64,000 bases of DNA from positions 1 to 64,000 of the forward strand of contig CAJFGS010000007.1 in assembly GCA_904377855.1 (NCBI GenBank), given 5' to 3'. Of the stretch, positions 1-64,000 are shown piece after piece. The notes under the pieces are model-generated. The model saw only the letters and a program-made list of their open reading frames with translations, ran no database searches and was not told the origin of the DNA. The DNA is from Candidatus Avimonas merdigallinarum. GTDB taxonomy: Bacteria > Bacillota > Clostridia > Oscillospirales > Acutalibacteraceae. The translations under genes were made by a program, and so were the position numbers. The first letter of the stretch is position 1, and each line of letters begins with the position of its first letter.

Positions 1-1
1 C

Positions 2-181
2 CATATGCTGCGGCACACCTACACGAGCAACCTGCTGTCGGGCGGGGCAAAGCCCACCGATGTGCAGGAGCTGTTAGGGCACTCCGATGTCAATACCACA
101 ATGTCCATTTACGCTCACGCTACAAAGGAAGCGAAGCGTACTTCCGCAAGGCTGCTGGACAAGGTAGTCGGCGGGGCATAA
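2..181 (+). CDS. Tyrosine recombinase (integrase), C-terminal fragment cut by the window edge
   Basis: The reading frame is open from the window edge and gives 59 residues before TAA. It begins HMLRHTYTSNLL and continues through LLGHSDVNTTMSIYAH. This shows the HxxR motif, the GH motif and the catalytic Tyr of the phage/ICE integrase catalytic domain. Only the tail of the enzyme is visible. Such integrases sit at one end of integrative elements, so this gene probably marks the left boundary of the accessory island that follows. No tRNA is visible in the short downstream region. Confidence 0.9.
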   Translation, partial: HMLRHTYTSNLLSGGAKPTDVQELLGHSDVNTTMSIYAHATKEAKRTSARLLDKVVGGA

Positions 182-185
182 AAAC

Positions 186-225
186 TTTCCCTTGTTTCGG
201 CTCGTAAGGGCAAAAACAAGGGAAA
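186..225 (-). terminator. Inverted repeat, probable terminator of the DUF262 stub
   Basis: Twelve-base arms (TTTCCCTTGTTT and its complement) flank a 16-base loop. Read on the minus strand the hairpin is followed by a short T tract at 181-184. It lies between two converging reading frames. Confidence 0.55.
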
Positions 226-295
226 ATACATGAAAACCGAGCATTGAGCAGGCGAAATGCCTTGCAAAATCAATGGTTTTAGGAATTTTGAGTTT

Positions 296-691
296 TTAAT
301 ATAAATTATCCTCTGCATATTGATTAACCAAATAGAGATTTTTTATTTTTTCATAATTTGTTTCGCATTTCTGATAGGTTTCCTGATCTTCATAATATTC
401 TCGGGAATAATCAGCCAAAGCTAATAATAAAAGCGAAATTGTCGTCAGACGCTGCTGCCCATCTATCACTGAACTTTTACTGACCGCCTCGCCAAAACGG
501 GACATTGGAAGATGAATAACGGAACCTATAAAATGGCAAGGGCGTTTTTCATCTTCCGCAATGGAGATAACATCTTTAAGCAGTTTTTCACAATCCGCTC
601 TTTCCCAAGAATACGGTCTTTGGAAAATAGGGATAACATACTGCCTGGGTCCATGCAAAAATTCGGTCACTTGTGTGTTTCTGGCATCCAT
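296..691 (-). pseudogene. DUF262 (GmrSD-type N-terminal) fragment
   Basis: The 131-residue product has the DUF262 hallmarks: IPIFQRPYSW near residue 20 and VIDGQQRLTTISLLLLAL near residue 75. These belong to the DGQQR nucleotide-binding and nuclease region of GmrSD-like type IV restriction proteins. Full-length relatives are usually several hundred residues long, while this one stops right after the first helical segment (NLYLVNQYAEDNLY). I infer a stub left by deletion next to the integrase. A functional short DUF262 protein is less likely. The ATG is preceded by an AGGAGG-like site. Confidence 0.75.
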
Positions 692-748
692 CGCTTTCTC
701 CTCCTAAAAATAATTAAACATTTAAAATATCTTCCAAAACACTGAAAA

Positions 749-1729
749 TTAACTATACTTTTCCACCCCCCTTTTTAAATTCTCCCGAATCCTCTCCCTC
801 AATTCTACCGGCGCGATCACCTCCACATGGTTGATGTACTGCATCGCCCAGTGCTCCATCGCCTGTAAGCTGGCCTTCAGGCTGACTCTGACCTTTCCGC
901 CGTCCAGCTGCTGCAGGCGGATGTCCGTGCCAAACCAATCGATCACCTGATCGATGATATACCCCTCCGCGATCATCTCCACCGGCTGGGGCTTATCGTT
1001 GAACATATAGGGCAGACCGGTGGCCAGCTCCTTATAGTCCACCCCGGCTTCATACCCTTTTACCGTCTGCAGGGGCGTGAGCGGCTGATCGGTCAGCCTG
1101 ATGTTTGTGATCCGGTCAAGACGGTAGAAAACGACATCCTTCCAGTATTCGTTGCGCGCCATCAGATAATAGCGCTGGTTATGGAGAAGAAGCTGATAGG
1201 GGGAGGCGGTATGAAACGCCGACTTGTGCAGCTTTTTATCCAGCCCGTACTTGTTGTAGTCAAAGGTGATCTGTTTTCCCTGCTCGATGGCGTCGTCAAT
1301 GATTTCAATATTGTAAAACAGGGCCTGGTTTTCCGTCTTGCACCACTCGTTCACCGAATAGATATTCTTCACATGAGAACGGAAGTATTGATTAGACAGG
1401 CCGCACAGGCGGTCGATCAAATCGGCGGAGTGCTTGGCCGTGATATATTTGCTGCACAGCACCCCGTCAATGAGCATGCGCAGCTCGGAATCCTCGAACC
1501 GCCGGCCGTCCAGATAGCTACCCGCCCGCCGGGATTCGATGTCGATCCCGGCCTCCTTCAGCAGGGAAATATTCCGGCTGATGGCCTTTCGCTCAATGGC
1601 GATGCCGTATTCCTGCTCAAGATGCCGGGCGATGTCCTCCTGCGTCAGCGGATGGTCATAATCGCTGTACTTCTCGAAAATTTGCAGGATACGGATAAGC
1701 GCCAGCTTTTTTGGCTCTAGATTATCCAT
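749..1729 (-). CDS. WYL-domain transcriptional regulator
   Basis: The protein has 326 residues. An N-terminal winged HTH (about 1-75, with TQEDIARHLEQEYGIAIERK) is followed by a WYL domain (about 135-225, with SPYQLLLHNQRYYLMARNE and FYRLDRITNIRL) and a WCX-like C-terminal region. WYL regulators bind nucleic-acid or nucleotide ligands and often control phage-defence genes. It is the last gene of a co-directional run behind the retron, about 110 bases from the stop of the agmatine-deiminase-like gene. A TATAAT-like box lies upstream of the ATG, so it may have its own promoter. Regulation of the retron is inferred from position only. Confidence 0.88.
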   Translation of the reverse strand: MDNLEPKKLALIRILQIFEKYSDYDHPLTQEDIARHLEQEYGIAIERKAISRNISLLKEAGIDIESRRAGSYLDGRRFEDSELRMLIDGVLCSKYITAKHSADLIDRLCGLSNQYFRSHVKNIYSVNEWCKTENQALFYNIEIIDDAIEQGKQITFDYNKYGLDKKLHKSAFHTASPYQLLLHNQRYYLMARNEYWKDVVFYRLDRITNIRLTDQPLTPLQTVKGYEAGVDYKELATGLPYMFNDKPQPVEMIAEGYIIDQVIDWFGTDIRLQQLDGGKVRVSLKASLQAMEHWAMQYINHVEVIAPVELRERIRENLKRGVEKYS

Positions 1730-1838
1730 GAAATGAGCACCCCATTACATTATAGTGGTTATATTGTACCATAAATGACGCATGAAAACAATCGGTTCGG
1801 CAATGGGAATGCAGGGAACAACTGCCGCCATTCGCTCT

Positions 1839-2639
1839 CTACGTGCTTTCCCAGCTGATACAATTCAGCGCGCCGCCCTCTTTTGCTATTTCGTGGATAT
1901 CGACCGGGACGATGGCTTTTGGAAAAAGGCACCCAGCTTCCCGAATCGCTTCGCGATCCATGGGATGGCCGAAAACGGGCAGAAGAATATGGCTTTCCGT
2001 TTCCAGAAAGTTGAGATAGCACCCGGCGGCGCTGCCCTTTGGAGAGGAATAATAGGGAAAGTCCACCGTGTTGATTCCGTGTTCGCTTAAATCAGCTCGA
2101 ATCCGTTGCTCCAACCCGTTTTTCGCCGGGACGCGGTTGCCGATCACGGTGTTTTCGTCTACGAACCTCACCATGCCGTCGGCGTGGCCGGTCATGTCGC
2201 TTTTCAGCGACGGAATCAGGATGACCTGGGCTTCCAACAGCCGTTCCAGTTCTCGGACTAACGCGGCTTTGGCGTAGGAAGGATTTTCCGCAAATACCCG
2301 GTCGCTGAGGAGTGCCTTGGCTTTGGACGGGGAAAAGACCACGTTCCCGCCGTCCAGATTGATGGTGGAACATGTGACGGGAAAGGAAAACTGCGGAGCA
2401 ACATCCCGACGGTAGTTGGTTCGCAGCTGGGGAAATGCTTTCAAATAGGACGGCTCATAGCGGAAAGAACTATACGTTCCGTTTTTTGTTTTTACCGGCA
2501 TGAAATCTCGCAGCCAGATATCTTTGGTTTGGTTAATAAACGTATACTTTAGGCCATATAAATCAAGCGCGGCGAACAATCTGTCCGCCGCGGGCTTGTA
2601 TGTAGGGGTGGTTTGGAGAAGGGAAGAGAAGTAGAGCAT
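1839..2639 (-). CDS. Agmatine deiminase / PPAD-family protein, short form, third gene of the retron operon
   Basis: Guanidino-group-modifying fold of the agmatine deiminase family. DIWLRDFMP, DGGNVVFS, HADGMVRFV and GGALNCISWE supply the acidic, His and Cys catalytic positions. The 266 residues lack the N-terminal block (roughly 80-100 residues) of typical AguA, and Asn replaces the usual His just before the catalytic Cys. The ATG at 2639 is preferred over the TTG three bases upstream because AAAGG lies 11 bases before it. It starts 7 bases after the stop of the preceding gene, so it is probably co-transcribed with the retron reverse transcriptase. The substrate is unknown; agmatine itself is uncertain given the truncation and context. 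Confidence 0.8.
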   Translation of the reverse strand: MLYFSSLLQTTPTYKPAADRLFAALDLYGLKYTFINQTKDIWLRDFMPVKTKNGTYSSFRYEPSYLKAFPQLRTNYRRDVAPQFSFPVTCSTINLDGGNVVFSPSKAKALLSDRVFAENPSYAKAALVRELERLLEAQVILIPSLKSDMTGHADGMVRFVDENTVIGNRVPAKNGLEQRIRADLSEHGINTVDFPYYSSPKGSAAGCYLNFLETESHILLPVFGHPMDREAIREAGCLFPKAIVPVDIHEIAKEGGALNCISWEST

Positions 2640-2646
2640 CAATCGG

Positions 2647-3381
2647 TCAACCTTTCAATTTTTTCCAATCAATTATTCCTTTTGCGAGTTGTTTCAATTG
2701 CTCTTCATTATATCCTTCTGTTCTAAGTTGTTCTTCTATATAACATCTAACGATCTCTGTAATAGATTGTCCTGCTGTAAATGGATAGTCTCTAATTTTA
2801 TTTATCGGTAATGCGGCTAAAATTTCATTTGCATAATCGTTAGTAAGACCTCGTCTTTTCACAAATACAATTTCAAAATTCTTTGGTTTTGTTGATTTTA
2901 AAATTACTTTTCCATAATATTTACATTGAGCCCCTTTTTGACAGCCGTTGCACTTATCGCATTTTTCACATAGCATTTCCGAAATTTTGCATTGGGTTAC
3001 CATTTTATTGTCTACCAAAGCGTTCTTAATAAGAAAAGACAAATAGTACTCATCGTTTGCTGACAAAACAACGTCAATCCCGTCTTTGGTTCCGTAATGA
3101 ACATACAATTCACCAAAATGATTTTTTTGTCGTTGTCGAGCGAGTTTATAGGTAGGAGCATTACTTTCTTTCCCGGCATGCACAGAATTATCCGGGAATT
3201 TATCTTTATGATAATAGTATGCTTCGACAAGCAATGGCTCTATAACCATGTTGCCAACTTCGATCACATACTCGTTGATCAGTTCCGCGCCGATTTCCTG
3301 CAAAATCCGTACCTGTTCTTCTTTATCATATGCCGCCTCAAGTTTGCAGACTTTGTCCCGTAACTTTTGTAATTCGTTCAT
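2647..3381 (-). CDS. Retron-linked Cys-rich protein, possible DNA-glycosylase-like fold
   Basis: 244 residues, starting at the ATG preceded by AAGGAG, only 4 bases after the reverse-transcriptase stop. Residues 1-35 look helical. Residues 45-125 contain EAYYYHKD, SVHAG, HFGELYVHYG and GIDVVLS, in an order that resembles the methylpurine-DNA glycosylase (AAG/MPG) core (EAY, HA, YVY..YG, NVV). Residues 138-153 form a Cys cluster (CEKCDKCNGCQKGAQC), probably a metal site. The glycosylase resemblance is my pattern reading, not a proven match. The position directly behind a retron RT is where retron effectors are normally found. Confidence 0.6.
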   Translation of the reverse strand: MNELQKLRDKVCKLEAAYDKEEQVRILQEIGAELINEYVIEVGNMVIEPLLVEAYYYHKDKFPDNSVHAGKESNAPTYKLARQRQKNHFGELYVHYGTKDGIDVVLSANDEYYLSFLIKNALVDNKMVTQCKISEMLCEKCDKCNGCQKGAQCKYYGKVILKSTKPKNFEIVFVKRRGLTNDYANEILAALPINKIRDYPFTAGQSITEIVRCYIEEQLRTEGYNEEQLKQLAKGIIDWKKLKG

Positions 3382-3385
3382 TTCC

Positions 3386-4471
3386 TCATTCTCCTTTTCC
3401 AATTTTATATTGGCTCTCCTGCCTCTGTTCCACTTTCTGTAAGGCATCCCGAAACCACGCATTTTCCGGCTCGATCTGCAGCACAAAATGGAGCTTACCG
3501 ATGAGATGGTTCAGATACCGTTCCTCCTCCGGTCCGTTCTCTCCGATAAAATCCGTGCGGTTGGCATATCGGATGCTTTCGGCCAGGCCGAATTTCAGCG
3601 CATAATACACTTCCTGCCGAAGCCCGCGCTTATAGTCGCCCGAAACCGAAACCTTTTCGTTCACCGTAAGCCCCGTTACGCTTTGCCGGTTGGCGCTGGT
3701 TACAAACCGGGTTTTCCTCTCGTTGAGCTCAAACCCCATTTCTTCCAGCATGGATTTCGCCTTCTGATAAACGGCGAATAACGGCCGGTCAGCGGAAAAG
3801 GTCATGTCGTCGCAGTAGCGGGTATAGGCAATGCCGCGGGCCGCGCACCATTTCCCAATGCTGTTGTCAAAATTACGCATCACCAGATTCGACAGGGCGG
3901 GGGAAGTGGGCGCTCCCTGCGGCAGCACATCCTCCCGGCAGCAGAGGGACGTCAGCATAACGCCGATCTGTCTCGGAAAATAGCGCGTGTTGAACGCCGC
4001 GCTGTAAACCTGGAAAAACCGGATGCTGCCGAAAAAGTCGGTGATGTCCAGCTTCAGTAGATAGCGCTTCCCCACGTGAGGGGCGGCGTTTTGCGCAAGG
4101 GTCCTTCCCCGGACATAGGCCGCCGCATATGGGGAAACCGGCAGTTTGGCAAGGATTTGACGCCGGATTTTATTCTGGTACGACCGCAATTCCGGGTTTG
4201 GCGCGTACAGCTTCCGGATGCCGCCGCTTTTCTTTTTGATGGTGAGCGGGCGGTATTCCCGACCAGCGTTCTTCGCAAAATAAAACAGCTTTTTTCTCCC
4301 CGTCGCAAAAAAGTCGGCCAGCTGATAGGTGTCATACAGGAAGGGCAGCGAATGCACCGCCTTGAAGTCCAGCACCATATCGGCAGCTTCCAAAATGCCG
4401 AACTTTTTCACAAAAGCCATGTCACATTCTTCAAATGTGACCGTCTCGCCTCGTATAACCATGTTTTTCAT
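3386..4471 (-). CDS. Retron-type reverse transcriptase
   Basis: 361 residues. The retron-specific NAxxH motif (NAAPH, 128-132), the catalytic LDITDFF (141-147), the QGAPTSP block (185-191), the active-site YCDD (219-222) and the VTG motif (265-267) are all present in order. Retron RTs copy the msd part of their own ncRNA into multicopy DNA joined to the RNA by a 2'-5' bond at a guanosine. The expected ncRNA lies immediately upstream on the same strand, flanked by inverted repeats. It lacks the thumb and maturase extension of group II intron RTs. Two genes follow with gaps of 4 and 7 bases, forming an operon. The reading frame is intact. Confidence 0.95.
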   Translation of the reverse strand: MKNMVIRGETVTFEECDMAFVKKFGILEAADMVLDFKAVHSLPFLYDTYQLADFFATGRKKLFYFAKNAGREYRPLTIKKKSGGIRKLYAPNPELRSYQNKIRRQILAKLPVSPYAAAYVRGRTLAQNAAPHVGKRYLLKLDITDFFGSIRFFQVYSAAFNTRYFPRQIGVMLTSLCCREDVLPQGAPTSPALSNLVMRNFDNSIGKWCAARGIAYTRYCDDMTFSADRPLFAVYQKAKSMLEEMGFELNERKTRFVTSANRQSVTGLTVNEKVSVSGDYKRGLRQEVYYALKFGLAESIRYANRTDFIGENGPEEERYLNHLIGKLHFVLQIEPENAWFRDALQKVEQRQESQYKIGKGE

Positions 4472-4482
4472 CCCTTAATATT

Positions 4483-4693
4483 AAAAAATCAGCCCTTTGT
4501 AGCACAAAATGACCGGATGAAGCGGAGACGAAGCCAAGAATCACGGAGTGATTGTTACTTCGCCGGAGCGCTGTCCGGAGAGCGGTTTCGGCACGAAACC
4601 GCCCTTCCTATTGGAGAGACAAGGCAGCGACTCGCTGTCCCTCTTAAAGCGTTTCGCTTTAAGACGCGCACTGCTGCAAAGGGCTGATTTTTA
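4483..4693 (-). ncRNA. Retron msr-msd non-coding RNA
   Basis: The segment is bounded by a 22-base inverted repeat, 4672-4693 (a1) and 4483-4504 (a2), matching at about 20 positions. Read on the minus strand it holds a hairpin at 4643-4663 (CTTAAAGC arms), a weaker hairpin around 4626-4640, a perfect 9-bp hairpin at 4582-4602 (GCGGTTTCG arms), and a long interrupted stem at 4513-4578 ending in the AATCAC/GTGATT helix. The last is the probable msd. An AGC sits just after a1, where a branching guanosine is expected. The RT start codon follows 11 bases downstream. This is the classic a1-msr-msd-a2-RT layout. Confidence 0.88.
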
Positions 4694-4712
4694 TACCTAC
4701 AGCATATATGTT

Positions 4713-5153
4713 TCAGTTCGAAATAGCAATACCCATTTTCTCGATCACCCCGGCTATGTTCTGCATACAGCCGTACAGTTCAACCAAGTCCTTCCGGTAA
4801 CCGCTGTCCGCCGCAATCAGGTTCTGCGCCTGTTCGCTGCTCAGCACGATTTCCAGGAGCTCCAGCCGCCGGCCGATCAGCCGCACCAGATTGCCGTATT
4901 CGTAATACTCATACGGGGAGCGGAACAGCGGCGATACATCGGCGCCGGCACTGATGATCGCCTGCAGCTTCTGCATGTTCCCGTCCGGCCGGCTTTTGGG
5001 ATGACCGGCGGGATAGACAACGATATGACGCATCGCTTCGGTAAAGTAATACTCCACCAGCGGGCCCCCTTTCCAAGTTCCGTTGACGTCGGCGCCGCCG
5101 GCAATGGCCAGAATGAAGTCCTCGATGTTTTCCACGCTTCCCAGCTTTCTCAT
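4713..5153 (-). CDS. Small uncharacterised protein of the MoxR-VWA operon
   Basis: 146 residues from the ATG at 5153, which has a GGGAGG ribosome site and overlaps the stop of the upstream VWA gene (ATGA). ENIEDFILAIAGGADVNG and AIISAGADVSPLF look like degenerate ankyrin-type turns (GADVN, GADVS), suggesting a small protein-interaction role. No catalytic motif is seen. The overlap points to translation coupled to the VWA protein and a shared complex. Its stop lies 20 bases before the retron ncRNA, so read-through into the retron is possible. Confidence 0.7.
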   Translation of the reverse strand: MRKLGSVENIEDFILAIAGGADVNGTWKGGPLVEYYFTEAMRHIVVYPAGHPKSRPDGNMQKLQAIISAGADVSPLFRSPYEYYEYGNLVRLIGRRLELLEIVLSSEQAQNLIAADSGYRKDLVELYGCMQNIAGVIEKMGIAISN

Positions 5154-6223
5154 AATAGCACCTCCCTTTTTCGCTGACGGCTCTCGGGCATGGCCCATAT
5201 GGTGGGTTTTGGTTCCCTGTCCGGAAATTCCAGGCAACCGTCGGTCAGCACAATAATGCAGTCGTAGTCCTCTTGGCAGGCCTGCCGGTAGGCCGGACGC
5301 ACATCCGTCCCGCCTGTCATAGTGCGCTGGTATTGTGCGAGCGGCACAGCTTTCAGCTCGGTGCCGTCGGTGAAGCCCGCCGCATATACCCGGGCAAACC
5401 GTGCCATTTTGACAAGCTCGCCCAGGAACCGGGCATACATCTCGTCTTCAATGCTGCCGCTCTCGTCCACCAGTGTACAGATTTTCGCCTGGGGCTTAGG
5501 GGATAAAATGTCCTCGCAGATTCCAAACTCGTCAAACTCGTAGGAGAGATAATCCAAATCGTCCCCCAGAACGCTTTTCAAAAGACCTTGCAGCACCACT
5601 CGCCAGTTCCCTTTCGGCGGTGCGGGGATGAATGCTGCTGCCAGCGGCGTGCTGCCCCGCCCGGCCAGCTTACCGGCGCTTTCCACCGCCTCCAGCGTCT
5701 CTAGATCCTCCCAGCCGTCGGAGCCGTCCAGGTTTTTGGCAAGCAGGTCGTCTGTAAGTACGGCGACCCCTGTTTTGTCTGCATCGGGACGGCGGGCGCG
5801 TCCGGCACTGCTGTAAATGCTTTTGGCGTTTTTCCCCTTCGGTTCGTCCAGATTCGATTTCAAATATTCATAAATGTGTTCCGCCGTATCGTTTTCTCCC
5901 AACAGCGCACCAGCCGGCAGCTTGTATCCTGCCCGCTCAATTTGATAGTTGATCGCGATGTCGCAGGCGACATTCCATAATTCACCGATCCGGCCGTTCC
6001 GCCTTTTGGCGTGCAGATGGACAATGTGCAGCAGTTCATGGATCTGCACCGTCAGACGTTCCGGCTTTTTCAGTGATTTCCAGAAATCCGGATTGTAATA
6101 GAGGGTCTTGCCGTCGGGAGTCACGCCGGCGGTGTCGAGCAGCTGGGTGGCGATCACGTTCCGCAGATTCAGGGCCACCGGCGCCAGCCACGGCTCCCGC
6201 CAGATCAGTTCCTGAAAGTTCAT
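5150..6223 (-). CDS. VWA-like metallopeptidase-domain protein (DUF2201 type)
   Basis: 357 residues from the ATG at 6223, which overlaps the stop of the MoxR gene. The N-terminal part (about 30-150) carries a zinc-protease-like HELLHIVHLH. The C-terminal part (about 235-355) is a von Willebrand A-like domain with a DESGS MIDAS motif and later TGGTD and LTDG. Proteins of this pair-with-MoxR type bind substrates through the metal-ion site while the ATPase remodels the complex. The ATP-dependent partner is directly upstream. The substrate is not evident. Confidence 0.85.
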   Translation of the reverse strand: MNFQELIWREPWLAPVALNLRNVIATQLLDTAGVTPDGKTLYYNPDFWKSLKKPERLTVQIHELLHIVHLHAKRRNGRIGELWNVACDIAINYQIERAGYKLPAGALLGENDTAEHIYEYLKSNLDEPKGKNAKSIYSSAGRARRPDADKTGVAVLTDDLLAKNLDGSDGWEDLETLEAVESAGKLAGRGSTPLAAAFIPAPPKGNWRVVLQGLLKSVLGDDLDYLSYEFDEFGICEDILSPKPQAKICTLVDESGSIEDEMYARFLGELVKMARFARVYAAGFTDGTELKAVPLAQYQRTMTGGTDVRPAYRQACQEDYDCIIVLTDGCLEFPDREPKPTIWAMPESRQRKREVLL

Positions 6224-7230
6224 CGGACGCTCAACCCCGCTTTCCTGGCAGCGGAGCGTAGGACGGCCATGCAGTCCTTGCTGGAAATCAGCTTGACGGA
6301 TAACAGCTCCACCGCATATTTGGCAAACATCATCTCGCACTCCGGACTTTGTTCCGCGATCCACTGATAGACGGCAGGGAAATGCTCAGCTGCCCGGTCG
6401 TCCTCCTTGAGTGCGGTGGCCAGCACCGCCGTAAAGGCGGCCAGATGGACGGCGGACGGCTTTTCGGCCTGCCCGGACACAATCTCCTCGATGGTGGGAC
6501 ACAGAGCGCTGTCCTTGTAAAAAGCGCAGAACTTGGCCTCATGCGCGCCGCGCACGGTGCCGTGCGCCGCTTCCCGGTAAGGGATGCCGGCATCCAGAGC
6601 GGCGGACAGGTTGGCCCATTCCCGCGGGCAGGCGGTTCCGGTGGAGGGCTTTTCGATCAGCGCGTCGGGGTTGGCATATAGAAAGGCGCGTATTTTTGAG
6701 TGGATTTGGTTTTCTTCCGCCCACTGGAGCCATTCTTTTACCGACGCCGAAAAGTCCACTGTGAACACGCGGGTTTTGGAGGCGTAAACCATTTCCCGGG
6801 CACCGGTTTCGTCCTCCACACGGTTACCCGCCCCGAACACATAGAGGCCCGGCCTCCCGTTCGGCAGCGAATAATCGAAGGACACGCCGTGCAGCTTCCG
6901 CTCGTTAAAAGGGGAGTAGGCCAGTTGCTGCAGGGCGTCGGGGGCGTTGGTGTATTCATCGAAGAACAGCACGGTTGGGGTGGACGTTTGCCGGTTCCGG
7001 TCGATGCGCTGCAGCCACCAGGCCCTTGCTTTCCGGAGTTCCCCGGTCTGCGGGCAGATGTAGTCCTTGCCCTCAAAGCTGCCCGGCGTTTCGGCCGACA
7101 GGCGGATGTCGATGAGGTCGGCGCCGATGTCCTGCGCAAACCTGGTCACCACCGCCGTTTTGCCGATCCCCGGCGCGCCAAGCAGCATGACCGGGATTCT
7201 GGCCGCCAGCTTCCATATGTTTTCGTCCAT
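6220..7230 (-). CDS. MoxR-family AAA+ ATPase
   Basis: 336 residues from the ATG at 7230 (AGGAG nine bases upstream; an in-frame ATG at 7236 is also possible). Walker A is GAPGIGKT at about residues 22-29 and Walker B is VLFFDEYTNAP at about 90-100. The sensor region follows with VFGAGNRVED. Together with the overlapping VWA gene it forms the usual MoxR-VWA chaperone-like pair. A TACAAT-like -10 lies upstream near 7267, so the operon probably begins here. Confidence 0.9.
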   Translation of the reverse strand: MDENIWKLAARIPVMLLGAPGIGKTAVVTRFAQDIGADLIDIRLSAETPGSFEGKDYICPQTGELRKARAWWLQRIDRNRQTSTPTVLFFDEYTNAPDALQQLAYSPFNERKLHGVSFDYSLPNGRPGLYVFGAGNRVEDETGAREMVYASKTRVFTVDFSASVKEWLQWAEENQIHSKIRAFLYANPDALIEKPSTGTACPREWANLSAALDAGIPYREAAHGTVRGAHEAKFCAFYKDSALCPTIEEIVSGQAEKPSAVHLAAFTAVLATALKEDDRAAEHFPAVYQWIAEQSPECEMMFAKYAVELLSVKLISSKDCMAVLRSAARKAGLSVR

Positions 7231-7327
7231 ATTCATGCACTCCTTTGGCTTTTGGAGCCATTGTAGCACAATTTATAATAAGACCTTATTTGCTATAATT
7301 TTATAAGCGATGGCCTATTTCTTCCGC

Positions 7328-8395
7328 TTAGACCCCGGCTGCCTTTAGCCCTTCCCCAGTGTATTCCACCGCATATTTTTCTCGCAGGCTTCTGCTGTGT
7401 TGCTCCAGCAGCAGATAAGCATAACCGTTCAGCAGAAGCTCTATGCCACAGTTCCCCTTCAGAAATTCGCTCAGGGGCTTTAGAGCCCGGTTTTCTCCCT
7501 CAAGCGGCAGCGGATAATACTCGATGTCCAGATAGTTGGCGTATCCACCGAACTCTTCCCAAATGCCAAAATCTTTCCGGAAGCCGTACCCGTAAGCTCC
7601 CATATCGGAAGTATCGCCCGAGCTTTGGTAATGCTGTACCCGTTTATCTGCTTCCTGCACGAAAGCAGCTTGGAACGGCTGCCCTTCCATGAATCCCTTT
7701 TCTATCATCTCCACGGTATTCCATGTATTCAGATAGTCCAGCACAAAGGGCTGGCCTGGCGCCGCGGCCGGATTCCATACAATATTGCCGCACCGGAAGG
7801 GAGTGGGAAAGGCAAACCACATATGGCCGAACACTTCGTCGGTGTCTTCCTCCGCTTCGTCCGCCGCCTCTATGGAAAGAGGTTTTCCTTCCGCATTCAG
7901 TTCCAGCGTCTGCACACGCCGCCCAGACGTGCCGTTGGAATGGAAGACAGGCCTTTTTTCGATCCGTATTCTGTCTGCGGCTCCCTGCATATCCCGCAGA
8001 CAGCAGGAAAGGCAATCCTCAAAACGGTCGAATAGGATATGTTCTGTTCTCCAGCCGTCGTCTTCCGACAGGTCTTTCCGGGGTGATTCATGATATTCAT
8101 AGGTGTAGACGTAATCTTTTCCGGTACAAAAGCCCTTCAGTTTTTCCCGTTGGCGGACTATATGGCGGCGCAGAAAATCGTGAAAGCTGTTCAGCGCTCT
8201 GAGCCCCGGCCGGCGGTTCCAAAAACAGTCCGGCAGGGTATCGATCACCGCCTGCCATGCGGTGCATTTTTCCTCCAGGTTGGCATTGCGGCACTGCCAG
8301 ACCAGGAACGCTGCTTCCGTGGCAGTGAAGGAATACCTGATTTCCTGTAGATACCTGCGGACATCCCTGGAATGAATAAAACGATAAAAATCCAT
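7328..8395 (-). CDS. Uncharacterised repeat-family protein A (copy 1)
   Basis: 355 residues from the ATG at 8395. It belongs to a family found several times in this window. The N-terminal block (about 1-60) has FYRFIHSRDVRRYL, EAAFLVWQC, LEEKCTAW and DTLPDC. The central block (about 200-225) has FAFPTPFRCGNIVWNP. The C-terminal block has DIEYYPLPLEGE and LSEFLKGN. There is no signal peptide, membrane segment or known catalytic motif. It ends where copy 3 (19350-20639) continues into a cREC domain. Function unknown; the family is clearly real because three copies are long and colinear. Confidence 0.75.
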   Translation of the reverse strand: MDFYRFIHSRDVRRYLQEIRYSFTATEAAFLVWQCRNANLEEKCTAWQAVIDTLPDCFWNRRPGLRALNSFHDFLRRHIVRQREKLKGFCTGKDYVYTYEYHESPRKDLSEDDGWRTEHILFDRFEDCLSCCLRDMQGAADRIRIEKRPVFHSNGTSGRRVQTLELNAEGKPLSIEAADEAEEDTDEVFGHMWFAFPTPFRCGNIVWNPAAAPGQPFVLDYLNTWNTVEMIEKGFMEGQPFQAAFVQEADKRVQHYQSSGDTSDMGAYGYGFRKDFGIWEEFGGYANYLDIEYYPLPLEGENRALKPLSEFLKGNCGIELLLNGYAYLLLEQHSRSLREKYAVEYTGEGLKAAGV

Positions 8396-8437
8396 CTCTC
8401 TGATAAGCCCCCGTTCCATCACGGTTTGTCAGCCATT

Positions 8438-8901
8438 TTACTTATTTTCAACCGGATCGATACAATCCGCTGTTTCTTTAATATAGCCGAGAGATTCCCG
8501 GATTTCCCCGATGCGTTTTCTATTCCTGTCTGCCTGCGCCACCTGAAGAACGGCAAGAAAATCATCCAGTTCGATCCGACCGGTTAAAAGGCGGCTGACG
8601 GCATACAAAAGCCGCTGACCGCCCGGCAGTGGCCCGCCATAGCGTTCCAGCGAAAGATAAGATCCATATAGCTTTTCAGAAAGTCATGAAGGCTGCCTAT
8701 CCTATCCATATTCAGCCGCCTGTCCATGGAAGCATCCGGCATGGCTGCGATGATCTCTTGCCATGCGGCAAACTTTTCTTTCAGGGTAGCGTCGTAGCAC
8801 TGCCAGACCAGGAAGGCAGCCTCCGGCGCCGTGAAGGAATAGCCGATTTGTTTCAAATGCCCGCGAATATCGCGGGAAGGGATAAAGCGAAAAATATCCA
8901 T
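8438..8901 (-). pseudogene. Uncharacterised repeat-family protein A (copy 2), frameshifted and short
   Basis: The frame from ATG 8901 encodes a clear family N-terminus (MDIFRFIPSRDIRGHL, EAAFLVWQC, AAWQEIIAAMPD). It then drifts into nonsense near 8640 and stops at 8584. From about 8640 a different frame reads sensibly (YGGPLPGGQRLLYAVSRLL, then LDDFLAVLQVAQADRNRKR) to a stop at 8438-8440. Together they would make about 150 residues, lacking the central PFxxGD block. A single frameshift, or a deletion joining two genes, explains this. It is probably inactive. Confidence 0.6.
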
Positions 8902-8922
8902 AAAGCCTCTCTCCTCGGATCC

Positions 8923-9468
8923 TTATGAAGCCGGTAGCATATGGCCGCAGAGACCTTTTGCATACTTCAGCTCTTTTTCTAGATTTTCAATCTGACTGTG
9001 CGTCCCGTTCACCAGGCGGACATGATCGGACAGGTTTTGGCAGGCCGTGTAATTATCCGGCAATACCTCGTCGTCACGGCTGCATAGGATGACACACAGG
9101 GAATTGCGCCCCTTTCCGCTGTCGGCCTTATATTCCTGCAAATAGGACAGGGGCATCTGCGAATCGAGGATAACGGAGCATTGATGCGGAAACAGGCAGG
9201 GATTTGTCAAGATGCAGGGAATGCGGAACCGAAGGCTGATCTGATTGGCAAACCACCCTCCCAAACTTTGCCCCACCACGATTACCGGGCTGTCCGCCGT
9301 GCGGACGGCCATGGATAAACGCTCCAGAATCTGCCCGGGAGGTTCCCGCAGATAATCGACAGCCGGCGAAATCAGCCGTTCATCCAGGCAGAGGCGCTTT
9401 AACGCCCGGAGGTTTTTATTGTCGGCGCTTCCCATAAACCCGTGAATGTTGAGCAGGCATCCGGCCAT
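8923..9468 (-). CDS. YqiA/YcfP-like alpha/beta hydrolase (small esterase)
   Basis: 181 residues from ATG 9468, preceded by AGGAGGG. The oxyanion segment NIHGFMGS comes first, the nucleophile elbow VGQSLGGWFAN (G-x-S-x-G) follows at about residue 70, and the acid is in SRDDEVLP, with a late His in GTHSQIE. The size and order match the UPF0227/YqiA group. It lies 10 bases after the rtcB stop, so it is the last gene of the RtcB operon. Its substrate is unknown, and a role in RNA repair is inferred only from linkage. Confidence 0.75.
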   Translation of the reverse strand: MAGCLLNIHGFMGSADNKNLRALKRLCLDERLISPAVDYLREPPGQILERLSMAVRTADSPVIVVGQSLGGWFANQISLRFRIPCILTNPCLFPHQCSVILDSQMPLSYLQEYKADSGKGRNSLCVILCSRDDEVLPDNYTACQNLSDHVRLVNGTHSQIENLEKELKYAKGLCGHMLPAS

Positions 9469-9478
9469 GTTGTCCCTC

Positions 9479-10606
9479 CTAACGCGGCTTCCTGCCGGAA
9501 AATTCCCCGGCCTTGAAATTATAGACCGGCTGGAGGCGCCTTTCGACCTGGACAGTATCCGTGATATTTTCCAGGATCTCGTCCATCGGCTTATAGGCCA
9601 TAGGGCATTCGTCCAGCGTCTCCGCCGACACACTGGTGGTGAAAATGCCTTCCATCTCTTTTTTGAAGGCGGAAACGGTAAAGGCATTCGCCGCTTCCTT
9701 CCGGCTCATCAGCCGCCCGGCACCATGGGGTGCGCTGAAGTTCCAGTCGGGATTGCCGAGCCCTGTGCAGATCAGGCTCCCATCCCGCATATTGAGCGGG
9801 ATCAGCAGCTTTTCCCCCGCTTTGGCGGAAACGGCGCCCTTGCGGAGGAGCCCGTCCGCAAAATCGATATAGTTGTGAACCGTGGAAAAACTGTCCTCCT
9901 CGTGCAGCTTCATGCCGTCCAGGATAACCTCTTTGATGATCTGTCGGTTGAGCGCGGCAAAGCGCTGCATCAGCTCCATGTCGTGCAGGTAGTCCTCCAG
10001 ATCTGTACCGGTGAGATACGCCAGCTCATAGGGGATCTCTGCCTGCGCCTTCCCGCCAAGCGATTGATACGCCCTTTCCTGATAATACTCCGCCACCCGC
10101 AGCCCGAGATTGCGGCTGCCTGTATGGATAACGAGATAGAAATCCTCCCCATCCCTGTCCACCTCAATGAAATGGTTGCCGCTGCCCAGGGTTCCAAGGC
10201 TTTCGGCGGCACGCCGTGCGTCGAGCCTTTTTATACAGCGGAGTTCAGCAATATCGATCCGTCCGTGACTGCGATGCGGACGTTCCCGCACCTCCCGGCC
10301 GCAGGGGATATTCTGACGGATAAAGCTGTCGAGGGCCGGGAGATTGAGACGTTTTTCCTTCAGCTTCACCGTCAGCATCCCGCATCCGATATCCACGCCG
10401 ACCAAGTTCGGAACCACCTTGTCCGTGATGGTCATGGTCGTCCCGATGGTGCATCCTTTTCCGGCGTGGACGTCGGGCATAATGCGGATCCGGCTTCCCT
10501 GGGCAAACGGCTGGTCGCAGAGAGCCTGAATCTGCCCTTCCGCCGACGGTTCGAGCGCGTCCGTATACACCTTGGCGGTATTGTATTTCCCCTGAATTTC
10601 TATCAT
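9479..10606 (-). CDS. rtcB: RtcB-family RNA ligase
   Basis: 375 residues. Mn/GTP-dependent RNA ligase that joins 2',3'-cyclic-phosphate or 3'-phosphate ends to 5'-OH ends. Seen motifs are MPDVHAGKG, GVDIGCGM (metal-binding Cys), GTLGSGNHFIEV, HTGSRNLG and PHGAGRLMSR, whose His is the expected guanylylation site. The length suits the shorter bacterial RtcB branch. It is the third gene of a minus-strand operon with a PTP-type phosphatase and an unknown 209-residue protein upstream and an esterase downstream. RtcB operons usually repair RNA cut by toxins or stress nucleases. Confidence 0.95.
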   Translation of the reverse strand: MIEIQGKYNTAKVYTDALEPSAEGQIQALCDQPFAQGSRIRIMPDVHAGKGCTIGTTMTITDKVVPNLVGVDIGCGMLTVKLKEKRLNLPALDSFIRQNIPCGREVRERPHRSHGRIDIAELRCIKRLDARRAAESLGTLGSGNHFIEVDRDGEDFYLVIHTGSRNLGLRVAEYYQERAYQSLGGKAQAEIPYELAYLTGTDLEDYLHDMELMQRFAALNRQIIKEVILDGMKLHEEDSFSTVHNYIDFADGLLRKGAVSAKAGEKLLIPLNMRDGSLICTGLGNPDWNFSAPHGAGRLMSRKEAANAFTVSAFKKEMEGIFTTSVSAETLDECPMAYKPMDEILENITDTVQVERRLQPVYNFKAGEFSGRKPR

Positions 10607-10630
10607 AATTGCCTCCTGTAAGAACTATGA

Positions 10631-11260
10631 TTACGGCTGTATGATGGCATCGATGACTTGTCCGGTATACGGAACCCGGTCGTATGTGTTCCCCGCCTCA
10701 TCCCGATAGAACCGGTTATCCCCGGTGCTTTCCTCGTCCCGTACGATCGTAACAGTAGCGATTGTGTCAGCGTGTTCCTGTAAAAAACGGGTGATGGCCG
10801 CCGACCAGTCGAAGCCGTTGGAGGAAATGCGGAAATACAGATCCCGGCAGCCCGGCACCGTGTGGTACAGCCCGCCCAGACGGGCGCGGAGGAATTCCTC
10901 GTTCAGCCGTTCCATTACCCGCCGATTCATGCTTTCCTCACTGTCTGAAATGGGAAAGCGCAGTTTATCAGCAATTTCCAAGACAAAGGAATGGGTTAAA
11001 AATACATAGGGCTTTCTTTTTATGTCGATTACCAAATTGCGGACGGCATTGCGATGCAAATTGAGCGATGCACCGTAGGCGGCAATCAAATGCAGTACAA
11101 GCTGTCGAGCCTCCGTGCTTGACGTGTGATGATACAGCCATTCGGCGGCGTAAAGGATTTCTTCCACATCCAGCACACTCCCGTACAGATGCTGCAGGCG
11201 GGGAAACGCTTCTCCGTCCCGGCGGATCATCCAGGCGACGGGCTTATTTTCGCGGCTCAC
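10631..11260 (-). CDS. Uncharacterised protein of the RtcB operon
   Basis: 209 residues. The ATG at 11260 overlaps the stop of the phosphatase gene (ATGA), so translation is coupled. It is mostly helical and charged, with VEEILYAAEWLYHHTSS, RQLVLHLIAAYGASL and a C-terminal YDRVPYTGQVIDAII. No known domain is recognised. The tight linkage to a PTP-like phosphatase and RtcB suggests a role in substrate recognition or control of RNA end processing, but that is inference from position only. Confidence 0.7.
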   Translation of the reverse strand: MSRENKPVAWMIRRDGEAFPRLQHLYGSVLDVEEILYAAEWLYHHTSSTEARQLVLHLIAAYGASLNLHRNAVRNLVIDIKRKPYVFLTHSFVLEIADKLRFPISDSEESMNRRVMERLNEEFLRARLGGLYHTVPGCRDLYFRISSNGFDWSAAITRFLQEHADTIATVTIVRDEESTGDNRFYRDEAGNTYDRVPYTGQVIDAIIQP

Positions 11261-11715
11261 CGCTGCCCGTCCCTCTTTTCGTTGAGAGCCTTTAAGGTCT
11301 TGCGGAACACCAGGACATTGGGGCAGTAGCGCCCCAGTTCGTCGGCAAATATCTCGATGCCATTGTGGTCAAAATGCTCCTTGATGGCCGCCGCCACCGC
11401 CGCACTGCGGGATTGCCCGAAATGGCACTGGCAGAGAAAGACGGCCGTATCCTCCAGATGGCGGTAGACAAAATCGGCGATTCGCCTGGCCTGGTCCTCG
11501 GAAAAGAGACGGAAAGCAAATGCCCCGCCGGTTTCGTAGTCAAAGCCCTCCAGCATGACGTCGTCAAACTGGAGCCGCAAAATATGATCCGGACGGTGGG
11601 CCAGAACCGGCGGGGCGGCGTCGGTATCCCCGATGCTGATCAGGGAAGTCCCCGGTGCAAAGGGGTGCCGGGCCAGTCTTTCAATGGAATCGAAGCTATG
11701 AATTTCCACCTGCAT
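11257..11715 (-). CDS. PTP/DSP-like phosphatase of the RtcB operon
   Basis: 152 residues. The cysteine phosphatase loop CX5R is seen as CHFGQSRSAAVAAAI at about 94-108, and a conserved Asp lies earlier in LQFDDVMLEGFD. It resembles small tyrosine or dual-specificity phosphatases. In RNA repair clusters such enzymes are thought to act on nucleic-acid phosphates rather than on proteins. It is the first gene of the operon, with AAGGAGG before the ATG and a TATACT box about 30 bases upstream of the start codon. Protein phosphatase activity remains an alternative. Confidence 0.75.
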   Translation of the reverse strand: MQVEIHSFDSIERLARHPFAPGTSLISIGDTDAAPPVLAHRPDHILRLQFDDVMLEGFDYETGGAFAFRLFSEDQARRIADFVYRHLEDTAVFLCQCHFGQSRSAAVAAAIKEHFDHNGIEIFADELGRYCPNVLVFRKTLKALNEKRDGQR

Positions 11716-11896
11716 GGCACTGCCTCCTTCTTAAGAATGCTGTCAGTATACCACAGTTTAAGGGACAAAAGTGGTACATATAAAAGCAGAGCTGTTTCAG
11801 CACTGCAGCTTTTGTGCGTTACTGTTTGGGTATCAAGTAAATAGGGAAAGCCGGAATGCTCATGTTTTCACCCATTTAAAGCCGTCATTGGAAGCT

Positions 11897-13018
11897 TTAA
11901 GTTTTTTCCTCTTGGTCTGCTTCCGCTTCTTCATCGCTCCATTCTTGTTCCCTTTCCTCCATCTCCTCGACCCAGTCAAGAAAATCATCCTCTTCTGCTC
12001 CTTCGGGAACCTTTGCGATTTCCACAGAGAGGCAGATTTTGTTTTCGCTGTCATTCCCCCTCTCTTTTTCTGAAGCGGCGGGCGGAGAAAGCAGTAGATC
12101 ATGGTAGTCGATAAGAAAACCTGCAAAATCCCAGGGAGAGCGTTTTCCTTTTAGGAATTTACTTAACAGGGAGATAAGCCGATGGCGTTCAGTCAGCGCT
12201 TCGCCCGGGTAATATTCACAATCCATAATCTGGGGAACGAGGGGGACTATTTTATCTGGTTGATCCTCCCACTGAAAAAATCCTGATCGGCGGGGATAGG
12301 AATCTGTCTGTGCGGCAACAAATACCCCGCCGCAAAATGTCTCTTCCGGACTGTTTGGATTGTAAAGCAGATCGCCTGGGCGAAATGGCAGCGGAAAATT
12401 CAGCATCCGCTGGGAAGTCCCAACAGGGTAAAGCACGCCGGTATACACAGCCCACTCACTCTTTTCCATGTTCATAGCATATAGAGAACCCGGCCTGGGT
12501 TCTGCAGACGCGAGCCGATAGTCCGGTAGAAATTTTGCCGCCATCAGGAAATCCCCTTCTGAGTTGTACTTGCTCACCGTGAGTTGCTTGATTTCCCCCT
12601 CGTTCCGAGGAACCGCCTGCATGCATGCCTCCAGAGTGGGGAAATCCTCGTCAATTTTGCGCCATTGCCGCCAAAATCGTTCCCCTTTGGGCAGAAGGTG
12701 GTATTGTACGTCATAAATGGCGGGTTCATCCGTCTGCATAAATGCGGCTGCAAGCTTTTCCTGCTGCGCAATGTATGCTTGCAGAAAAGTGTGCATACTG
12801 TCTCTGTGTTCCGGTTTTATTCCTCTTGTTATGCTGCCGGTTGGGCAATCCGGTATGGTGTCGATGATTTCCCGCCAGGCGGCACACTTTTCTTCCAGAC
12901 TGGCAGTCTCACACTGATAGGCGAGCCAGGCAGCCTCCAAGGCAGTTGGCCGATAGCAAATTCCCCGCAAATAGCTGCGAACCGCACTCGAATTGACAAA
13001 GTGCAAAAAGTCCACCAT
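11897..13018 (-). CDS. Uncharacterised repeat-family protein A (copy 4)
   Basis: 373 residues from ATG 13018, chosen because it aligns with the starts of the other copies. The N-terminal block has EAAWLAYQC, LEEKCAAWREIIDTIPDC. The central block has MLNFPLPFRPGDLLYNP. The C-terminal block has MDCEYYPGEALTERHR and LLSKFLKGK. The last 50 residues are very acidic (EEDDFLDWVEEMEEREQEW and onward). There is no cREC extension. It is upstream of the RtcB operon on the same strand, with a 181-base gap. Function unknown. Confidence 0.75.
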   Translation of the reverse strand: MVDFLHFVNSSAVRSYLRGICYRPTALEAAWLAYQCETASLEEKCAAWREIIDTIPDCPTGSITRGIKPEHRDSMHTFLQAYIAQQEKLAAAFMQTDEPAIYDVQYHLLPKGERFWRQWRKIDEDFPTLEACMQAVPRNEGEIKQLTVSKYNSEGDFLMAAKFLPDYRLASAEPRPGSLYAMNMEKSEWAVYTGVLYPVGTSQRMLNFPLPFRPGDLLYNPNSPEETFCGGVFVAAQTDSYPRRSGFFQWEDQPDKIVPLVPQIMDCEYYPGEALTERHRLISLLSKFLKGKRSPWDFAGFLIDYHDLLLSPPAASEKERGNDSENKICLSVEIAKVPEGAEEDDFLDWVEEMEEREQEWSDEEAEADQEEKT

Positions 13019-13087
13019 TCTTGTTCCCATCCTCTCCGAAGTTTTATATAGAGAGACAGCACCCGTTGCTTCAATTGTTTGAAATAT

Positions 13088-13228
13088 TTAGACTGGAATT
13101 TCTATAACTTCCAATCCCCGTGTTTTTGCGTACTCCATTGTCTTTATCGTACCGCCATGCGTATGAGACGGACATGATACAGCAACCAATAAGTCACTGT
13201 GATCCACCCTATTTCTAATCCAGTTTTT
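13088..13228 (-). pseudogene. C-terminal fragment of a SLOG/DUF1273-like protein
   Basis: A short open frame directly after the stop of the next gene reads RVDHSDLLVAV, HGGTIKTMEYAKTRG and LEVIEIPV before TAA. This is the end of a Rossmann-like nucleotide-binding fold of the SLOG/DUF1273 type (DxxVAV followed by GGT..AxxxG). There is no start codon or ribosome site. It is probably a relic of a deleted gene. Confidence 0.5.
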
Positions 13229-13723
13229 TCAATCCCACAGGTCGTTGAAATAGGTTTGAAACATCTCCAAGGCCTTCTTCTGGCACTGAAGGCGGTATTC
13301 CCATCCGTCCTCCATTTTAAAACCAGGATGCCACGCTTCCCGCATCAAAAAAGCCATTTCCTTTAGGATATGTCCCCATGCTTCGTTGGCTTCATCTTGA
13401 ATTTTTTCGTAAAGCTCCGGGAAATCCTGGGCACCGGAAATGAGAAATTTCTCCCGGGGCACGGGAAGCTCCTTTTCATGATTTTGAACGCATTGCTCGT
13501 GAAAGAGGTTCGGATAACTGTTTCTACAGCGATTGAAGTCTTCCAGCATCTCTGGCATAACGCTCAGAAACCACGTGTCAATCTCCCACAGGTCCTTTGC
13601 GCAATAGCCCTTGCGGATCCGATCCAGGCAGTATTTTAGGTCTCGGAAAAAGTTCTGAATACTGCTCAACGGCCTTCGGATAGAATAATTGGAATCATAA
13701 AACACGCCGCCAACATGACGCAT
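13229..13723 (-). CDS. Uncharacterised family B protein (copy 1)
   Basis: 164 residues with GGAG nine bases before ATG 13723. It is similar over its whole length to 16296-16760. Both share IQNFFRDLKYC / IKHFFFDLKCC, RIRKGYCAKD / RICKGYCEKD, a WFLSVMPEMLED-like helix, and an ending FNDLWD / FEHLWN. It is all-helical by appearance, with no known domain. Both copies sit among repeat-family A genes, so the two families may travel together. Confidence 0.7.
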   Translation of the reverse strand: MRHVGGVFYDSNYSIRRPLSSIQNFFRDLKYCLDRIRKGYCAKDLWEIDTWFLSVMPEMLEDFNRCRNSYPNLFHEQCVQNHEKELPVPREKFLISGAQDFPELYEKIQDEANEAWGHILKEMAFLMREAWHPGFKMEDGWEYRLQCQKKALEMFQTYFNDLWD

Positions 13724-13957
13724 CTATCACCACTCCGATTTCTGCGTGATGCACACTAAGTAAATCAATTGACAAACCATGCTGAAAAAGTATTTTAAAA
13801 GTAAGAAGACAAAAGGATGAATATCTTCCTTTTTCGATCACAACAACAGGATAGCAAAAGCAATGCACCAAAAACGGGGCATCACTTTTGGAATGATAGA
13901 CTGGGAAAGAAAACAAAAGAAATCCATAGAAATTTTATTGTCAAAGGAGATGTTAAT

Positions 13958-14643
13958 ATGAAACGGGATAAGAACCGGATTCGGCCCTTCTGTGAGGAAC
14001 TGGCGGCGTTGTGGGAAAAAAGCCACATCTGCGGTTTGGGCAGATTGTTTCTGCCCTGCCGCGTTATGTCAAAGGTCGTCGTTGCGATTTGTTCTATCTG
14101 GAAGAAGACGAAATGCTGGAAGCCCTGCACCGTTTTTTTCAGGACAATTACAAAAAAGCCGAGCAGGATGAAAGCGAGCGCTACGACCGCCTGACGGATC
14201 AATGGGACGAATTGACAGACCGCCTAATCGGAGAAGATCTCTTGGATATCAAAGAGTTCCGCCCGCTGTTCGCCGAAACATGGCAGTATCTCATCACTTC
14301 TACCGCAGAACTTTTCGGTTACGGCCTGAATCCTGCCGACCTTGCCATTCTCGGCCGGCTGGCTGTGTTCGCTTTTTACCGCAACTATCCCCGCTCAATC
14401 CTGCCCTGGGAGTTCGAGGCCTGCCAGAAGATAGCTGAAGGACTGCTGCAAACTCTTCAGTCACCCACCCGGCCAGGCTACCGCGGCAATTTTTATGATG
14501 GGATTATTGTTGTTACCGAATATATTCATGTAGAGCATGAAGTCCACATCAGCGAATTTGATTCCTACTTGGATGAACTTGCCAAAGAGTATTATGAGGA
14601 TCATTTCAGTGAAGAGTACGACGAAAACGGCGTCCTTTGGTGA
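13958..14643 (+). pseudogene. Uncharacterised acidic protein gene with an apparent frameshift in an A6 run
   Basis: The ATG at 13958 has an excellent AAAGGAG site. Its frame gives MKRDKNRIRPFCEELAALWE and then leaves sense at the A6 run 14016-14021. The -1 frame continues with KPHLRFGQIVSALPRYVKG, LFYLEEDEMLEALHRFF and on to a stop at 14643. Joined, the product is about 228 residues with the usual small-protein pattern of an LWxKxPxxRFGQ segment followed by an acidic DEM segment. Restoring one A restores the frame. Mutation, phase variation, slippage or a sequencing error are all possible. Confidence 0.6.
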
Positions 14644-14694
14644 GAGGCGAGTTCTCAACAGAGCAGTAAATTTGAGAAAGGCGGGAGAATAATA

Positions 14695-14784
14695 ATGGCC
14701 GATGGGTATAAGTTTTACAGCGAGGGAAAAGAGATTGAGAACGAAACAGGACTGAAGTTCAGCTCTTTGATCCGGAATGCATAA
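14695..14784 (+). CDS. Small 29-residue protein
   Basis: MADGYKFYSEGKEIENE begins the product, which ends SLIRNA. It has a GGGAG site seven bases before ATG and a strong terminator 7 bases after its stop, and it follows the 13958 gene on the same strand by about 50 bases. The compact gene-terminator arrangement supports a real small gene. It could also be the preserved start of a longer gene. Function unknown. Confidence 0.45.
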   Translation: MADGYKFYSEGKEIENETGLKFSSLIRNA

Positions 14785-14790
14785 GGAAAC

Positions 14791-14822
14791 GGCGCAGGAA
14801 AAAATCCTGCGCCCATTTTTTC
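14791..14822 (+). terminator. Rho-independent terminator
   Basis: Arms GGCGCAGGA / TCCTGCGCC around an AAAAA loop, followed by CATTTTTTC. It closes the short plus-strand pair of genes and faces the end of the minus-strand run. Confidence 0.85.
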
Positions 14823-14856
14823 AATACTGTAAGGAGAAGCAGTCTCAGCTTCTGTT

Positions 14857-14961
14857 TCACCACACCATGGTGTCGATCCAAAACAGATCAAAATCCTTAC
14901 TTTTATAATCGTCGTACTCAAGCCGGTTGCCGACAATATCTTCCAGAATAGCGGCTATCAT
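14857..14961 (-). pseudogene. N-terminal stub of an ADP-ribosylglycohydrolase
   Basis: The 34-residue frame begins MIAAILEDIVGNRLEYDDYK and continues SKDFDLF. This matches the well-known start of ADP-ribosylglycohydrolases (MIGAIIGDIVGSRFE...KSKDFELF). After FDLF the frame gives WIDTMVW and stops, where the family has its metal-binding DDT segment, so the gene has been cut or shifted. A strong AAGGAG site precedes the ATG, and the stub follows the 406-residue gene by about 30 bases. Confidence 0.65.
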
Positions 14962-14993
14962 AGAAGCATCTCCTTTTCGCATTTCCGGAAGGC

Positions 14994-16214
14994 TCATGAA
15001 AGCGGGGCTTCCTTTTTCAGCCGCAGATGGATGCCGTGGGCCCGTTCGTTTATCCATGCGTAGGCGATAAAATAATACGCCTCATCCGGGGAGGACATAT
15101 CCAGCATATTGGTGCGCAGATCGAAATCCACGCCGTTGCCTGCGGCATCGCAGCCGGTGGAAATCCGGAGGCTGTGCTCATCTGCCGAAGGATGGACCTC
15201 AACCATCCAGCCGGATGTCTCCTCCATGTTCCTCCACACCGATTCCTGCGGAGAATAAGCATAGTCCTTCACCATGCGAAAAACTTCCCGCAGGCCAGTC
15301 AGAACGCTTTCCAATTCTTCCCGGCGGTCGGATTCTATATCCGGATCGGCAGAGAGGCTTTCTTCGTCAAACCCGTATTCCTCCCAGGGCGCAAACACAC
15401 CATCCTTATTGAATAGCTGCTGTCTGTCCTCAGACATGGCAAAATGGGTGATGGCTTCGCGGAAGGCGCAGCGGGCGCTTTCGAAGAAATCAAAGTGGAG
15501 GCTGGCCGACAGCGGTACACAGCTGCTGAAATCGTTTTCCCCATCCACCACCGTATAGCCATTGATAATCCACTTTTCCTTCACGCCGGTTGAAAACGCG
15601 TGCAGCGCCATATATTGAATCAGCATCTGGGCTTCATGCCGGATAATAATTGGAGGCGCCTCCAGCGACAACAGCCTGCAAAGCCTTTTGGCGTGAAGAA
15701 CCATGTCATAGGCGCAGATATTTTCCCCGACCCGGCGCCTGCTGTCGGCGGTTATCGCTTCGACGTAGGCGTCGTGATATTGGTCGGCGAGCTGTTCTTC
15801 CTCTTCGGACAGTTTCCCCTCTCCGCCGTCCAGGCTTATGCTCTTTTCCACAGCGGCCACAGCCTTCTCGGCCAGCCCGCTGAGATCCCAACCGCGAATA
15901 TAGGCGTGCCAGATGTCGAACAATTCGGGGGAACCGAGGATTTCCCGGACGCTTTCTTCGTCTCCGGCCAGTTGGTCGTAGACGCCGGCAATGCGCTCAA
16001 GGCCGGCGTACAGCGCCTCGAATTCCGCTGTAAGCTGGACGAGGGCATCTTCATTCCAGGTCATGATAAATTGATCGTAACGGTCGAATTCTTCGTTTTC
16101 CTCCCCGAAGTTTTTGGGTAGACGCAGAACGCCGTCGGCATCGGTATGCTCAAAAAGAAACCGGGCATAGGCGGAGGGAGAAAGGTTGGATATGTGGGTA
16201 AAATCCATGTTCAT
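14994..16214 (-). CDS. Uncharacterised 406-residue protein
   Basis: ATG 16214 has AAGGAG eight bases upstream. The protein is acidic and appears mostly helical (DQFIMTWNEDALVQLTAEF, AEKAVAAVEKSISLD). It lacks a signal peptide, membrane segments and recognised motifs. A possible N-terminal peptide-like segment is FTHISNLSPSAYARFLF. It lies in a minus-strand run after the family B copy 2, and before an ADP-ribosylglycohydrolase stub. I cannot assign a function. Confidence 0.65.
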   Translation of the reverse strand: MNMDFTHISNLSPSAYARFLFEHTDADGVLRLPKNFGEENEEFDRYDQFIMTWNEDALVQLTAEFEALYAGLERIAGVYDQLAGDEESVREILGSPELFDIWHAYIRGWDLSGLAEKAVAAVEKSISLDGGEGKLSEEEEQLADQYHDAYVEAITADSRRRVGENICAYDMVLHAKRLCRLLSLEAPPIIIRHEAQMLIQYMALHAFSTGVKEKWIINGYTVVDGENDFSSCVPLSASLHFDFFESARCAFREAITHFAMSEDRQQLFNKDGVFAPWEEYGFDEESLSADPDIESDRREELESVLTGLREVFRMVKDYAYSPQESVWRNMEETSGWMVEVHPSADEHSLRISTGCDAAGNGVDFDLRTNMLDMSSPDEAYYFIAYAWINERAHGIHLRLKKEAPLS

Positions 16215-16295
16215 TTTGCATACTCCTTTATCGTTTTTTCTTGAGTATAAATCGCAACATTCAAAAATACAAATAAACCGCCGCCCGTATTCGCG

Positions 16296-16760
16296 CTAGT
16301 TCCAGAGATGTTCAAAATACTTGTCCAGCAGCGCCATTGCCTTTTTCCGGCATTCGGTATCCTGCGGGGATGGTCTATAATGCAAATAGCCGGGACGGGC
16401 CTCCCGGAAGAGACGGGACATCTCTCCCAAGATGTCTTTCCAGCGCGTAAAGGCGATGTGTTCCGCATCCTGGAACTGTCCGGAAACGCCTTTTCCCTCT
16501 TCTGGCGGCCTGGCTATCTCGCGTCCTTCACTGCATTCCTTTTCTATACAGCTCGGGCTCGAATCTGTATGTTCCCGCAGAAGATCGATCACCCCAGGCA
16601 TCACGGTAAGAAACCAGACGTCCAGATCCCATGCGTCCTTTTCGCAGTAGCCCTTGCAGATGCGGTCACGGCAGCATTTCAGATCAAAGAAGAAATGCTT
16701 GATATTTTGGATCGGGGTTTTGATATGATAAACGGAAAAATCGAAAACCGGATACAGCAT
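16296..16760 (-). CDS. Uncharacterised family B protein (copy 2)
   Basis: 154 residues. The ATG at 16760 shares a base with the TGA of the upstream gene (TGATG), so it is translationally coupled. It shares IKHFFFDLKCC, ICKGYCEKD, WFLTVMPGVIDLL and the ending YFEHLWN with 13229-13723. The middle part differs more and is Glu/Pro rich. It is helical, with no known domain. Confidence 0.7.
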   Translation of the reverse strand: MLYPVFDFSVYHIKTPIQNIKHFFFDLKCCRDRICKGYCEKDAWDLDVWFLTVMPGVIDLLREHTDSSPSCIEKECSEGREIARPPEEGKGVSGQFQDAEHIAFTRWKDILGEMSRLFREARPGYLHYRPSPQDTECRKKAMALLDKYFEHLWN

Positions 16761-17149
16761 CAGAGCGCCTCCTCTGCCTGGTATTGATAGTGTGCCGAGC
16801 CGTCTGCCTTCACGCGGATGCTGCGGCCTGCGGCTTCCCCGTTCAGCTCGAATTCCTGAAAGATGACAGAAAGGGTATCCTCCCGGAAAAGGGACGGAGG
16901 GATATAGACGGTTATCCTCCCTTTTCGGATCTCGACCCTTCCCCGAGGAAAATAATGGTAAGGACGGCTGCCCGTGATTTTGTGTCCCAGCCTTTCCCAT
17001 TCGGCCTTGTGGTTAAAATTTTCGCCCGATTTGGAGGAATAACGGACTGGCTGGAGAGCGGTCCCGTCCCGGTCGCAGAGCGCCTTGACCGTTAGCGGCT
17101 TCCATGCGCCGGCCGCGTCCCGGTATATCCAGAAAATCCCTTTATACAT
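16760..17149 (-). CDS. Uncharacterised 129-residue protein
   Basis: The start at ATG 17149 (MYKGIFWIYRD) is preferred, with AAAGGG about 9 bases upstream; a longer in-frame start at 17251 has no clear ribosome site. The product appears beta-rich (GIFWIYRDAAGAWKPLTVKA, VEIRKGRITVYIPPSLF) and ends AHYQYQAEEAL. It overlaps the start of family B copy 2 and is probably co-translated with it. No function is recognised; an immunity-like or binding protein is possible. Confidence 0.65.
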   Translation of the reverse strand: MYKGIFWIYRDAAGAWKPLTVKALCDRDGTALQPVRYSSKSGENFNHKAEWERLGHKITGSRPYHYFPRGRVEIRKGRITVYIPPSLFREDTLSVIFQEFELNGEAAGRSIRVKADGSAHYQYQAEEAL

Positions 17150-17373
17150 AAAGGACGCCCTTTCTGCTAAATAAAAGAGGCGCAGCGTGAAACCGAACTT
17201 CCGCCGCGCCGGGTAAGTTTTTTCGCATGACGCCCGCCGATCGTTTTTCAAGAAATGCCATAAACCTTATAGGATAACAAAAAAATAACGATATCCGGCA
17301 ACTTCAACTATAAACCCGGACCAAAGTCGTAAAATAAGCAGAGCGAACGGCATACGACGGAAAACAGCGCACG

Positions 17374-17883
17374 TTACAAGTCAATCTCCAGCGTTTCCGT
17401 GTTGTTAGCGGTATCCAGCGCCGTCTGCAGGCGGCACAGCTCATCGAAGGCTTTTTCGTAATCGGCCGCTGCCGCCGCACGGTCGTAGTTGATGTGACGG
17501 TAATCAATGATATTGACGCCGGAATACCGATCCTGCTTTTCCCGTGCCTTCGGAAGCCGCGCCTTCATTTCGGCCAGCTTTCTAACCCGGCCAGACAGCA
17601 TAGGAATATATACCAGCGCCTGATCAATAGTCAGGTCAAATCCTTCGAGGGTATGGGTGGTATTGAATACGTTGATGGCGTGCTTGACCGCCAGAATTTG
17701 GCCCTCAGTTTCCCGAAGGCGGGCCTGGGTATCCGCATAGACGTAGTCGGGGCGGAGAGTTTCCGGGTCTTCTCCCATGGCAGCCAGGAAGGTGCTGCTC
17801 TGCTCCTCTTCCTGCAGCAAGGCCTGATAGGCGTCGTTCAGCTTCTTCAGCAGCTTATTTGCTTGGGCAGAAGTGTATTTCAT
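17374..17883 (-). CDS. DIP1984-family (DUF6847-like) protein, copy 1
   Basis: 169 residues from the ATG at 17883 (MKYTSAQANKLLKKLND). It is a long helical coiled-coil protein with VKHAINVFNTTHTLEGF, LTIDQALVYIPMLSGRV and RYSGVNIIDYRHINYD, the pattern of the DIP1984 family, whose function is not established. A closely similar second copy lies at 31702-32211. It follows the sigma-like gene by about 40 bases. The noncoding DNA downstream is also duplicated. Confidence 0.8.
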   Translation of the reverse strand: MKYTSAQANKLLKKLNDAYQALLQEEEQSSTFLAAMGEDPETLRPDYVYADTQARLRETEGQILAVKHAINVFNTTHTLEGFDLTIDQALVYIPMLSGRVRKLAEMKARLPKAREKQDRYSGVNIIDYRHINYDRAAAAADYEKAFDELCRLQTALDTANNTETLEIDL

Positions 17884-17922
17884 AAGAATCGCCATCCTTT
17901 CCATCGAAAAGTATAAAGGGTT

Positions 17923-18285
17923 TTATGTACCGGAAATGTCGCAAGGCGGCGTAATGAAAACCAGCCGTCTTATCGGGACGGAACGGGATGGGTGGCGCAG
18001 CATACGCAGGGCGAGCGCCTCTGTCTTCTTTGCCTCGTCCGGCGAAATACCAAACTGAGCGGCTGTTTCCGCAAGCGAATGGCAAGTGCCGTCGAGAAAG
18101 CCATATTTGTAAAGGATCAGATTCTCCCGTTCTTCCGGAAGGGTATCCAAAACCTCCCGGATTTTCAGTTTGACGGCTTCATTGATGAGGAAGGCAGACT
18201 CGCCGTTATCCGTTACAGCGGCTTTGGGACCGAAAATAGCGGTTAACAGCTGGAACTCCGGGGTAAAGCTTTGGTGGTTGCTCAT
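17923..18285 (-). CDS. Sigma-70 region 4-like small protein
   Basis: 120 residues with AGGAGAGG before ATG 18285. EVLDTLPEERENLILYKYG, LAETAAQFGISPDEAKK and TEALALRMLRHPS form the helix-turn-helix of sigma region 4. Region 2 is absent, so it cannot act as a full sigma factor and may be a DNA-binding accessory or a helper of another sigma subunit. It heads the pair with the DIP1984-like gene. A decayed copy of its C-terminal part lies at 32278-32360 next to the second DIP1984-like gene. Confidence 0.75.
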   Translation of the reverse strand: MSNHQSFTPEFQLLTAIFGPKAAVTDNGESAFLINEAVKLKIREVLDTLPEERENLILYKYGFLDGTCHSLAETAAQFGISPDEAKKTEALALRMLRHPSRSVPIRRLVFITPPCDISGT

Positions 18286-18459
18286 GTGTTTTCCTCTCCT
18301 TTCATTTACAAAGATAGCACAGAAAAATAAAAAACACAAATAAAGCGAAGGATTTTTGAAGCAATTCCAGTATAGCGTTTCGTCAGTCCTGTTTTTGGTA
18401 CATAAAATCCGGTATACTTCTATCGTAATCCCTATGCTGTGCAAACGGAGAGAATTCCA

Positions 18460-19332
18460 ATGGAAGACCACCCGAAAAAGCTGTACAAACTGGTTGGAGC
18501 GGACGGGAAACCCTACTTTTCGGAGCAGAAAGGAACCTTGGGCGGCCACAGGAAATTGAAAATATACGGCCGTCTGGACTGCCCGTCGGCCCTGCGTCAC
18601 ATTGCCCGAGGCGGCTATGTCAAACACCGGGTTTTCTTTGCCGACGAAAAAACCGCCGTTGCCGCCGGTTACCGTCCCTGCGCGGTTTGTATGAAGGAAC
18701 AATATGCCCAGTGGAAACAAAAGCAGAAAAAGGAAGAGGAGCGTATCGCGATGCCTAGAATTTCGTTTCCCAACAACGTACATACAGTGTGTGAAATCGA
18801 AACAGGCGCTCAGGAAATCAAGCGCCTGTCTGCCGAACAACTGAGAGAACCACCTGTCCGGGCGCTGCTGCGGGAGTTAGAGGGGTACCGCATAGAGGTG
18901 GAAGGGCCGTATGCGGTTATCACGCTATCGGGCGCATCGGAGCAAAACGGCTTTACAATCGTATGGGATTATGAGAACGGAACTGTCCCGCACATCAGCA
19001 AAACGCCGTTTGCCGTATGCTCTGCGGTTGCTGGTCAAACAGTAGTTACCCTGTATCTCGTATCCTTCTGGGGGCATCCCGCTGACCTGTGGTACAGCCT
19101 GTTGCCGCTGAACACCGTCAATACAAGCTGCGAACCCGACCGGATCAAGCTGGAGCTCACAGCGGAGGACGTCCGGGACCCGTTTCAGGACTGTCGGATC
19201 ACCGTGAGCGGCAACGACATACTTTTTCACGCCGGAAAACATATACAGCGCATCCGCCGTCCGAGGAATAAATTCAGCCAAGATTCTTCCTCGCCTATTA
19301 AGAAATGCGAAATATCTGCAGGAAGTTTTTAG
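18460..19332 (+). CDS. Ada-type metal-binding module protein
   Basis: 290 residues from ATG 18460, with GGAG nine bases upstream. Residues about 30-75 contain RLDCPSALRHIARGGYVKHR and RPCAVC, which match the zinc-binding N-terminal Ada module (Cys pairs with VFF and AGYRPC). No methyltransferase domain follows; the rest (100-290) is unassigned. Ada zinc modules transfer methyl groups from DNA phosphates, but here a binding role is more likely. It is the first gene of a three-gene plus-strand operon with the cREC and SLOG genes. A TATACT box lies near 18413. Confidence 0.75.
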   Translation: MEDHPKKLYKLVGADGKPYFSEQKGTLGGHRKLKIYGRLDCPSALRHIARGGYVKHRVFFADEKTAVAAGYRPCAVCMKEQYAQWKQKQKKEEERIAMPRISFPNNVHTVCEIETGAQEIKRLSAEQLREPPVRALLRELEGYRIEVEGPYAVITLSGASEQNGFTIVWDYENGTVPHISKTPFAVCSAVAGQTVVTLYLVSFWGHPADLWYSLLPLNTVNTSCEPDRIKLELTAEDVRDPFQDCRITVSGNDILFHAGKHIQRIRRPRNKFSQDSSSPIKKCEISAGSF

Positions 19333-19349
19333 TTTTGGAGGGCTCTTCT

Positions 19350-20639
19350 TTGAACATTTATCGATTTATCAATTCCCGGGACATACGGGAGCATTTAAAG
19401 AAGAACGGCTATGCGTTCAGTTCGCTGGAAGCGGCCTGGCTGGTGTATCAGTGCCGTACGACCAGCTTAGCCGAAAAGCACGCCGCTTGGCAGGAGATCA
19501 TCGAGAATATGCCGGACTGTAAAATAGAAAGACGGCAGAATACACAGCCGCGGGAAAGCCTGCACACTTTCTTGCAGGAATATATGGCGCTGCAGAATAT
19601 GTACATCGAGGAGCTTTACCACACAGACGGGCACACGGTCTATCAATACCGTTGCGTTTATAACGATTCCGGTGATTGGTACGACGGCGAAGCCGTTTTT
19701 TCCTCTTTTGACGCCTGCTGCAGTGCCATACACAACGAGGAAGAGGATGTTCGGAAAATCGCTGTGAGGAAGCGCCGGGTGGACGAATCCTTTTATCTGG
19801 AAGGCATAATGCTGCCGGATAAAACGCTTCTTTCGGTAGAGCCCAGCCGCATTGATAACGAATACGAATTTGATCTGTACCGCCAGTCCTTTGACGGCTT
19901 TTGGTTTGATTTCCCTGTGCCCTTCCAAAGAGGAGATATCCTTTGGGATCCAGAAAGACAAACGGGCTTTTGCGGCGGCCCGTTTGTCATGGAGGGGATA
20001 GCGCTCGAAGGCATATCGTCAGAAAGGGCGAAAGAAAACCTCCGGAAGTACGGGGATACCAGCGATATGAACGCCTGGGGAGAATTTCAGCGGGAAGATG
20101 ACGGACAGATTTATTCAGAAGTAATGGACAATTATATGGACTGTGAATACTACCGCGGGGAGCTTACCGGCAAACGGCGTATTTTAACGGCCCTGAGCAG
20201 CTTTGTGAAGGGCAAGATTGACGTGTGCCTTTTTGCCTGCGCCTATCATCAGATATTAACCGAAGAATATGCCAAAGGCTGTATGCCGGGTTGCTATACA
20301 AAAGAAGGTATGATTCTCGCAGGGCTGGCGCAGCAGGAGCATCGGAAGATCTGGCTGGATGACGTCCGGGAAGCGCCCGCCGGTTATGTGCATTGCCGTA
20401 GTGTAAATGAAGCGAAGAAGTTGATCCTGCAGTGTGAGAAAGAATGTATTGCCATCGATTTGATCGACTGTGACCACGATCTCGGGGATTACGCCCGGGA
20501 CGGCGGGGACGGCATTCGACTTATCGATTGGCTTGCAGAGAGAAAAACCTATTACCCGATAGCGCTGCATACGATGAATCCAGTGGGACGGGAGACGATG
20601 CAGCGGGAAATTGACCGGTATTGGAGGAAAAGGTCTTGA
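19350..20639 (+). CDS. Repeat-family protein A (copy 3) fused to a cREC receiver-like domain
   Basis: 429 residues, starting at TTG 19350 with GGAGGG upstream; this start aligns with the other family members. Residues 1-60 have IYRFINSRDIREHL, EAAWLVYQC, AAWQEIIENMPDC. Residues 180-205 have FWFDFPVPFQRGDILWDP. Then comes MDCEYYRGELTGK and LSSFVKGK. The C-terminal 90 residues (IWLDDVREAPAGYVHCRS, DCDHDLGDYARDGGDG, ALHTMNPVGRETM) match the cREC domain, predicted to process cyclic phosphates. The next gene overlaps its stop (TTGA). Confidence 0.8.
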   Translation: MNIYRFINSRDIREHLKKNGYAFSSLEAAWLVYQCRTTSLAEKHAAWQEIIENMPDCKIERRQNTQPRESLHTFLQEYMALQNMYIEELYHTDGHTVYQYRCVYNDSGDWYDGEAVFSSFDACCSAIHNEEEDVRKIAVRKRRVDESFYLEGIMLPDKTLLSVEPSRIDNEYEFDLYRQSFDGFWFDFPVPFQRGDILWDPERQTGFCGGPFVMEGIALEGISSERAKENLRKYGDTSDMNAWGEFQREDDGQIYSEVMDNYMDCEYYRGELTGKRRILTALSSFVKGKIDVCLFACAYHQILTEEYAKGCMPGCYTKEGMILAGLAQQEHRKIWLDDVREAPAGYVHCRSVNEAKKLILQCEKECIAIDLIDCDHDLGDYARDGGDGIRLIDWLAERKTYYPIALHTMNPVGRETMQREIDRYWRKRS

Positions 20640-22183
20640 AGCTTTTTGTCGGCGGTTCCAAAGGGGTCAAACTATCGGAGAAGATGATAAAAGACAAGAT
20701 CGATGAGTGGATAGCCGCAGAAACGGAAATCCTGATCGGCGACTGCTCCGGCACGGACGCCGCCATGCAGGAAGCGCTTGCCAGCCAGAAATATCCGAAC
20801 GTCACCGTTTATACCGTCCATGAGGCGGCACGCCGCAACGCCGGGAACTGGAGCGTCACCGTTGTTCCCGGTTCAAAGCCCCCGTTTACGTTTCACGATT
20901 ACCGCCGGAAGGATGCCGCCATGGCAAAGGCGGCGGATAGCGGCTTTATGGTGTGGGACGGAAAAAGCCGGGGCACCTTTGTCAATATAGCGGAGCTGCT
21001 CGGTCTCGGAAAACCGGTGGAGGTTTGGCTGACGGAAAAGCAAAGAAGCCTAACGCTCCAAACCTTAGAGGAACTGGCAGCTCTTTTTCCCGAGATTGCC
21101 GCGAAGGATGTCTGGCTTTCCGCAGACGAACAGGCTGCTTTTCTCCGGCAGTTTATGCCGTCGCACTCCATGCAGGCCTATCTGGCATCCCATCCGCTTA
21201 AAAAAAGAGAAATTGTAGACATTATCTGCGGAGCGCCTGTCCCTCTCGAGGAAAAGGTTCGCTGGATGAGCTGGTTGTCCAAGCAGAAAAACCTCTACGC
21301 CGAAATTGTCCGGCAATGTCTGAAAAGCCCGGACAGGCAGGATGCCGGCCTGTTAGCGGAGTATGCCATCGAGGATTCCTTTTCTGCTTTGGCCGGGCAA
21401 ATCCGCCGGGCGCTGCGGGAACTTCACGCCAAGCCGGGGGAATTGTTTCTTTTGATTGAAGCCTGGTATGACGAGGAACTAAAAAATGAAAAAGACGATA
21501 GTGGCACACCATTCCTGGCCTTTGAAAAAGCCATCGAATACATCCGCCGGGACATACAGGAAGGTGAACTGGACGAAAGCTGCACCTGCTGGTACCGGCT
21601 GGAAAAATGGGTGCCGGATGCCAGCGGCCGCTTTGTCCAGCGCTATGTTTACTGGCTGTGGATGGATCGGGTGCTCTATTTTGAAGAGCTAAAGGGTTCC
21701 CCGGCATATCCAGCTTATTATAAGGCTGTTACCACCCGCTTTTCAGGAGACGGGCAGCACCTGAATCTCCCTATCCCGTTTCACGCCGGCGACATCGTGA
21801 TCATCGACTGCCGTCCCTTCAAGCCGCTGCAGTATGCGGTTCTGCTGGAAATCGGAGACAACACCGATTGCTGCTGCGTACAGGCGCTGTGCAGCACCGA
21901 TACGGACAGGTGGATTGTAGGAGCCCTCAAACACGGCAGCCTGTTTCTCCATAACGGCTTCTGCCTGTCCCCGCTGTACCAGCTGGAACCGTGTTCGCAG
22001 CCTCCGTTAGAGAAAGAAGCACTTTTGGATGCTGTTCGGGATTATATTGCCGGTGTGGAGAAGAAGGGTACCCGGCTGTGGGAGGCGCTTGTGTGCCAGG
22101 AAGAAAGCCATCTGGAAGGGTTGACTGAGAATATGGTTTATTCCGCAATAGATATGTTGAAAAAGAAAGTCCATATCCGATAA
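20636..22183 (+). CDS. SLOG-domain protein carrying the family A central module
   Basis: 515 residues from TTG 20636, which overlaps the previous stop and has GGAGG eight bases upstream. Residues 1-130 are a SLOG (LOG/DprA-like) Rossmann domain, with LKLFVGGSKG, ILIGDCSGTDAAMQEAL and SRGTFVNIAELLGLGKP, a nucleotide-ligand binding or cleaving fold. Residues 130-270 are helical. From about 285 on, ESCTCWYRLEKWV and LNLPIPFHAGDIVIIDCRPF reproduce the PxPFxxGD module of family A. The gene ends with a terminator. SLOG domains are frequent sensors in conflict systems. Confidence 0.8.
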   Translation: MKLFVGGSKGVKLSEKMIKDKIDEWIAAETEILIGDCSGTDAAMQEALASQKYPNVTVYTVHEAARRNAGNWSVTVVPGSKPPFTFHDYRRKDAAMAKAADSGFMVWDGKSRGTFVNIAELLGLGKPVEVWLTEKQRSLTLQTLEELAALFPEIAAKDVWLSADEQAAFLRQFMPSHSMQAYLASHPLKKREIVDIICGAPVPLEEKVRWMSWLSKQKNLYAEIVRQCLKSPDRQDAGLLAEYAIEDSFSALAGQIRRALRELHAKPGELFLLIEAWYDEELKNEKDDSGTPFLAFEKAIEYIRRDIQEGELDESCTCWYRLEKWVPDASGRFVQRYVYWLWMDRVLYFEELKGSPAYPAYYKAVTTRFSGDGQHLNLPIPFHAGDIVIIDCRPFKPLQYAVLLEIGDNTDCCCVQALCSTDTDRWIVGALKHGSLFLHNGFCLSPLYQLEPCSQPPLEKEALLDAVRDYIAGVEKKGTRLWEALVCQEESHLEGLTENMVYSAIDMLKKKVHIR

Positions 22184-22242
22184 GAATCAAGACGGCTTTG
22201 CCCAAGCTAGAATTCGTGAAAAAGCAGAATAGAAGTCAGCAG

Positions 22243-22276
22243 ACGGTGCATCTCATAATGGAGGCACCGTTTTTTT
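22243..22276 (+). terminator. Rho-independent terminator of the SLOG operon
   Basis: ACGGTGC and GCACCGT arms surround a 14-base loop, followed by seven Ts. It lies about 60 bases after the SLOG stop. Confidence 0.75.
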
Positions 22277-22279
22277 ATC

Positions 22280-22473
22280 GGTCCTTCTACACTTTCTCAC
22301 GGGACGAAAACAGTACATACTATCCGCTATCATACAATTGTAAACCAAGCAAAGGGAATAGCCTTGAAATCACACAGAACTATCTAAACCTGCTTGTCAG
22401 CGACATTCAAAAGGACGTGGAAGAATTTAATATTCTGCGTGAATTTAAGCGGGAAGGAATCAAAATGGCATAA
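22280..22473 (+). pseudogene. Broken gene fragment, unknown
   Basis: An open frame beginning inside the terminator reads FYTFSRDENSTYYPLSYNC, then NYLNLLVSDIQKDVEEFNIL and ends FKREGIKMA. It has no start signal of its own and looks like the end of a deleted gene. No family is recognised. Confidence 0.4.
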
Positions 22474-22474
22474 C

Positions 22475-22675
22475 AATAGAGGAAGCCTTGAAACGTTAAT
22501 AAAACTTTGTGACGCTTTAGAGGTCACACCAAACGATATTTTATTAGGTGTTTCTACCAATTCAAATCAATATATGAATGATGAATTGCAAGATAAAATC
22601 AGCCAATGCAATCCAAAAGAAAAGCGCCTTATTGAAGGGTTTATTTCGTTGCTATTATCGGAACGTAATATATAA
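22475..22675 (+). pseudogene. C-terminal fragment of an XRE-family HTH regulator
   Basis: The frame encodes GSLETLIKLCDALEVTPNDI, the last helix of the XRE DNA-binding domain, then LLGVST and a tail ending SLLLSERNI. The recognition helix and everything before it are missing, so it cannot bind DNA as is. A strong terminator follows directly. It is a relic, probably of an excised mobile element. Confidence 0.7.
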
Positions 22676-22706
22676 AAGCAGGCAGGTGGAAACCTGTCTG
22701 CTTTTC
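22674..22706. terminator. Bidirectional terminator hairpin
   Basis: AAAAGCAGGCAGGT and its complement ACCTGTCTGCTTTT form a 14-bp stem with a GGAA loop. A and T runs on both sides suit transcription from either strand. Confidence 0.8.
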
Positions 22707-22708
22707 TC

Positions 22709-22792
22709 TTACTTGAATGATTTTAGCACATGGAAAAGGCTGTCACAGCTTTTTTCCAAATCGTTCAAATACGTCTTTAATTTCGAATTCAT
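22709..22792 (-). CDS. Possible 27-residue peptide
   Basis: MNSKLKTYLNDLEKSCDSLF begins the product, and AGG lies about seven bases before the ATG. The bidirectional terminator follows its stop within 3 bases. The peptide looks like an amphipathic helix. It may be a real small gene or the retained tail of a larger one; no homology is recognised. Confidence 0.3.
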   Translation of the reverse strand: MNSKLKTYLNDLEKSCDSLFHVLKSFK

Positions 22793-22874
22793 AATGTCCT
22801 CGGGTGTCTGTGTACCCGTCTACATGAGGCAATGGGCACACGAAAATCAAATATCACTCCATTCGTGAAAGATC

Positions 22875-22913
22875 AGCAGCCCCGCCTTTACGTACCGTAA
22901 AGGCGGGGCTGCT
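22875..22913. repeat. Perfect 18-bp palindrome, 3-base loop
   Basis: Arms AGCAGCCCCGCCTTTACG and its exact complement with loop TAC. There is no T tract on either strand. It lies between the XRE relic and the end of the WG-repeat lipoprotein gene. Similar long palindromes with 2-3-base loops lie at 50263 and 51130. Confidence 0.8.
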
Positions 22914-22991
22914 ACGCGGGTGGATGTGCATAGCCGTATGAATACCGGCACTCTGCGCCGGCTTTTAACAGGCGTTTTTAGCTTCCCGTTA

Positions 22992-24254
22992 TCAGCGCTC
23001 CATTACAATATTGCCTTCCCGATCGACGATCACGCGCTGTTCATCCTCGTCTTCCGCCAGCGCGTAGCCGTCGGAATAATAGGCGCCCACATCCTGGATC
23101 CCCTTTTCGCTGGGAATGTACAGGATTTCCAGTTGCTCGTTCACCGCCACCGTCGCGTATTCGCCGATGCCGCCGATGCCGGTGATGTTTCCCTGCTCGT
23201 CCTTGATGACCGGCGCCGGCCCCACATAAATCCCGTGCTTGATGGCCAGCCCGCCGTCCATATGGGAATGCTCATAGGCGTCCGTCGGGAAGAAATATTC
23301 CCCTTTGGCATTGACGAAATTAAAATCGGTGCCGCCCCGATTGGTGCCGTGCAGGGACACCTCCACCCAATCGGACTCGGTAAAGTCGCTGGTGATGTTC
23401 GAATAGTGGGTGTCGGCGACGTCAAACACCACATTGCCGCTTTTGTCAATCAGCTTATCGTCCGCCACGGCGATGCCGTTATCCGCAAAGAAGCCGGTCG
23501 AGAACCGCAAGCCCTCAATCACCATATTGCCGTTTACATCCATATACCCGCGTTCCGGATAGCCCTTCTTAGCTTTCAGATAATTGACACCGATCAGACC
23601 GTTGGATTCCCGGATCATGTACCAGTCCTCCTGGGGCGGTATCATATATTCAAACTTGTCGTTGATGACCGCCTTGTTGTCCAGGACGGCATAGCCGTCT
23701 TTGGAAAATCCGGACAGGGTGCTCTCCTCCCGCTTCACAAACTGGACATCCCCGTTTTCCAGGTAGAAATACCCGTGCCCCAGTTCGGTGCCGTCCGCCT
23801 GGCAAACCTTTCCCATGCCGATCCCGTTGGGGGCAAATTCCAGTTCATCCGTATACCGCTTGAAAATATAATCCGAAACAAAGGCGCCGTCCCGGTCGAT
23901 CAGCCGAAACTCATCCTTATTGCTGCCGGTGCGGACAAAGGCCGTTTTGTTCACCTGAAAGTCATTCGCCATGGTGAACTGCGGCTCGATCACCCATTGC
24001 CCCGCCTCATTTTTATAGCCGTATTTGCCGGTTTCCCTGTCCTTGACCGGGGTCATCCCGTACCGGAACAGGGCCTCCGGATCGTAGGTGTCCGTATAGG
24101 CCGCCTTCCCGCTTCCCGGTTTCTCCCCCGCAGAAATACTGCCGGAAGCGTCCGACGGCCGGGAATCCGCCGGCCCGCTCCCGCAGGCCGAGGTCAGCAG
24201 CAGCACAGCAGCCGCGGCCGCTGTCAGCAGCATCTTTCCTGTTTTCTGTTTCAT
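22992..24254 (-). CDS. WG-repeat lipoprotein
   Basis: 420 residues from ATG 24254. A lipoprotein signal peptide (MKQKTGKMLLTAAAAAVLLL, then TSACGSG lipobox) is followed by a Gly/Ser/Asp linker and WG-type beta repeats (KYGYKNEAGQWVIEPQF, YGYMDVNGNMVIE-like units, YSDGYALAEDEDEQRVIVD). It is exported and membrane-anchored. The WG fold is a binding scaffold whose ligand is unknown. It is followed on the minus strand by no further gene before the palindrome at 22875. The RCC1-like lipoprotein gene lies 48 bases upstream. Confidence 0.85.
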   Translation of the reverse strand: MKQKTGKMLLTAAAAAVLLLTSACGSGPADSRPSDASGSISAGEKPGSGKAAYTDTYDPEALFRYGMTPVKDRETGKYGYKNEAGQWVIEPQFTMANDFQVNKTAFVRTGSNKDEFRLIDRDGAFVSDYIFKRYTDELEFAPNGIGMGKVCQADGTELGHGYFYLENGDVQFVKREESTLSGFSKDGYAVLDNKAVINDKFEYMIPPQEDWYMIRESNGLIGVNYLKAKKGYPERGYMDVNGNMVIEGLRFSTGFFADNGIAVADDKLIDKSGNVVFDVADTHYSNITSDFTESDWVEVSLHGTNRGGTDFNFVNAKGEYFFPTDAYEHSHMDGGLAIKHGIYVGPAPVIKDEQGNITGIGGIGEYATVAVNEQLEILYIPSEKGIQDVGAYYSDGYALAEDEDEQRVIVDREGNIVMER

Positions 24255-24302
24255 GTCTCTCCAAACTCCCTTTCTCATGGCCCTATAATCAATAACGGGG
24301 GC

Positions 24303-25499
24303 TTAATCCGCCTCGTACGGCTCCCATCCTCCGGTATCGCTGGTGCGGGACACAGTGCCGTCCGGGGCATACCGGTACCACCGGGCGCTGTTTTCCGCCG
24401 TTCCAGCCGCCGGATTAAGCACCCCGACGGTAAGTTCCGTCCAGCGGGAATCGTATTCCAGATGATAGAACTTCCCGTCGGTGCCAACCGCGTTGACAAT
24501 CGCCTGGATTTTGGAGGTGCTCCCCACCTGGACGGCTGCGATATTCGTCCAACTCTCCACCTCGTCAGCCATAAACTCCGCATACTGGCCGGTCATCTTG
24601 AGAGCGCCGTCTTTGGTCAGGCCGACGATCATGCCGTCGGACATGCTGAGATCGGCGAGCGGCCCCCAGCTGAGGATATCCGCCGCATAATCCCCGCACG
24701 CCAGCACCGTCCCGTCGCGCCGGATCCCGGCGACGGTCAGCGACGGCTCCTCCATATATTTGGCGGCGCCGATCACCGCCATATCCTTCCAGCCGAAGCA
24801 GTCCATCCCTGTGTAGTCGGTGCCGCTGCCGGCTTCGAGGAAAACCCGTCCTTCCCCGTTCAGGAGGAAAAAGTCGTGCTTATCCACACCGAGGCCGGTC
24901 AGGGCGCCGGAGACCGGCGCGCCCTTTTCGGTGGATACATTCAAAAAATTGTTGTTCCACGGGAACAGCGTCACCGTCTTGCCGCCGCTGACATCGACAT
25001 AGTTCTCCGGAGCGGATTCCCGGAGGGAAGCATTGACATTGCCGGCATCGGTGCAGGCGACCCGGTACACCTTATCCCCGGAAAGAAACCGGCCTTCTTC
25101 GTTCACATTCGTAGTGGCATAGACGATATCCCCCACCCCTTCGGCCACCTTTTCCTTCCGGTAGTACAGATCGCCGTTTTGGGTCAGGGTGAACACGGTC
25201 ATGCGGCTGGCGGATACTGCCAGCTTCTTTTTGTTGGCAATCGCCGCGGCATCGGCCGCAAAATTCCCCCAGCTGTCCTCCTTACAGGTCAGGACAGAGC
25301 CGTCCTCCGCGAGGAAATAGTTGGAAGAGGTCAGGCGGTCGCCGGCTTCCATGGCTGCCGCCACATAGTCCACAATCTTTGTTTCCGCCTGAGGTGTTCC
25401 GGCCGATCCCTGGGAACCGGCCGGCGTGTCTGTTCCCGCACAGCCGGCCAGCAGGCAGGCGGCCGCCATAGCGGCGAGGGCAGGTTTTATATATTTCAT
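24303..25499 (-). CDS. RCC1-like beta-propeller lipoprotein
   Basis: 398 residues from ATG 25499, preceded by GGAAGG. The signal peptide ends in LLAGCAG (lipobox), then a short linker leads to repeated units such as NYFLAEDGSVLTCKEDSWG, VFTLTQNGDLYYRKE, VAGIRRDGTVLACGDY and VGLTKDGALKMTG. These resemble RCC1-type propeller blades (DGTVLACG). It is exported and lipid-anchored, and probably co-transcribed with the membrane protein upstream and the WG lipoprotein downstream. Confidence 0.75.
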   Translation of the reverse strand: MKYIKPALAAMAAACLLAGCAGTDTPAGSQGSAGTPQAETKIVDYVAAAMEAGDRLTSSNYFLAEDGSVLTCKEDSWGNFAADAAAIANKKKLAVSASRMTVFTLTQNGDLYYRKEKVAEGVGDIVYATTNVNEEGRFLSGDKVYRVACTDAGNVNASLRESAPENYVDVSGGKTVTLFPWNNNFLNVSTEKGAPVSGALTGLGVDKHDFFLLNGEGRVFLEAGSGTDYTGMDCFGWKDMAVIGAAKYMEEPSLTVAGIRRDGTVLACGDYAADILSWGPLADLSMSDGMIVGLTKDGALKMTGQYAEFMADEVESWTNIAAVQVGSTSKIQAIVNAVGTDGKFYHLEYDSRWTELTVGVLNPAAGTAENSARWYRYAPDGTVSRTSDTGGWEPYEAD

Positions 25500-25527
25500 C
25501 GTACGCATTCCTTCCTTATGTATCCAG

Positions 25528-26082
25528 TCAGCCGCGGCGCCAGCCGTTGGGCAGCCCGTCCGCCAAGTCCGAGGCATAAAAGAATGCTTCCTGTCCGGTT
25601 TTCTCACAATAGTACCTGGCGTTGTCGCCGCCCTCATTGAGCAGCCGGAACTGGTTTTCACCGGGATCATAAAGGATGGCGGGGAAGGCGCCTTCGGCGG
25701 ATTTGCCGCTCTCCATGGGCATATGGAATACAATGGCCGCCAGGAACCGCCAGATGAAGCCGAAGCCTATCAGGCAGGCCACAAACGGCAGCAGGATGCG
25801 CTGCGCGACCGTTTCGCAGCGGGTCAGCATGACAAATACCATATATCCCAGGCAGAGGAGCATGACGACCACGCCCAGGACGATTTCCAGCGCTGAGACG
25901 TTGGACTTCCCGGTGATCGTGCCGATAATCTGCCCGACGGAGGAAAACAGGAGCATCACGCCGAGCAAAACAACATAGGAACCCCCTACGCCGATAATGC
26001 CGGCATATTTTCTCCGAATGGGGTTGTAGGAAAAGAAGCCCAGGAACATGAAAGCGATGGCCGCAATAATCAGAATAATCAT
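25528..26082 (-). CDS. Small membrane protein with cytoplasmic or external tail
   Basis: 184 residues. Four hydrophobic segments occupy about 1-20, 30-55, 65-90 and 98-118 (MIILIIAAIAFMFLGFFSY; VVLLGVMLLFSSVG; IVLGVVVMLLCLGYMVFVML; LLPFVACLIGFGFIWRFLAA), followed by a soluble 65-residue tail. No family is recognised. It precedes the two lipoproteins with short gaps, so it probably belongs to the same transcription unit. Confidence 0.7.
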   Translation of the reverse strand: MIILIIAAIAFMFLGFFSYNPIRRKYAGIIGVGGSYVVLLGVMLLFSSVGQIIGTITGKSNVSALEIVLGVVVMLLCLGYMVFVMLTRCETVAQRILLPFVACLIGFGFIWRFLAAIVFHMPMESGKSAEGAFPAILYDPGENQFRLLNEGGDNARYYCEKTGQEAFFYASDLADGLPNGWRRG

Positions 26083-26261
26083 GATACATCACCTATTTCT
26101 CTTCGTTTTTGTCGTTTCAAATGGACTTTGTTTTCGGTGCAGGACGCCGGTTCCTGGCGCCGCCGGCCGGAAGGGAAATCAAGACGGCATGACGGCATCT
26201 CCCCTTTGGCTTTTTCTCTTTTTCCTTTCTGCGCATTCTGCACATTCACTCCAAGGCAGAC

Positions 26262-26567
26262 CTATTTATCCGGCAGCTGTTGCTGGCCGCTGCGCCAGCG
26301 GCGGATCGCCTTGCGTGTGGAAATGGTGATCAGGTATCCCCGCAGGCTGCCTTTGGAGGGATCAAACCGCTTTCGCTGCATATAAAAGTCCGCGAAAGTA
26401 TCCTGGACGCAGGCCTGCACGTCCTCTGCACAACTCAGCCGCTGGGCGGCGGCCAAACGCACCGGTTCCCCGTACAGGCTTTCCAGCATCTCCCTCCCGT
26501 CGGCCGGGCTGGCGTCCAAGAGTTCCAGCAGCCCTACATCATCCACGCCGTTCACCCCCTTCCGCAT
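26262..26567 (-). CDS. ECF-type sigma region 2, truncated
   Basis: 101 residues from ATG 26567. It carries an ECF region 2: DVQACVQDTFADFYMQRKRF and GSLRGYLITISTRKAIRRW. The stop comes before any region 4. The same block in 27450-30005 reads KECVNEAFTEFYLHKERF and GALKGYLAVIARRCAIRRY, so the two are paralogues. Without region 4 it could not recognise a -35 element by itself. It may be a decaying copy or a regulatory fragment. Confidence 0.6.
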   Translation of the reverse strand: MRKGVNGVDDVGLLELLDASPADGREMLESLYGEPVRLAAAQRLSCAEDVQACVQDTFADFYMQRKRFDPSKGSLRGYLITISTRKAIRRWRSGQQQLPDK

Positions 26568-26743
26568 ACTAATTGCGGGTGAAAGGGAAAAAGGGGACAG
26601 GAAAAGGAAAAACAGCGCCCTCTTTTTTGGGCGGTGTCCCATCCAACACAATCCGGCAGAGCACCCGTTCCCAGATATCCTGGATTTTGCAGGCGCCGAC
26701 GGCATGGTAGAAGCCTGCACGGAACGGCCACAGCGTTTATAAG

Positions 26744-26778
26744 AAAAGGGGCACCTCAACAAATGAGGTGCCCCTTTG
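26744..26778. terminator. Bidirectional terminator hairpin
   Basis: AAAAGGGGCACCTCA and TGAGGTGCCCCTTT arms around ACAAA. It lies 24 bases downstream of the 26802 gene on the minus strand. Confidence 0.8.
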
Positions 26779-26801
26779 ACTGATATTGTAAATAAAATTC
26801 G

Positions 26802-27257
26802 TTAAATCCCGCCAAGCAGGTACATAACACCGATTCCCGCCGCAATCGGGATAATCAAAAACAGTATTTTGGATATAGCGCCCGGCTTCTTTTCTCCACG
26901 AAAGGCTTTGCGAGGATTGTTCATATAATACAGCTTGATAACCATAGGAGGATATTCGTGTTCCAAATACTTATACGTATATTGCTTACCGGAAACCTCA
27001 TAAGCATAGGTGGCGTGATACCATGACGTTGTCCGTTCATCAGGCGTAATGGCGTCGTCCCAAAATTTCACCCGCTTTGCTTCCACAACGTGACCAAGGT
27101 GGAGCGCTTTTTCAACCCGTTTGTTGCTCGGCGTGTGAGACCGTGTCCATTTCACTTCGATCACGAAAAGAGCAATCATCACGGCAATGCCCGCAAAGGC
27201 GCTGAAACGAAAGACAGATGTTCCGAATTCTTCGATCAGTTCCACGAGTTCTTCCAT
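26802..27257 (-). CDS. Membrane protein, DUF3592-like
   Basis: 151 residues from ATG 27257. One membrane helix lies near residues 14-35 (VFRFSAFAGIAVMIALFVI) and another at the C-terminus (ILFLIIPIAAGIGVMYLLGG). Between them is a soluble beta domain with TTSWYHATYAYEVSGKQYTY, which resembles DUF3592 proteins. The gene stands alone between two terminators and has its own GAGGGA ribosome site. The function of the family is unknown. Confidence 0.65.
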   Translation of the reverse strand: MEELVELIEEFGTSVFRFSAFAGIAVMIALFVIEVKWTRSHTPSNKRVEKALHLGHVVEAKRVKFWDDAITPDERTTSWYHATYAYEVSGKQYTYKYLEHEYPPMVIKLYYMNNPRKAFRGEKKPGAISKILFLIIPIAAGIGVMYLLGGI

Positions 27258-27400
27258 AGCGTTCAGTCCCTCTTTTCCCCGCTTTCTTCTTATTATATTT
27301 ATTATATCAAAGTGAAAGATGCAAATCAATGCAGCGCCTCTTGCGGGTCATTCCATCGTGTTTTACCGTCTTCAGGCATTTTAAAATGAGAAGCAAAAGA

Positions 27401-27441
27401 AAAACTCTATACGAATGGTTAACCCATTCACATAGAGTTTT
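27401..27441 (-). terminator. Terminator of the sigma-fusion gene
   Basis: Arms AAAACTCTATACGAATGG and CCATTCACATAGAGTTTT with one mismatched base and loop TTAAC. It sits 9 bases after the stop of the large minus-strand gene. Confidence 0.75.
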
Positions 27442-27449
27442 CATAAAAT

Positions 27450-30005
27450 CTATTCGGGGATCGTCACGATAATATCAAAGGCATGGTTCCATCGGAAGAC
27501 GGGATTGGCAAAGGTGAGGTCGGTGGCGTAAAGCCCCGGGACATGGCGCAGCAACAGGCCGGTCAGGCGGGGGCCGCTTTCCTCAAAGGCATACTGCCGC
27601 TCGCAGGCGCCCGAAAAATGATCCTCCTCGGTATAATACAGCCGCAGGTCAAAATCCACCAGGGTATAATCCTCCTTTTCCGACTGCAGGGAGAGGGATA
27701 GCTGCGACGACAGCGGTGTCTGTTCCGCTGCGGAGATGCCGCCGAAGGCGTTGATAATGGCGCAGGAATAGGCGTCCATGGAAAAACCGGTATCCGGCCC
27801 CAGCCCGGTGACGGTATCCATGGCGACGCTGCCGCCAAAGCTCATGCTCAGAGCCCCGACAGGGAAGGATTCCCCTTCTTTTTGCGGCAGGGGGACCGCC
27901 ATATGATACGCCTGCGGGGCCGTTATGTAAAGATACGGGACATGGAGGGTGTAGGTCCCGGCGGGAATGTCCCCGAACGTCCAGTCGCTGTAATCGCCCG
28001 TCCGGCCGGGCTGGAACCCTCCCTCGTATACCGTCCCGTCGGCGGCGGTCAGGGTGATGGGGGCGTCCTGCGCCCCCATCGTCACCAGAGGGCTGCGGAC
28101 GATGTTGCCGGAGGGGACGACGGTATCCTGGCTGGAGGAGGGACGGAGGGAAACCGTGACCTCCCCGTTCACCCGGCGGGGAGTCGCAGTCAGGCTGTAT
28201 ATATCGGCGCTCCCGGTGAATGCTTCCCGTTCCGGCTCGGGCTGTACCGTCATCGGGATGGTGAAGGGATGGTCCCAGCGATAATATATCCCTTCCGGCC
28301 GGGTAGAAATGGTCACGCTGTCCTGACCCTCCATCGCCCCCAGCACATAGCCGTTGACCAGGGTGTAAGGCTTTTCGGCCCCGGTATCGCTGGCGGTCTG
28401 CGTCCACAGGTTGGCTTCGGTGTTGTGATAGGACACGCCGTCTACGATGGTATAGCCGGCGTGTTCGGCCCCAACCGGGATCACCGCCGCCACCCGTTCG
28501 GGGTCTTCGCCTTCCCAGACAGCTTCCAGCGCCCACCAGCGATATCCCACCTTATCGTAGACGTCCGATATGTTTTGGCAATAGTCGGCGACGCTGTCTA
28601 TGGGGAACAACCGCCCCAACGTTAGTTTCCCGCCGGGCAGGGCGAGGGATGCGCCGACGCTGCTCTCACCGGAATCCAGGGGGATTTGAACGGACTGTTT
28701 TTCCGGCTGCTCGACCGGATACTGATAGACATAGGGGACGTTCAGGGTGTACTCCCCCGGTTCAGCCGGGCCGAAGTACCAGTCCAGATAGGTGTCGCCG
28801 CTGATAGGGGAATAGGGAGCCGGCTCCCCCTCCAGCACGGTGCCGTCCGGCGCCGTAACGGTAATGGGGAGATCGGGGCCTCCATAGCCGGACCAGACCC
28901 CGCGGTTGAGGAACGGATAGGTGCCAAAATCCCCATCATTCAGGGGATGGATCGAAACAACCAGCTCCCCGTTTTCGATCCGGGGCACCGCCAGCAGGCC
29001 GCCGTCTTCCTCCGTGACCGCGTAAAACCCCACCTCGTCCAGGGCGCTTTCCTCCGCCGCCTGGAGGGTGAAGGGAATGGCCGTCCCATGAACCGTCAGC
29101 GTCAGCGACAGGGCATCCCCCGTATTGTCCGGCAGATCCCCTTCGAAAATCACCCGGTAGGGAAACGTGCCGTGCGCTGTCCCGCCGCTGTTGCTCTTGG
29201 ATATGAACTGGATATCGTTTAAGCCGCTGAGAGAGACATCAAACTGTTTTTGAGCAGGCTCGCTTCCTCCATAGAGCATGAGATCGGCGAGGAAGGTGCC
29301 GTCCCGCCAGTAAGCATCCTCCAGGTGGAACTCGTACCCGTCCTCCCCCTGCACTGCCATCCCCTCTTCCAGCACATAGACCGGGGCGTCGGCGCTGGTA
29401 TTGACGCCGTAGCCGGGGACAAAGCCGAAATGGCGCAGCACCATATAGGTGCAGGCGGCCAGCAGGGCGAACAGAGCCGCGATTACCAGGCCAATGGACA
29501 GCGTACGCAGCAGCTTCTTCAGGCTGCGCTGCTGCCGCTTTTTCACCGTTTCATAGAGCAGGCCCAGGGAGTCCGCGATCTCCCGGGCCGTCATGCCGCC
29601 GTAGTATTTCATGCGGAGGATTTGCTCGTCCACCGGATCCAGAGCGGCCAGCGCCCGCTCCAGCTCATCCTGCTTTTCCAACCGGGCGAACGGGTCGGAT
29701 GCCTGTTCCCCGCCGGCATCTGCGCCATCCTCCCAGCGGCGGTTCTCCTGATACCGGCGGATGGCGCATCGGCGGGCAATGACCGCCAGATAGCCTTTCA
29801 AGGCCCCTTTATCCGGGTCAAACCGCTCTTTATGGAGATAAAATTCGGTAAATGCCTCGTTGACGCATTCTTTGATGTCCTCGGTATTGCTGAGATACTG
29901 GCGGCATACCGTCCACAGCAGGCCGCTGTACTCGTCGATCAGGGCCGCCATCCCCTGCTCCGGTTCCCGGTGCAGCAGGGAAAGAATCGACTCGTCCGTT
30001 TGCAT
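27450..30005 (-). CDS. ECF sigma factor fused to a membrane segment and large outer domain
   Basis: 851 residues from ATG 30005. Residues 1-85 are sigma region 2 (NTEDIKECVNEAFTEFYL). Residues about 115-165 are region 4 (LDPVDEQILRMKYYGGMTAR and EIADSLGLLYETVKKRQQRS). A membrane helix follows at about 170-190 (IGLVIAALFALLAACTYMVL). The outer part of about 650 residues has two similar beta modules: DLPITVTAPDGTVLEGEPAP...GEYTLNVPYVY and DAPITLTAADGTVYEGGFQP...GTYTLHVPYLY. This suggests a one-protein sensor with a tethered sigma factor. Whether it is cleaved to release sigma is unknown. Confidence 0.85.
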   Translation of the reverse strand: MQTDESILSLLHREPEQGMAALIDEYSGLLWTVCRQYLSNTEDIKECVNEAFTEFYLHKERFDPDKGALKGYLAVIARRCAIRRYQENRRWEDGADAGGEQASDPFARLEKQDELERALAALDPVDEQILRMKYYGGMTAREIADSLGLLYETVKKRQQRSLKKLLRTLSIGLVIAALFALLAACTYMVLRHFGFVPGYGVNTSADAPVYVLEEGMAVQGEDGYEFHLEDAYWRDGTFLADLMLYGGSEPAQKQFDVSLSGLNDIQFISKSNSGGTAHGTFPYRVIFEGDLPDNTGDALSLTLTVHGTAIPFTLQAAEESALDEVGFYAVTEEDGGLLAVPRIENGELVVSIHPLNDGDFGTYPFLNRGVWSGYGGPDLPITVTAPDGTVLEGEPAPYSPISGDTYLDWYFGPAEPGEYTLNVPYVYQYPVEQPEKQSVQIPLDSGESSVGASLALPGGKLTLGRLFPIDSVADYCQNISDVYDKVGYRWWALEAVWEGEDPERVAAVIPVGAEHAGYTIVDGVSYHNTEANLWTQTASDTGAEKPYTLVNGYVLGAMEGQDSVTISTRPEGIYYRWDHPFTIPMTVQPEPEREAFTGSADIYSLTATPRRVNGEVTVSLRPSSSQDTVVPSGNIVRSPLVTMGAQDAPITLTAADGTVYEGGFQPGRTGDYSDWTFGDIPAGTYTLHVPYLYITAPQAYHMAVPLPQKEGESFPVGALSMSFGGSVAMDTVTGLGPDTGFSMDAYSCAIINAFGGISAAEQTPLSSQLSLSLQSEKEDYTLVDFDLRLYYTEEDHFSGACERQYAFEESGPRLTGLLLRHVPGLYATDLTFANPVFRWNHAFDIIVTIPE

Positions 30006-30313
30006 AGGCACACATCCTCCGCTTTCATATACTCCCATGAATATATTGTACGAGGAAACGAAAAAAGGGACAAGGGAATAAAAATTTTCATTTTCGCATA
30101 TTACCGTCAAAACCGTTTGCGTTTTATCCAATTTATCACAGAAAACAGCCTGTTCCTGCCCGGCTATTCATCCCGCGGAATCCCGATAGCCGCCGGAATG
30201 CCGATGAAATCCGCAGCTCCACGCGCTTACAGCAAAACTTTTCATGCCTTCAAACGCCTGGCTGAGAGCCCTCGGCGCACCACCGCAGCCTATGCGGCAA
30301 AAGCGGGGCATAG
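30006..30313. other. 308-base gap upstream of the sigma fusion
   Basis: It holds the leader of the sigma-fusion gene with A/T-rich DNA near 30040-30130. Frames with sensible codon use end at stops and none has a start signal. I see no gene here. Confidence 0.4.
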
Positions 30314-30345
30314 AAAACGGCAGCGTCAAAACGCTGCCGTTTTTG
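30314..30345. terminator. Terminator of the OGG-fold gene
   Basis: AAAACGGCAGCG and CGCTGCCGTTTTT arms around TCAAAA. On the minus strand it follows the stop at 30350; T-rich ends occur on both sides. Confidence 0.8.
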
Positions 30346-30349
30346 CGCG

Positions 30350-31096
30350 CTATTTGACGGGCTTAAAATAATGCCCGTAAACCCATAAGGCCCGGTCAAT
30401 ATTGCGGTCCTCTTTATAATTTTCATACCCGAAGATCCGATCGATATCGCATTTGTAACCTTCTATTCTATCTTTATAAATTGTTTCAAATTCGTCGTCC
30501 GAGCGTGACGGCAGCTCCCGATAACAAATTTCCGGTTTCTTCTGATGGTTGTCCAACACAGCTGCGCCGCCCTGAATTGCATCTATCGCCATTTTCGCAA
30601 ACTTGTCGTAAATAGGGCACTGCCCTCTGGAGATAAAGTAGAGCAGCGTCAACATATACACGGTTCCAATGCCCCTCGGAGCTTTATCATTCAGCCAATT
30701 CAAAACCCACTGAGGCTCTTTCTCTTCTAAGCATTTTATATTATCCGCGATATCTTGCGCAAATCCATCTATCTGAAAAGGCTTGCCATATCGTTTGATT
30801 TTCTCGGGATGCTCTTCCGCCTCCAGCCAATCGGAATGATATACAAACCGATTTTCGTCAACGACATCCGGGTGCTTGATTTTTCCGATCTTCCAAGCGA
30901 GAATGCGAATCACATCTCTTTTGCCTTTGATTCCTTCAGCCAGGATCGTATCCATTTGGTTTTCAACCAATCGGCTGTTTTTCGCCACTCTTTTTCCCGC
31001 CGCTCCAATCACGATTTCCTCGCTATCGCAGTAATAAGCCGCGCTGAACTTCGCGATAAACTGTTCTTTCCCGCCGAATGGAGCAAAATAATCCAT
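30350..31096 (-). CDS. OGG-fold (HhH-GPD-like) DNA glycosylase-related protein
   Basis: 248 residues from ATG 31096, with GGCGGAG six bases upstream. The core APRGIGTVYMLTLLYFISRG followed by QCPIYDKFAKMAIDAI resembles the helix-hairpin-helix and catalytic Asp region of 8-oxoguanine glycosylase-type proteins, with PIYDKFA supplying the conserved Asp. The N-terminal part has EIVIGAAGKRVAKNSRLVE. Members usually recognise damaged bases, but the specific substrate here is unknown. It sits alone with its own terminator. Confidence 0.6.
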   Translation of the reverse strand: MDYFAPFGGKEQFIAKFSAAYYCDSEEIVIGAAGKRVAKNSRLVENQMDTILAEGIKGKRDVIRILAWKIGKIKHPDVVDENRFVYHSDWLEAEEHPEKIKRYGKPFQIDGFAQDIADNIKCLEEKEPQWVLNWLNDKAPRGIGTVYMLTLLYFISRGQCPIYDKFAKMAIDAIQGGAAVLDNHQKKPEICYRELPSRSDDEFETIYKDRIEGYKCDIDRIFGYENYKEDRNIDRALWVYGHYFKPVK

Positions 31097-31207
31097 ATGC
31101 ATCTCCGCCTTTCCTTATCGTTAAAATTCCAACAAGATTTTCGCCCCTTTTCCCGCCATTTTGTTTCGGGCCCCTGCTCCATCGCTCCATTCGTTGTCCG
31201 CCCCTTG

Positions 31208-31408
31208 CTACCAGGTAACCAACTCGCCGAAATAGGCATCAAATTCGTTGATGCACACCAAGGGTTCGGTTTTTATCGCGCACAGCTTCTCTCCAAGCCT
31301 CAAAATGCGAGCTCCTAATTCTCCGCGGAAAGTACGGCGAAGGCCCGAAAGTCCCGCATACTTTCTGTCCGTCCCAAGCGATGCAGCGATACAAACTGCG
31401 CCGCCGCT
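31208..31408 (-). pseudogene. C-terminal fragment of an unidentified protein
   Basis: An open frame without start codon reads TDRKYAGLSGLRRTFRGELG, ARILRLGEKLCAIKTEPLVC and INEFDAYFGELVTW before TAG. Codon use and composition look protein-coding, but the frame is interrupted upstream by a stop. I cannot name the family. It is probably a relic. Confidence 0.4.
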
Positions 31409-31529
31409 TCACAGCACGGCATCTGCCGGCAGGCAAACCGGACGCTGTGCCATGTGCATCTTTCCGCCCGCATGCCAGTCTGCTTTACAATCAGAAAACC
31501 CGTTATAAAAAAGCTGGCGGCGTATAACC

Positions 31530-32211
31530 GTACTTCCGCCGCCGGGTTAAGTTTTTACGCCTTCCGCCCATCGGCGTTTTTTCATAGATCCCATAAACCT
31601 TTCCGGATAAAGGATAAAGGATAACCGTATCAAATAACCGGAACAATAAACATTTACGGCAGTCAATAGGAGCAAGGCGGGCAGAAGGCGACGGAAAATG
31701 CTCACAGCATAATTTCAAATCTTTCCGCGTTGTTGGCGGCGTCCAATGCAGTTTGCAGGCGGCATAATTCATCAAAGGCTTTCTCATAATCATCCGCCGC
31801 CGTACTGCGGTCATAATTGATATAGCGGTAGTCGATGATATTGACGCCGGAATATCGCTCCTGCTTTTCGCGCGCTTTGGGGAGGCGCGCCTTCATCTCG
31901 GCCAGCTTTTTGACCCTGCTGGACAGCAGCGGCATATAGACAAGCGCCTGGTCGATCGTCAGCCCAAAGCCTTCGAGCGTATGAGTGGTATTGAAGAGAT
32001 TGATCGCGTGCTTTACCGCCATAATTTTTCGTTCCAATTCTTTGAGCTTGACCTGCATTTCCGAATAATCGTAGTCGGGCCGAAGCGTTTCCGGCTCTTC
32101 CCCCATGGCGGCAAGGAAGGTGCTGCTCTGCTCCTCCTCGTACAAAAGAGCCTGGTAGGTGTCGTTCAGCTTTTTCAGCAGCTTGTTTGCCTCCGCCGAC
32201 GTGTATTCCAT
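31530..32211. repeat. Duplicate of the 17190-17883 segment
   Basis: The gene 31702-32211 and the downstream noncoding DNA match 17374-17883 and its flank. For example ACTTCCGCCG plus a CCGGGT(T)AAGTTTTT stretch and CCATAAACCTT occur in both. The duplication therefore covers more than the coding region. Confidence 0.75.
31702..32211 (-). CDS. DIP1984-family (DUF6847-like) protein, copy 2
   Basis: 169 residues from ATG 32211 with GGAGG upstream. It shares most of its sequence with copy 1: KYTSAQANKLLKKLND versus EYTSAEANKLLKKLND, EEEQSSTFLAAMGE, LTIDQALVYMPLLSSRV, NIIDYRYINYD. It is a helical coiled-coil protein with no defined role. Upstream, only a degraded piece of the sigma-like partner remains, so its expression context differs from copy 1. 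Confidence 0.8.
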   Translation of the reverse strand: MEYTSAEANKLLKKLNDTYQALLYEEEQSSTFLAAMGEEPETLRPDYDYSEMQVKLKELERKIMAVKHAINLFNTTHTLEGFGLTIDQALVYMPLLSSRVKKLAEMKARLPKAREKQERYSGVNIIDYRYINYDRSTAADDYEKAFDELCRLQTALDAANNAERFEIML

Positions 32212-32277
32212 GAAAACCTCCATCCTTTCTATATGTCCTGTATAAACAGGCTATGCGACAAAAATATTTCCATGCGT

Positions 32278-32360
32278 TATGAAGATAGAGCCTTTTCCCG
32301 CTTTGAGCGGGGGGGCGGCGCAGCGTGCACAAAGTAAGCGTTTCCGCCTTTTGACCTCCA
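32278..32360 (-). pseudogene. Decayed sigma region 4 fragment
   Basis: One frame reads QKAETLTLCTLRRPPAQSGK then RLYLHN, lining up with KKTEALALRMLRHPSRSVP and RRLVFIT at the end of the 17923-18285 protein. Upstream frames are disrupted. It sits just before DIP1984-like copy 2, mirroring the gene order of copy 1. Confidence 0.6.
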
Positions 32361-32599
32361 ATAAAGCTGTGCCGCGATCATCGCAACCGTACGAAGAAAA
32401 CCGTCCAAAATCATGTATACCCGGTTTCCCATTTTTCCGGAAGGGCCGCCCGTTCCCACGGAGTTCCTGCTCCGGCTGTTTCGCTGTTTGCAGTTGCGTT
32501 TTAATCAACGCCTTAGTAGGCTCAAAATCGCAGCGAATGACCAGACTTGCAGGGCCCCTTGTTTCACAGCAATAATACAATATATAAATAAAAAATGCA

Positions 32600-33090
32600 A
32601 ATATAGCAAGAAATCAATGTTAAAATAGCCATAGGCGCCGGGGCGGACGCCTGTCTGATGGAGCATGGGCCAGCCCGGACAGCGACCGGGCACCGAAAAC
32701 TCTGACGGAAGCCTGTAAAAAAGCGTAAGAACCGTTTGCTGAGTGGTTCATGATGTTCAGCATCACCAGCCTGTTTGCCGGGTTTTACTCCTGCTCGTTG
32801 TAGGTGGCGCCCAGCCGCAGCAGTTTTTCATAAATCCTCTTCCGTAAGGGTTTCTTTAATTTTTACGCAGCCTTAACCTGAGCACGGCGATTTCTTAACC
32901 AAGATTTCATATAATAATATCGATGAACCAAGGACAGGCGAACCGGCTGTGCCGGCAATTACCATAGTGGTTATCGGCTCTCCCTAAAGGGGGCATATTC
33001 CGCGGAAAGAGAGAGTTGCTCAGCGTTCCTGCTGAGCCTAAGCGGTGTGGGCAGCCATTTCATTCCTCTATGAAAAAGAGGTTGGATAGA
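32600..33090. other. 490-base gap with coding relics
   Basis: No intact gene. On the minus strand at 32791-32866 two adjacent frames give KIKETLTEEDL and YEKLLRLGATYNEQE, consistent with one frameshifted gene tail, possibly from a mobile element. A hairpin GCTCAGC...GCTGAGC lies near 33016-33040 ahead of the flavodoxin gene. Confidence 0.4.
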
Positions 33091-33624
33091 ATGGAGCGTA
33101 TTATTCTTTACGGCAGCCAATACGGCAGCACCCGCCGGTATGCGGAAAAATTATCCGAACAAACCGGCATCCCGGCGGCCAGCTATAAAGAAGCGCCGGC
33201 CCTTGCAGACAGACAAGTCATTATCTATCTGGGAGGATTGTATGCCGGCGGCGTCCTGGGGCTTGCGAAAACCCTGCGGGGCTTTTCCCTTCAGAGCGGG
33301 CAGAAGCTGATCCTTGTCACCGTAGGGCTGGCCGATCCCAACGATCCAGAAAACCGGAACAATATCCGCGCTTCCCTGCAAAGGCAGCTTCCGGCGGAAC
33401 TGCTTGACCGGGCAGCAACCTACCATCTCCGCGGCGGGATCGACTATCAAAAGCTTTCTCTCGGCCACCGGGCGGTGATGGCGCTGCTGTACCAATCCCT
33501 TCGCCGAACGCCTATCGAGAAGCAAACGCCGGAGAATCGAGCGCTCATAGAGACCTACGGGAAGCAAGTGGATTTTACAGACTTCTGTGCCTTGGAGCCT
33601 ATTATCCGCGAGATCCAGGGGTGA
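33091..33624 (+). CDS. Flavodoxin-domain protein
   Basis: 177 residues from ATG 33091. The FMN phosphate loop is ILYGSQYGSTRRYAEKLSE at the N-terminus. Later motifs are IYLGGLYAGGVLGLAKTL and ILVTVGLADPNDPENR, consistent with the flavodoxin_5/HemG-like group that moves electrons through FMN. The start of the next gene overlaps its stop (GTGA), so it is operonic with a membrane protein. Confidence 0.85.
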   Translation: MERIILYGSQYGSTRRYAEKLSEQTGIPAASYKEAPALADRQVIIYLGGLYAGGVLGLAKTLRGFSLQSGQKLILVTVGLADPNDPENRNNIRASLQRQLPAELLDRAATYHLRGGIDYQKLSLGHRAVMALLYQSLRRTPIEKQTPENRALIETYGKQVDFTDFCALEPIIREIQG

Positions 33625-34442
33625 ATTGTGTGAGCAAGGGTGTTCGGAACGTGCTGAAACTCCTTTTCATCGGCCTTATCGTCACAATCGTGCGCATCGT
33701 CGGCCAGCTCTCCATCCCAGCCGGAGAGCAGACGGTCCTGGCGCCCAGCGTTTTCGCACAAAACGGCACCATGCCTCTGGCCTTTACCATCTATGGAATC
33801 ATCGCCTACTCCCTGATTGCCGTCCTATTCTTGCTTATACGAAACCGGATGAGCGGGAGCCGGGTTTTGCAGGGGCTCCGCTATGGCCTCTCTTGCTGCG
33901 CGGTGTGGAGCGCGTATCTTTTAGAGCCGCTCCCTCATGTAGCACCTCTGGACAGGATTACCTACCCTGTTGCTGACAGCCTGGCGCTGATCGTCATGGG
34001 GCTGCTGCTGGGACGGCTGTTTGGGAATCCTGCGTGTCCGGCAGATAAAAAGAGGCCGTCCTTCCCTACCTTTCCGGTGCTGGCTGTCGCCGGATGCTTT
34101 CTGGCCGGCCGGCTGATGCAATATTTCGCTGCCGGCATCTACTCCTGCTTTGACGTAAGGCCCGCGGAGACGGCGCTATGGTGCCTGCTGACGGGCTTTG
34201 TGACTGCCTGCGTGATGGCATGGCTGAATCGCTATGTTGACTGCGGCAGCCGAATAAAACGGGCGCTCATCCTGGGAGGCCTGCTGTTTGGAGTGGATTT
34301 GACCCTTTTCAACTTTTTTATGCCGCTGGTGTTTACCGCCGATATCCCCGATTTGGCCCTTCGCACGTTGGCAGATACCCTGGCGGTAACGGTCGGCTGC
34401 TTGGCGTTCCAGGACAAGCGGGGCATTCCTGAACCGCAATGA
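33621..34442 (+). CDS. Polytopic membrane protein
   Basis: 273 residues from GTG 33621, overlapping the flavodoxin stop. About seven hydrophobic segments occur (VLKLLFIGLIVTIVRIVG; GIIAYSLIAVLFLLI; ADSLALIVMGLLLGRLF; FPVLAVAGCFLAGRL; ETALWCLLTGFVTACVMA; ALILGGLLFGVDLTLF; LADTLAVTVGCLAF). No transport motif is recognised. Linkage to flavodoxin suggests a membrane redox role, but this is inference. Confidence 0.7.
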   Translation: MNCVSKGVRNVLKLLFIGLIVTIVRIVGQLSIPAGEQTVLAPSVFAQNGTMPLAFTIYGIIAYSLIAVLFLLIRNRMSGSRVLQGLRYGLSCCAVWSAYLLEPLPHVAPLDRITYPVADSLALIVMGLLLGRLFGNPACPADKKRPSFPTFPVLAVAGCFLAGRLMQYFAAGIYSCFDVRPAETALWCLLTGFVTACVMAWLNRYVDCGSRIKRALILGGLLFGVDLTLFNFFMPLVFTADIPDLALRTLADTLAVTVGCLAFQDKRGIPEPQ

Positions 34443-34491
34443 GCTTGCTGCTTTGGAAACAGCCTGCCGGCAGGGTTATCCGCATATATTT

Positions 34492-35862
34492 TTATTGGGC
34501 TGCCTCGGCGGGGTTCTCTTCCGCACTGCTCTTCAATAGGCTTTTCCGCTTGACAAAATAGTAGAGCACGCCCAATGCATCGGCCAGGAACCAGCCGATG
34601 GGTACCGACCACCAAATTCCAACGATGCCAAACAGGGGGACGGCGGAGAGCGCATAGGCCAAGGCCACCCGGGTACCGAGCGATACTATGGTAAGGACAA
34701 CAGACATACCGGGTTTCCCCAAAGCGCGGTATAGCCCATAAAGCAGGAACAGTGCGCCAATCAGGAAATAGAAAGCTCCTTCGATACGAAGGTATCGTAC
34801 GCCCTCTGCGATAACGGCCGTTTCCCTGGCATCGATGAACAGAGTCATCAGGGGCTTGGCGAAGGCAAAAACGCAGATAGAAATCAAAAGGCTAAAGGAC
34901 ATGGAAGCGAAAAACGCCGCGCGGATCCCCTTTTGGATCCGTTCCGTCTGTTTCGCGCCAAAATTCTGGGCGGTAAAGATGGAAAAAGCGTTGCCGAAAT
35001 CCTGAACGGGCAGATAAGCGAAGGCGTCGATTTTTACGGCGGCGGCAAAGGCGGCCATAACGGACGTCCCAAAGCTGTTGACCAACCCCTGGACTGCCAG
35101 GATACCGAGATTCATAATGGACTGCTGCAGACAGGTCAATGCAGAATAGCTGGTGATTTCCTTCACCCGGCTCAGCCGGAAACGAACCGACGTATCTTTC
35201 CTGAGAAGCTCGGGAAATTTAACCCGCGTATAGATGGCGATTCCGATCCCGGAAACGTATTGGGAGATAACCGTGGCTTCTGCCGCCCCGGCCACCCCGC
35301 GGTTTAGCCCCGCTACAAACCATAGGTCCAGCACAATGTTGAGGATTGCGGAAACCGCCAGGAACAGGAGCGGCACCACGGAATCCCCAAGGGAACGCAG
35401 CAGAGAGGCAAAAAAGTTGTAAAGGAAAATGCCAACTAATCCTGCAAATATGACGGCGAGATATTCCCGCATCATTACAACCAAATCGTCGGGAGTGCGA
35501 AGCGCCCATATAATCCAGTCAATCCCGATAAAGACGGCAATATTCAAAGCCACCGTGACAGCGCCAAGGAGCAAAAAGGAAGCGAGAATCCCTTTCTTCA
35601 GCCCCAGCGGATCCTTTTGCCCGAACCGGATGGAGAATACCGTCCCGCTCCCCATCGCCAGCCCCAGCAAAATGGAGGTAAGGAACGTCATCAGAGAAAA
35701 CGCCGAGCCTACGGCGGCCAGCGCGCCGGCTCCGAGAAATTGTCCGACAATCAGCGTATCGGCAATGTTATAGCACTGCTGCAGCAGATTCCCGAGAATC
35801 ATGGGCACCGCAAAGCGCAGCATGGTTTTCGCGACAGGTCCTTGTGTCAGATCCGCTTTCAT
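34492..35862 (-). CDS. MATE-family efflux transporter
   Basis: 456 residues with about 12 membrane helices. The start MKADLTQGPVAKTMLRFAVP and then MILGNLLQQCYNIADTLIVG are typical of the MATE/NorM and DinF-like group, using an ion gradient to export organic compounds. A second region (QDFGNAFSIFTAQNFGAKQT) is also conserved. It converges on the membrane gene at 33621-34442 with no obvious terminator between them. Confidence 0.9.
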   Translation of the reverse strand: MKADLTQGPVAKTMLRFAVPMILGNLLQQCYNIADTLIVGQFLGAGALAAVGSAFSLMTFLTSILLGLAMGSGTVFSIRFGQKDPLGLKKGILASFLLLGAVTVALNIAVFIGIDWIIWALRTPDDLVVMMREYLAVIFAGLVGIFLYNFFASLLRSLGDSVVPLLFLAVSAILNIVLDLWFVAGLNRGVAGAAEATVISQYVSGIGIAIYTRVKFPELLRKDTSVRFRLSRVKEITSYSALTCLQQSIMNLGILAVQGLVNSFGTSVMAAFAAAVKIDAFAYLPVQDFGNAFSIFTAQNFGAKQTERIQKGIRAAFFASMSFSLLISICVFAFAKPLMTLFIDARETAVIAEGVRYLRIEGAFYFLIGALFLLYGLYRALGKPGMSVVLTIVSLGTRVALAYALSAVPLFGIVGIWWSVPIGWFLADALGVLYYFVKRKSLLKSSAEENPAEAAQ

Positions 35863-36143
35863 TATTCCGTCATGCCTTCAATAAGAAATTTTAAAATTAA
35901 CATTTGCATTAAATTATAATTTAAAAATTACTTTACGTCAATATTAACAGTCCATTTTGTCTCTCTGCCTTCCTGTTCATAGCTGCATGCTCGCTGTGTG
36001 GAGCTTTGGAAACACAAGGGACTGACGACGTATGTTTTTAAGGGGCCTGGATGGGCAAAACCGGAAGAGGATGTACAGGCGCGGCCCTGAATCTTCTAAA
36101 CAAGCCTGTATAGAACAAGCAAGCGGAGAAGGAGGCGGACAAA

Positions 36144-37337
36144 ATGCCGGAGAAGCGAAGTACGCGGTTTGGAAAATGGCTGCTCAAGGTCATGGTATCC
36201 TACGCGGTGTTTATCGCTGCCGGCCTGCTGCTCTCCCGGATCCCTGCCGGACGGATCGGCTTGTCCGAAGAGATGTTTTTGAACCTGCGGATGTTCTTGA
36301 TGCTGTTCGGGCCGGTTTATCTTACCCTGATTATCAAAATCCTTCTTATCTTTGCTGCTGCGGCGAAGCGGCAGGAACAGGATGCCGCCGAAAAAAGCCG
36401 CGGCATCCTCTTTGCCGTCACCGCCCTGCTGCTGTTTGCCAACCTCTCCAATGCGCAAACGGCTTCCGACCTGGCCGCCGGGCATGTGCAGGGCAAAGGG
36501 CTGCGCAGCTTGGAAAAAAGCAAACGCTATTCCCTGAAAGGCAAGCGTTTTCTAAATGTCTTTCTGCCTGCATGCCTGTACCTGCTGGCGTTGGAGCTGC
36601 TGACCCTCATCGCCTGCATCGTTATCTTTGCGCCTCTTTCCCAGGCTGCCAGCAATGCCTTTATTCTCACCATTGCCTTAACCGCCTTGCCGTTGCTTCT
36701 GGTCCCCCTTATCCTATCCTTAATTTCCGGTTACCAAGGAGACAAAGCCGAACGCGAAGGAAAACGCGCGCAGGAAAAGCAAGCGGCCCTCCAATCCGAT
36801 GTTCTGGTGCTGGAAACCGATCCCGTCCGTCGGAAGCGGTATCTCCGGCTTCCGAAGCTGCTGGCTCTCTTGATTGACCCCGGCGTTTTGCTGCTGTCCA
36901 TGATCGTACTGTTTTTCACAAAGAATTATCCGGATATGCCGGCCATCTCCCTGCTGCGGCAGTTATTCATGGCGCTGTCGGCCGGCGCTCTTTTCGCATG
37001 GCTCCCTCTTCTCCTATATTGGGCCAACTGTTCCGGCACCTCCAAGGTACAGCGGATATATCTCACCCAAAACCGGCTGTACTACACCGGTTACAGCGGC
37101 AGTATGGAGGAACGGGTAGAATTCACCTTTACCCTCACCCGTTTGGAGTCCTGCCGCGTCGGGAAACGTTCCATCCGTATCCGGGGGCAGTTTACCAGGA
37201 ATACGCAGGACGCCTACGGCTCCCATCAAAAGGATTTGCTCTTCAAAACGCTGTGGGTACCCCGGACGTTCCCGGAAGAGCAAGAAAGGAGCCTGCTGCA
37301 GTTTTTGCAGAACCAGGCAGCGTCAAACGCCGTTTGA
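36144..37337 (+). CDS. Membrane protein with extended cytoplasmic loop
   Basis: 397 residues from ATG 36144, with AAGGAGG upstream. Hydrophobic segments occur at about 13-33, 50-75, 85-100, 135-160, 170-195 and 240-310, with a charged loop between (DKAEREGKRAQEKQAAL). The C-terminal 90 residues are soluble (IYLTQNRLYYTGYSGSMEER). No known family is recognised. It stands alone. Confidence 0.65.
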   Translation: MPEKRSTRFGKWLLKVMVSYAVFIAAGLLLSRIPAGRIGLSEEMFLNLRMFLMLFGPVYLTLIIKILLIFAAAAKRQEQDAAEKSRGILFAVTALLLFANLSNAQTASDLAAGHVQGKGLRSLEKSKRYSLKGKRFLNVFLPACLYLLALELLTLIACIVIFAPLSQAASNAFILTIALTALPLLLVPLILSLISGYQGDKAEREGKRAQEKQAALQSDVLVLETDPVRRKRYLRLPKLLALLIDPGVLLLSMIVLFFTKNYPDMPAISLLRQLFMALSAGALFAWLPLLLYWANCSGTSKVQRIYLTQNRLYYTGYSGSMEERVEFTFTLTRLESCRVGKRSIRIRGQFTRNTQDAYGSHQKDLLFKTLWVPRTFPEEQERSLLQFLQNQAASNAV

Positions 37338-37503
37338 TTGCGCTCTCCCCCATACCAGCGGCGGGGATACTCCTGACGGCGCCGACGGAAACAGCGGCCT
37401 GCGGCGGATTTGGCCGGCAGCAGCCAGGCTCCTTTCCGCGGCGGCAGGGAGTTCCTCATTATATGGGCAACCCGAAGGAAAAAACGGACGGGAGGTGAGT
37501 TTG

Positions 37504-37683
37504 ATGTATAAGACGGTAGTAATCAATTATTCGCCCAAAGCAAAAGATATGGCCGCCAGGGTGGAGGCGGCGGCCAACAAAATGGAACAGGAGGGGTTTG
37601 AACTGGTTTCCTGCTCCATCATGCCTTCTTCCAAAGGCGTCCTGGTTTTCAAAAAGGCCGGGGAACCGGCTGCGGAAGGATAA
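37504..37683 (+). CDS. DUF4177-like small protein
   Basis: 59 residues from ATG 37504, with GGGAGGTG upstream. MYKTVVINYSPKAKDMAARV and NKMEQEGFELVSCSIMPSS match the DUF4177 pattern (beta, helix, GFE/GWELV, beta). It is a compact alpha-beta fold, function unknown. Confidence 0.7.
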   Translation: MYKTVVINYSPKAKDMAARVEAAANKMEQEGFELVSCSIMPSSKGVLVFKKAGEPAAEG

Positions 37684-37763
37684 ACTTCCCCCCACAATAA
37701 AAAAGCGCTTAGAATGGAGCCTCCTAAGAGTTCGCTCTTAATAGGGCAAGAATGGCGCGGGTC

Positions 37764-37799
37764 AAATCAACGCATCCAATTATGATGCGTTGATTTTTT
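37764..37799 (+). terminator. Rho-independent terminator
   Basis: AAATCAACGCATC and GATGCGTTGATTT arms around CAATTAT, followed by TTTTTC. It overlaps the 5' end of the open frame at 37790, which argues that the frame is a decapitated gene. Confidence 0.8.
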
Positions 37800-38446
37800 C
37801 GCTTCACGATGCCGTAAAATATGAGCTCAAGAAACAAAAAAGCCAGGATGTTTGTGCCATCCCTTCAAATATTCGGAAGGCTCCGGGTATGATTGACTGG
37901 GGCCCGATGGCTGTTCAGGGAAAAATGGATCCGTACGGCTATGAGTTTTCAACGAACACGCTAGTGATAAATATCCGCAGCCAAATGAGCAGTGTGGCAA
38001 AAAATGCGGATACCCTTTTCGAGAGGACTTTTGCAGAAGCATTAAATTTACATATGCGTTATCCGGAGATGGTTTTGGGCGAAGTGTATCTCATTCCTAC
38101 GCATGAGTACGATACAGGGGAAGCTGAACAAAACCGCGTTGCTTTCAAGCGCAAGCCAACGGATATAGAAAAATATATCGGCTTTTTCAGTTCTATCAAT
38201 AACCGCGTTGCAGGCGGAGAGCCGTATATGTATGAAAGATGTGCCCTTCTGGTTATTGATTTCCGTTCCGACTGCCCTCGCCTGTTCCGTAATAACGCAG
38301 AGTTGAAAGCTGCCGGCCTTATCTCACAAGACTTCCAAATTGAATACTCAACGTTGGGCTTCGATAATTTTGCAGAGGATATACTGCGGATTTATGCGCA
38401 GAGATATAACATCAATAACCTTATGCAAAACGGGCGAATATCTTGA
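37790..38446 (+). pseudogene. Restriction-like or unknown protein, 5'-truncated
   Basis: The open frame gives about 218 residues, starting with TTG inside a terminator and without a ribosome site. DPYGYEFSTNTLVINIRSQM, NADTLFERTFAEALNLHMRY and PEMVLGEVYLIP are well-structured, suggesting a real domain, and I thought of a type II restriction enzyme C-terminus but cannot confirm it. The terminator overlap suggests the N-terminal part was lost. Confidence 0.45.
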
Positions 38447-38929
38447 AAACGAATGTTTCCAGGAATCAAGGAACCGGTAGGAATTGCTTAATGAACGGGG
38501 GATTCCCATAATCCCTCCTTAGCGAAAAATGCTGTCTGCGCAGGAATTTCTTGAGTGAACCTGTTCAATCTGGGTCCGCCCTGTTTTCGTTCAGCACAGC
38601 CTCCGCATTGGCCTTTATCCCGTGTCCATTCGTGCCCCTTTGCGCAAAAGCACTTGGAACCAAGTGCTTTTTGTTTTATGACGTCCTGCCGTTGCTTTGC
38701 CGGTTCCAAGTCCCGAAAATCTCCCCGGTCGGCCAGTTGGACTTCCGAAGCGTCCACTTTGGCACCAGGATATCGTCCGCCGTACCTATATTTTCGGTCG
38801 GCCGCAGGGCTTTGGCGTTTATCCCATCGCCCGGCGGCAAGGATACGGCCGCTCGACTTGCCTTTTTTAGCCCGATATTCTATAATCTAATCGGTTTTGG
38901 CAATCGGCACGACGAGGGAGAGAGTGAAA
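38447..38929. other. 480-base gap, no intact gene
   Basis: Frames on both strands are short or lack start signals. A terminator sits at 38646-38672. One minus-strand frame (RYGGRYPGAKVDASEVQLAD) may be a gene relic but has no start or family. Nothing else is evident. Confidence 0.4.
38646..38672 (+). terminator. Rho-independent terminator
   Basis: AAAAGCACTTGG and CCAAGTGCTTTTT arms around AA, followed by TTGTTTT. Confidence 0.75.
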
Positions 38930-40210
38930 TTGAGAAAAACAATTTTGCGCCGCTGCAGCACCTTGCTTGCAGGGATATGCCTCCTGCTGACAGCCTGCGG
39001 CGCGCCGGACACGGATGACGGAACGGCATCGGCGCTGGGCGGGGGCAAAAGCACGGCCTGGAGCATAACGGATGGGACATCGGCAGGCGGCGCGTACGAA
39101 ACGGACGGCAGCATTGCCACATCATCCAGCGGTTCTACGACGCCTTTCTCCTCCGCGGCGGCTCCCGATGACACGGCCACGACCGGCGCCATAAAAGAGC
39201 CGTCTCATGCGGCGGCGACCAAAGGGGATACCGCGACCACAAAAGCGCAGGGAAATACGGGTTCGGGGAGCGCCGGGGGAAAGGCCGCAGAAAGCCTCCT
39301 CAACGCCGCTGCCCTCCAGCCGATGCGCACCGGCTGCGCAGCGCTGGATAAAAAGGTGGACGAAATCTTCGCGCAGATTTTCCAATCGGGGATGTCTACC
39401 TACGACAAGGTGAAGGCCAGCTTCGACTATCTGGTGGAAAACGGGATCTACACCCAGAACATTATGGTCGGGGATCCGGCGGAGGGCATCCTGTATGATT
39501 CGGCCCTGGACGCCAATATCGTGGCGCTTGCCTACGGCATTCTAAGCACCAACCGCGGGGTCTGCGACCATTATTCTGCCGCTTTTGTGGTCATGACGCG
39601 GGCGATCGGCCTGGAATCCTATTTTGTGGCGGGCCAGGTCCGGAGCAAGGGCGGCGGCTATACCGGCCACGCCTGGGTGAACATCCGGATTAACGGCACC
39701 TACTACGTCTTTGACCCGCAGGTGCAGCAGAATAACGCCGGCACGCCCGATTACTTTTTCTGCAAAACGGACGCGCAGATGGGGGACATGTACCAATACG
39801 ACAACCGGGAGACGCTGATCAGCCAATTCCACAGTTTCCAGCACTACCCGGAGATTTCGGCGACGGTCACCGTGCGCAGCGGCGGGAAGACCTATCAGGC
39901 GTCCCTGAGCCAGAGCGGACAGGCCGGCGGGAACGGGGCGCTGCCGGACGAGATCCCCGTGAGCGGCGACGGGAGCTTTTCCATCGACGTCGCCCCCGCA
40001 GGGGGGACGGGGCAATACCTCTGCCAGATCGGCTATTTCTGGGAGCCCGGCCATTATGTGGAGGAGGCGCTTACCGGCTCCAAAAGCTACACCCTTCAAG
40101 TGGAGCCCGGGGTGACGGCGATTCAAATCGCGATTGGAGGGAATGATCCGGACATTCCCACGCTGGGGGCCGTCATTTTTGAATTCAAAGCAGCCTATAC
40201 ACAGGGCTGA
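38930..40210 (+). CDS. Transglutaminase-domain lipoprotein
   Basis: 426 residues from TTG 38930 (GAGGGAG nine bases upstream; GTG at 38924 is an alternative). The signal peptide leads to LLLTACG (lipobox). A Ser/Thr/Ala-rich linker of about 90 residues follows. Then the transglutaminase-like core has STNRGVCDHYSAAFVVMTRA (Cys), GGGYTGHAWVNIRINGTYY (His) and YVFDPQ (Asp), the catalytic triad order. The C-terminal part has a beta domain. The gene probably acts on the cell surface, as a protease or protein cross-linker. Confidence 0.9.
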   Translation: MRKTILRRCSTLLAGICLLLTACGAPDTDDGTASALGGGKSTAWSITDGTSAGGAYETDGSIATSSSGSTTPFSSAAAPDDTATTGAIKEPSHAAATKGDTATTKAQGNTGSGSAGGKAAESLLNAAALQPMRTGCAALDKKVDEIFAQIFQSGMSTYDKVKASFDYLVENGIYTQNIMVGDPAEGILYDSALDANIVALAYGILSTNRGVCDHYSAAFVVMTRAIGLESYFVAGQVRSKGGGYTGHAWVNIRINGTYYVFDPQVQQNNAGTPDYFFCKTDAQMGDMYQYDNRETLISQFHSFQHYPEISATVTVRSGGKTYQASLSQSGQAGGNGALPDEIPVSGDGSFSIDVAPAGGTGQYLCQIGYFWEPGHYVEEALTGSKSYTLQVEPGVTAIQIAIGGNDPDIPTLGAVIFEFKAAYTQG

Positions 40211-40222
40211 AAACCGGCGGCA

Positions 40223-40483
40223 ATGCGTCCGGCCCCGGCCATCAATATGCGCTGCAGCGGCCCTATTGCGCTGGGCGCCGGCATCAAGCTCACTTTCCGG
40301 AGCTGGGCGAATCCGGGTACGTCCAACGGCCAACAGGGCCTATTGCAGGCGGCGCTCACGAATGGCGGGAAGAACGCCATGATGCACTGGAATGGGGAGG
40401 CATTCCTGGCGGCGCGGGCCGTGGAGCCGGCGCCCACGGAAATCACCGGCTCGGACGGAAGCGTGCGGGCAGCGATAAAATAG
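40223..40483 (+). other. Open frame of uncertain reality
   Basis: The frame gives 86 residues (NPGTSNGQQGLLQAALTNGG, AFLAARAVEPAPTEITGSDG). It has no ribosome site before its ATG and ends 15 bases before the next gene's start. It may be a relic linked to the preceding transglutaminase gene. Confidence 0.25.
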
Positions 40484-40497
40484 GCGGGAGGGAAAGC

Positions 40498-41043
40498 ATG
40501 AGCGTTTTATCAGCCATCGCGCGAAATCTGCTGCGGCAGGAAATGCGCAAGAGAGCGGAAAAGAAAAAGCACCGTTTCGCCATCCGGAATCATCATGTCG
40601 GCATTGAGGTGGTCTGCCGCGGGGACTGGCAGGACACCCATGCCCCCAACCTGGATCTTCAGCTGTGGTCTCAGCAGTTTGGGGTATATCTAAGCGCCTA
40701 TGGCTATGAGATGGAACAGGTCCGGTTCCACGGGGGAGCGCATTGGCTTTTTACGATTCAAAACGACCAGATTTTAAGAAAGCGGCAGAATGTCAAGGCG
40801 GCCGAAGAACGCAGGACATGGGAGAACGAGGAAAAGATCGTGTTCCGGGCCCTGTATCAGGCGGATTATAAAAACACAACATATCTCTATGATTGCTGTC
40901 TGGTAGGCTTTAAGAAAAAAGAGAAATATATCTGGCTGCTGTTCAACGGGCTGCCGGAACATGTGCGGAAAAACAGGCGGGTTTTTGACCAGATAGTGAA
41001 TGACCTCGTCTGCCGCGGAGAAGACGTAAAAAAGGGGCCGTAG
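40498..41043 (+). CDS. Uncharacterised 181-residue protein
   Basis: ATG 40498 has GGGAGGGAAAGC upstream. It begins MSVLSAIARNLLRQEMRKRA and later has a basic KKKHRFAI. The rest is alpha-beta (HGGAHWLFTIQNDQIL, YDCCLVGFKKKEKYIWLLF). No family is recognised. It heads a three-gene run with DUF4253 and DUF4261 proteins. Confidence 0.65.
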   Translation: MSVLSAIARNLLRQEMRKRAEKKKHRFAIRNHHVGIEVVCRGDWQDTHAPNLDLQLWSQQFGVYLSAYGYEMEQVRFHGGAHWLFTIQNDQILRKRQNVKAAEERRTWENEEKIVFRALYQADYKNTTYLYDCCLVGFKKKEKYIWLLFNGLPEHVRKNRRVFDQIVNDLVCRGEDVKKGP

Positions 41044-41087
41044 GCAGCGAGCCTTCCCTGGCGGAGCAGGTTGGGAAGGCGCTCGGC

Positions 41088-41756
41088 GTGGAGTACCAGA
41101 TTTTGCCGCCGCAGACACTGGAAGATTCGCTGATACAAATCTGGAAAGCGGCGGCTCAGCCCGGCATCCAGCCGCTGCTGCTGATACCGGACAAATGCTT
41201 TCTGAACGCAGTGAAACTGCCGGAATACCCCTCTCCGGGCACAGACGGGTGGCCGGACGCAGCCGCCCTGCTGCAAGAAAGGCTGGATGAGATTAAGCAA
41301 GGCTTTGACAGCAGCGAGGAGGATCGGGAAGTCTGGAGGGAAATCATAGCGGAAGGCGCCGACAAGGGGATACGGCATGGAAGCGGGAGCCTTTATATCC
41401 ACTGGCAGGAGGTGCTGGAAGCGGGCGGGCTGCTGCTTTTGCGGATTCCCGCCGCGCATCCATGGGACATTTTCCGCCATATCCCCTTCGGTGGATTCAA
41501 CGCCTGCCCCGACAACCTGGAGCAGATGGCGATTTCAAAATACTGGTATGAAAAACACGGCGCAACCCCGATCATGCTGGGCGCGGACACCCTGCAGTTC
41601 CATTTGGAGCGGCCGCCGGGAGAGAATGCGATCCACGCGCTGGCCTGCGAGATGTTCGGCTTCTGTGAGGATACCATCTTTCAGGGCGAGGAATCGGTCG
41701 CCAATCTGGAGCAGACGATCCGGGGGTCCAATTACTGGTTCTTCTGGTGGGATTGA
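41088..41756 (+). CDS. DUF4253-domain protein
   Basis: 222 residues from GTG 41088; the frame is open further upstream (EPSLAEQVGKALG) but has no better start codon. The C-terminal part shows IPFGGFNACPDNLEQMAISK and YWYEKHGATPIML, then FGFCEDTIFQG and SNYWFFWWD, the DUF4253 signature. Such proteins are often paired with secreted toxins as immunity-type proteins, but the role here is not shown. The DUF4261 gene follows. Confidence 0.8.
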   Translation: MEYQILPPQTLEDSLIQIWKAAAQPGIQPLLLIPDKCFLNAVKLPEYPSPGTDGWPDAAALLQERLDEIKQGFDSSEEDREVWREIIAEGADKGIRHGSGSLYIHWQEVLEAGGLLLLRIPAAHPWDIFRHIPFGGFNACPDNLEQMAISKYWYEKHGATPIMLGADTLQFHLERPPGENAIHALACEMFGFCEDTIFQGEESVANLEQTIRGSNYWFFWWD

Positions 41757-41805
41757 GGCGGGCGGACGGCGCGAAAATGTAAGCGAACAGACGGGAGCGG
41801 CAAAG

Positions 41806-42681
41806 ATGAACGACGAAGTATTCCAGCAGGACTTAAACGAGAAAAGCCCCCTTCCCGGCGGTCCCTTTCTCATCCAGATGCTGTTCCGGGAACCGGTTCC
41901 CATGCCGGACAAAGCGGATATGGCCGCCGTCATGGAGCGGCATATCGGCCCGGCCGAGTGTTTCTGCCACGATGAGAAGGCAGCGGGCTTTGCAGCCCTC
42001 GGCCACATCGCAGAATTCAAGGACGGCAAGGCGCCGGTGCAATTGATGGTGATGGGATGCACCCATTTCGAAGGCAAAGGCTTCGACGCTTTTCTGCTGA
42101 GCCAGATGTGGGATTGTGCGGAAGACCGGGACCGCATTTTCCGGGAGTGCCAATATCAGGTGGCCGCGGTAGACATGCTGACGGCGGCGCTGCCAGCTCT
42201 GGAGCGGGCGGAACTGGACATGGACTTTCTGGATGCGCTAGCGGAGCTGTATCCGTCCTGCGAGGCGTTCTACTTTCAAAACTGCGGCAAACTGTTTTTG
42301 GCAGAGGATGTGAGGGATCATCGGATTTCCGGGCCTGATCGCTTCATTCGATTCGGAATAAACGCCCGTTTCTTCCATATCCAGGGGACCCAGGACATGT
42401 TAGTGGATACGGTAGGCATGAGCACCTTGTTCCTGCCGGATCTTCAGTACCACTTCCACGGCGTGGACCCCAACTGGGCGGTGAACCACGCCTACAATCT
42501 GGCCTCCTACCTGTTGGCAAACAATAACCCCATCCAGGACGGTGAAACGGTGGACGGGGTTGCGAACGGCGTAATCAGCCGGGACGTGCAGTGGAGATGC
42601 CAATATGAGAACGCCCTCGTCCAGCCGCCCCGCGAAGTGCTGGATATCTGTATGGGGGAATATGCCGCAGGCGGGCGATAA
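41806..42681 (+). CDS. DUF4261-domain protein
   Basis: 291 residues from ATG 41806 (GGGAG eight bases upstream). FLIQMLFREPVPMPDKADMA and then HDEKAAGFAALGHIAEFKDG, NAYNLASYLL and NNNPIQDGETVDGV fit the DUF4261 pattern. The function is unknown. It often occurs near DUF4253 genes, and here they lie about 50 bases apart. Confidence 0.75.
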   Translation: MNDEVFQQDLNEKSPLPGGPFLIQMLFREPVPMPDKADMAAVMERHIGPAECFCHDEKAAGFAALGHIAEFKDGKAPVQLMVMGCTHFEGKGFDAFLLSQMWDCAEDRDRIFRECQYQVAAVDMLTAALPALERAELDMDFLDALAELYPSCEAFYFQNCGKLFLAEDVRDHRISGPDRFIRFGINARFFHIQGTQDMLVDTVGMSTLFLPDLQYHFHGVDPNWAVNHAYNLASYLLANNNPIQDGETVDGVANGVISRDVQWRCQYENALVQPPREVLDICMGEYAAGGR

Positions 42682-42732
42682 AAGGTATCGCCCGCCATAG
42701 CAGGAAACGCCTGCCATGTTTTTCAAAAGCGC

Positions 42733-42761
42733 TTGCAATTCACCTGGAAATCATATATGAT
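42733..42761 (+). promoter_or_regulatory. Promoter of the thiamine operon
   Basis: TTGCAA (42733-42738) and TATGAT (42756-42761) are 17 bases apart, about 20 bases before the riboswitch. Confidence 0.75.
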
Positions 42762-42781
42762 ATACATGCGACAATTAAACA

Positions 42782-42867
42782 GACGGGAGCTTGTAATACA
42801 GGCTGAGAGGAAGGTGTGACCTTCGACCGATAACCTGATTTGGATAATGCCAACGTAGGGATGCCTG
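42782..42867 (+). promoter_or_regulatory. TPP riboswitch (THI element)
   Basis: The conserved GGGAGC, CTGAGAGG, GACC...ACCTGAT and TGGATAATGCCAACGTAGGG blocks are present in order. TPP binding normally favours the terminator hairpin downstream and shuts off the operon. The thi genes start 75 bases later, so regulation of all nine genes is expected. Confidence 0.95.
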
Positions 42868-42886
42868 AGCATAAAGCGTATGTTTG

Positions 42887-42923
42887 ACGGGAAGCTGCCA
42901 GATCGGTAGCTTCCCGTTTTTGT
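42887..42923 (+). terminator. Terminator of the TPP riboswitch
   Basis: ACGGGAAGCT and AGCTTCCCGT arms with an 11-base loop, followed by TTTTTG. This is the riboswitch expression platform. Confidence 0.9.
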
Positions 42924-42942
42924 CTTGTATGGGGGGATAAGC

Positions 42943-43137
42943 ATGGTCACCATCAATGGAAAGGGCCTGGATATTGCCGGCAGGACCCTGGCTGAATATC
43001 TGGAATCTGCCGGCTACGATCCGAAGCGGATCGCCGTGGAGCGCAACGGGGACATCGTGCCGAAAGCGCGGTACGGCGAAACCGTGCTGGAGGACGGCGA
43101 CAGCGTGGAGGTCGTCCGCTTCGTAGGGGGTGGATGA
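42943..43137 (+). CDS. thiS: Sulfur carrier protein ThiS
   Basis: 64 residues from ATG 42943, with GGGGGG upstream. It ends in the required double glycine (VRFVGGG), which is adenylated and thiolated for thiazole synthesis. The ubiquitin-like fold is suggested by MVTINGKGLDIAGRTLAEYL. It is the first gene after the riboswitch, and thiF starts within its last codons. Confidence 0.92.
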   Translation: MVTINGKGLDIAGRTLAEYLESAGYDPKRIAVERNGDIVPKARYGETVLEDGDSVEVVRFVGGG

Positions 43138-43774
43138 ACTGATCCCGACAAAAGAGGAAATGGAAAGGGCCCTGGAGGGCCGTTTGGGGAAAAACCTGCA
43201 GGCAAGGTTCTCCGCAGCCACGATAGCCGTGTGCGGCCTCGGCGGCCTGGGCTCCCACATTGCCCCCGCTCTTGCAAGGGCGGGGGTCGGCAGGCTGATC
43301 CTGCTGGATTTTGACCGGGTGGATGTTACCAATCTGCACCGCCAGCAATATAAGGCGTCGCAGGTTGGCCGGTACAAGGCGGAGGCCTTATCCGAAAACC
43401 TGCGAGAAATCGCGCCGTACATCGAGCTGGAGGCCCATACCGTGCGCGTTACTGAAGAGAACGCTGTGCAGCTGCTCAGCAAGGCGGACGTCATCTGCGA
43501 GGCGTTCGATCAGCCGGAAGCAAAAGCCATGCTGGCGAACACCGTCCTGGAAAGGATGCCGGACAAATATCTGGTGGCAGCGTCCGGCATGGCGGGGCTG
43601 GGAAGCGCCAACAGCATCCGGACGCGAAAGGCGGCGAAACGCTTTTATCTGTGCGGGGACGAGGTCAGCGAAGCGGCCGGGGGCGTTAGCCTGGTGTCCT
43701 CCCGCGTGATGCTGTGCGCCGCCCATCAGGCCCATATGGCGCTGCGGATTCTGGCGGATGAATTGGAACCATAA
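43130..43774 (+). CDS. thiF: ThiS adenylyltransferase ThiF
   Basis: 214 residues from GTG 43130, overlapping the thiS end. It activates the ThiS C-terminus with ATP. The nucleotide-binding GLGGLGSHIAPALARAGVG and LLDFDRVDVTNLHRQQY are typical of the E1-like family. The length suits the shorter Clostridia ThiF form without extra zinc residues. Confidence 0.9.
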   Translation: MDELIPTKEEMERALEGRLGKNLQARFSAATIAVCGLGGLGSHIAPALARAGVGRLILLDFDRVDVTNLHRQQYKASQVGRYKAEALSENLREIAPYIELEAHTVRVTEENAVQLLSKADVICEAFDQPEAKAMLANTVLERMPDKYLVAASGMAGLGSANSIRTRKAAKRFYLCGDEVSEAAGGVSLVSSRVMLCAAHQAHMALRILADELEP

Positions 43775-43792
43775 AGAAAGAAGGAAACGGAC

Positions 43793-44563
43793 ATGAACAA
43801 CGACAAACTGGTAATCGGCGGGCGTGAATTCCACTCCCGCTTTATCCTCGGCTCCGGCAAGTATTCTTTGAACCTTATTGAAGCGGCGGTAAAGGACGCG
43901 GGCGCGGAAATCATCACCCTTGCCGTCCGCCGCGCGAACACCAAGGAGCAGGAGAACATCCTCGATTTCATTCCCGAAGGGGTTACGCTGCTCCCCAACA
44001 CCAGCGGCGCCAGGAACGCGGAGGAAGCGGTCCGCATTGCCCGGCTGGCCCGCGAGCTGGGGTGCGGCGATTTTGTGAAAATAGAAATCATGCGGGACTC
44101 GAAATATCTGCTCCCCGACAACCAGGAAACGGTCAAAGCCACCGAAATTTTGGCCAAGGAAGGCTTTGTCGTCATGCCGTATATGTATCCCGACCTGAAT
44201 ACCGCCCGGGACCTTGTCCATGCCGGGGCCGCCGCCGTCATGCCGCTGGCCTCCCCCATCGGCTCCAACAAAGGGCTGGCAACCAGGGACTTTATCCAGA
44301 TCCTCATTGACGAAATCGACCTTCCCATTATTGTGGACGCCGGCATCGGCAGGCCTTCCCAGGCCTGCGAAGCCATGGAAATGGGCGCCGCCGCGATCAT
44401 GGCCAACACCGCGCTCGCAACCGCCGGGGACCTGCCCCTGATGGCGGCCGCCTTCCGCCAGGCGATTGAGGCGGGGCGCAAGGCCTATCTTGCCGGGCTT
44501 GGCCGGGTGCTCACCCGCGGGGCGGCCGCCTCCGACCCGCTGACCGGTTTCCTTCGTGATTAA
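43793..44563 (+). CDS. thiG: Thiazole synthase ThiG
   Basis: 256 residues, TIM-barrel. It condenses DXP, dehydroglycine and ThiS-thiocarboxylate to the thiazole. [32 protein letters not shown] (with the Schiff-base Lys expected nearby) and the phosphate-binding [18 protein letters not shown] are seen. It is in frame with and close behind thiF. Confidence 0.93.
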
Positions 44564-44574
44564 GGGGTGTGGGT

Positions 44575-45828
44575 ATGGAAAATCAATTCTTTGTGGATTC
44601 GGAGCACCTTTCGCCCGAAGCGCTCGCCAAAAAGCACCGGCTGGAAAACGACCCGTCTTCCCGCAAAAGCCATATGGAATATCTGCCGGGTATGGAACGG
44701 ATTGAATCGGACGTCTGCAAAAACGTGATGGAGCAGATGAACGCCTTTGACTATTCGCGGTATACGGCAAAGGAGGTGCGGGCGGCTTTGGAGCACGAGA
44801 CCTGCTCGATAGAAGACTTCAAGGCCCTGCTTTCCCCGGCGGCGGAACCATTCCTCGAACAGATGGCCCAGAGGGCGAGGAGGGAAACCGGCAGGCATTT
44901 CGGTAACACCGTCTATTTTTTCACCCCTCTCTACATTGCCAACTACTGCGAAAATTACTGCGTGTATTGCGGCTTTAATTGCTATAACCATATCCACCGC
45001 ATGAAGCTGACGATGGAACAGGTGGAGCATGAGATGAAGGTGATCGCCGACAGCGGCATGGAGGAAATCCTGATCCTGACCGGCGAGAGCCGCTCGCAGA
45101 GCGACGTACAGTACATCGGGGAAGCCTGCAAGCTGGCCAGGAAGTATTTCCGCATGGTGGGGCTGGAAATCTATCCGGTCAACACGGACGAATACCGGTA
45201 TCTGCATGAATGCGGCGCGGACTATGTGACCGTTTTCCAGGAAACCTACGATGCGGATAAATACGAGCAGCTGCACCTTATGGGCCACAAGCGCGTATGG
45301 CCTTACCGCTTCGACGCGCAGGAGCGCGCCCTCATGGGCGGCATGCGGGGCGTGGCGTTTTCGGCGCTGCTCGGCCTTTCGGACTTCCGCAAGGATGCAT
45401 TGGCCAGCGCGATGCACGTATACTATTTGCAGAGGAAATATCCCCACGCGGAGATGTCCCTGTCCTGCCCGCGGCTCCGCCCGATCATCAACAACGATAA
45501 AATCAATCCCCTGGACGTCCACGAAAAGCAGCTTTGCCAGATCCTGTGCGCATATCGCATCTTCCTGCCCTTTGTGGGCATCACCGTCTCCTCCCGCGAG
45601 AGCGCGGAGTTCCGCAACGGGATTGTAAAGATTGCGGCGACCAAGGTTTCCGCCGGCGTTTCGACGGGGATCGGCGACCACGAAAGCAAATACAGCGGAA
45701 AGGAGGCGGACGGCGCGCAGGGCGACGAGCAGTTTGAAATCGACGATGGCCGCAGCCTGGAAACCATGTACCGGGATATTGCCGGGGAAGGCCTGCAGCC
45801 CGTCCTGAACGATTACCTGTATGTCTGA
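44575..45828 (+). CDS. thiH: 2-iminoacetate synthase ThiH
   Basis: 417 residues from ATG 44575. Radical SAM enzyme that cleaves tyrosine to dehydroglycine for ThiG. The CxxxCxxC cluster motif is NYCENYCVYCGF. The oxygen-sensitive ThiH (rather than ThiO) supports an anaerobe. It overlaps the TenI-like gene by 8 bases. Confidence 0.93.
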   Translation: MENQFFVDSEHLSPEALAKKHRLENDPSSRKSHMEYLPGMERIESDVCKNVMEQMNAFDYSRYTAKEVRAALEHETCSIEDFKALLSPAAEPFLEQMAQRARRETGRHFGNTVYFFTPLYIANYCENYCVYCGFNCYNHIHRMKLTMEQVEHEMKVIADSGMEEILILTGESRSQSDVQYIGEACKLARKYFRMVGLEIYPVNTDEYRYLHECGADYVTVFQETYDADKYEQLHLMGHKRVWPYRFDAQERALMGGMRGVAFSALLGLSDFRKDALASAMHVYYLQRKYPHAEMSLSCPRLRPIINNDKINPLDVHEKQLCQILCAYRIFLPFVGITVSSRESAEFRNGIVKIAATKVSAGVSTGIGDHESKYSGKEADGAQGDEQFEIDDGRSLETMYRDIAGEGLQPVLNDYLYV

Positions 45829-46411
45829 CATCCTTTGCGTGACCAACCGGAAGCTCTGCCGGGAGGATTTCCTGACCCGCATGGAACGGATCGCCCGGGC
45901 GAAGCCGGCGGGGATTATCCTGCGGGAGAAGGATCTCTCCGAAAGCGCGTACAGGGCGCTGGCGGCAGATGTGATGGGCATCTGCCGGTCCTACGGCGTG
46001 CCCTGCATCCTGCACAGCTTTGTGCATGCGGCGGCGGCGCTGAAGGCGGAGGCCGTCCACCTGCCCCTGCCCCTGCTTTTGCAGCTGGGCAGGGAGGACA
46101 AAGCCCGGTTCTCAGTCCTCGGCGCCTCCTGCCATTCGGTGGAGGAGGCAAAAGCCGCCGAAGCGAACGGCTGTACCTACATCACCGCCGGCCATGTGTT
46201 TGAAACCGGCTGCAAGGCCGGCCTGCCGGGGCGGGGGCTTGCTTTTTTAAAGGCCGTGTGCGGGAGCGTTTCCCTCCCCGTCTATGCCATCGGCGGCATC
46301 GGCCCCGGCAATATCGCCGGGGTCCGGCAAGCCGGGGCAAAGGGCGCCTGCGTCATGAGCGGCGCGATGGTATGCGGGGACGTGCAGAAGTATTTGGGAG
46401 AATTGCGATGA
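45821..46411 (+). CDS. TenI-like thiamine phosphate synthase-family protein
   Basis: 196 residues with a TIM barrel: ILREKDLSESAYRALAADVM, ILHSFVHAAAALKAEAVHLP, YAIGGIGPGNIAGVRQAGAK. It is more divergent than the ThiE downstream and lacks the clearer pyrophosphate-binding residues, so it resembles TenI, which can aromatise thiazole tautomers. It is coupled to thiH and to thiE by overlaps. Confidence 0.8.
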   Translation: MSDILCVTNRKLCREDFLTRMERIARAKPAGIILREKDLSESAYRALAADVMGICRSYGVPCILHSFVHAAAALKAEAVHLPLPLLLQLGREDKARFSVLGASCHSVEEAKAAEANGCTYITAGHVFETGCKAGLPGRGLAFLKAVCGSVSLPVYAIGGIGPGNIAGVRQAGAKGACVMSGAMVCGDVQKYLGELR

Positions 46412-47049
46412 ATTTTTGTAAAGAGATGCTGCTGCTCTATGCGGTTACCGACCGCCGCTGGGAAGGCGGGCAAACCCTGTATGAGCAGCTGGAGGAGGCG
46501 CTGCGGGGGGGCGCAACCCTCGTCCAGCTGCGCGAGAAAAACCTCGCGCAGGAGGAATACATAAAGGAAGCGGTGAGGGCAAAAGCGATTTGCCGCCGGT
46601 ACAACGTGCCGCTGATTATCAACGACAATGTGGACGCGGCGCTAAAAAGCGGGGCGGACGGGGTCCACGTGGGCATCGAGGACACGCCCGTTTCCGAAAT
46701 CCGCAAACGGGTCCCGCGGGATTTTATCATCGGCGCCACCTGCAAGACGGTATCCCAGGCGCGGGCGGCCGAAGAAGCGGGGGCGGACTATATGGGGGTC
46801 GGCGCGGTTTTCCCCTCTCCCACCAAGGAAAACGCGATTCGCATTACCACCGAACAGCTGAAAGAAATCTGCTCCTCCGTTTCCATCCCCGCCGTCGCGA
46901 TCGGGGGGATCGGCCTTGACAACGTCATGGAATTAAAAGGCGGCGGGATGGCCGGGATTGCCGTCGTATCGGCCGTTTTTGCAGCGGAGGACATCCGGAA
47001 AGCCGCGGCCGAACTGAAAGAAAAGGCAAAAGCGGTGATTGGAGTATGA
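46408..47049 (+). CDS. thiE: Thiamine phosphate synthase ThiE
   Basis: 213 residues from ATG 46408, overlapping the TenI stop (ATGA). It joins HMP-PP and thiazole phosphate to thiamine phosphate. Motifs LVQLREKNLAQEEYI, PLIINDNVDAALKSGADGVH and VGAVFPSPTKENA, then AIGGIGLDNV, are those of ThiE. The next gene starts within its stop. Confidence 0.92.
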   Translation: MNFCKEMLLLYAVTDRRWEGGQTLYEQLEEALRGGATLVQLREKNLAQEEYIKEAVRAKAICRRYNVPLIINDNVDAALKSGADGVHVGIEDTPVSEIRKRVPRDFIIGATCKTVSQARAAEEAGADYMGVGAVFPSPTKENAIRITTEQLKEICSSVSIPAVAIGGIGLDNVMELKGGGMAGIAVVSAVFAAEDIRKAAAELKEKAKAVIGV

Positions 47050-47702
47050 TCCGGGGCGCCATTTTTGATCTGGACGGGACCCTCCTGGACTCGATGGGCA
47101 TTTGGGACACCCTCGGGGAGGAATACCTTCGTTCGCTCGGGCTGGAACCAAAGGAGGAGTGGAAGCAGGCCTTTCAGACCTTCACCCTGGAGCAGGCCGC
47201 CCGGTATTGCCGGGAGCATTGCGGCGTTGCTCTTTCCGTGGAGGAGATCGTTGACGGCATCAACCACATGGCGGCGGAGCATTACAGTAAAACCATCCCC
47301 CTGAAGCCCGGGGCTGCGGAATTTTTGCGGAAGCTGAAGGAGCATGGCGTCGGGATGTGCGTCGCGACGGTCACCGACCGGCCGCTGGCGCAGGCGGCGC
47401 TGGAGCGCACCGGGATCCGGGGGTATTTTTCGGAGATATTCACCGCCGCATCGGTCGGGCACGGCAAGGACGAACCGGACATATACCGCGCTGCGCTGCG
47501 GCACCTGGGGACCGGGAAAGCCGAAACGGTGGTTTTTGAGGATGCTTTCTATGCGCTTGAGACCGCCAAGGCGGACGGATTTGTAACGGCGGCGGTTTTC
47601 GACGCGTATGAGGGAAATCAAGCCGGGCTGAAAGCCGCGGCCGATTATTACATGGAAAGCTATTCCGACTGGAGCGGCTTTTGGAGGCGTATGAGCCAAT
47701 AA
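47046..47702 (+). CDS. HAD-superfamily phosphatase in the thiamine operon
   Basis: 218 residues, start overlapping thiE. HAD motif I is FDLDGTLLDSM, and a later VVFEDAFYALETAKADGF gives motif IV. The cap is helical, like the beta-phosphoglucomutase group. In this operon it may dephosphorylate thiamine phosphate or a pathway intermediate, but the substrate is inferred from context. Confidence 0.85.
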   Translation: MIRGAIFDLDGTLLDSMGIWDTLGEEYLRSLGLEPKEEWKQAFQTFTLEQAARYCREHCGVALSVEEIVDGINHMAAEHYSKTIPLKPGAAEFLRKLKEHGVGMCVATVTDRPLAQAALERTGIRGYFSEIFTAASVGHGKDEPDIYRAALRHLGTGKAETVVFEDAFYALETAKADGFVTAAVFDAYEGNQAGLKAAADYYMESYSDWSGFWRRMSQ

Positions 47703-47781
47703 AAACAAGCGGCGGACCGGGGGCACCACTCTCCGTCGCTCTAGAAAAGTAATGCCCAATCAATCGAAACGGAGGAAAACG

Positions 47782-48585
47782 ATGAGAACAGCATTATCCA
47801 TCGCAGGCAGCGATTCCTGCGGAGGCGCCGGCATCCAGGCAGACATCAAAGCCATGACGATGAATGGGGTTTACGCCATGAGCGCCATAACGGCCCTCAC
47901 AGCGCAAAACACCACCGGCGTCCGGGGGATCCAGGAGTCCTCCCCCGCCTTCCTGCAGCAGCAGATCGACGCCGTTTTCGAGGATATTTTTCCCGACGCG
48001 GTCAAAATCGGCATGGTTTCCTCGGCGGAGCTCATCCAGGTGATCGCCGGCCGGCTCCGGTTCTACAAGGCAGGGAATATTGTGGTCGATCCCGTCATGG
48101 TCTCCACCAGCGGGGCGCGGCTGCTGAAAACCGACGCGGTATCCGCCCTGACATGCGAGCTCCTGCCCCTCGCCACCCTGGTTACGCCGAATATCCCCGA
48201 AGCGGAAATCCTGGCCGGGCTGCCGGTTTCCGGCAGGGACGATATGCGGAAGGCCGCGGAACAAATCGGCGGGACCTACGGCTGCGCCGTGCTCCTGAAA
48301 GGCGGGCACAGCGTCTGCGACGCCAATGACCTTCTGTATGAAAACGGGGAGTTCCGCTGGTTTGAAGGGAAGCGGATCGAAAACCCCAACACGCACGGCA
48401 CGGGGTGCACCCTGTCCTCCGCCATTGCCGCCAACCTTGCCAAAGGCTTTAGCCTTGCCGAATCGGTAGAACGGGCGAAGGACTATCTGTCCGGCGCCCT
48501 TGCGGCGATGCTCGATCTCGGCAAAGGCGCCGGGCCCATACAGCACAATTTCGATCTGCACAGCCGCTTTGCACACGAGGCGTAA
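47782..48585 (+). CDS. thiD: HMP/HMP-phosphate kinase ThiD
   Basis: 267 residues from ATG 47782, with GGAGG upstream. It phosphorylates HMP and [38 protein letters not shown] and [20 protein letters not shown] (with the catalytic GTGC) match ThiD. It lies 80 bases after the HAD gene, still in the same run. Confidence 0.94.
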
Positions 48586-48614
48586 CGCCGCCTGCTTGGA
48601 AAGGAGAGCATACT

Positions 48615-49919
48615 ATGAGAAACTATACCACGCAAATGGACGCTGCCAGGCAAGGCATCGTCACGCCCGAAATGAAAGCCGTCGCCGCGAAGGAATACCG
48701 GACGGAGGAGGAAATACGCGACCTTGTCGCCAAAGGCCAGGTTGCCATCTGCGCCAACCGGCTGCACGCCTGCATCGACCCCAACGGCGTGGGCTCCATG
48801 CTCCGCACCAAGATCAATGTCAACCTCGGCGTGTCCCGGGACTGCAAGGACTACGACGTTGAAATGCAGAAGGTCATGGCCGCGGTGGATATGGGCGCCG
48901 AGGCGATCATGGATCTGTCCTCCCACGGCGACACCCAGCCCTTCCGCCGGAAGCTGACCAGCGAATGCCCCGCCATGATCGGCACCGTCCCGGTTTACGA
49001 CAGTGTTATCCATTATCAGCGGGATTTGGCGACCCTGACCGCCCAGGATTTCATTGACGTCGTCCGGCTCCATGCGGAGGACGGCGTGGACTTTGTTACC
49101 CTGCACTGCGGCATCACGCGCAAGACGATCGAGCAGATCCGAAAGCATAAGCGGAAAATGAATATCGTGTCCCGCGGCGGCTCCCTCGTCTTTGCCTGGA
49201 TGTGCATGACGGGCGAGGAAAACCCCTTCTACGAATATTTTGACGAGATTCTGGATATCTGCCGCGAATATGACGTCACCATCTCTCTGGGCGACGCCTG
49301 CCGTCCCGGCTGCCTGGCCGACGGCAGCGACGTCTGCCAGATCGAAGAGCTGGTCCGTCTGGGCGAGCTGACCAAGCGCGCCTGGGAAAAGGACGTCCAG
49401 GTGATGGTGGAAGGCCCCGGACATATGCCGATGGATCAGATTGAAGCGAACATGAAGATGCAGCAGACCATCTGCATGGGGGCGCCGTTCTATGTCCTCG
49501 GGCCGATTGTGACCGATATCGCTCCCGGATACGACCACATCACCTCGGCTATCGGCGGCGCGATTGCCGCGGCCTCCGGCGCGGCCTTCCTCTGCTATGT
49601 GACGCCTGCCGAGCATCTGGCGCTCCCCAACGTGGAGGATGTAAAGCAGGGCATCATCGCCTCCAGAATCGCGGCCCATGCGGCGGATATTGCCAAAAAG
49701 GTCCCCCACGCAAGGGACGCCGACGATGCGATGGCCGATGCCAGGCGGACCTTCGACTGGGAAAAGCAGTGGGAATGCTCCCTAGATCCGGAAACGGCCA
49801 AGCGCATTCGCGCGGACAGGGCGCCGGAGCACGAGGACAGCTGCTCGATGTGCGGCAAATTCTGCGCCGTACGGAGCATGAACAAGGCCCTGAGCGGCGA
49901 GTATATCGACATTTTGTAA
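48615..49919 (+). CDS. thiC: Phosphomethylpyrimidine synthase ThiC
   Basis: 434 residues. Radical SAM enzyme making HMP-P from AIR. The C-terminal cluster motif is [12 protein letters not shown] (CxxCxxxxC), and [14 protein letters not shown] is the central conserved block. The length suits the short bacterial form. It is the last gene of the operon, with a terminator about 90 bases beyond. Confidence 0.95.
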
Positions 49920-50262
49920 CGGGTAAAAACAGAGCGCTGTATCACTGCCGGCGGATTCGGCATCGGGAAGTATATAAAAGCCGGGGGCACATATCGGCCC
50001 GGATTTATTTTGAAAAGAGCTGCCTATCGGGCAGCTCTTTTTGCTTTGCACGCTGCTCACAAACGATAAGATTGCGGCCCGCTTTCTGCCTGTTGCGTAT
50101 CCGGAATCCCGGTATGCCGCCTTTTGGGCGCTGGCTGCTGGGGTACGTCGCAGCGAATATCCGACCTGTCCGGGCGGAAACCGCTGCATAATCGCCCGAT
50201 AATGCGGTTGGAGAGTTTCCCGTCTTTCTTTGGGCGGGAGCGCTCCGAAGATTTGCCTGCTT
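49920..50262. other. Gap of about 340 bases after thiC
   Basis: It holds the operon terminator at 50013-50042. The rest has no frame with a start signal or recognised family. Confidence 0.5.
50013..50042 (+). terminator. Terminator of the thiamine operon
   Basis: AAAAGAGCTGCC and GGCAGCTCTTTTT arms around TATC. Confidence 0.85.
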
Positions 50263-50305
50263 AACAAACGACAGCCCGCGGCTTTGCCGCGGGCTGTCGT
50301 TTGTT
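50263..50305. repeat. Perfect 20-bp palindrome, 3-base loop
   Basis: AACAAACGACAGCCCGCGGC and its exact complement around TTT. No T tract follows on the plus strand. It abuts the broken 5' end of the FIVAR gene. Confidence 0.85.
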
Positions 50306-51091
50306 ACTGCCGATGTCCGCGACCTGCTTCAGGAAACCTACAACTTTGCGCTGAACCTGAGCACCGACGGCGTGACCGACAGCGCCAAAGCGTTCTTTGA
50401 AAAAGCGCTGGCGGGGGCCGAGGCCGCGCTGGAGAATCCGGACGCCACACAGGAGGAGCTCACCACGGCGTGGGATACCCTGCTGGAAGGCATCTGGGGC
50501 CTGGGGCTGTACCAGGCGGACAAAGCGAATCTCGGCCTGCTGATTGAAAAAGCGGAGACGATGATCGCCCAGGCGGACAAATATGTCACGGCCAACTGGC
50601 AGCAGCTGGTAGATGCGCTTGCCGCGGCAAAAGCGGTCATGAACAACGGCGACGCCATGGAGGAGGATGTATCCGCCGCGGCGGAAGATCTGCTGAACGC
50701 CATGCACCTCCAGCTGTATAAGGCGGACAAGGCGATTCTCGAAAGCCTGATTGCGAAAGCGGAAGGGACGGATTTGGCCGGGTATACGGCGGAAAGCAGC
50801 GCGGCGCTGAAAACAGCGCTTGCCAGCGCCAAGGCCGTTTATGCCGACGCCACCTTGAGCGTGAACGACCAGGCAGCGGTTGACGAAGCGGCAGCGGCTC
50901 TGGACGACGCGCTGGACAGTCTGGTAAAGCTGTCGGACGGCGGCAATACCGATGGCGATGCCAACGGGGACGAAAACAACACCCAGTCCCCGCAGACCGG
51001 CGAAAGCCACACGGCACTGCCCGCCCTGCTCCTGGCCGGCATTTCGGCGGCGGTTCTCTTCCGCTCCTGCCGGAAAAAGGCCAGGCAGTAA
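50306..51091 (+). pseudogene. FIVAR-repeat surface protein, C-terminal fragment with sortase signal
   Basis: About 260 residues in an open frame with no good start. Repeats such as KAFFEKALAGAEAALENPDA and AILESLIAKAEG...YTAESSAALKTAL are FIVAR units (helical bundles of cell-wall proteins). The end is a sorting signal SPQTGE, membrane helix ALPALLLAGISAAVLF and tail RSCRKKARQ, so the parent was linked to the wall by sortase. The start is cut off at a palindrome. Confidence 0.75.
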
Positions 51092-51129
51092 GTTCCCGCG
51101 GAACAGCGTTTACGGAAAGCGTCTTTCAC

Positions 51130-51169
51130 CAACGCTCCATAGCAGCCGCACGGCTGCTATGGAGCGTTG
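51130..51169. repeat. Perfect 19-bp palindrome, 2-base loop
   Basis: CAACGCTCCATAGCAGCCG and its complement around CA. It follows the FIVAR fragment by about 40 bases. Confidence 0.85.
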
Positions 51170-51390
51170 CTCTTGTCGGGGCCTGCCTGTAATAGGCAGC
51201 GGCGCGTCGGGTCAAGCCCGCCCCCTTTTTATACGGGCCGCAGTGGCGCCGCAGTTGCCGCTTGGGATACCGCGCATTCGGTTTTTTTGAAGCCGGGGGA
51301 AACCGCCTCGCCGTGTCCAATCCCCGGCGGTTTGGGGGAAAGCAAGGATAGCTGAGATCCTCCTGAAGGCGGGCTTCGGGAGGCGGCATT

Positions 51391-52479
51391 CTATAATACA
51401 GGCAGCCCTGCCGACTGGCGGCTTGCACTGTGCGCCGCATTCCCGTGTCCAGGGTCCCCCAGGCGCCGCTCGGCGGCAGTTCGGCGCTTACCGGCTTCCA
51501 GCACAGGAACCCTTGCTATGCCGGCGGCATAAGCCGTCCCGCCCTGTGCCGTCACCTGTGATTCGCCGGAGACGCGGATGGATTCCCACGCATAAACTCC
51601 ATCATACTTTTCCGACGTCGCGGTCAGCTCGCTGTCCTGGACGGCCAAGTTGGCAACCAGCACGGCGGAATCCACGCTGGAGGCCGTCAGCTTGGAGGAA
51701 CCGGTCAGGATGAGGGCCCCATCCGTGTATAACGCATTGTTATAGTCCTCTGCCGTTCCTGCCTGGGCATAGAGTTCAACTTCCGAGCCAGTAACCGTCA
51801 CATCCCCTGTCCCGAAAAAGCCCTCCGCGCCTGCGGAAGTTACTTTCAGATAGCTGTTTTCCACGCTGGCTTCGGTTTCCCATTGATATCCGCTGCTTGA
51901 TTGAATCCCGCTCTTGCCCGACTCAATGGTCACGCTGGAATTTCGGATAGACAGAACGGTGCCGCAATGGATACCGCCGCCATTCATTGTATTCGGGCTG
52001 TCCATATCCATCGTAACATTCTCTATTGTCATATCCCCGTCACAGTAAAAGCTGAATTCCCGCGGCGTAGCGATTTTCAGCGAACTGCTGTCCTTCCCGT
52101 CGCCGGTGACGGTGATGTCCCCCCCGGTGAAAATCCCGGCCAGCCCGGCCTCTTCCGGTATCGTATTCGTACCGACCAGATGGAGGGTCAAATCCGTGCC
52201 ATAGTCGCATACAATCGCGCTGTTATTCTTGATATCGGACGGATCCTGCCCGGCGGACGGTTTCGTAATGGCGGCGTTATTCAGCGTCAAAACGCCGGAG
52301 TCCGTGTCATAGGAAGCGAACCCATCACCGCAATCCACCCGGTGGTCTTCGTCCGCCAGGATGTTTACGCCCTGTATCCAAATCGCCGGCGTTTCCTCTG
52401 CCAATGCCGTCAGCGGCATCAGCCCCGTGCACAGGGCGCCGCAGAGCAAAAGGCCTGACAATTTCCGTTTTACCTTCAT
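51391..52479 (-). CDS. Secreted beta-helix (adhesin-like) protein, C-terminally disrupted
   Basis: 362 residues from ATG 52479 with AAAGGAG upstream. The signal peptide is MKVKRKLSGLLLCGALCTGL, ending near ALAEE. Repeats like DGALILTGSSKLTASSVDSA and NSSVTIESGKSGIQSSSGY are typical right-handed beta-helix coils. From about residue 320 (VLEAGKRRTAAERRLGDPGH) the sequence is no longer beta-helix-like, so the end may have been lost or frameshifted. It is probably cell-surface or secreted. Confidence 0.6.
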   Translation of the reverse strand: MKVKRKLSGLLLCGALCTGLMPLTALAEETPAIWIQGVNILADEDHRVDCGDGFASYDTDSGVLTLNNAAITKPSAGQDPSDIKNNSAIVCDYGTDLTLHLVGTNTIPEEAGLAGIFTGGDITVTGDGKDSSSLKIATPREFSFYCDGDMTIENVTMDMDSPNTMNGGGIHCGTVLSIRNSSVTIESGKSGIQSSSGYQWETEASVENSYLKVTSAGAEGFFGTGDVTVTGSEVELYAQAGTAEDYNNALYTDGALILTGSSKLTASSVDSAVLVANLAVQDSELTATSEKYDGVYAWESIRVSGESQVTAQGGTAYAAGIARVPVLEAGKRRTAAERRLGDPGHGNAAHSASRQSAGLPVL

Positions 52480-52670
52480 CGTCTCCTTTCCATTTCCAAG
52501 CAGATTGAATAGGTTAGATTTTACCATGAGTATGCCCACTTTTTAAGATTGCAGTCCTTCTTTTTGACGGCCGGCCGTCCTGTTTTTCCTTTGGCAGGTT
52601 TGCCCGCCGGCGCCTTTCCACTTTATTTTCCCGCCGTTTCCGCATGGCAGGCGGCGGGCAGAAATAGCGC

Positions 52671-52699
52671 TTGACAAAAGTACGAATTCGTATTATGAT
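52671..52699 (+). promoter_or_regulatory. Promoter with palindromic operator of the MarR gene
   Basis: TTGACA (52671-52676) and TATGAT (52694-52699) are 17 bases apart, and the palindrome TACGAATTCGTA (52681-52692) fills the spacer. The site suits binding of the MarR dimer encoded next, so autoregulation is likely. Confidence 0.75.
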
Positions 52700-52729
52700 G
52701 GGCGGCGTATTCCTTGAACGGAGGTAATT

Positions 52730-53182
52730 ATGAACGATTCGTATGCGGCGATCCGCCGCCTGATCCTTTCCATCAACAAAATCGACGGGAACTATTATTT
52801 CTGCGCCCGGAAGCTCGGCGTAAAAGAAAATACGCTGGCGCTGCTTTACGCCCTGGATGATGGAAAACCGCATTCGCAAAAACAGATTTGTGAGGATTGG
52901 CTGATTCCGAAAACCACCATCAACACCATTGTAAAGGAACTGGTCCGCGCCGGCTATCTCACCCTCCTCCCGGGAGAGAAGCCGAGGGAAAAGCAGCTCC
53001 TCCTCACCCAATCGGGAAAGGCTTATAACCGTGCGCTGCTTGAAAAAATCTATTCCACAGAACAGGAAGCGCTGAAGCAGACCCTCCAGAAGTTTTCGCC
53101 CGAATTCATCGACGCCTTCGACTGCTTTGCCTCCTGCTTATGCGCCGAATCCCAAAAGCAGATACTGGGCCAAAACCAGTGA
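52730..53182 (+). CDS. MarR-family regulator
   Basis: 150 residues with GGAGG before ATG 52730. The winged-helix core has KPHSQKQICEDWLIPKTTIN and TIVKELVRAGYLTLLPGEKP. It probably controls itself and the MATE gene that starts 14 bases after its stop. Confidence 0.88.
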   Translation: MNDSYAAIRRLILSINKIDGNYYFCARKLGVKENTLALLYALDDGKPHSQKQICEDWLIPKTTINTIVKELVRAGYLTLLPGEKPREKQLLLTQSGKAYNRALLEKIYSTEQEALKQTLQKFSPEFIDAFDCFASCLCAESQKQILGQNQ

Positions 53183-53195
53183 AAGGAAATTTTTG

Positions 53196-54539
53196 ATGGA
53201 TTCCAAAGAACTGTTTTCCAGAACATCGCCGATAAAGCTTTTCTTCATCGCGTCGATCCCCGGTGCTGTCAGCATGCTGGCTTCGGCGTTATATCAGACG
53301 ATTGACGGCGTTTTTGTCGGCCGGTTTTTGGGCCAGACCGCTTTTGCGGCGCTCAACCTGGCGATGCCGTTTGTCATCATCAATTTCGCGCTGGCGGATC
53401 TTATCGGCGTCGGCTCTTCCGTCCCCATCTCCATCCGCCTTGGCAGGAAACAGGATGCGGAAGCCAACAACATCTTCACCTGCGCCTGCCTGATGATTGT
53501 CGGCACCGGCGTGCTGATAGGCGGCCTCCTGTTCGCCGCGGCGCCGCTGCTCATCCGGCTCATGGGCGCGCAAGGGGAATTCGCCGCCCTGGCGGTGCAA
53601 TATCTGCAGGTATATGCGCTGTGTTCCCCTTTGACGACCATCGTGTTCGCCATGGACAATTTCCTGCGCATCTGCGGGATGATCCGCGGCAGCATGTTCC
53701 TGAACATCCTGATGTCGGTGCTCAGCGCCGTGCTGGAATTCCTCTTCCTCGGCGTATTCCGGTGGGGGATTTGGGCGGCGGCCCTTGCAACCTGCACTGG
53801 CATGTTCCTTGCCGCGTTTCTCGCCCTCATCCCCTTTTTCCGGGGCAAGGCGCAGCTGCGCTTCTGCCGGCCCCGCTTCAGCGCTGCCATGATCCGGCAG
53901 ATCGTCTCCTGCGGGAGCCCGAACTTCCTGAACAATATCGCCGGCCGGATTACCTCCATCCTGATGAACTTTATCCTGGTGCGGCTGGGGGGCGAAATGG
54001 CCGTTTCGGTTTACGGGATCCTGATGTACGCCGACGGCTTTATCCAGCCCCTCCTGTACGGGATGTGCGATTCCCTCCAGCCGGCCGTCGGGTTCAACTG
54101 GGGCGCGGGCAAATTCTCCCGGGTCCGGGCCATTGAGCGGTGCTGCTTCACGGCAAGCGGTATTGTTTCGGTGCTGGCGGTTTTCGTCATCCTCCTCTTC
54201 CCGGGACAAATCACCTCCCTGTTCATGGCGGACGCCAGCTCGGAATTCATGCGCACGGCAGTCGGCGCGCTGCGCCTGTTCGGGCTTACCTATATCACCC
54301 GCTGGTTTTCCTTTGCCACCCAAAGCTACATGCTGGCGATTGAGAAGCCCCTGCCCGCTTCGGTGATTTCCGTCTCCACCGCCCTGCTCTTCCCGGTGCT
54401 GCTCGTCGGCGCGCTCTGGCCGCTGGGCCTGACGGGGATCTGGCTGAATTTTGCCGGGACCGCCGTCCTCGCCGCCGTTTTGTCGGGGATTATCCTGCTC
54501 AAGCTGCGTCCTCAGCTGTCCCGGCCGGATCTCCAGTGA
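53196..54539 (+). CDS. MATE-family efflux transporter (second)
   Basis: 447 residues from ATG 53196, with about 12 membrane helices. FFIASIPGAVSMLASALYQT and IDGVFVGRFLGQTAFAAL mark the MATE family. It is co-directional with MarR, a common pairing for drug export under ligand control. It is distinct from the minus-strand MATE at 34492, so the two are unlikely to be recent duplicates. Confidence 0.9.
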   Translation: MDSKELFSRTSPIKLFFIASIPGAVSMLASALYQTIDGVFVGRFLGQTAFAALNLAMPFVIINFALADLIGVGSSVPISIRLGRKQDAEANNIFTCACLMIVGTGVLIGGLLFAAAPLLIRLMGAQGEFAALAVQYLQVYALCSPLTTIVFAMDNFLRICGMIRGSMFLNILMSVLSAVLEFLFLGVFRWGIWAAALATCTGMFLAAFLALIPFFRGKAQLRFCRPRFSAAMIRQIVSCGSPNFLNNIAGRITSILMNFILVRLGGEMAVSVYGILMYADGFIQPLLYGMCDSLQPAVGFNWGAGKFSRVRAIERCCFTASGIVSVLAVFVILLFPGQITSLFMADASSEFMRTAVGALRLFGLTYITRWFSFATQSYMLAIEKPLPASVISVSTALLFPVLLVGALWPLGLTGIWLNFAGTAVLAAVLSGIILLKLRPQLSRPDLQ

Positions 54540-54681
54540 CCGCTTCCCTCTGCCGGAGGGGATTGGGCGCAACGGCAGGTTCACCGGCGAAAAGCGTTTG
54601 CGGGGCTGTGAAGAAGCCCTGCTGCACAAGCACATAACGCGCGGGCGCAGCAGGCGCATACCGCACAGGCATAAAAAGTTC

Positions 54682-54725
54682 AAGGGGCAAGCGCAGAATC
54701 AACTTTTGCGCTTGCCCCTTTTGTT
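54682..54725. terminator. Convergent-gene terminator hairpin
   Basis: AAGGGGCAAGCGCA and TGCGCTTGCCCCTT arms, with T-rich ends on both sides, lie between the MATE gene and the UROD-like gene. Confidence 0.75.
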
Positions 54726-54746
54726 GTTTAGACGGCTTGTGCAGTG

Positions 54747-55793
54747 TTATTCCCCGCGCAGGCGGCGCAGGGTCTGGATGGCCTTGAGATACCTTTCCTC
54801 ACTGACGTAATCCGGGATGGAATTCCCGCTCCCGATCGCTATCCCGTGCCCCTTCGCCTCGCACACCCGGTAGACCCCCGTGGCATAGTCCACGATGTCG
54901 CAGGGGTTGACGTCGCACAGCGCGTCGGTATCCAGCCCGCCGAAATTGCCGATCCGATCCCCATAGCGGTCAATCCAGGCCTGATAGGGCGCGATGGCAT
55001 CCTCGTTGGAATGCTTGGCGTCTATACCGGCCACCGAAATAATGTCGTCCATGACGTTGAAAATGCAGCCGCAGGAATGCAGCAGGAACGGCTTGCCCGC
55101 GCGGTGGACCGCATCCACCACCCGCTTATACTGCGGGATAATCAGTTCCCGCACGTCGTCCTCGTGCAGGAGGGTCGAGCTCCGGAAGCCGAGGTCGTCC
55201 CCAAACCGGCAGACGCAGTAGACGTCGCCGAATTTCGCGAGGAACTGTTCCCAGATTTCGGTGAGGACATCGCCGGCCTTTGCGAACATATCCCGGTAAA
55301 GCTCTTCGTCGTCGACCTTCATATAGCACAGATCCTGCAGGCCCACCAGGTCCTGCACGCACTCGAACACGCCGTTGCCGACGCCGCCGATGGCGAGCAT
55401 CCCCTCCGGCATCGTTTCGCGCAGCGCCCGGAATTCATCCGAAAACGTGGAAAAATAGCGGTCGCACAGGGTGTCCCAGGGATACCGCTCAAAATCCTCC
55501 CGGGTTTGGATAACCCCCTTCTTATGTTCGCCGAGCGCGCCGCCCCCCGGCAGGATCGAGATGACGCAGCACTCACACGTTACGGCATCGTAGCCCATAT
55601 CCTTCTGAAAGCCGCAGTAATTCCGGAAGAATTCCAGCTTATCTTCATAGGAACCGGCCCGCAGGTGCGCAAATTTCCCGCCGGTGATCCGCTCCATAAA
55701 GACCGGATCGATCAGGTGCTCATACAGCGGGATCCGGGTGCTCGGCAGGTTGCGCGCCGCGTTTTCAATGTTCTTATAATCGGGTGCAAACAT
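54747..55793 (-). CDS. UroD-like family protein (methyltransferase-type)
   Basis: 348 residues from ATG 55793, with AAGGAAGG upstream. PSTRIPLYEHLIDPVFMERI starts the UROD-like barrel, and HSCGCIFNVMDDIISVAGID and EAKGHGIAIGSGNSIPDYVS follow the MtaA/CmuA pattern with a zinc-binding HxC. Such proteins often transfer methyl groups to or from corrinoid proteins. No corrinoid partner is visible next to it. Confidence 0.85.
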   Translation of the reverse strand: MFAPDYKNIENAARNLPSTRIPLYEHLIDPVFMERITGGKFAHLRAGSYEDKLEFFRNYCGFQKDMGYDAVTCECCVISILPGGGALGEHKKGVIQTREDFERYPWDTLCDRYFSTFSDEFRALRETMPEGMLAIGGVGNGVFECVQDLVGLQDLCYMKVDDEELYRDMFAKAGDVLTEIWEQFLAKFGDVYCVCRFGDDLGFRSSTLLHEDDVRELIIPQYKRVVDAVHRAGKPFLLHSCGCIFNVMDDIISVAGIDAKHSNEDAIAPYQAWIDRYGDRIGNFGGLDTDALCDVNPCDIVDYATGVYRVCEAKGHGIAIGSGNSIPDYVSEERYLKAIQTLRRLRGE

Positions 55794-55975
55794 CGCGTAT
55801 CCTTCCTTCTTTCCCCTATCATGATGGCAACGCCGGCCTGCTGGCAAGCCGCCCTCCTCCGAAAGGGCGCTGGCGGGCCGCATCGATTCCCCTGTTTTAT
55901 CACTGCCGACTGCTTTTATCAACACAAAACTGAAAAATATAGGGAAATCCGCACAAGAAAACAGAAGCCCATGCG

Positions 55976-56016
55976 AAAAAGGCCGCTTCCGGACGTTCAC
56001 CCCGCCGGAAGCGGCC
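55976..56016 (-). terminator. Terminator of the ECF S-component gene
   Basis: GGCCGCTTCCGG and CCGGAAGCGGCC arms and, on the minus strand, a TTTTTCG tract. Confidence 0.8.
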
Positions 56017-56066
56017 CTGCAAGCCGTATTTTATCAGGAAAAAGGGAATCTGCCGGGCATGGGCGC

Positions 56067-56756
56067 CTACCGGGCTCCCTGCCGCCGCATCAGCTGGAAC
56101 AGGGGCACGGCGACCGCCGGCACCACGATAACCGCCAGCGGCAGTTCAATCGACATATTCAGCGCCAGGGCCGCGTTCACAATCGCCTGGAGCACCGCCC
56201 CCATCTTCACCACGCCGCTGCCGCCGAAAATCTGAATGGCGGTAATGACCAGCGCCGTGTTGGTCAGGGTGCCCAAGCCCGCCGCCACAGCCGCTGCCGC
56301 CGCCTCCGGCCCTTTCCCACGGAAAGAGCGGAACCAGCGCACCAGCGCGTTTGCGCGGCCTTCAGAGGACGCTTCTGCCGGCGCATCCCCCTTCTTCCCC
56401 GCGCGGCGGGCGGAAGCCTTCCCGAACAGGGCGGCGAACCAGCGGAAATACCAGCCGGCCATAAACCCGACGATCACCCGCGGCACCACGGAAATCAGCG
56501 GATTCAGGAAGATGGCGGCGTCCGCCGTGCCGTTGGCCATCGCGTACAAAAGGCAGGTTACCCCCCATACCAGGCCGATTACCGCCCCCCGCACCGGGCC
56601 CAGGGTCACGGCGCCGAGGATCGCCACCACATGCAGGGTGGTCAGGCTCAGGCCGCCGTAGGTGATATATCCCACAAAGGGGATAAAGGTCATCGCGGTG
56701 ATAATCGCGCAGAACATCGCGGTCAGCACCATTTTCTCCAGTTTGCTTCTCGTCAT
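56067..56756 (-). CDS. ECF transporter S component
   Basis: 229 residues from ATG 56756, with AGGAGG upstream. It starts TRSKLEKMVLTAMFCAIITA, then MTFIPFVGYITYGGLSLTTL and HVVAILGAVTLGPVRGAVIG, the S-component pattern. It binds a vitamin and uses a shared energy module found elsewhere. A long charged cytoplasmic loop lies in the middle. The coaX gene is two genes away, so pantothenate is a candidate ligand, but this is only a guess from context. Confidence 0.85.
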   Translation of the reverse strand: MTRSKLEKMVLTAMFCAIITAMTFIPFVGYITYGGLSLTTLHVVAILGAVTLGPVRGAVIGLVWGVTCLLYAMANGTADAAIFLNPLISVVPRVIVGFMAGWYFRWFAALFGKASARRAGKKGDAPAEASSEGRANALVRWFRSFRGKGPEAAAAAVAAGLGTLTNTALVITAIQIFGGSGVVKMGAVLQAIVNAALALNMSIELPLAVIVVPAVAVPLFQLMRRQGAR

Positions 56757-56983
56757 TGCGACAAAACCTCCTTGCTGCTGTTCCCCGGCGTGCGCCTTAT
56801 GGAGAGGAAGGCGCACAGGATACAGCGCACCGCGCCGCAGGCGGCGCGGGATAAAATATCTATTCGGGCCTCCGCCCGACCATACAGCCTTCCCCCGGGA
56901 GGAACCCGGCTGCGGCGTCTTCCCGACTGCCGCGCCGTACCCGCCCCGCGTTCCAGCTGTAGATTTGTCCTCCTGCCCCCGGA

Positions 56984-57868
56984 TTATTCCCGGGATTTTT
57001 CCTGGGATTTTTCCTGGGATTTTTCCTGGTACTCCTCCCGCATTGCGCGGATATAGGGCGTGATCCGCCCGTCATACGGCGGGTAGGAAGCCCCCAGCGC
57101 CTTGGCCGTGCGCACAGCGCTTTCCCGGAAAAGGGCGCAGCAGAGGGAGAGGGCGTCCCATACCGCTCCGCCAGAATCCATCCGGTAGGTCCTGAGCAGC
57201 CGCTGTGCCGTTTCCTCCGGCAGGAACCGGGGAAGGAATTTGTAATTCTTTCCCACGCTGAAGGTGAAACCGCGTTCCGTCCCCACCTGCCAGGACAGCA
57301 TCCGCAGCAGCTCCTGCCGCAGGAGGTGCAGGTGATCGATGGCATAGAGCAGTTCCTTCCGGCACAGCCCTTTGGCCACATACGTTGCAAGAAACCAGAA
57401 TTCGTTGCAGCAGTCGTCATACATCCGCGGCGTCGGCTTTTTCAAGCGGTAGGCCGCATCGGTGGGGACGATGTCCCGGCCGATCCGGCCGTCCTTGTCC
57501 AGCAGCACCTGGATCAACCCGTCCCCGTCCAGGTATTCTTCCAGCATCGTCAGGGGAAGGAGGGTCAAATCCATTTTCCGGTAATCGGCAAAGAGGATCA
57601 GATAGGAATACCCCGGCATTTCAGGCGGGAACAGCTCCATATCCTCCGGCTTTTGCACCATCAAAGGGGTGCCGAATGCCGCAAGCCAGCCGTCGTCCGC
57701 GGTAAAAGCAGAAAGGTCGTCTACCAAAAAGGTGATGTCGAAGTCCTGGAAGTCGTCCTTTGGAATAGAGGGGTTTGTCCGGGACCCCTCCAGCGTGGCC
57801 ACCCGGACATGCGGGTCTGCCGCTGCAAAGCCGAGGATCCCCTCCATCATTTCCTCCTCGCTGCGCAT
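56984..57868 (-). CDS. Aminoglycoside 6-adenylyltransferase-like protein
   Basis: 294 residues from ATG 57868 (AAAGGAG upstream). It adenylates aminoglycosides at position 6 if active. The nucleotidyltransferase signature is VATLEGSRTNPSIPKDDFQD followed by FDITFLVDD, and DLTLLPLTMLEEYLDGDGL lies in the middle. C-terminal repeats (QEKSQEKSQEKSRE) end the protein. The closest known family is ANT(6)/AadE. Resistance activity is not shown by the sequence alone. Confidence 0.85.
   Translation of the reverse strand: MRSEEEMMEGILGFAAADPHVRVATLEGSRTNPSIPKDDFQDFDITFLVDDLSAFTADDGWLAAFGTPLMVQKPEDMELFPPEMPGYSYLILFADYRKMDLTLLPLTMLEEYLDGDGLIQVLLDKDGRIGRDIVPTDAAYRLKKPTPRMYDDCCNEFWFLATYVAKGLCRKELLYAIDHLHLLRQELLRMLSWQVGTERGFTFSVGKNYKFLPRFLPEETAQRLLRTYRMDSGGAVWDALSLCCALFRESAVRTAKALGASYPPYDGRITPYIRAMREEYQEKSQEKSQEKSRE
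56989..57030. repeat. 12-bp tandem repeat, about three units
   Basis: GGGATTTTTCCT is repeated on the plus strand and encodes the QEKS repeats at the end of the ANT(6)-like protein. Confidence 0.85.
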
Positions 57869-58073
57869 CCTGCGTTCTCCTTTCTTTCCCACTCAAGACT
57901 GTATCCTTACCGGCGCAGGGATGACATCGTAAAAAGAGAGAACGCACCGTTCTCCGGCCAGTTTACCAGGCGATTGTACACCTTGTCAATCGGCGCAGCC
58001 TCCGCCCCGGAACCGGCCTGGAACAGGATGGGCGTGCCGTCCGCCGGCCCCCATTCCAATCCCCGGGCGGCTT

Positions 58074-58841
58074 TTATTTTTTGTTTTTCTCATAAATCAG
58101 GAACAGCCCGGTCAGCAGGAGGGTATCGTCGTAGGCGATCTCCCGCCTGCAGTGGCGGACGATCTCCCGCCCCAGCCCGCCGGTGGCGACCACCGCCGCC
58201 GGATAGCCGAGCTCCTGCTCAATCCGGTCGCACATCCCGTCCAGCATGGCGGCCGTGCCGTATACCGCCCCCGACTGCATGCTGGCAATGGTGTTCCCGC
58301 CGATCACCTTGTCCGGCGCTTCAAAGCTGATCCGCTGAAGCTGGGAGGCGCGGGAAGCCAGCGTATCGAAGGAGACCCCTACCCCCGGCATGATCGCGCC
58401 GCCGCGGAACACGCCGTTCTTATCCACCACCGACACCGTGGTGGCGGTGCCGAGGTCCCAGATGATGCAGGGGGCGCCGAACTGCGCCACCGCCGCCACC
58501 GCGCCCACCAGCAGGTCGGCGCCCAGCTGGGCGGGGTTGTCGATGCGCACGTCCATGCCGGTCTTGATCCCCGGCCCAATCAGGAGAGGGGACACGCCGG
58601 TCACCTTCTCCACCGCCCGGCGGATGACATGGTTGAGGGGCGGCACCACCGAGGAGATGATCGCCCCCTCGAACTCCTGCTCGTTCACCCCGTACAGCCG
58701 AAGGATATCCAGCAGCTCCACGGCGTACTGATCCTCCATCTTGGTGTGGTCGGTGGCGATGCGGGACTCCAGCCGGAGCTTCCCCCCCTCGAAAATCCCG
58801 ATGGTGATGTTGGTATTCCCCATATCCAAAGCCAGCAGCAT
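58074..58841 (-). CDS. coaX: Type III pantothenate kinase
   Basis: 255 residues. It starts the CoA pathway. The ATP-binding DMGNTNITIGIFE lies at the N-terminus, and IWDLGTATTVSVVDKNGVFR and GGAIMPGVGVSFDTLASRAS are the conserved core of type III kinases. ECF and ANT(6)-like genes follow downstream on the same strand after a gap of about 200 bases. Confidence 0.94.
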   Translation of the reverse strand: MLLALDMGNTNITIGIFEGGKLRLESRIATDHTKMEDQYAVELLDILRLYGVNEQEFEGAIISSVVPPLNHVIRRAVEKVTGVSPLLIGPGIKTGMDVRIDNPAQLGADLLVGAVAAVAQFGAPCIIWDLGTATTVSVVDKNGVFRGGAIMPGVGVSFDTLASRASQLQRISFEAPDKVIGGNTIASMQSGAVYGTAAMLDGMCDRIEQELGYPAAVVATGGLGREIVRHCRREIAYDDTLLLTGLFLIYEKNKK

Positions 58842-58953
58842 GGCGGCACGTCCTTTCCCTGCGGCGCCCGCCCGGTTGACCGGGGGGGGATTTGCGGGGG
58901 ATACCCCCGCGGGCGCCTTTCCAAACCGTTTGCAAAGCGGGCTGTACTTTTAT

Positions 58954-58983
58954 ATTATATATCATCCCGCCCCCTTCAATCAA
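58954..58983 (-). promoter_or_regulatory. Promoter of coaX
   Basis: On the minus strand TTGATT and TATAAT are 18 bases apart, about 115 bases before the coaX start. Confidence 0.65.
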
Positions 58984-59036
58984 GATTTTTCCGCTTTCTC
59001 TGCCATAAAAAAGCCGACGATTTCCTTCCCTTTTTC

Positions 59037-59065
59037 TTGCCCTTTTTTCGCAGAAATGGTATAAT
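59037..59065 (+). promoter_or_regulatory. Promoter of the activase gene
   Basis: TTGCCC and TATAAT are 17 bases apart, leaving a leader of about 160 bases before the activase start codon. Confidence 0.65.
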
Positions 59066-59227
59066 GGAACGGTTCTTCCGACAACGCGCTTGCAAAAAAC
59101 GCGTTCAAATCATGCGAACGGCCGGCGGACGGCTTCTGCCTGCCGGCTGTGTGAAAAACCACGCCGCGCTGCGCAGTTCCGTGCAGCGCACACCGATATA
59201 CCGATATATGGTTAGGAGGCCCTTATT

Positions 59228-62179
59228 TTGCGCATTGGAATTGATATCGGCTCCACCACCGTCAAGGTGGTGCTGCTGGACGATCAGGACAACACCCTGT
59301 TTAAAACGTACGAACGGCACATGTCCAAGGTGCGGGAGAAGACGGCGGAAATGCTCCGCCTTCTGGAACCGAAGCTGGAAGGGCAGGAGGTGCAGGTGGC
59401 GATTACCGGCTCGGCCGGGCTGGGCGTCGCCAAAGCCGCCGGGCTGGAATTCGTGCAGGAGGTGTTCGCCACCGCCGGCGCGGTGGAGCGCTTTATCCCC
59501 GACACCGACGTAGTGGTCGAGCTGGGCGGCGAGGACGCGAAGATCATCTTCTTCACCGGCGGGCTGGAGGAACGCATGAACGGTTCCTGCGCCGGCGGCA
59601 CCGGCGCGTTCATTGACCAGATGGCCACCCTGCTCAACGTCACCCCGGACGAGCTCAACCAACTGAGCGAGCATTACGAAAAGCTGTATTCCATCGCCTC
59701 CCGCTGCGGGGTGTTCGCCAAGTCGGACATCCAGCCCCTGCTCAACCAGGGCGCCCGCAGGGAGGATATCGCGGCCAGCATCTTCCAGGCGGTGGTCAAC
59801 CAGACCATCGCCGGCCTCGCCCAGGGGCGGGAGATCAAAGGCAAGGTGCTGTTCCTCGGCGGCCCGCTCTATTTCCTGAGCGGCCTGCGCCGCCGGTTTG
59901 TGGAGACCCTGCACCTCACCCCTGAGCAGGCCGTCTTTCCGGACAACGCGGACGTCTTTGTGGCGGTGGGCGCCGCTGTCTACGCGGGCAACCTGTCGGC
60001 CATGCCGTTTAAGGAGGTGCTCCGCCGGATCGACAGCGCCTCGGCGCAGAAAAACACCACCAACACCCTCCCCCCTCTCTTCACCTCCAAGGAGGAATAC
60101 GAGCAGTTTTCCGCCCGGCACGCCGCCCACTGCCCTCCGCCCATCGATGCGGACGGCTATACGGGGGATGCGTACCTCGGGGTGGACGCCGGCTCCACCA
60201 CCACCAAGCTGGCCCTCATCACGCCGGACGGCGGGCTGCTGTATACCTATTACGCCTCCAACGGCGGCAACCCGGTGTCGGTGGTGCTGGACCAGCTCAA
60301 GGAGATCTACCGCCGCTTCGGGGACCGGATCACCATCAAGGGGAGCGCCGCCACCGGCTACGGGGAGGATCTGGTGAAAAACGCGTTCAACATCGACCTC
60401 GGGCTGGTGGAAACGGTCGCGCATTACCGCGCCGCCGCCCATTTCAACCCGGAGGTGGATTTCATCATCGATATCGGCGGCCAGGATATGAAATGCTTCA
60501 AAATCCGCAACGGCGCCATCGACAGCATCATGCTCAACGAGGCCTGCTCCTCCGGCTGCGGCTCGTTTATCGAAACCTTCGCCAAGGCGCTGGGCTATTC
60601 GATTGCGGATTTCGCCGCCCTCGGCCTGTTTGCGGAAAAGCCGGTCGACCTCGGCTCCCGCTGCACGGTGTTCATGAACTCCTCGGTCAAGCAGGCCCAG
60701 AAGGAGGGCGCCGGGGTGGAGGACATCTCGGCCGGCCTGTCCATGAGCATCGTGAAAAACGCCATCTATAAAGTCATCCGCGCCTCCAGCCCCTCCGAAC
60801 TCGGGAAGCACATCGTGGTGCAGGGAGGCACCTTCTTGAACGACGCGGTGCTCCGCAGCTTTGAACTGGAACTGGGCGCCGAAGTGATCCGCCCGACCAT
60901 CGCCGGCATCATGGGCGCGTACGGCGCGGCCCTCGCCGCCCGGGAGCTGGGCCTGTCCCGCAGCGGGCTGCTTGGCGCGGGGGACCTGGAGCATTTCGTC
61001 CACACCGCCAAATCCACCCAGTGCGGGCTGTGCGGCAACCACTGCCAGCTTACCGTCAACACCTTCAGCGGGAACCGCCGCTTTATCTCCGGGAACCGGT
61101 GCGAACGCCCGCTCGGCAAGGGCGGCCATAAGGACGTGCCCAACCTGTACAAGTGGAAATACGATTACCTGCGCTCCCTCCACGGCGGGGAAAACCGGCG
61201 GGGCCGGATCGGGCTGCCCATGGCGCTGAATATGTTCGAAAACCTCCCGTTCTGGTATACGTTCTTTACCAAGCTCGGGTTTGAGGTGGTGCTCTCCCCC
61301 GAATCCTCCCGGAGCCTGTATGCCTGCGGGCAGCACACCATCCCGTCGGACACGGTCTGCTATCCCGCCAAGCTCATCCACGGCCATATTGAAAAGCTGC
61401 TGGATATGGACGTGGACGCCATCTTCTATCCCTGCCTCCCCTACAACTTTGACGAGGGGAAGGGCGACAACCACTACAACTGCCCGGTGGTCGCCTATTA
61501 TCCGGAGCTCATCGACGCCAACGTGCTCGCGCTCAAAAACGTCCGATTCCTCCATCCCTATTTCGGGATGCACCGCCCCCACGATTTTGCGAAGAAGGCG
61601 GCGGAATATTTCGGGAAGGAATTCGGCGTCCCGGCCGGCGAGGTCAAGGCGGCGAGCAAAGCCGCCTACGCCGCCTACACCGCCTACCTGAACATGCTGC
61701 GGGACAAGGGGAACGCGATGATCGCCGAAGCCCGGAAGAAGGGGCAGGACATCATCGTGCTGTCCGGGCGCCCCTACCACGTGGACCCGGAGATAAACCA
61801 CGGCATCGATTCGATGATCGCCTCCTTCGGGCTGACGGTGGTGACCGAGGACGCCGTCGCGTGGAAGGAGCCGAAAAAGCCGGTCCACGTGCTTAACCAG
61901 TGGACCTACCACTCCCGCCTGTACAGCGCGGCGGAATACGTCACCACCCAGCCGGACATGCAGCTGGTGCAGCTGGTCTCCTTCGGCTGCGGCATCGACG
62001 CCATCACCACCGACGAGGTCCGCTCGATCCTGGAGGAGGGCGGCAAGCTGTACACCCAGCTGAAAATCGACGAAATCAACAACCTCGGCGCGGTGCGGAT
62101 CCGCATCCGCTCCCTGCTGGCGGCGATCGACGCCCGCCGGAAGGAGCAGGCCGCCTCCGCCGGAGCCAAAGCGGTCTGA
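59228..62179 (+). CDS. 2-hydroxyacyl-CoA dehydratase activase-like protein, two BadF/G domains
   Basis: 983 residues from TTG 59228, with TAGGAGG upstream. It belongs to the ATP-dependent activators of 2-hydroxyacyl-CoA dehydratases. Residues 1-255 form the first BadFG-type domain (GIDIGSTTVKVVLLDD, GSCAGGTGAFIDQM). Residues about 310-575 form the second (YLGVDAGSTTTKLALITPDG, DIGGQDMKCFKIRNG, EACSSGCGSFIETF). From about 600 on comes a Cys-containing STQCGLCGNHCQLTVNTFS and a DUF2229-type region. The cluster in a dimer passes an electron using ATP. The partner gene follows. Confidence 0.9.
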   Translation: MRIGIDIGSTTVKVVLLDDQDNTLFKTYERHMSKVREKTAEMLRLLEPKLEGQEVQVAITGSAGLGVAKAAGLEFVQEVFATAGAVERFIPDTDVVVELGGEDAKIIFFTGGLEERMNGSCAGGTGAFIDQMATLLNVTPDELNQLSEHYEKLYSIASRCGVFAKSDIQPLLNQGARREDIAASIFQAVVNQTIAGLAQGREIKGKVLFLGGPLYFLSGLRRRFVETLHLTPEQAVFPDNADVFVAVGAAVYAGNLSAMPFKEVLRRIDSASAQKNTTNTLPPLFTSKEEYEQFSARHAAHCPPPIDADGYTGDAYLGVDAGSTTTKLALITPDGGLLYTYYASNGGNPVSVVLDQLKEIYRRFGDRITIKGSAATGYGEDLVKNAFNIDLGLVETVAHYRAAAHFNPEVDFIIDIGGQDMKCFKIRNGAIDSIMLNEACSSGCGSFIETFAKALGYSIADFAALGLFAEKPVDLGSRCTVFMNSSVKQAQKEGAGVEDISAGLSMSIVKNAIYKVIRASSPSELGKHIVVQGGTFLNDAVLRSFELELGAEVIRPTIAGIMGAYGAALAARELGLSRSGLLGAGDLEHFVHTAKSTQCGLCGNHCQLTVNTFSGNRRFISGNRCERPLGKGGHKDVPNLYKWKYDYLRSLHGGENRRGRIGLPMALNMFENLPFWYTFFTKLGFEVVLSPESSRSLYACGQHTIPSDTVCYPAKLIHGHIEKLLDMDVDAIFYPCLPYNFDEGKGDNHYNCPVVAYYPELIDANVLALKNVRFLHPYFGMHRPHDFAKKAAEYFGKEFGVPAGEVKAASKAAYAAYTAYLNMLRDKGNAMIAEARKKGQDIIVLSGRPYHVDPEINHGIDSMIASFGLTVVTEDAVAWKEPKKPVHVLNQWTYHSRLYSAAEYVTTQPDMQLVQLVSFGCGIDAITTDEVRSILEEGGKLYTQLKIDEINNLGAVRIRIRSLLAAIDARRKEQAASAGAKAV

Positions 62180-62235
62180 GGCGCTCCCGCCCTCCGTCTG
62201 CGGCAGAAACCCCTACCCAGAAAGGAATTGGCAAT

Positions 62236-63564
62236 ATGGCTGAACTCGTATACAACGAACAGGGGCGCCTCCTCTTCACCGAGGAGATGAAGAGGGAATA
62301 CACCCTGCTGATGCCCCAGATGCTCCCCGTGCATTTCACCATGCTCAAGCGGGTGCTCGAGCTGCACGGCTATAAAGTCGACATGCTCACCACCAACCAC
62401 CGCGGGATTGTGAACGAAGGGCTGAAATACGTCCACAACGACACCTGCTATCCCGCCCTGCTGGTCATCGGGCAGCTCATTGACGCGATTAAGAGCGGGA
62501 AGTACGACCCGCACAAGGTCGGGCTGATGATCACCCAGACCGGCGGCGGCTGCCGCGCCTCGAATTACATCCACCTGCTGCGCAAGGCGCTCCACCGCGC
62601 CGGGTACGACTACGTCCCGGTGGTGTCGGTCAACCTCTCCGGGCTGGAAAAGAACCCCGGCTTTTCCCTGAACTTCACCATGATCCGGCAGATGGCGTTT
62701 TCCATGATTTACGGGGACCTGATCGTCCACATGGCCAACCAGTGCCGCCCGTACGAAATCGTGGAGGGCGAAACCGACCGCCGGATCGACAAGTGGGTGA
62801 ACCGCCTGGTCGGGGAATTCAGCCGGAAGGGCAGCTTCAAAACCGAGTTTGTCCGGCAGAACTTCGACCGCATTGCAGACGACTTCGCCTCCATCCCCGT
62901 CCGCCGGGTGCCGAAGGTGCGGGTGGGCATCGTGGGGGAAATCTATATCAAGTACGCCCCGCTGGGCAACAACAGCCTGGAGGAATTCCTCCGGTCGGAG
63001 GACTGCGAGCCGGTGGTCCCCGGCCTGACCGACTTCATCATCTTCAAATGCGATAACCGGGTGGTGGATCACAAGCTGTACGGCGGGAAAACCGCCACCT
63101 ACCTCGGCGCGAACTTCCTGGCAAATTACGTCAAGCGGCTGCAGGCGATGATGATTTCCGCCGTCAAGCGGCATCCGGAATTCCGCGTCCCCTGCACCTT
63201 CGACCATCTCAAGAGCCTGGTGAAGGACTACCTCGGCTACGGCAACAAGATGGGCGAAGGCTGGCTGCTCACCGGCGAGATGCTGGAGCTGATTGATTCC
63301 GGCATCAACAATATCGTGTGCACCCAGCCGTTCGGCTGCCTGCCCAACCACATCGTGGGCAAGGGGATGGTCCGCAAAATCAAGGACAACATGCCGCAGG
63401 CGAACATCGTCTGCATCGATTACGACGCCGGGGCCACCCGGATTAACCAGGAAAACCGGATAAAGCTGATGCTGGCCAACGCCCGGATCGCCGCCCGGAA
63501 GGAGGGTGCCGCCGCCCCTTCCCGCCCGGCCGAAAAGGCGGAAAAGGCGCGCGAGACGGTCTGA
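62236..63564 (+). CDS. 2-hydroxyacyl-CoA dehydratase-family protein
   Basis: 442 residues from ATG 62236, about 55 bases after the activase. HNDTCYPALLVIGQLIDAIK and MITQTGGGCRASNYIHLLRK, plus CTQPFGCLPNHIVGKGMVRK, are conserved in this family, with Cys residues for iron-sulfur clusters. The C-terminal tail is Ala/Lys rich. The exact substrate is not visible; the two genes are probably one operon. Confidence 0.88.
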   Translation: MAELVYNEQGRLLFTEEMKREYTLLMPQMLPVHFTMLKRVLELHGYKVDMLTTNHRGIVNEGLKYVHNDTCYPALLVIGQLIDAIKSGKYDPHKVGLMITQTGGGCRASNYIHLLRKALHRAGYDYVPVVSVNLSGLEKNPGFSLNFTMIRQMAFSMIYGDLIVHMANQCRPYEIVEGETDRRIDKWVNRLVGEFSRKGSFKTEFVRQNFDRIADDFASIPVRRVPKVRVGIVGEIYIKYAPLGNNSLEEFLRSEDCEPVVPGLTDFIIFKCDNRVVDHKLYGGKTATYLGANFLANYVKRLQAMMISAVKRHPEFRVPCTFDHLKSLVKDYLGYGNKMGEGWLLTGEMLELIDSGINNIVCTQPFGCLPNHIVGKGMVRKIKDNMPQANIVCIDYDAGATRINQENRIKLMLANARIAARKEGAAAPSRPAEKAEKARETV

Positions 63565-63705
63565 CCCGCCCCAGCCTCCCCCCGGTTTGCGCTGTGCGGC
63601 CGGGCCCGGTGCATAATCCGCCCCCTTTCCGGGAAGGACTAACCGAAAAGGGGGAGCGGGCCGCCCCAGGGCTTCGCCCGTCCCCTCAGGAAAGGATGGG
63701 CGTTT

Positions 63706-64000
63706 ATGCCAGACAAGGCCCCTTACGGCGGCGCATCCCCTTCCCGCTGCCTTTGGCGGGATGCCGCATCGGCGGACACCCCGGCGGAACCGGGCGAGGG
63801 CGGGGGCCCCGCCCCCAAAGACCAGGACGAGGCCAAAGCGCAGCTTGATCAAATGACCGAAACCGGTTCGGTCACCACCAACAACGGCCGGCACAGCCTC
63901 CACTGCCTGACCATCATCGGCCAGATCGAAGGCCACTACGTCCTGCCGGACAACAACAAGACCACCAAGTACGAGCACGTGATCCCGCAGCTTGTGGCCA
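63706..64000 (+). CDS. TepA/ClpP-like protease, N-terminal part cut by the window edge
   Basis: 98 codons from ATG 63706 are visible. After a variable Ala/Gly-rich lead comes [20 protein letters not shown] and then [11 protein letters not shown], the N-terminal signature of TepA-like ClpP-class serine proteases. The catalytic part is outside the window. Confidence 0.85.

Follow-up and report, generated by a model that had tools for sequence, protein, structure and literature searches.

Two adjacent, overlapping genes in the genome of Candidatus Avimonas merdigallinarum, here called P2 and P3, encode proteins built on paralogous copies of one undescribed module, joined to a cREC domain in P2 and to a SLOG domain in P3. 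Their neighbourhood in the window, the whole 64,000-nucleotide stretch of DNA that was analysed, is an RNA-repair gene cluster. Across genomes, the conserved unit is the pair formed by the N-terminal part of P2 (P2N) and the C-terminal part of P3 (P3C), together with cREC, in a setting of RtcB, WYL and KptA genes. The coupled pair has the appearance of an additional, new component in an RNA-repair and nucleotide-signalling network that is already known.

The three adjacent open reading frames originally predicted from the sequence were all confirmed on the forward strand (P1, 18460-19332; P2, 19350-20639; P3, 20636-22183). The coupling claimed for the last two was exact, a 4-bp TTGA overlap at 20636-20639; because this overlap with the P2 stop codon sits precisely there, the start of P3 was placed at 20636 and not at 20621. 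The same junction was found as TTGA in the sister species and as ATGA in three other genomes. Since order and coding of P1-P2-P3 are kept in Ca. Avimonas caecicola (identity 77-91% per segment), with dN/dS values of 0.12-0.29 over the whole length of the trio, these are genes under selection, not chance reading frames. Promoter and terminator scans gave a signal no better than chance level, and an Rfam scan of positions 1-30000 returned zero matches. The prediction of one named domain per protein was also borne out, by Pfam for the Ada-like domain of P1 and the cREC domain of P2, and by predicted structure for the SLOG domain of P3.

Table 1. Features of the P1-P3 operon and of its neighbourhood in the window.
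Feature	Position	Strand	Remarks
P1	18460..19332	+	Ada-like zinc-binding N-domain and 190-aa C-part; genus-specific
P2N	19350..20324	+	helical plus alpha/beta domain; TTG start, GGAGG-type ribosome site
P2 cREC	20325..20639	+	Pfam PF20274; D337, D338, D375, T408 at Rec-like active-site positions
P3 SLOG	20636..21085	+	TTG start overlapping P2 stop codon (TTGA)
P3C	21086..22183	+	P2N paralogue; carries LPxPFxxGDIVxxD motif
Sigma-70 region-4-like small protein, divergent	17923..18285	-	Pfam Sigma70_r4 below cut-off; conserved in related loci L031, L032, L033, L055
176-aa conserved neighbour	17374..17904	-	relatives in related loci
'FWI' family small conserved neighbour	16760..17152	-	SLOG-fused in L046, L047
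P2N paralogue without cREC	11897..13030	-	
DSP-type (Cx5R) phosphatase-like protein	11257..11715	-	CHFGQSR motif; resembles L050/L053 family
RtcB RNA ligase	9479..10606	-	Pfam PF01139, 220 bits
Truncated P2N paralogue	8584..8901	-	
P2N paralogue without cREC	7328..8422	-	
DUF2201 VWA-like protein and MoxR-type AAA ATPase	5150..7269	-	same pair near P2N in L039, L060
WYL-domain transcription regulator	749..1729	-	family present in 12/36 related loci

Comparison of the first 325 residues of P2 with the last 360 of P3 identified them as copies of a single module (hhalign probability 92%, P 6.7e-7), and the predicted structure of P2N has a pLDDT of about 90 or higher over most of its length. This previously unannotated part common to both proteins is now defined, and it recurs in many gut Clostridia: relatives of P2N were found at 36 loci, and P2N-P3C pairs stood directly side by side in nine examined genomes, the same 4-bp overlap being present in five. 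The cREC and SLOG domains are attached to the pair in differing ways among these relatives, and P3C occurs both with and without SLOG. No sequence relatives of P2N or P3C were present in the PDB. In Foldseek and VIA searches with the whole models, the Rec and SLOG parts accounted for most of the signal, and the module received no known fold; this should not be taken as a sign that its fold is new. Phage collections and PHROGs held no relatives of the module, and the single IMG/VR match, contig L097, is equal in length and match position to the bacterial contig L041. A phage origin of the module was rejected; only cREC matched phage records.

The C-terminal part of P2 scored 70.8 bits against cREC_REC (PF20274; cut-off 27), and P2 residues 328-423 have a Rec fold, which aligned with a response regulator over 86 positions (VIA Z 8.8, rmsd 3.1). 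D337, D338 and D375 were invariant in all ten aligned cREC domains. The predicted targets of cREC and SLOG are cyclic phosphates and derivatives of ADP-ribose, in the vicinity of RNA-repair and WYL genes (PMC7824862, PMC9503650), and cyclic-phosphate hydrolysis is a prediction for the family (PMC9503650). The present system shares with those described in these papers a Pfam-recognised cREC domain with Rec active-site residues and the linkage to RtcB, KptA and WYL predicted there. It differs from them in that cREC is fused to the undescribed P2N, in a protein coupled to one of SLOG-P3C architecture, and in that the hosts are gut Clostridia and not phages; the papers, moreover, stress Nudix fusions.

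A Pfam search of P3 gave no match; residues 1-150 of its structure model (pLDDT 87) show a clear SLOG fold, which aligned with YpsA (VIA Z 12.2, rmsd 2.8, 137 aligned), DprA (Z 11.4), ShosA (Z 11.0) and the SLOG domain of ThsA with 3'cADPR (Z 8.6). Foldseek returned ShosA, DprA and YpsA as best matches, and residues 1-143 matched PHROG 289 with 25.7 bits. Independent linkages of SLOG include a single P2N-SLOG reading frame in L048, SLOG-P3C proteins in L031, L043 and L052, and a single protein in L039 that joins SLOG, cREC and DnaG/Toprim. The SLOG domain of L039 matches YAcAr and that of L085 matches YpsA.

Among the neighbouring genes, RtcB carries both the metal-site motif GCGM (residue 74) and the guanylation motif PHGAGR (residue 294), and is separated from P1 by 7.9 kb and from P2 by 8.7 kb. 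It is on the strand opposite to the operon, which excludes co-transcription; co-function therefore rests on clustering. The DSP-type protein had no match in a Pfam search of the present copy, and members of its family stand beside P2N and cREC in L053. As in the Rtc operon (RtcB-RtcA-RtcR), RtcB here lies near a ligand-sensing regulator; unlike in that operon, no RtcA or RtcR was noticed nearby, and a WYL protein takes the place of the CARF/sigma-54 regulator. In the present cluster, cREC could assume the cyclic-phosphate chemistry. The original prediction was silent on RtcB and on the extensive regions in which P2 and P3 are paralogous.

In related loci the modules keep company with RtcB, KptA, WYL and SLOG genes at rates far above chance. 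The association was assessed over the 36 loci, which had been chosen by P2N alone. Nine of 12 cREC copies lay inside a P2N locus (expected 0.08), as did 3 of 14 RtcB copies (expected 0.07, P 5e-5) and 3 of 9 KptA copies (expected 0.05, P 1e-5), and WYL genes were present in 12 of the 36 loci (expected 0.6, P 1.5e-12). These counts take in related species; after collapsing, 5/8 cREC copies remained inside a P2N locus and the P value for KptA was 7e-4. Most P2N loci have neither RtcB nor KptA within 10 kb, and KptA was not found in the present genome (88% complete). The arrangements included L085, in which cREC, AAA, 'FWI', WYL, KptA and YpsA-type SLOG genes share one strand within about 10 kb, and L053, in which RtcB, WYL, SLOG, two DSPs, three P2N genes and cREC lie within 14 kb. 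Ruminococcus turbiniformis (L053) and Merdimmobilis hominis (L033) are carriers of the set that can be cultured.

P1, which had been taken for a methyl or damage sensor, matched PF02805 (Ada_Zn_binding) with 26.3 bits (cut-off 23). This was its sole Pfam match, with neither an AraC helix-turn-helix nor an O6-methylguanine methyltransferase domain. P1 shares with E. coli Ada the C-terminal half of the zinc motif (RPCxxC) and the equivalent of Cys42. In contrast to the four-cysteine site of Ada, only three zinc-site cysteines are kept (C41, C74, C77), and the C-terminal part is a different one. When P1 was aligned with E. coli Ada and with relatives that stand alone, its Gly37 fell at the methyl-acceptor position C38, and the closest relatives likewise have glycine there; damage sensing is thus unsupported, because the methyl-accepting cysteine is absent. 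P1 is also rare, being found in 1/150 genomes of the family (the present one) and 2/341 of the class (the present one and one partial match), and a methyl-sensor role was rejected on both grounds. The orthologue in the sister species (dN/dS 0.16) is the only P1 among the other P2N loci. Judged by the condition originally set for refuting the trio, that its genes occur apart in most genomes, P1 is apart; it is an optional accessory at the genus level and perhaps binds nucleic acids. Of the sensor-processor combination proposed for the trio, the nucleotide-processing theme stands, with cREC and SLOG linked in related loci; that the trio forms a single functional unit is not supported.

Protein families and gene context lead us to propose, tentatively, that P2 and P3 are a processing and sensing pair for nucleotides of the cyclic-phosphate or ADP-ribose type, working with RtcB repair through chemistry that is so far predicted. 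The two proteins would probably form a hetero-complex on their duplicated module, one subunit carrying the cREC active site and the other the SLOG nucleotide pocket, and would act within an inducible RNA-repair cluster of RtcB, the WYL regulator and the DSP-type phosphatase. RNA cut by metal-independent RNases would present 2',3'-cyclic phosphate ends or, where a genome encodes KptA, would give rise to ADP-ribose 1''-2'' cyclic phosphate. The cREC domain may open such cyclic phosphates, and SLOG may serve as sensor or effector by binding a product that is ADP-ribose-like or a nucleotide. A broader and more speculative reading, which we consider rather unlikely, is that P2N/P3C is a new, widespread scaffold of gut Clostridia, whose paired subunits, with cREC and at least two kinds of SLOG as interchangeable nucleotide domains, make up a complex for the signalling and repair of RNA damage, centred on RtcB and KptA. 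If so, it would represent an undescribed bacterial pathway for sensing RNA breaks, in which SLOG and WYL proteins read a cyclic-phosphate or ADP-ribose signal and cREC terminates it.

ShosTA pairs a SLOG protein with a PRTase. The resemblance of the P3 SLOG fold to ShosA, DprA and the ThsA SLOG raises the further possibility, to which we give limited credence, of an anti-phage or abortive-infection module, in which SLOG would sense an infection nucleotide as in Thoeris ThsA, cREC would tune or remove the signal, and RtcB, a retron-type reverse transcriptase and others would form a defence island. Stand-alone SLOG relatives on plasmids adjoin ComF/PRTase genes, as in ShosTA, and restriction systems; the window encodes an Ec107-like retron reverse transcriptase, and P1 matches PADLOC PDC-S40. 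Against this, and unlike Thoeris ThsA and ShosTA, the operon has no SIR2 or TIR domain (Pfam, PADLOC) and no PRTase gene (Pfam), and its SLOG is fused to P3C; no transmembrane or nuclease effector was found in it either, PADLOC was blank for P2 and P3, the reverse transcriptase is about 14 kb away, and phage collections and PHROGs lack the module. Less probable still is a toxin-antitoxin or conflict pair with P2N/P3C as effectors (for example SH3-like RNases) under regulation by cREC and SLOG. The multiple tandem paralogues and the truncated copy in the window would suit it, and the conserved xPFxxGDIVxxD, which opens a small beta domain, may recall PemK/MazF-like barrels. Such a barrel was considered for the GDIV part and found no support from any fold match, however; no conserved catalytic set was identified, and so many paralogues per locus are unlike a simple toxin-antitoxin pair.

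Two further readings appear very improbable. A three-gene system, with the Ada module sensing DNA damage or methylation, a second protein processing cyclic phosphates and a third sensing nucleotides, agrees with the order and strand shared by two sister species and with purifying selection on all three genes, but is contradicted by the glycine at the Cys38 position, by the missing AraC and methyltransferase domains and by the absence of P1 from all cREC-P2N loci outside the sister species. Equally, cREC might be an ordinary phospho-receiver under a histidine kinase and SLOG a passive structural domain: the Rec fold retains its acidic pair and its Asp and Thr residues, but in the predicted structure it stops short of the usual fifth strand and its Lys, and cREC is reported never to co-occur with histidine kinases (PMC7824862). 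For the processing and sensing pair that we propose, P2 and P3 in their RtcB/WYL cluster, together with the relative that joins SLOG and cREC in a single protein, offer a compact system in which both the predicted chemistry and the connection of RNA repair with nucleotide signalling are open to direct test.

The original prediction of an operon encoding an Ada-module protein, a cREC fusion and a SLOG protein (P1, P2 and P3, respectively) at 18460–22183 was borne out in layout: all three genes lie on the plus strand of contig C7 (2.53-Mb genome, 88% complete), with the last two bases of the P3 TTG start within the P2 stop codon (TTGA). Ca. Avimonas caecicola (L031), a sister species, showed identical gene order and overlap, and ATGA occupied the P2/P3 junction in three further genomes. 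Between the two species, dN/dS was 0.12–0.29 in every segment of P1, P2 and P3, indicating that all parts, including the C-terminal part of P1 that has no assigned role, are selected proteins. An inverted repeat followed by T7, seen by eye directly 3' of P3 (its 14-base loop falls outside the limits of the scan), is perhaps the operon terminator.

Features in the window and at compared loci
Feature	Locus	Position	Strand	Details
Reverse transcriptase	window	3386-4471	-	best PADLOC model retron RT_Ec107-like, 396 bits
Extra P2N copy	window	7328-8422		
Extra P2N copy	window	8584-8901		fragment
RtcB	window	9479-10606		family search, 220 bits; GCGM and HGAGR motifs
Extra P2N copy	window	11897-13030		
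P1	window	18460-19332	+	Ada-like
P2	window	19350-20639	+	TTG start, GGAGGG upstream
P3	window	20636-22183	+	TTG start at 20636
Inverted repeat, T7	window	22235-22280	+	CGGTGC/GCACCG
cREC-P2 homologue	L035 (G090:C32)	14-2396		internal TAG; P3C split over two frames
SLOG-cREC-primase fusion	L039	12417-13934		YAcAr SLOG, cREC, DnaG_N, Toprim
SLOG fusion	L046	4214-5824		
SLOG fusion	L047	2193-3794		
Motif proteins	L053	11085-12290, 13093-14112		GDIxxxxxxPF-type; no Pfam match
Ada-like protein	L069	3237-4273		Streptomyces plasmid

The cREC and SLOG domains were both recovered. Pfam matched cREC from P2 residue 333 onwards, where the model has a Rec fold (Z 8.8), while P3, without a match in the Pfam search, gave a model (pLDDT 87) with a SLOG fold at residues 1–150, resembling YpsA (Z 12.2), DprA (11.4), ShosA (11.0) and the ThsA SLOG (8.6). 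Missed, however, were two large modules, P2N (P2 residues 1–325) and P3C (P3 residues about 150–515). These are paralogous: their profiles align (hhalign probability 92, P 6.7e-7), with a common N-terminal helical segment and motif xPxPFxxGDIV. Outside the cREC/SLOG parts, no relatives were found in Pfam, NCBIfam, PADLOC, PHROGs or PDB sequences, P3C having a single weak PDB match to an unrelated enzyme. P2 and P3 share this undescribed module. The two L053 motif proteins are perhaps additional members of the P2N/P3C superfamily.

Among 150 family genomes, P2N occurred in five and P3 relatives in six, with both in four (Fisher P 4e-6); cREC occurred in four, two of these with P2N (P 0.005). 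The phyletic profile upheld P2 and P3 but not P1, which was present in 1/150 family and 2/341 class genomes (one a partial match) and is limited to the genus Avimonas. P2 and P3 form a genuine pair, conserved and coupled, and the third gene is specific to the genus. Scanning the collection with P2N yielded 36 loci, nearly all from gut Clostridia. P2N and P3C genes were directly adjacent, in either order, in nine genomes (the window, L031, L032, L033, L036, L049, L052, L055 and L057), and P3C adjoined every cREC–P2N fusion at the loci examined. A SLOG–P3C fusion is present in the window, L031, L043 and L052 and a P2N–SLOG fusion in L048, while L032, L033, L053 and L055 carry SLOG as a gene of its own; together with the striking single-ORF fusion of L039, this variety indicates that cREC and SLOG are repeatedly linked. 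The L035 copy may be decaying or carry sequence errors. L097 (IMGVR_UViG_2799112587_000003) is probably mislabelled as viral, its length and match position equalling those of the bacterial contig of L041. In L046 and L047, SLOG lies between an N-terminal domain that by eye looks RecA/DnaB-like and the small 'FWI' domain, a conserved neighbour encoded on its own at 16760–17152 in the window.

Besides RtcB, the neighbourhood contains minus-strand genes for a WYL regulator, DUF2201/MoxR AAA, a DSP-type phosphatase, P2N paralogues and the Ec107-like retron reverse transcriptase. An uncharacterised 279-aa gene overlaps the latter, near which Rfam found no RNA. This gene set recurs in L053 (RtcB, WYL, YpsA-type SLOG, two DSPs, three P2N genes, 'FWI' and cREC within 14 kb) and in L085 (cREC, WYL, KptA, SLOG and 'FWI' on a single strand). 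Within loci chosen by P2N alone, and against uniform placement, a null that leaves general island clustering in, we counted 9/12 cREC copies (0.08 expected), 3/14 RtcB (0.07) and 3/9 KptA (0.05), with WYL genes at 12 loci (0.6), all far in excess of expectation. With near relatives collapsed, cREC (5/8, P 7e-10) and KptA (P 7e-4) remained enriched under this null.

We read the P2–P3 pair as part of the known cREC/SLOG NAD–ADP-ribose and RNA-repair network. In that network, the predicted role of cREC is the opening of cyclic phosphates, either on RNA ends or within ADP-ribose 1''-2'' cyclic phosphate (PMC7824862, PMC9503650); SLOG domains bind or act on ADP-ribose-like ligands, and WYL regulators are thought to sense such products. 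KptA was not found in the window's genome, which favours RNA 2',3'-cyclic phosphates as the substrate of the P2 cREC. P2 and P3 would pair via their homologous modules, which would set the predicted cREC site beside the SLOG pocket.

Methyl or damage sensing by the Ada part fared less well. P1 residues 29–78 match Ada_Zn_binding (Pfam), and alignment with E. coli MG1655 Ada showed that equivalents of Cys42, Cys69 and Cys72 are retained, whereas Gly37 replaces the methyl acceptor, Cys38. Close plasmid relatives (51–66% identical over the aligned stretch only) likewise lack Cys38, and next to them lie restriction genes or a gene for a 2OG-Fe(II) oxygenase. The safe reading, from sequence, is a putative nucleic-acid-binding zinc module. 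In L069, the stand-alone Ada-like gene overlaps a 2OG-Fe(II) oxygenase gene, which suggests a separate two-gene unit. Stand-alone P3-SLOG relatives on plasmids L091, L092 and L093 lie 2–14 bases directly 3' of a ComF/PRTase gene, often close to restriction genes; such pairs, in several phyla, are ShosTA-like.
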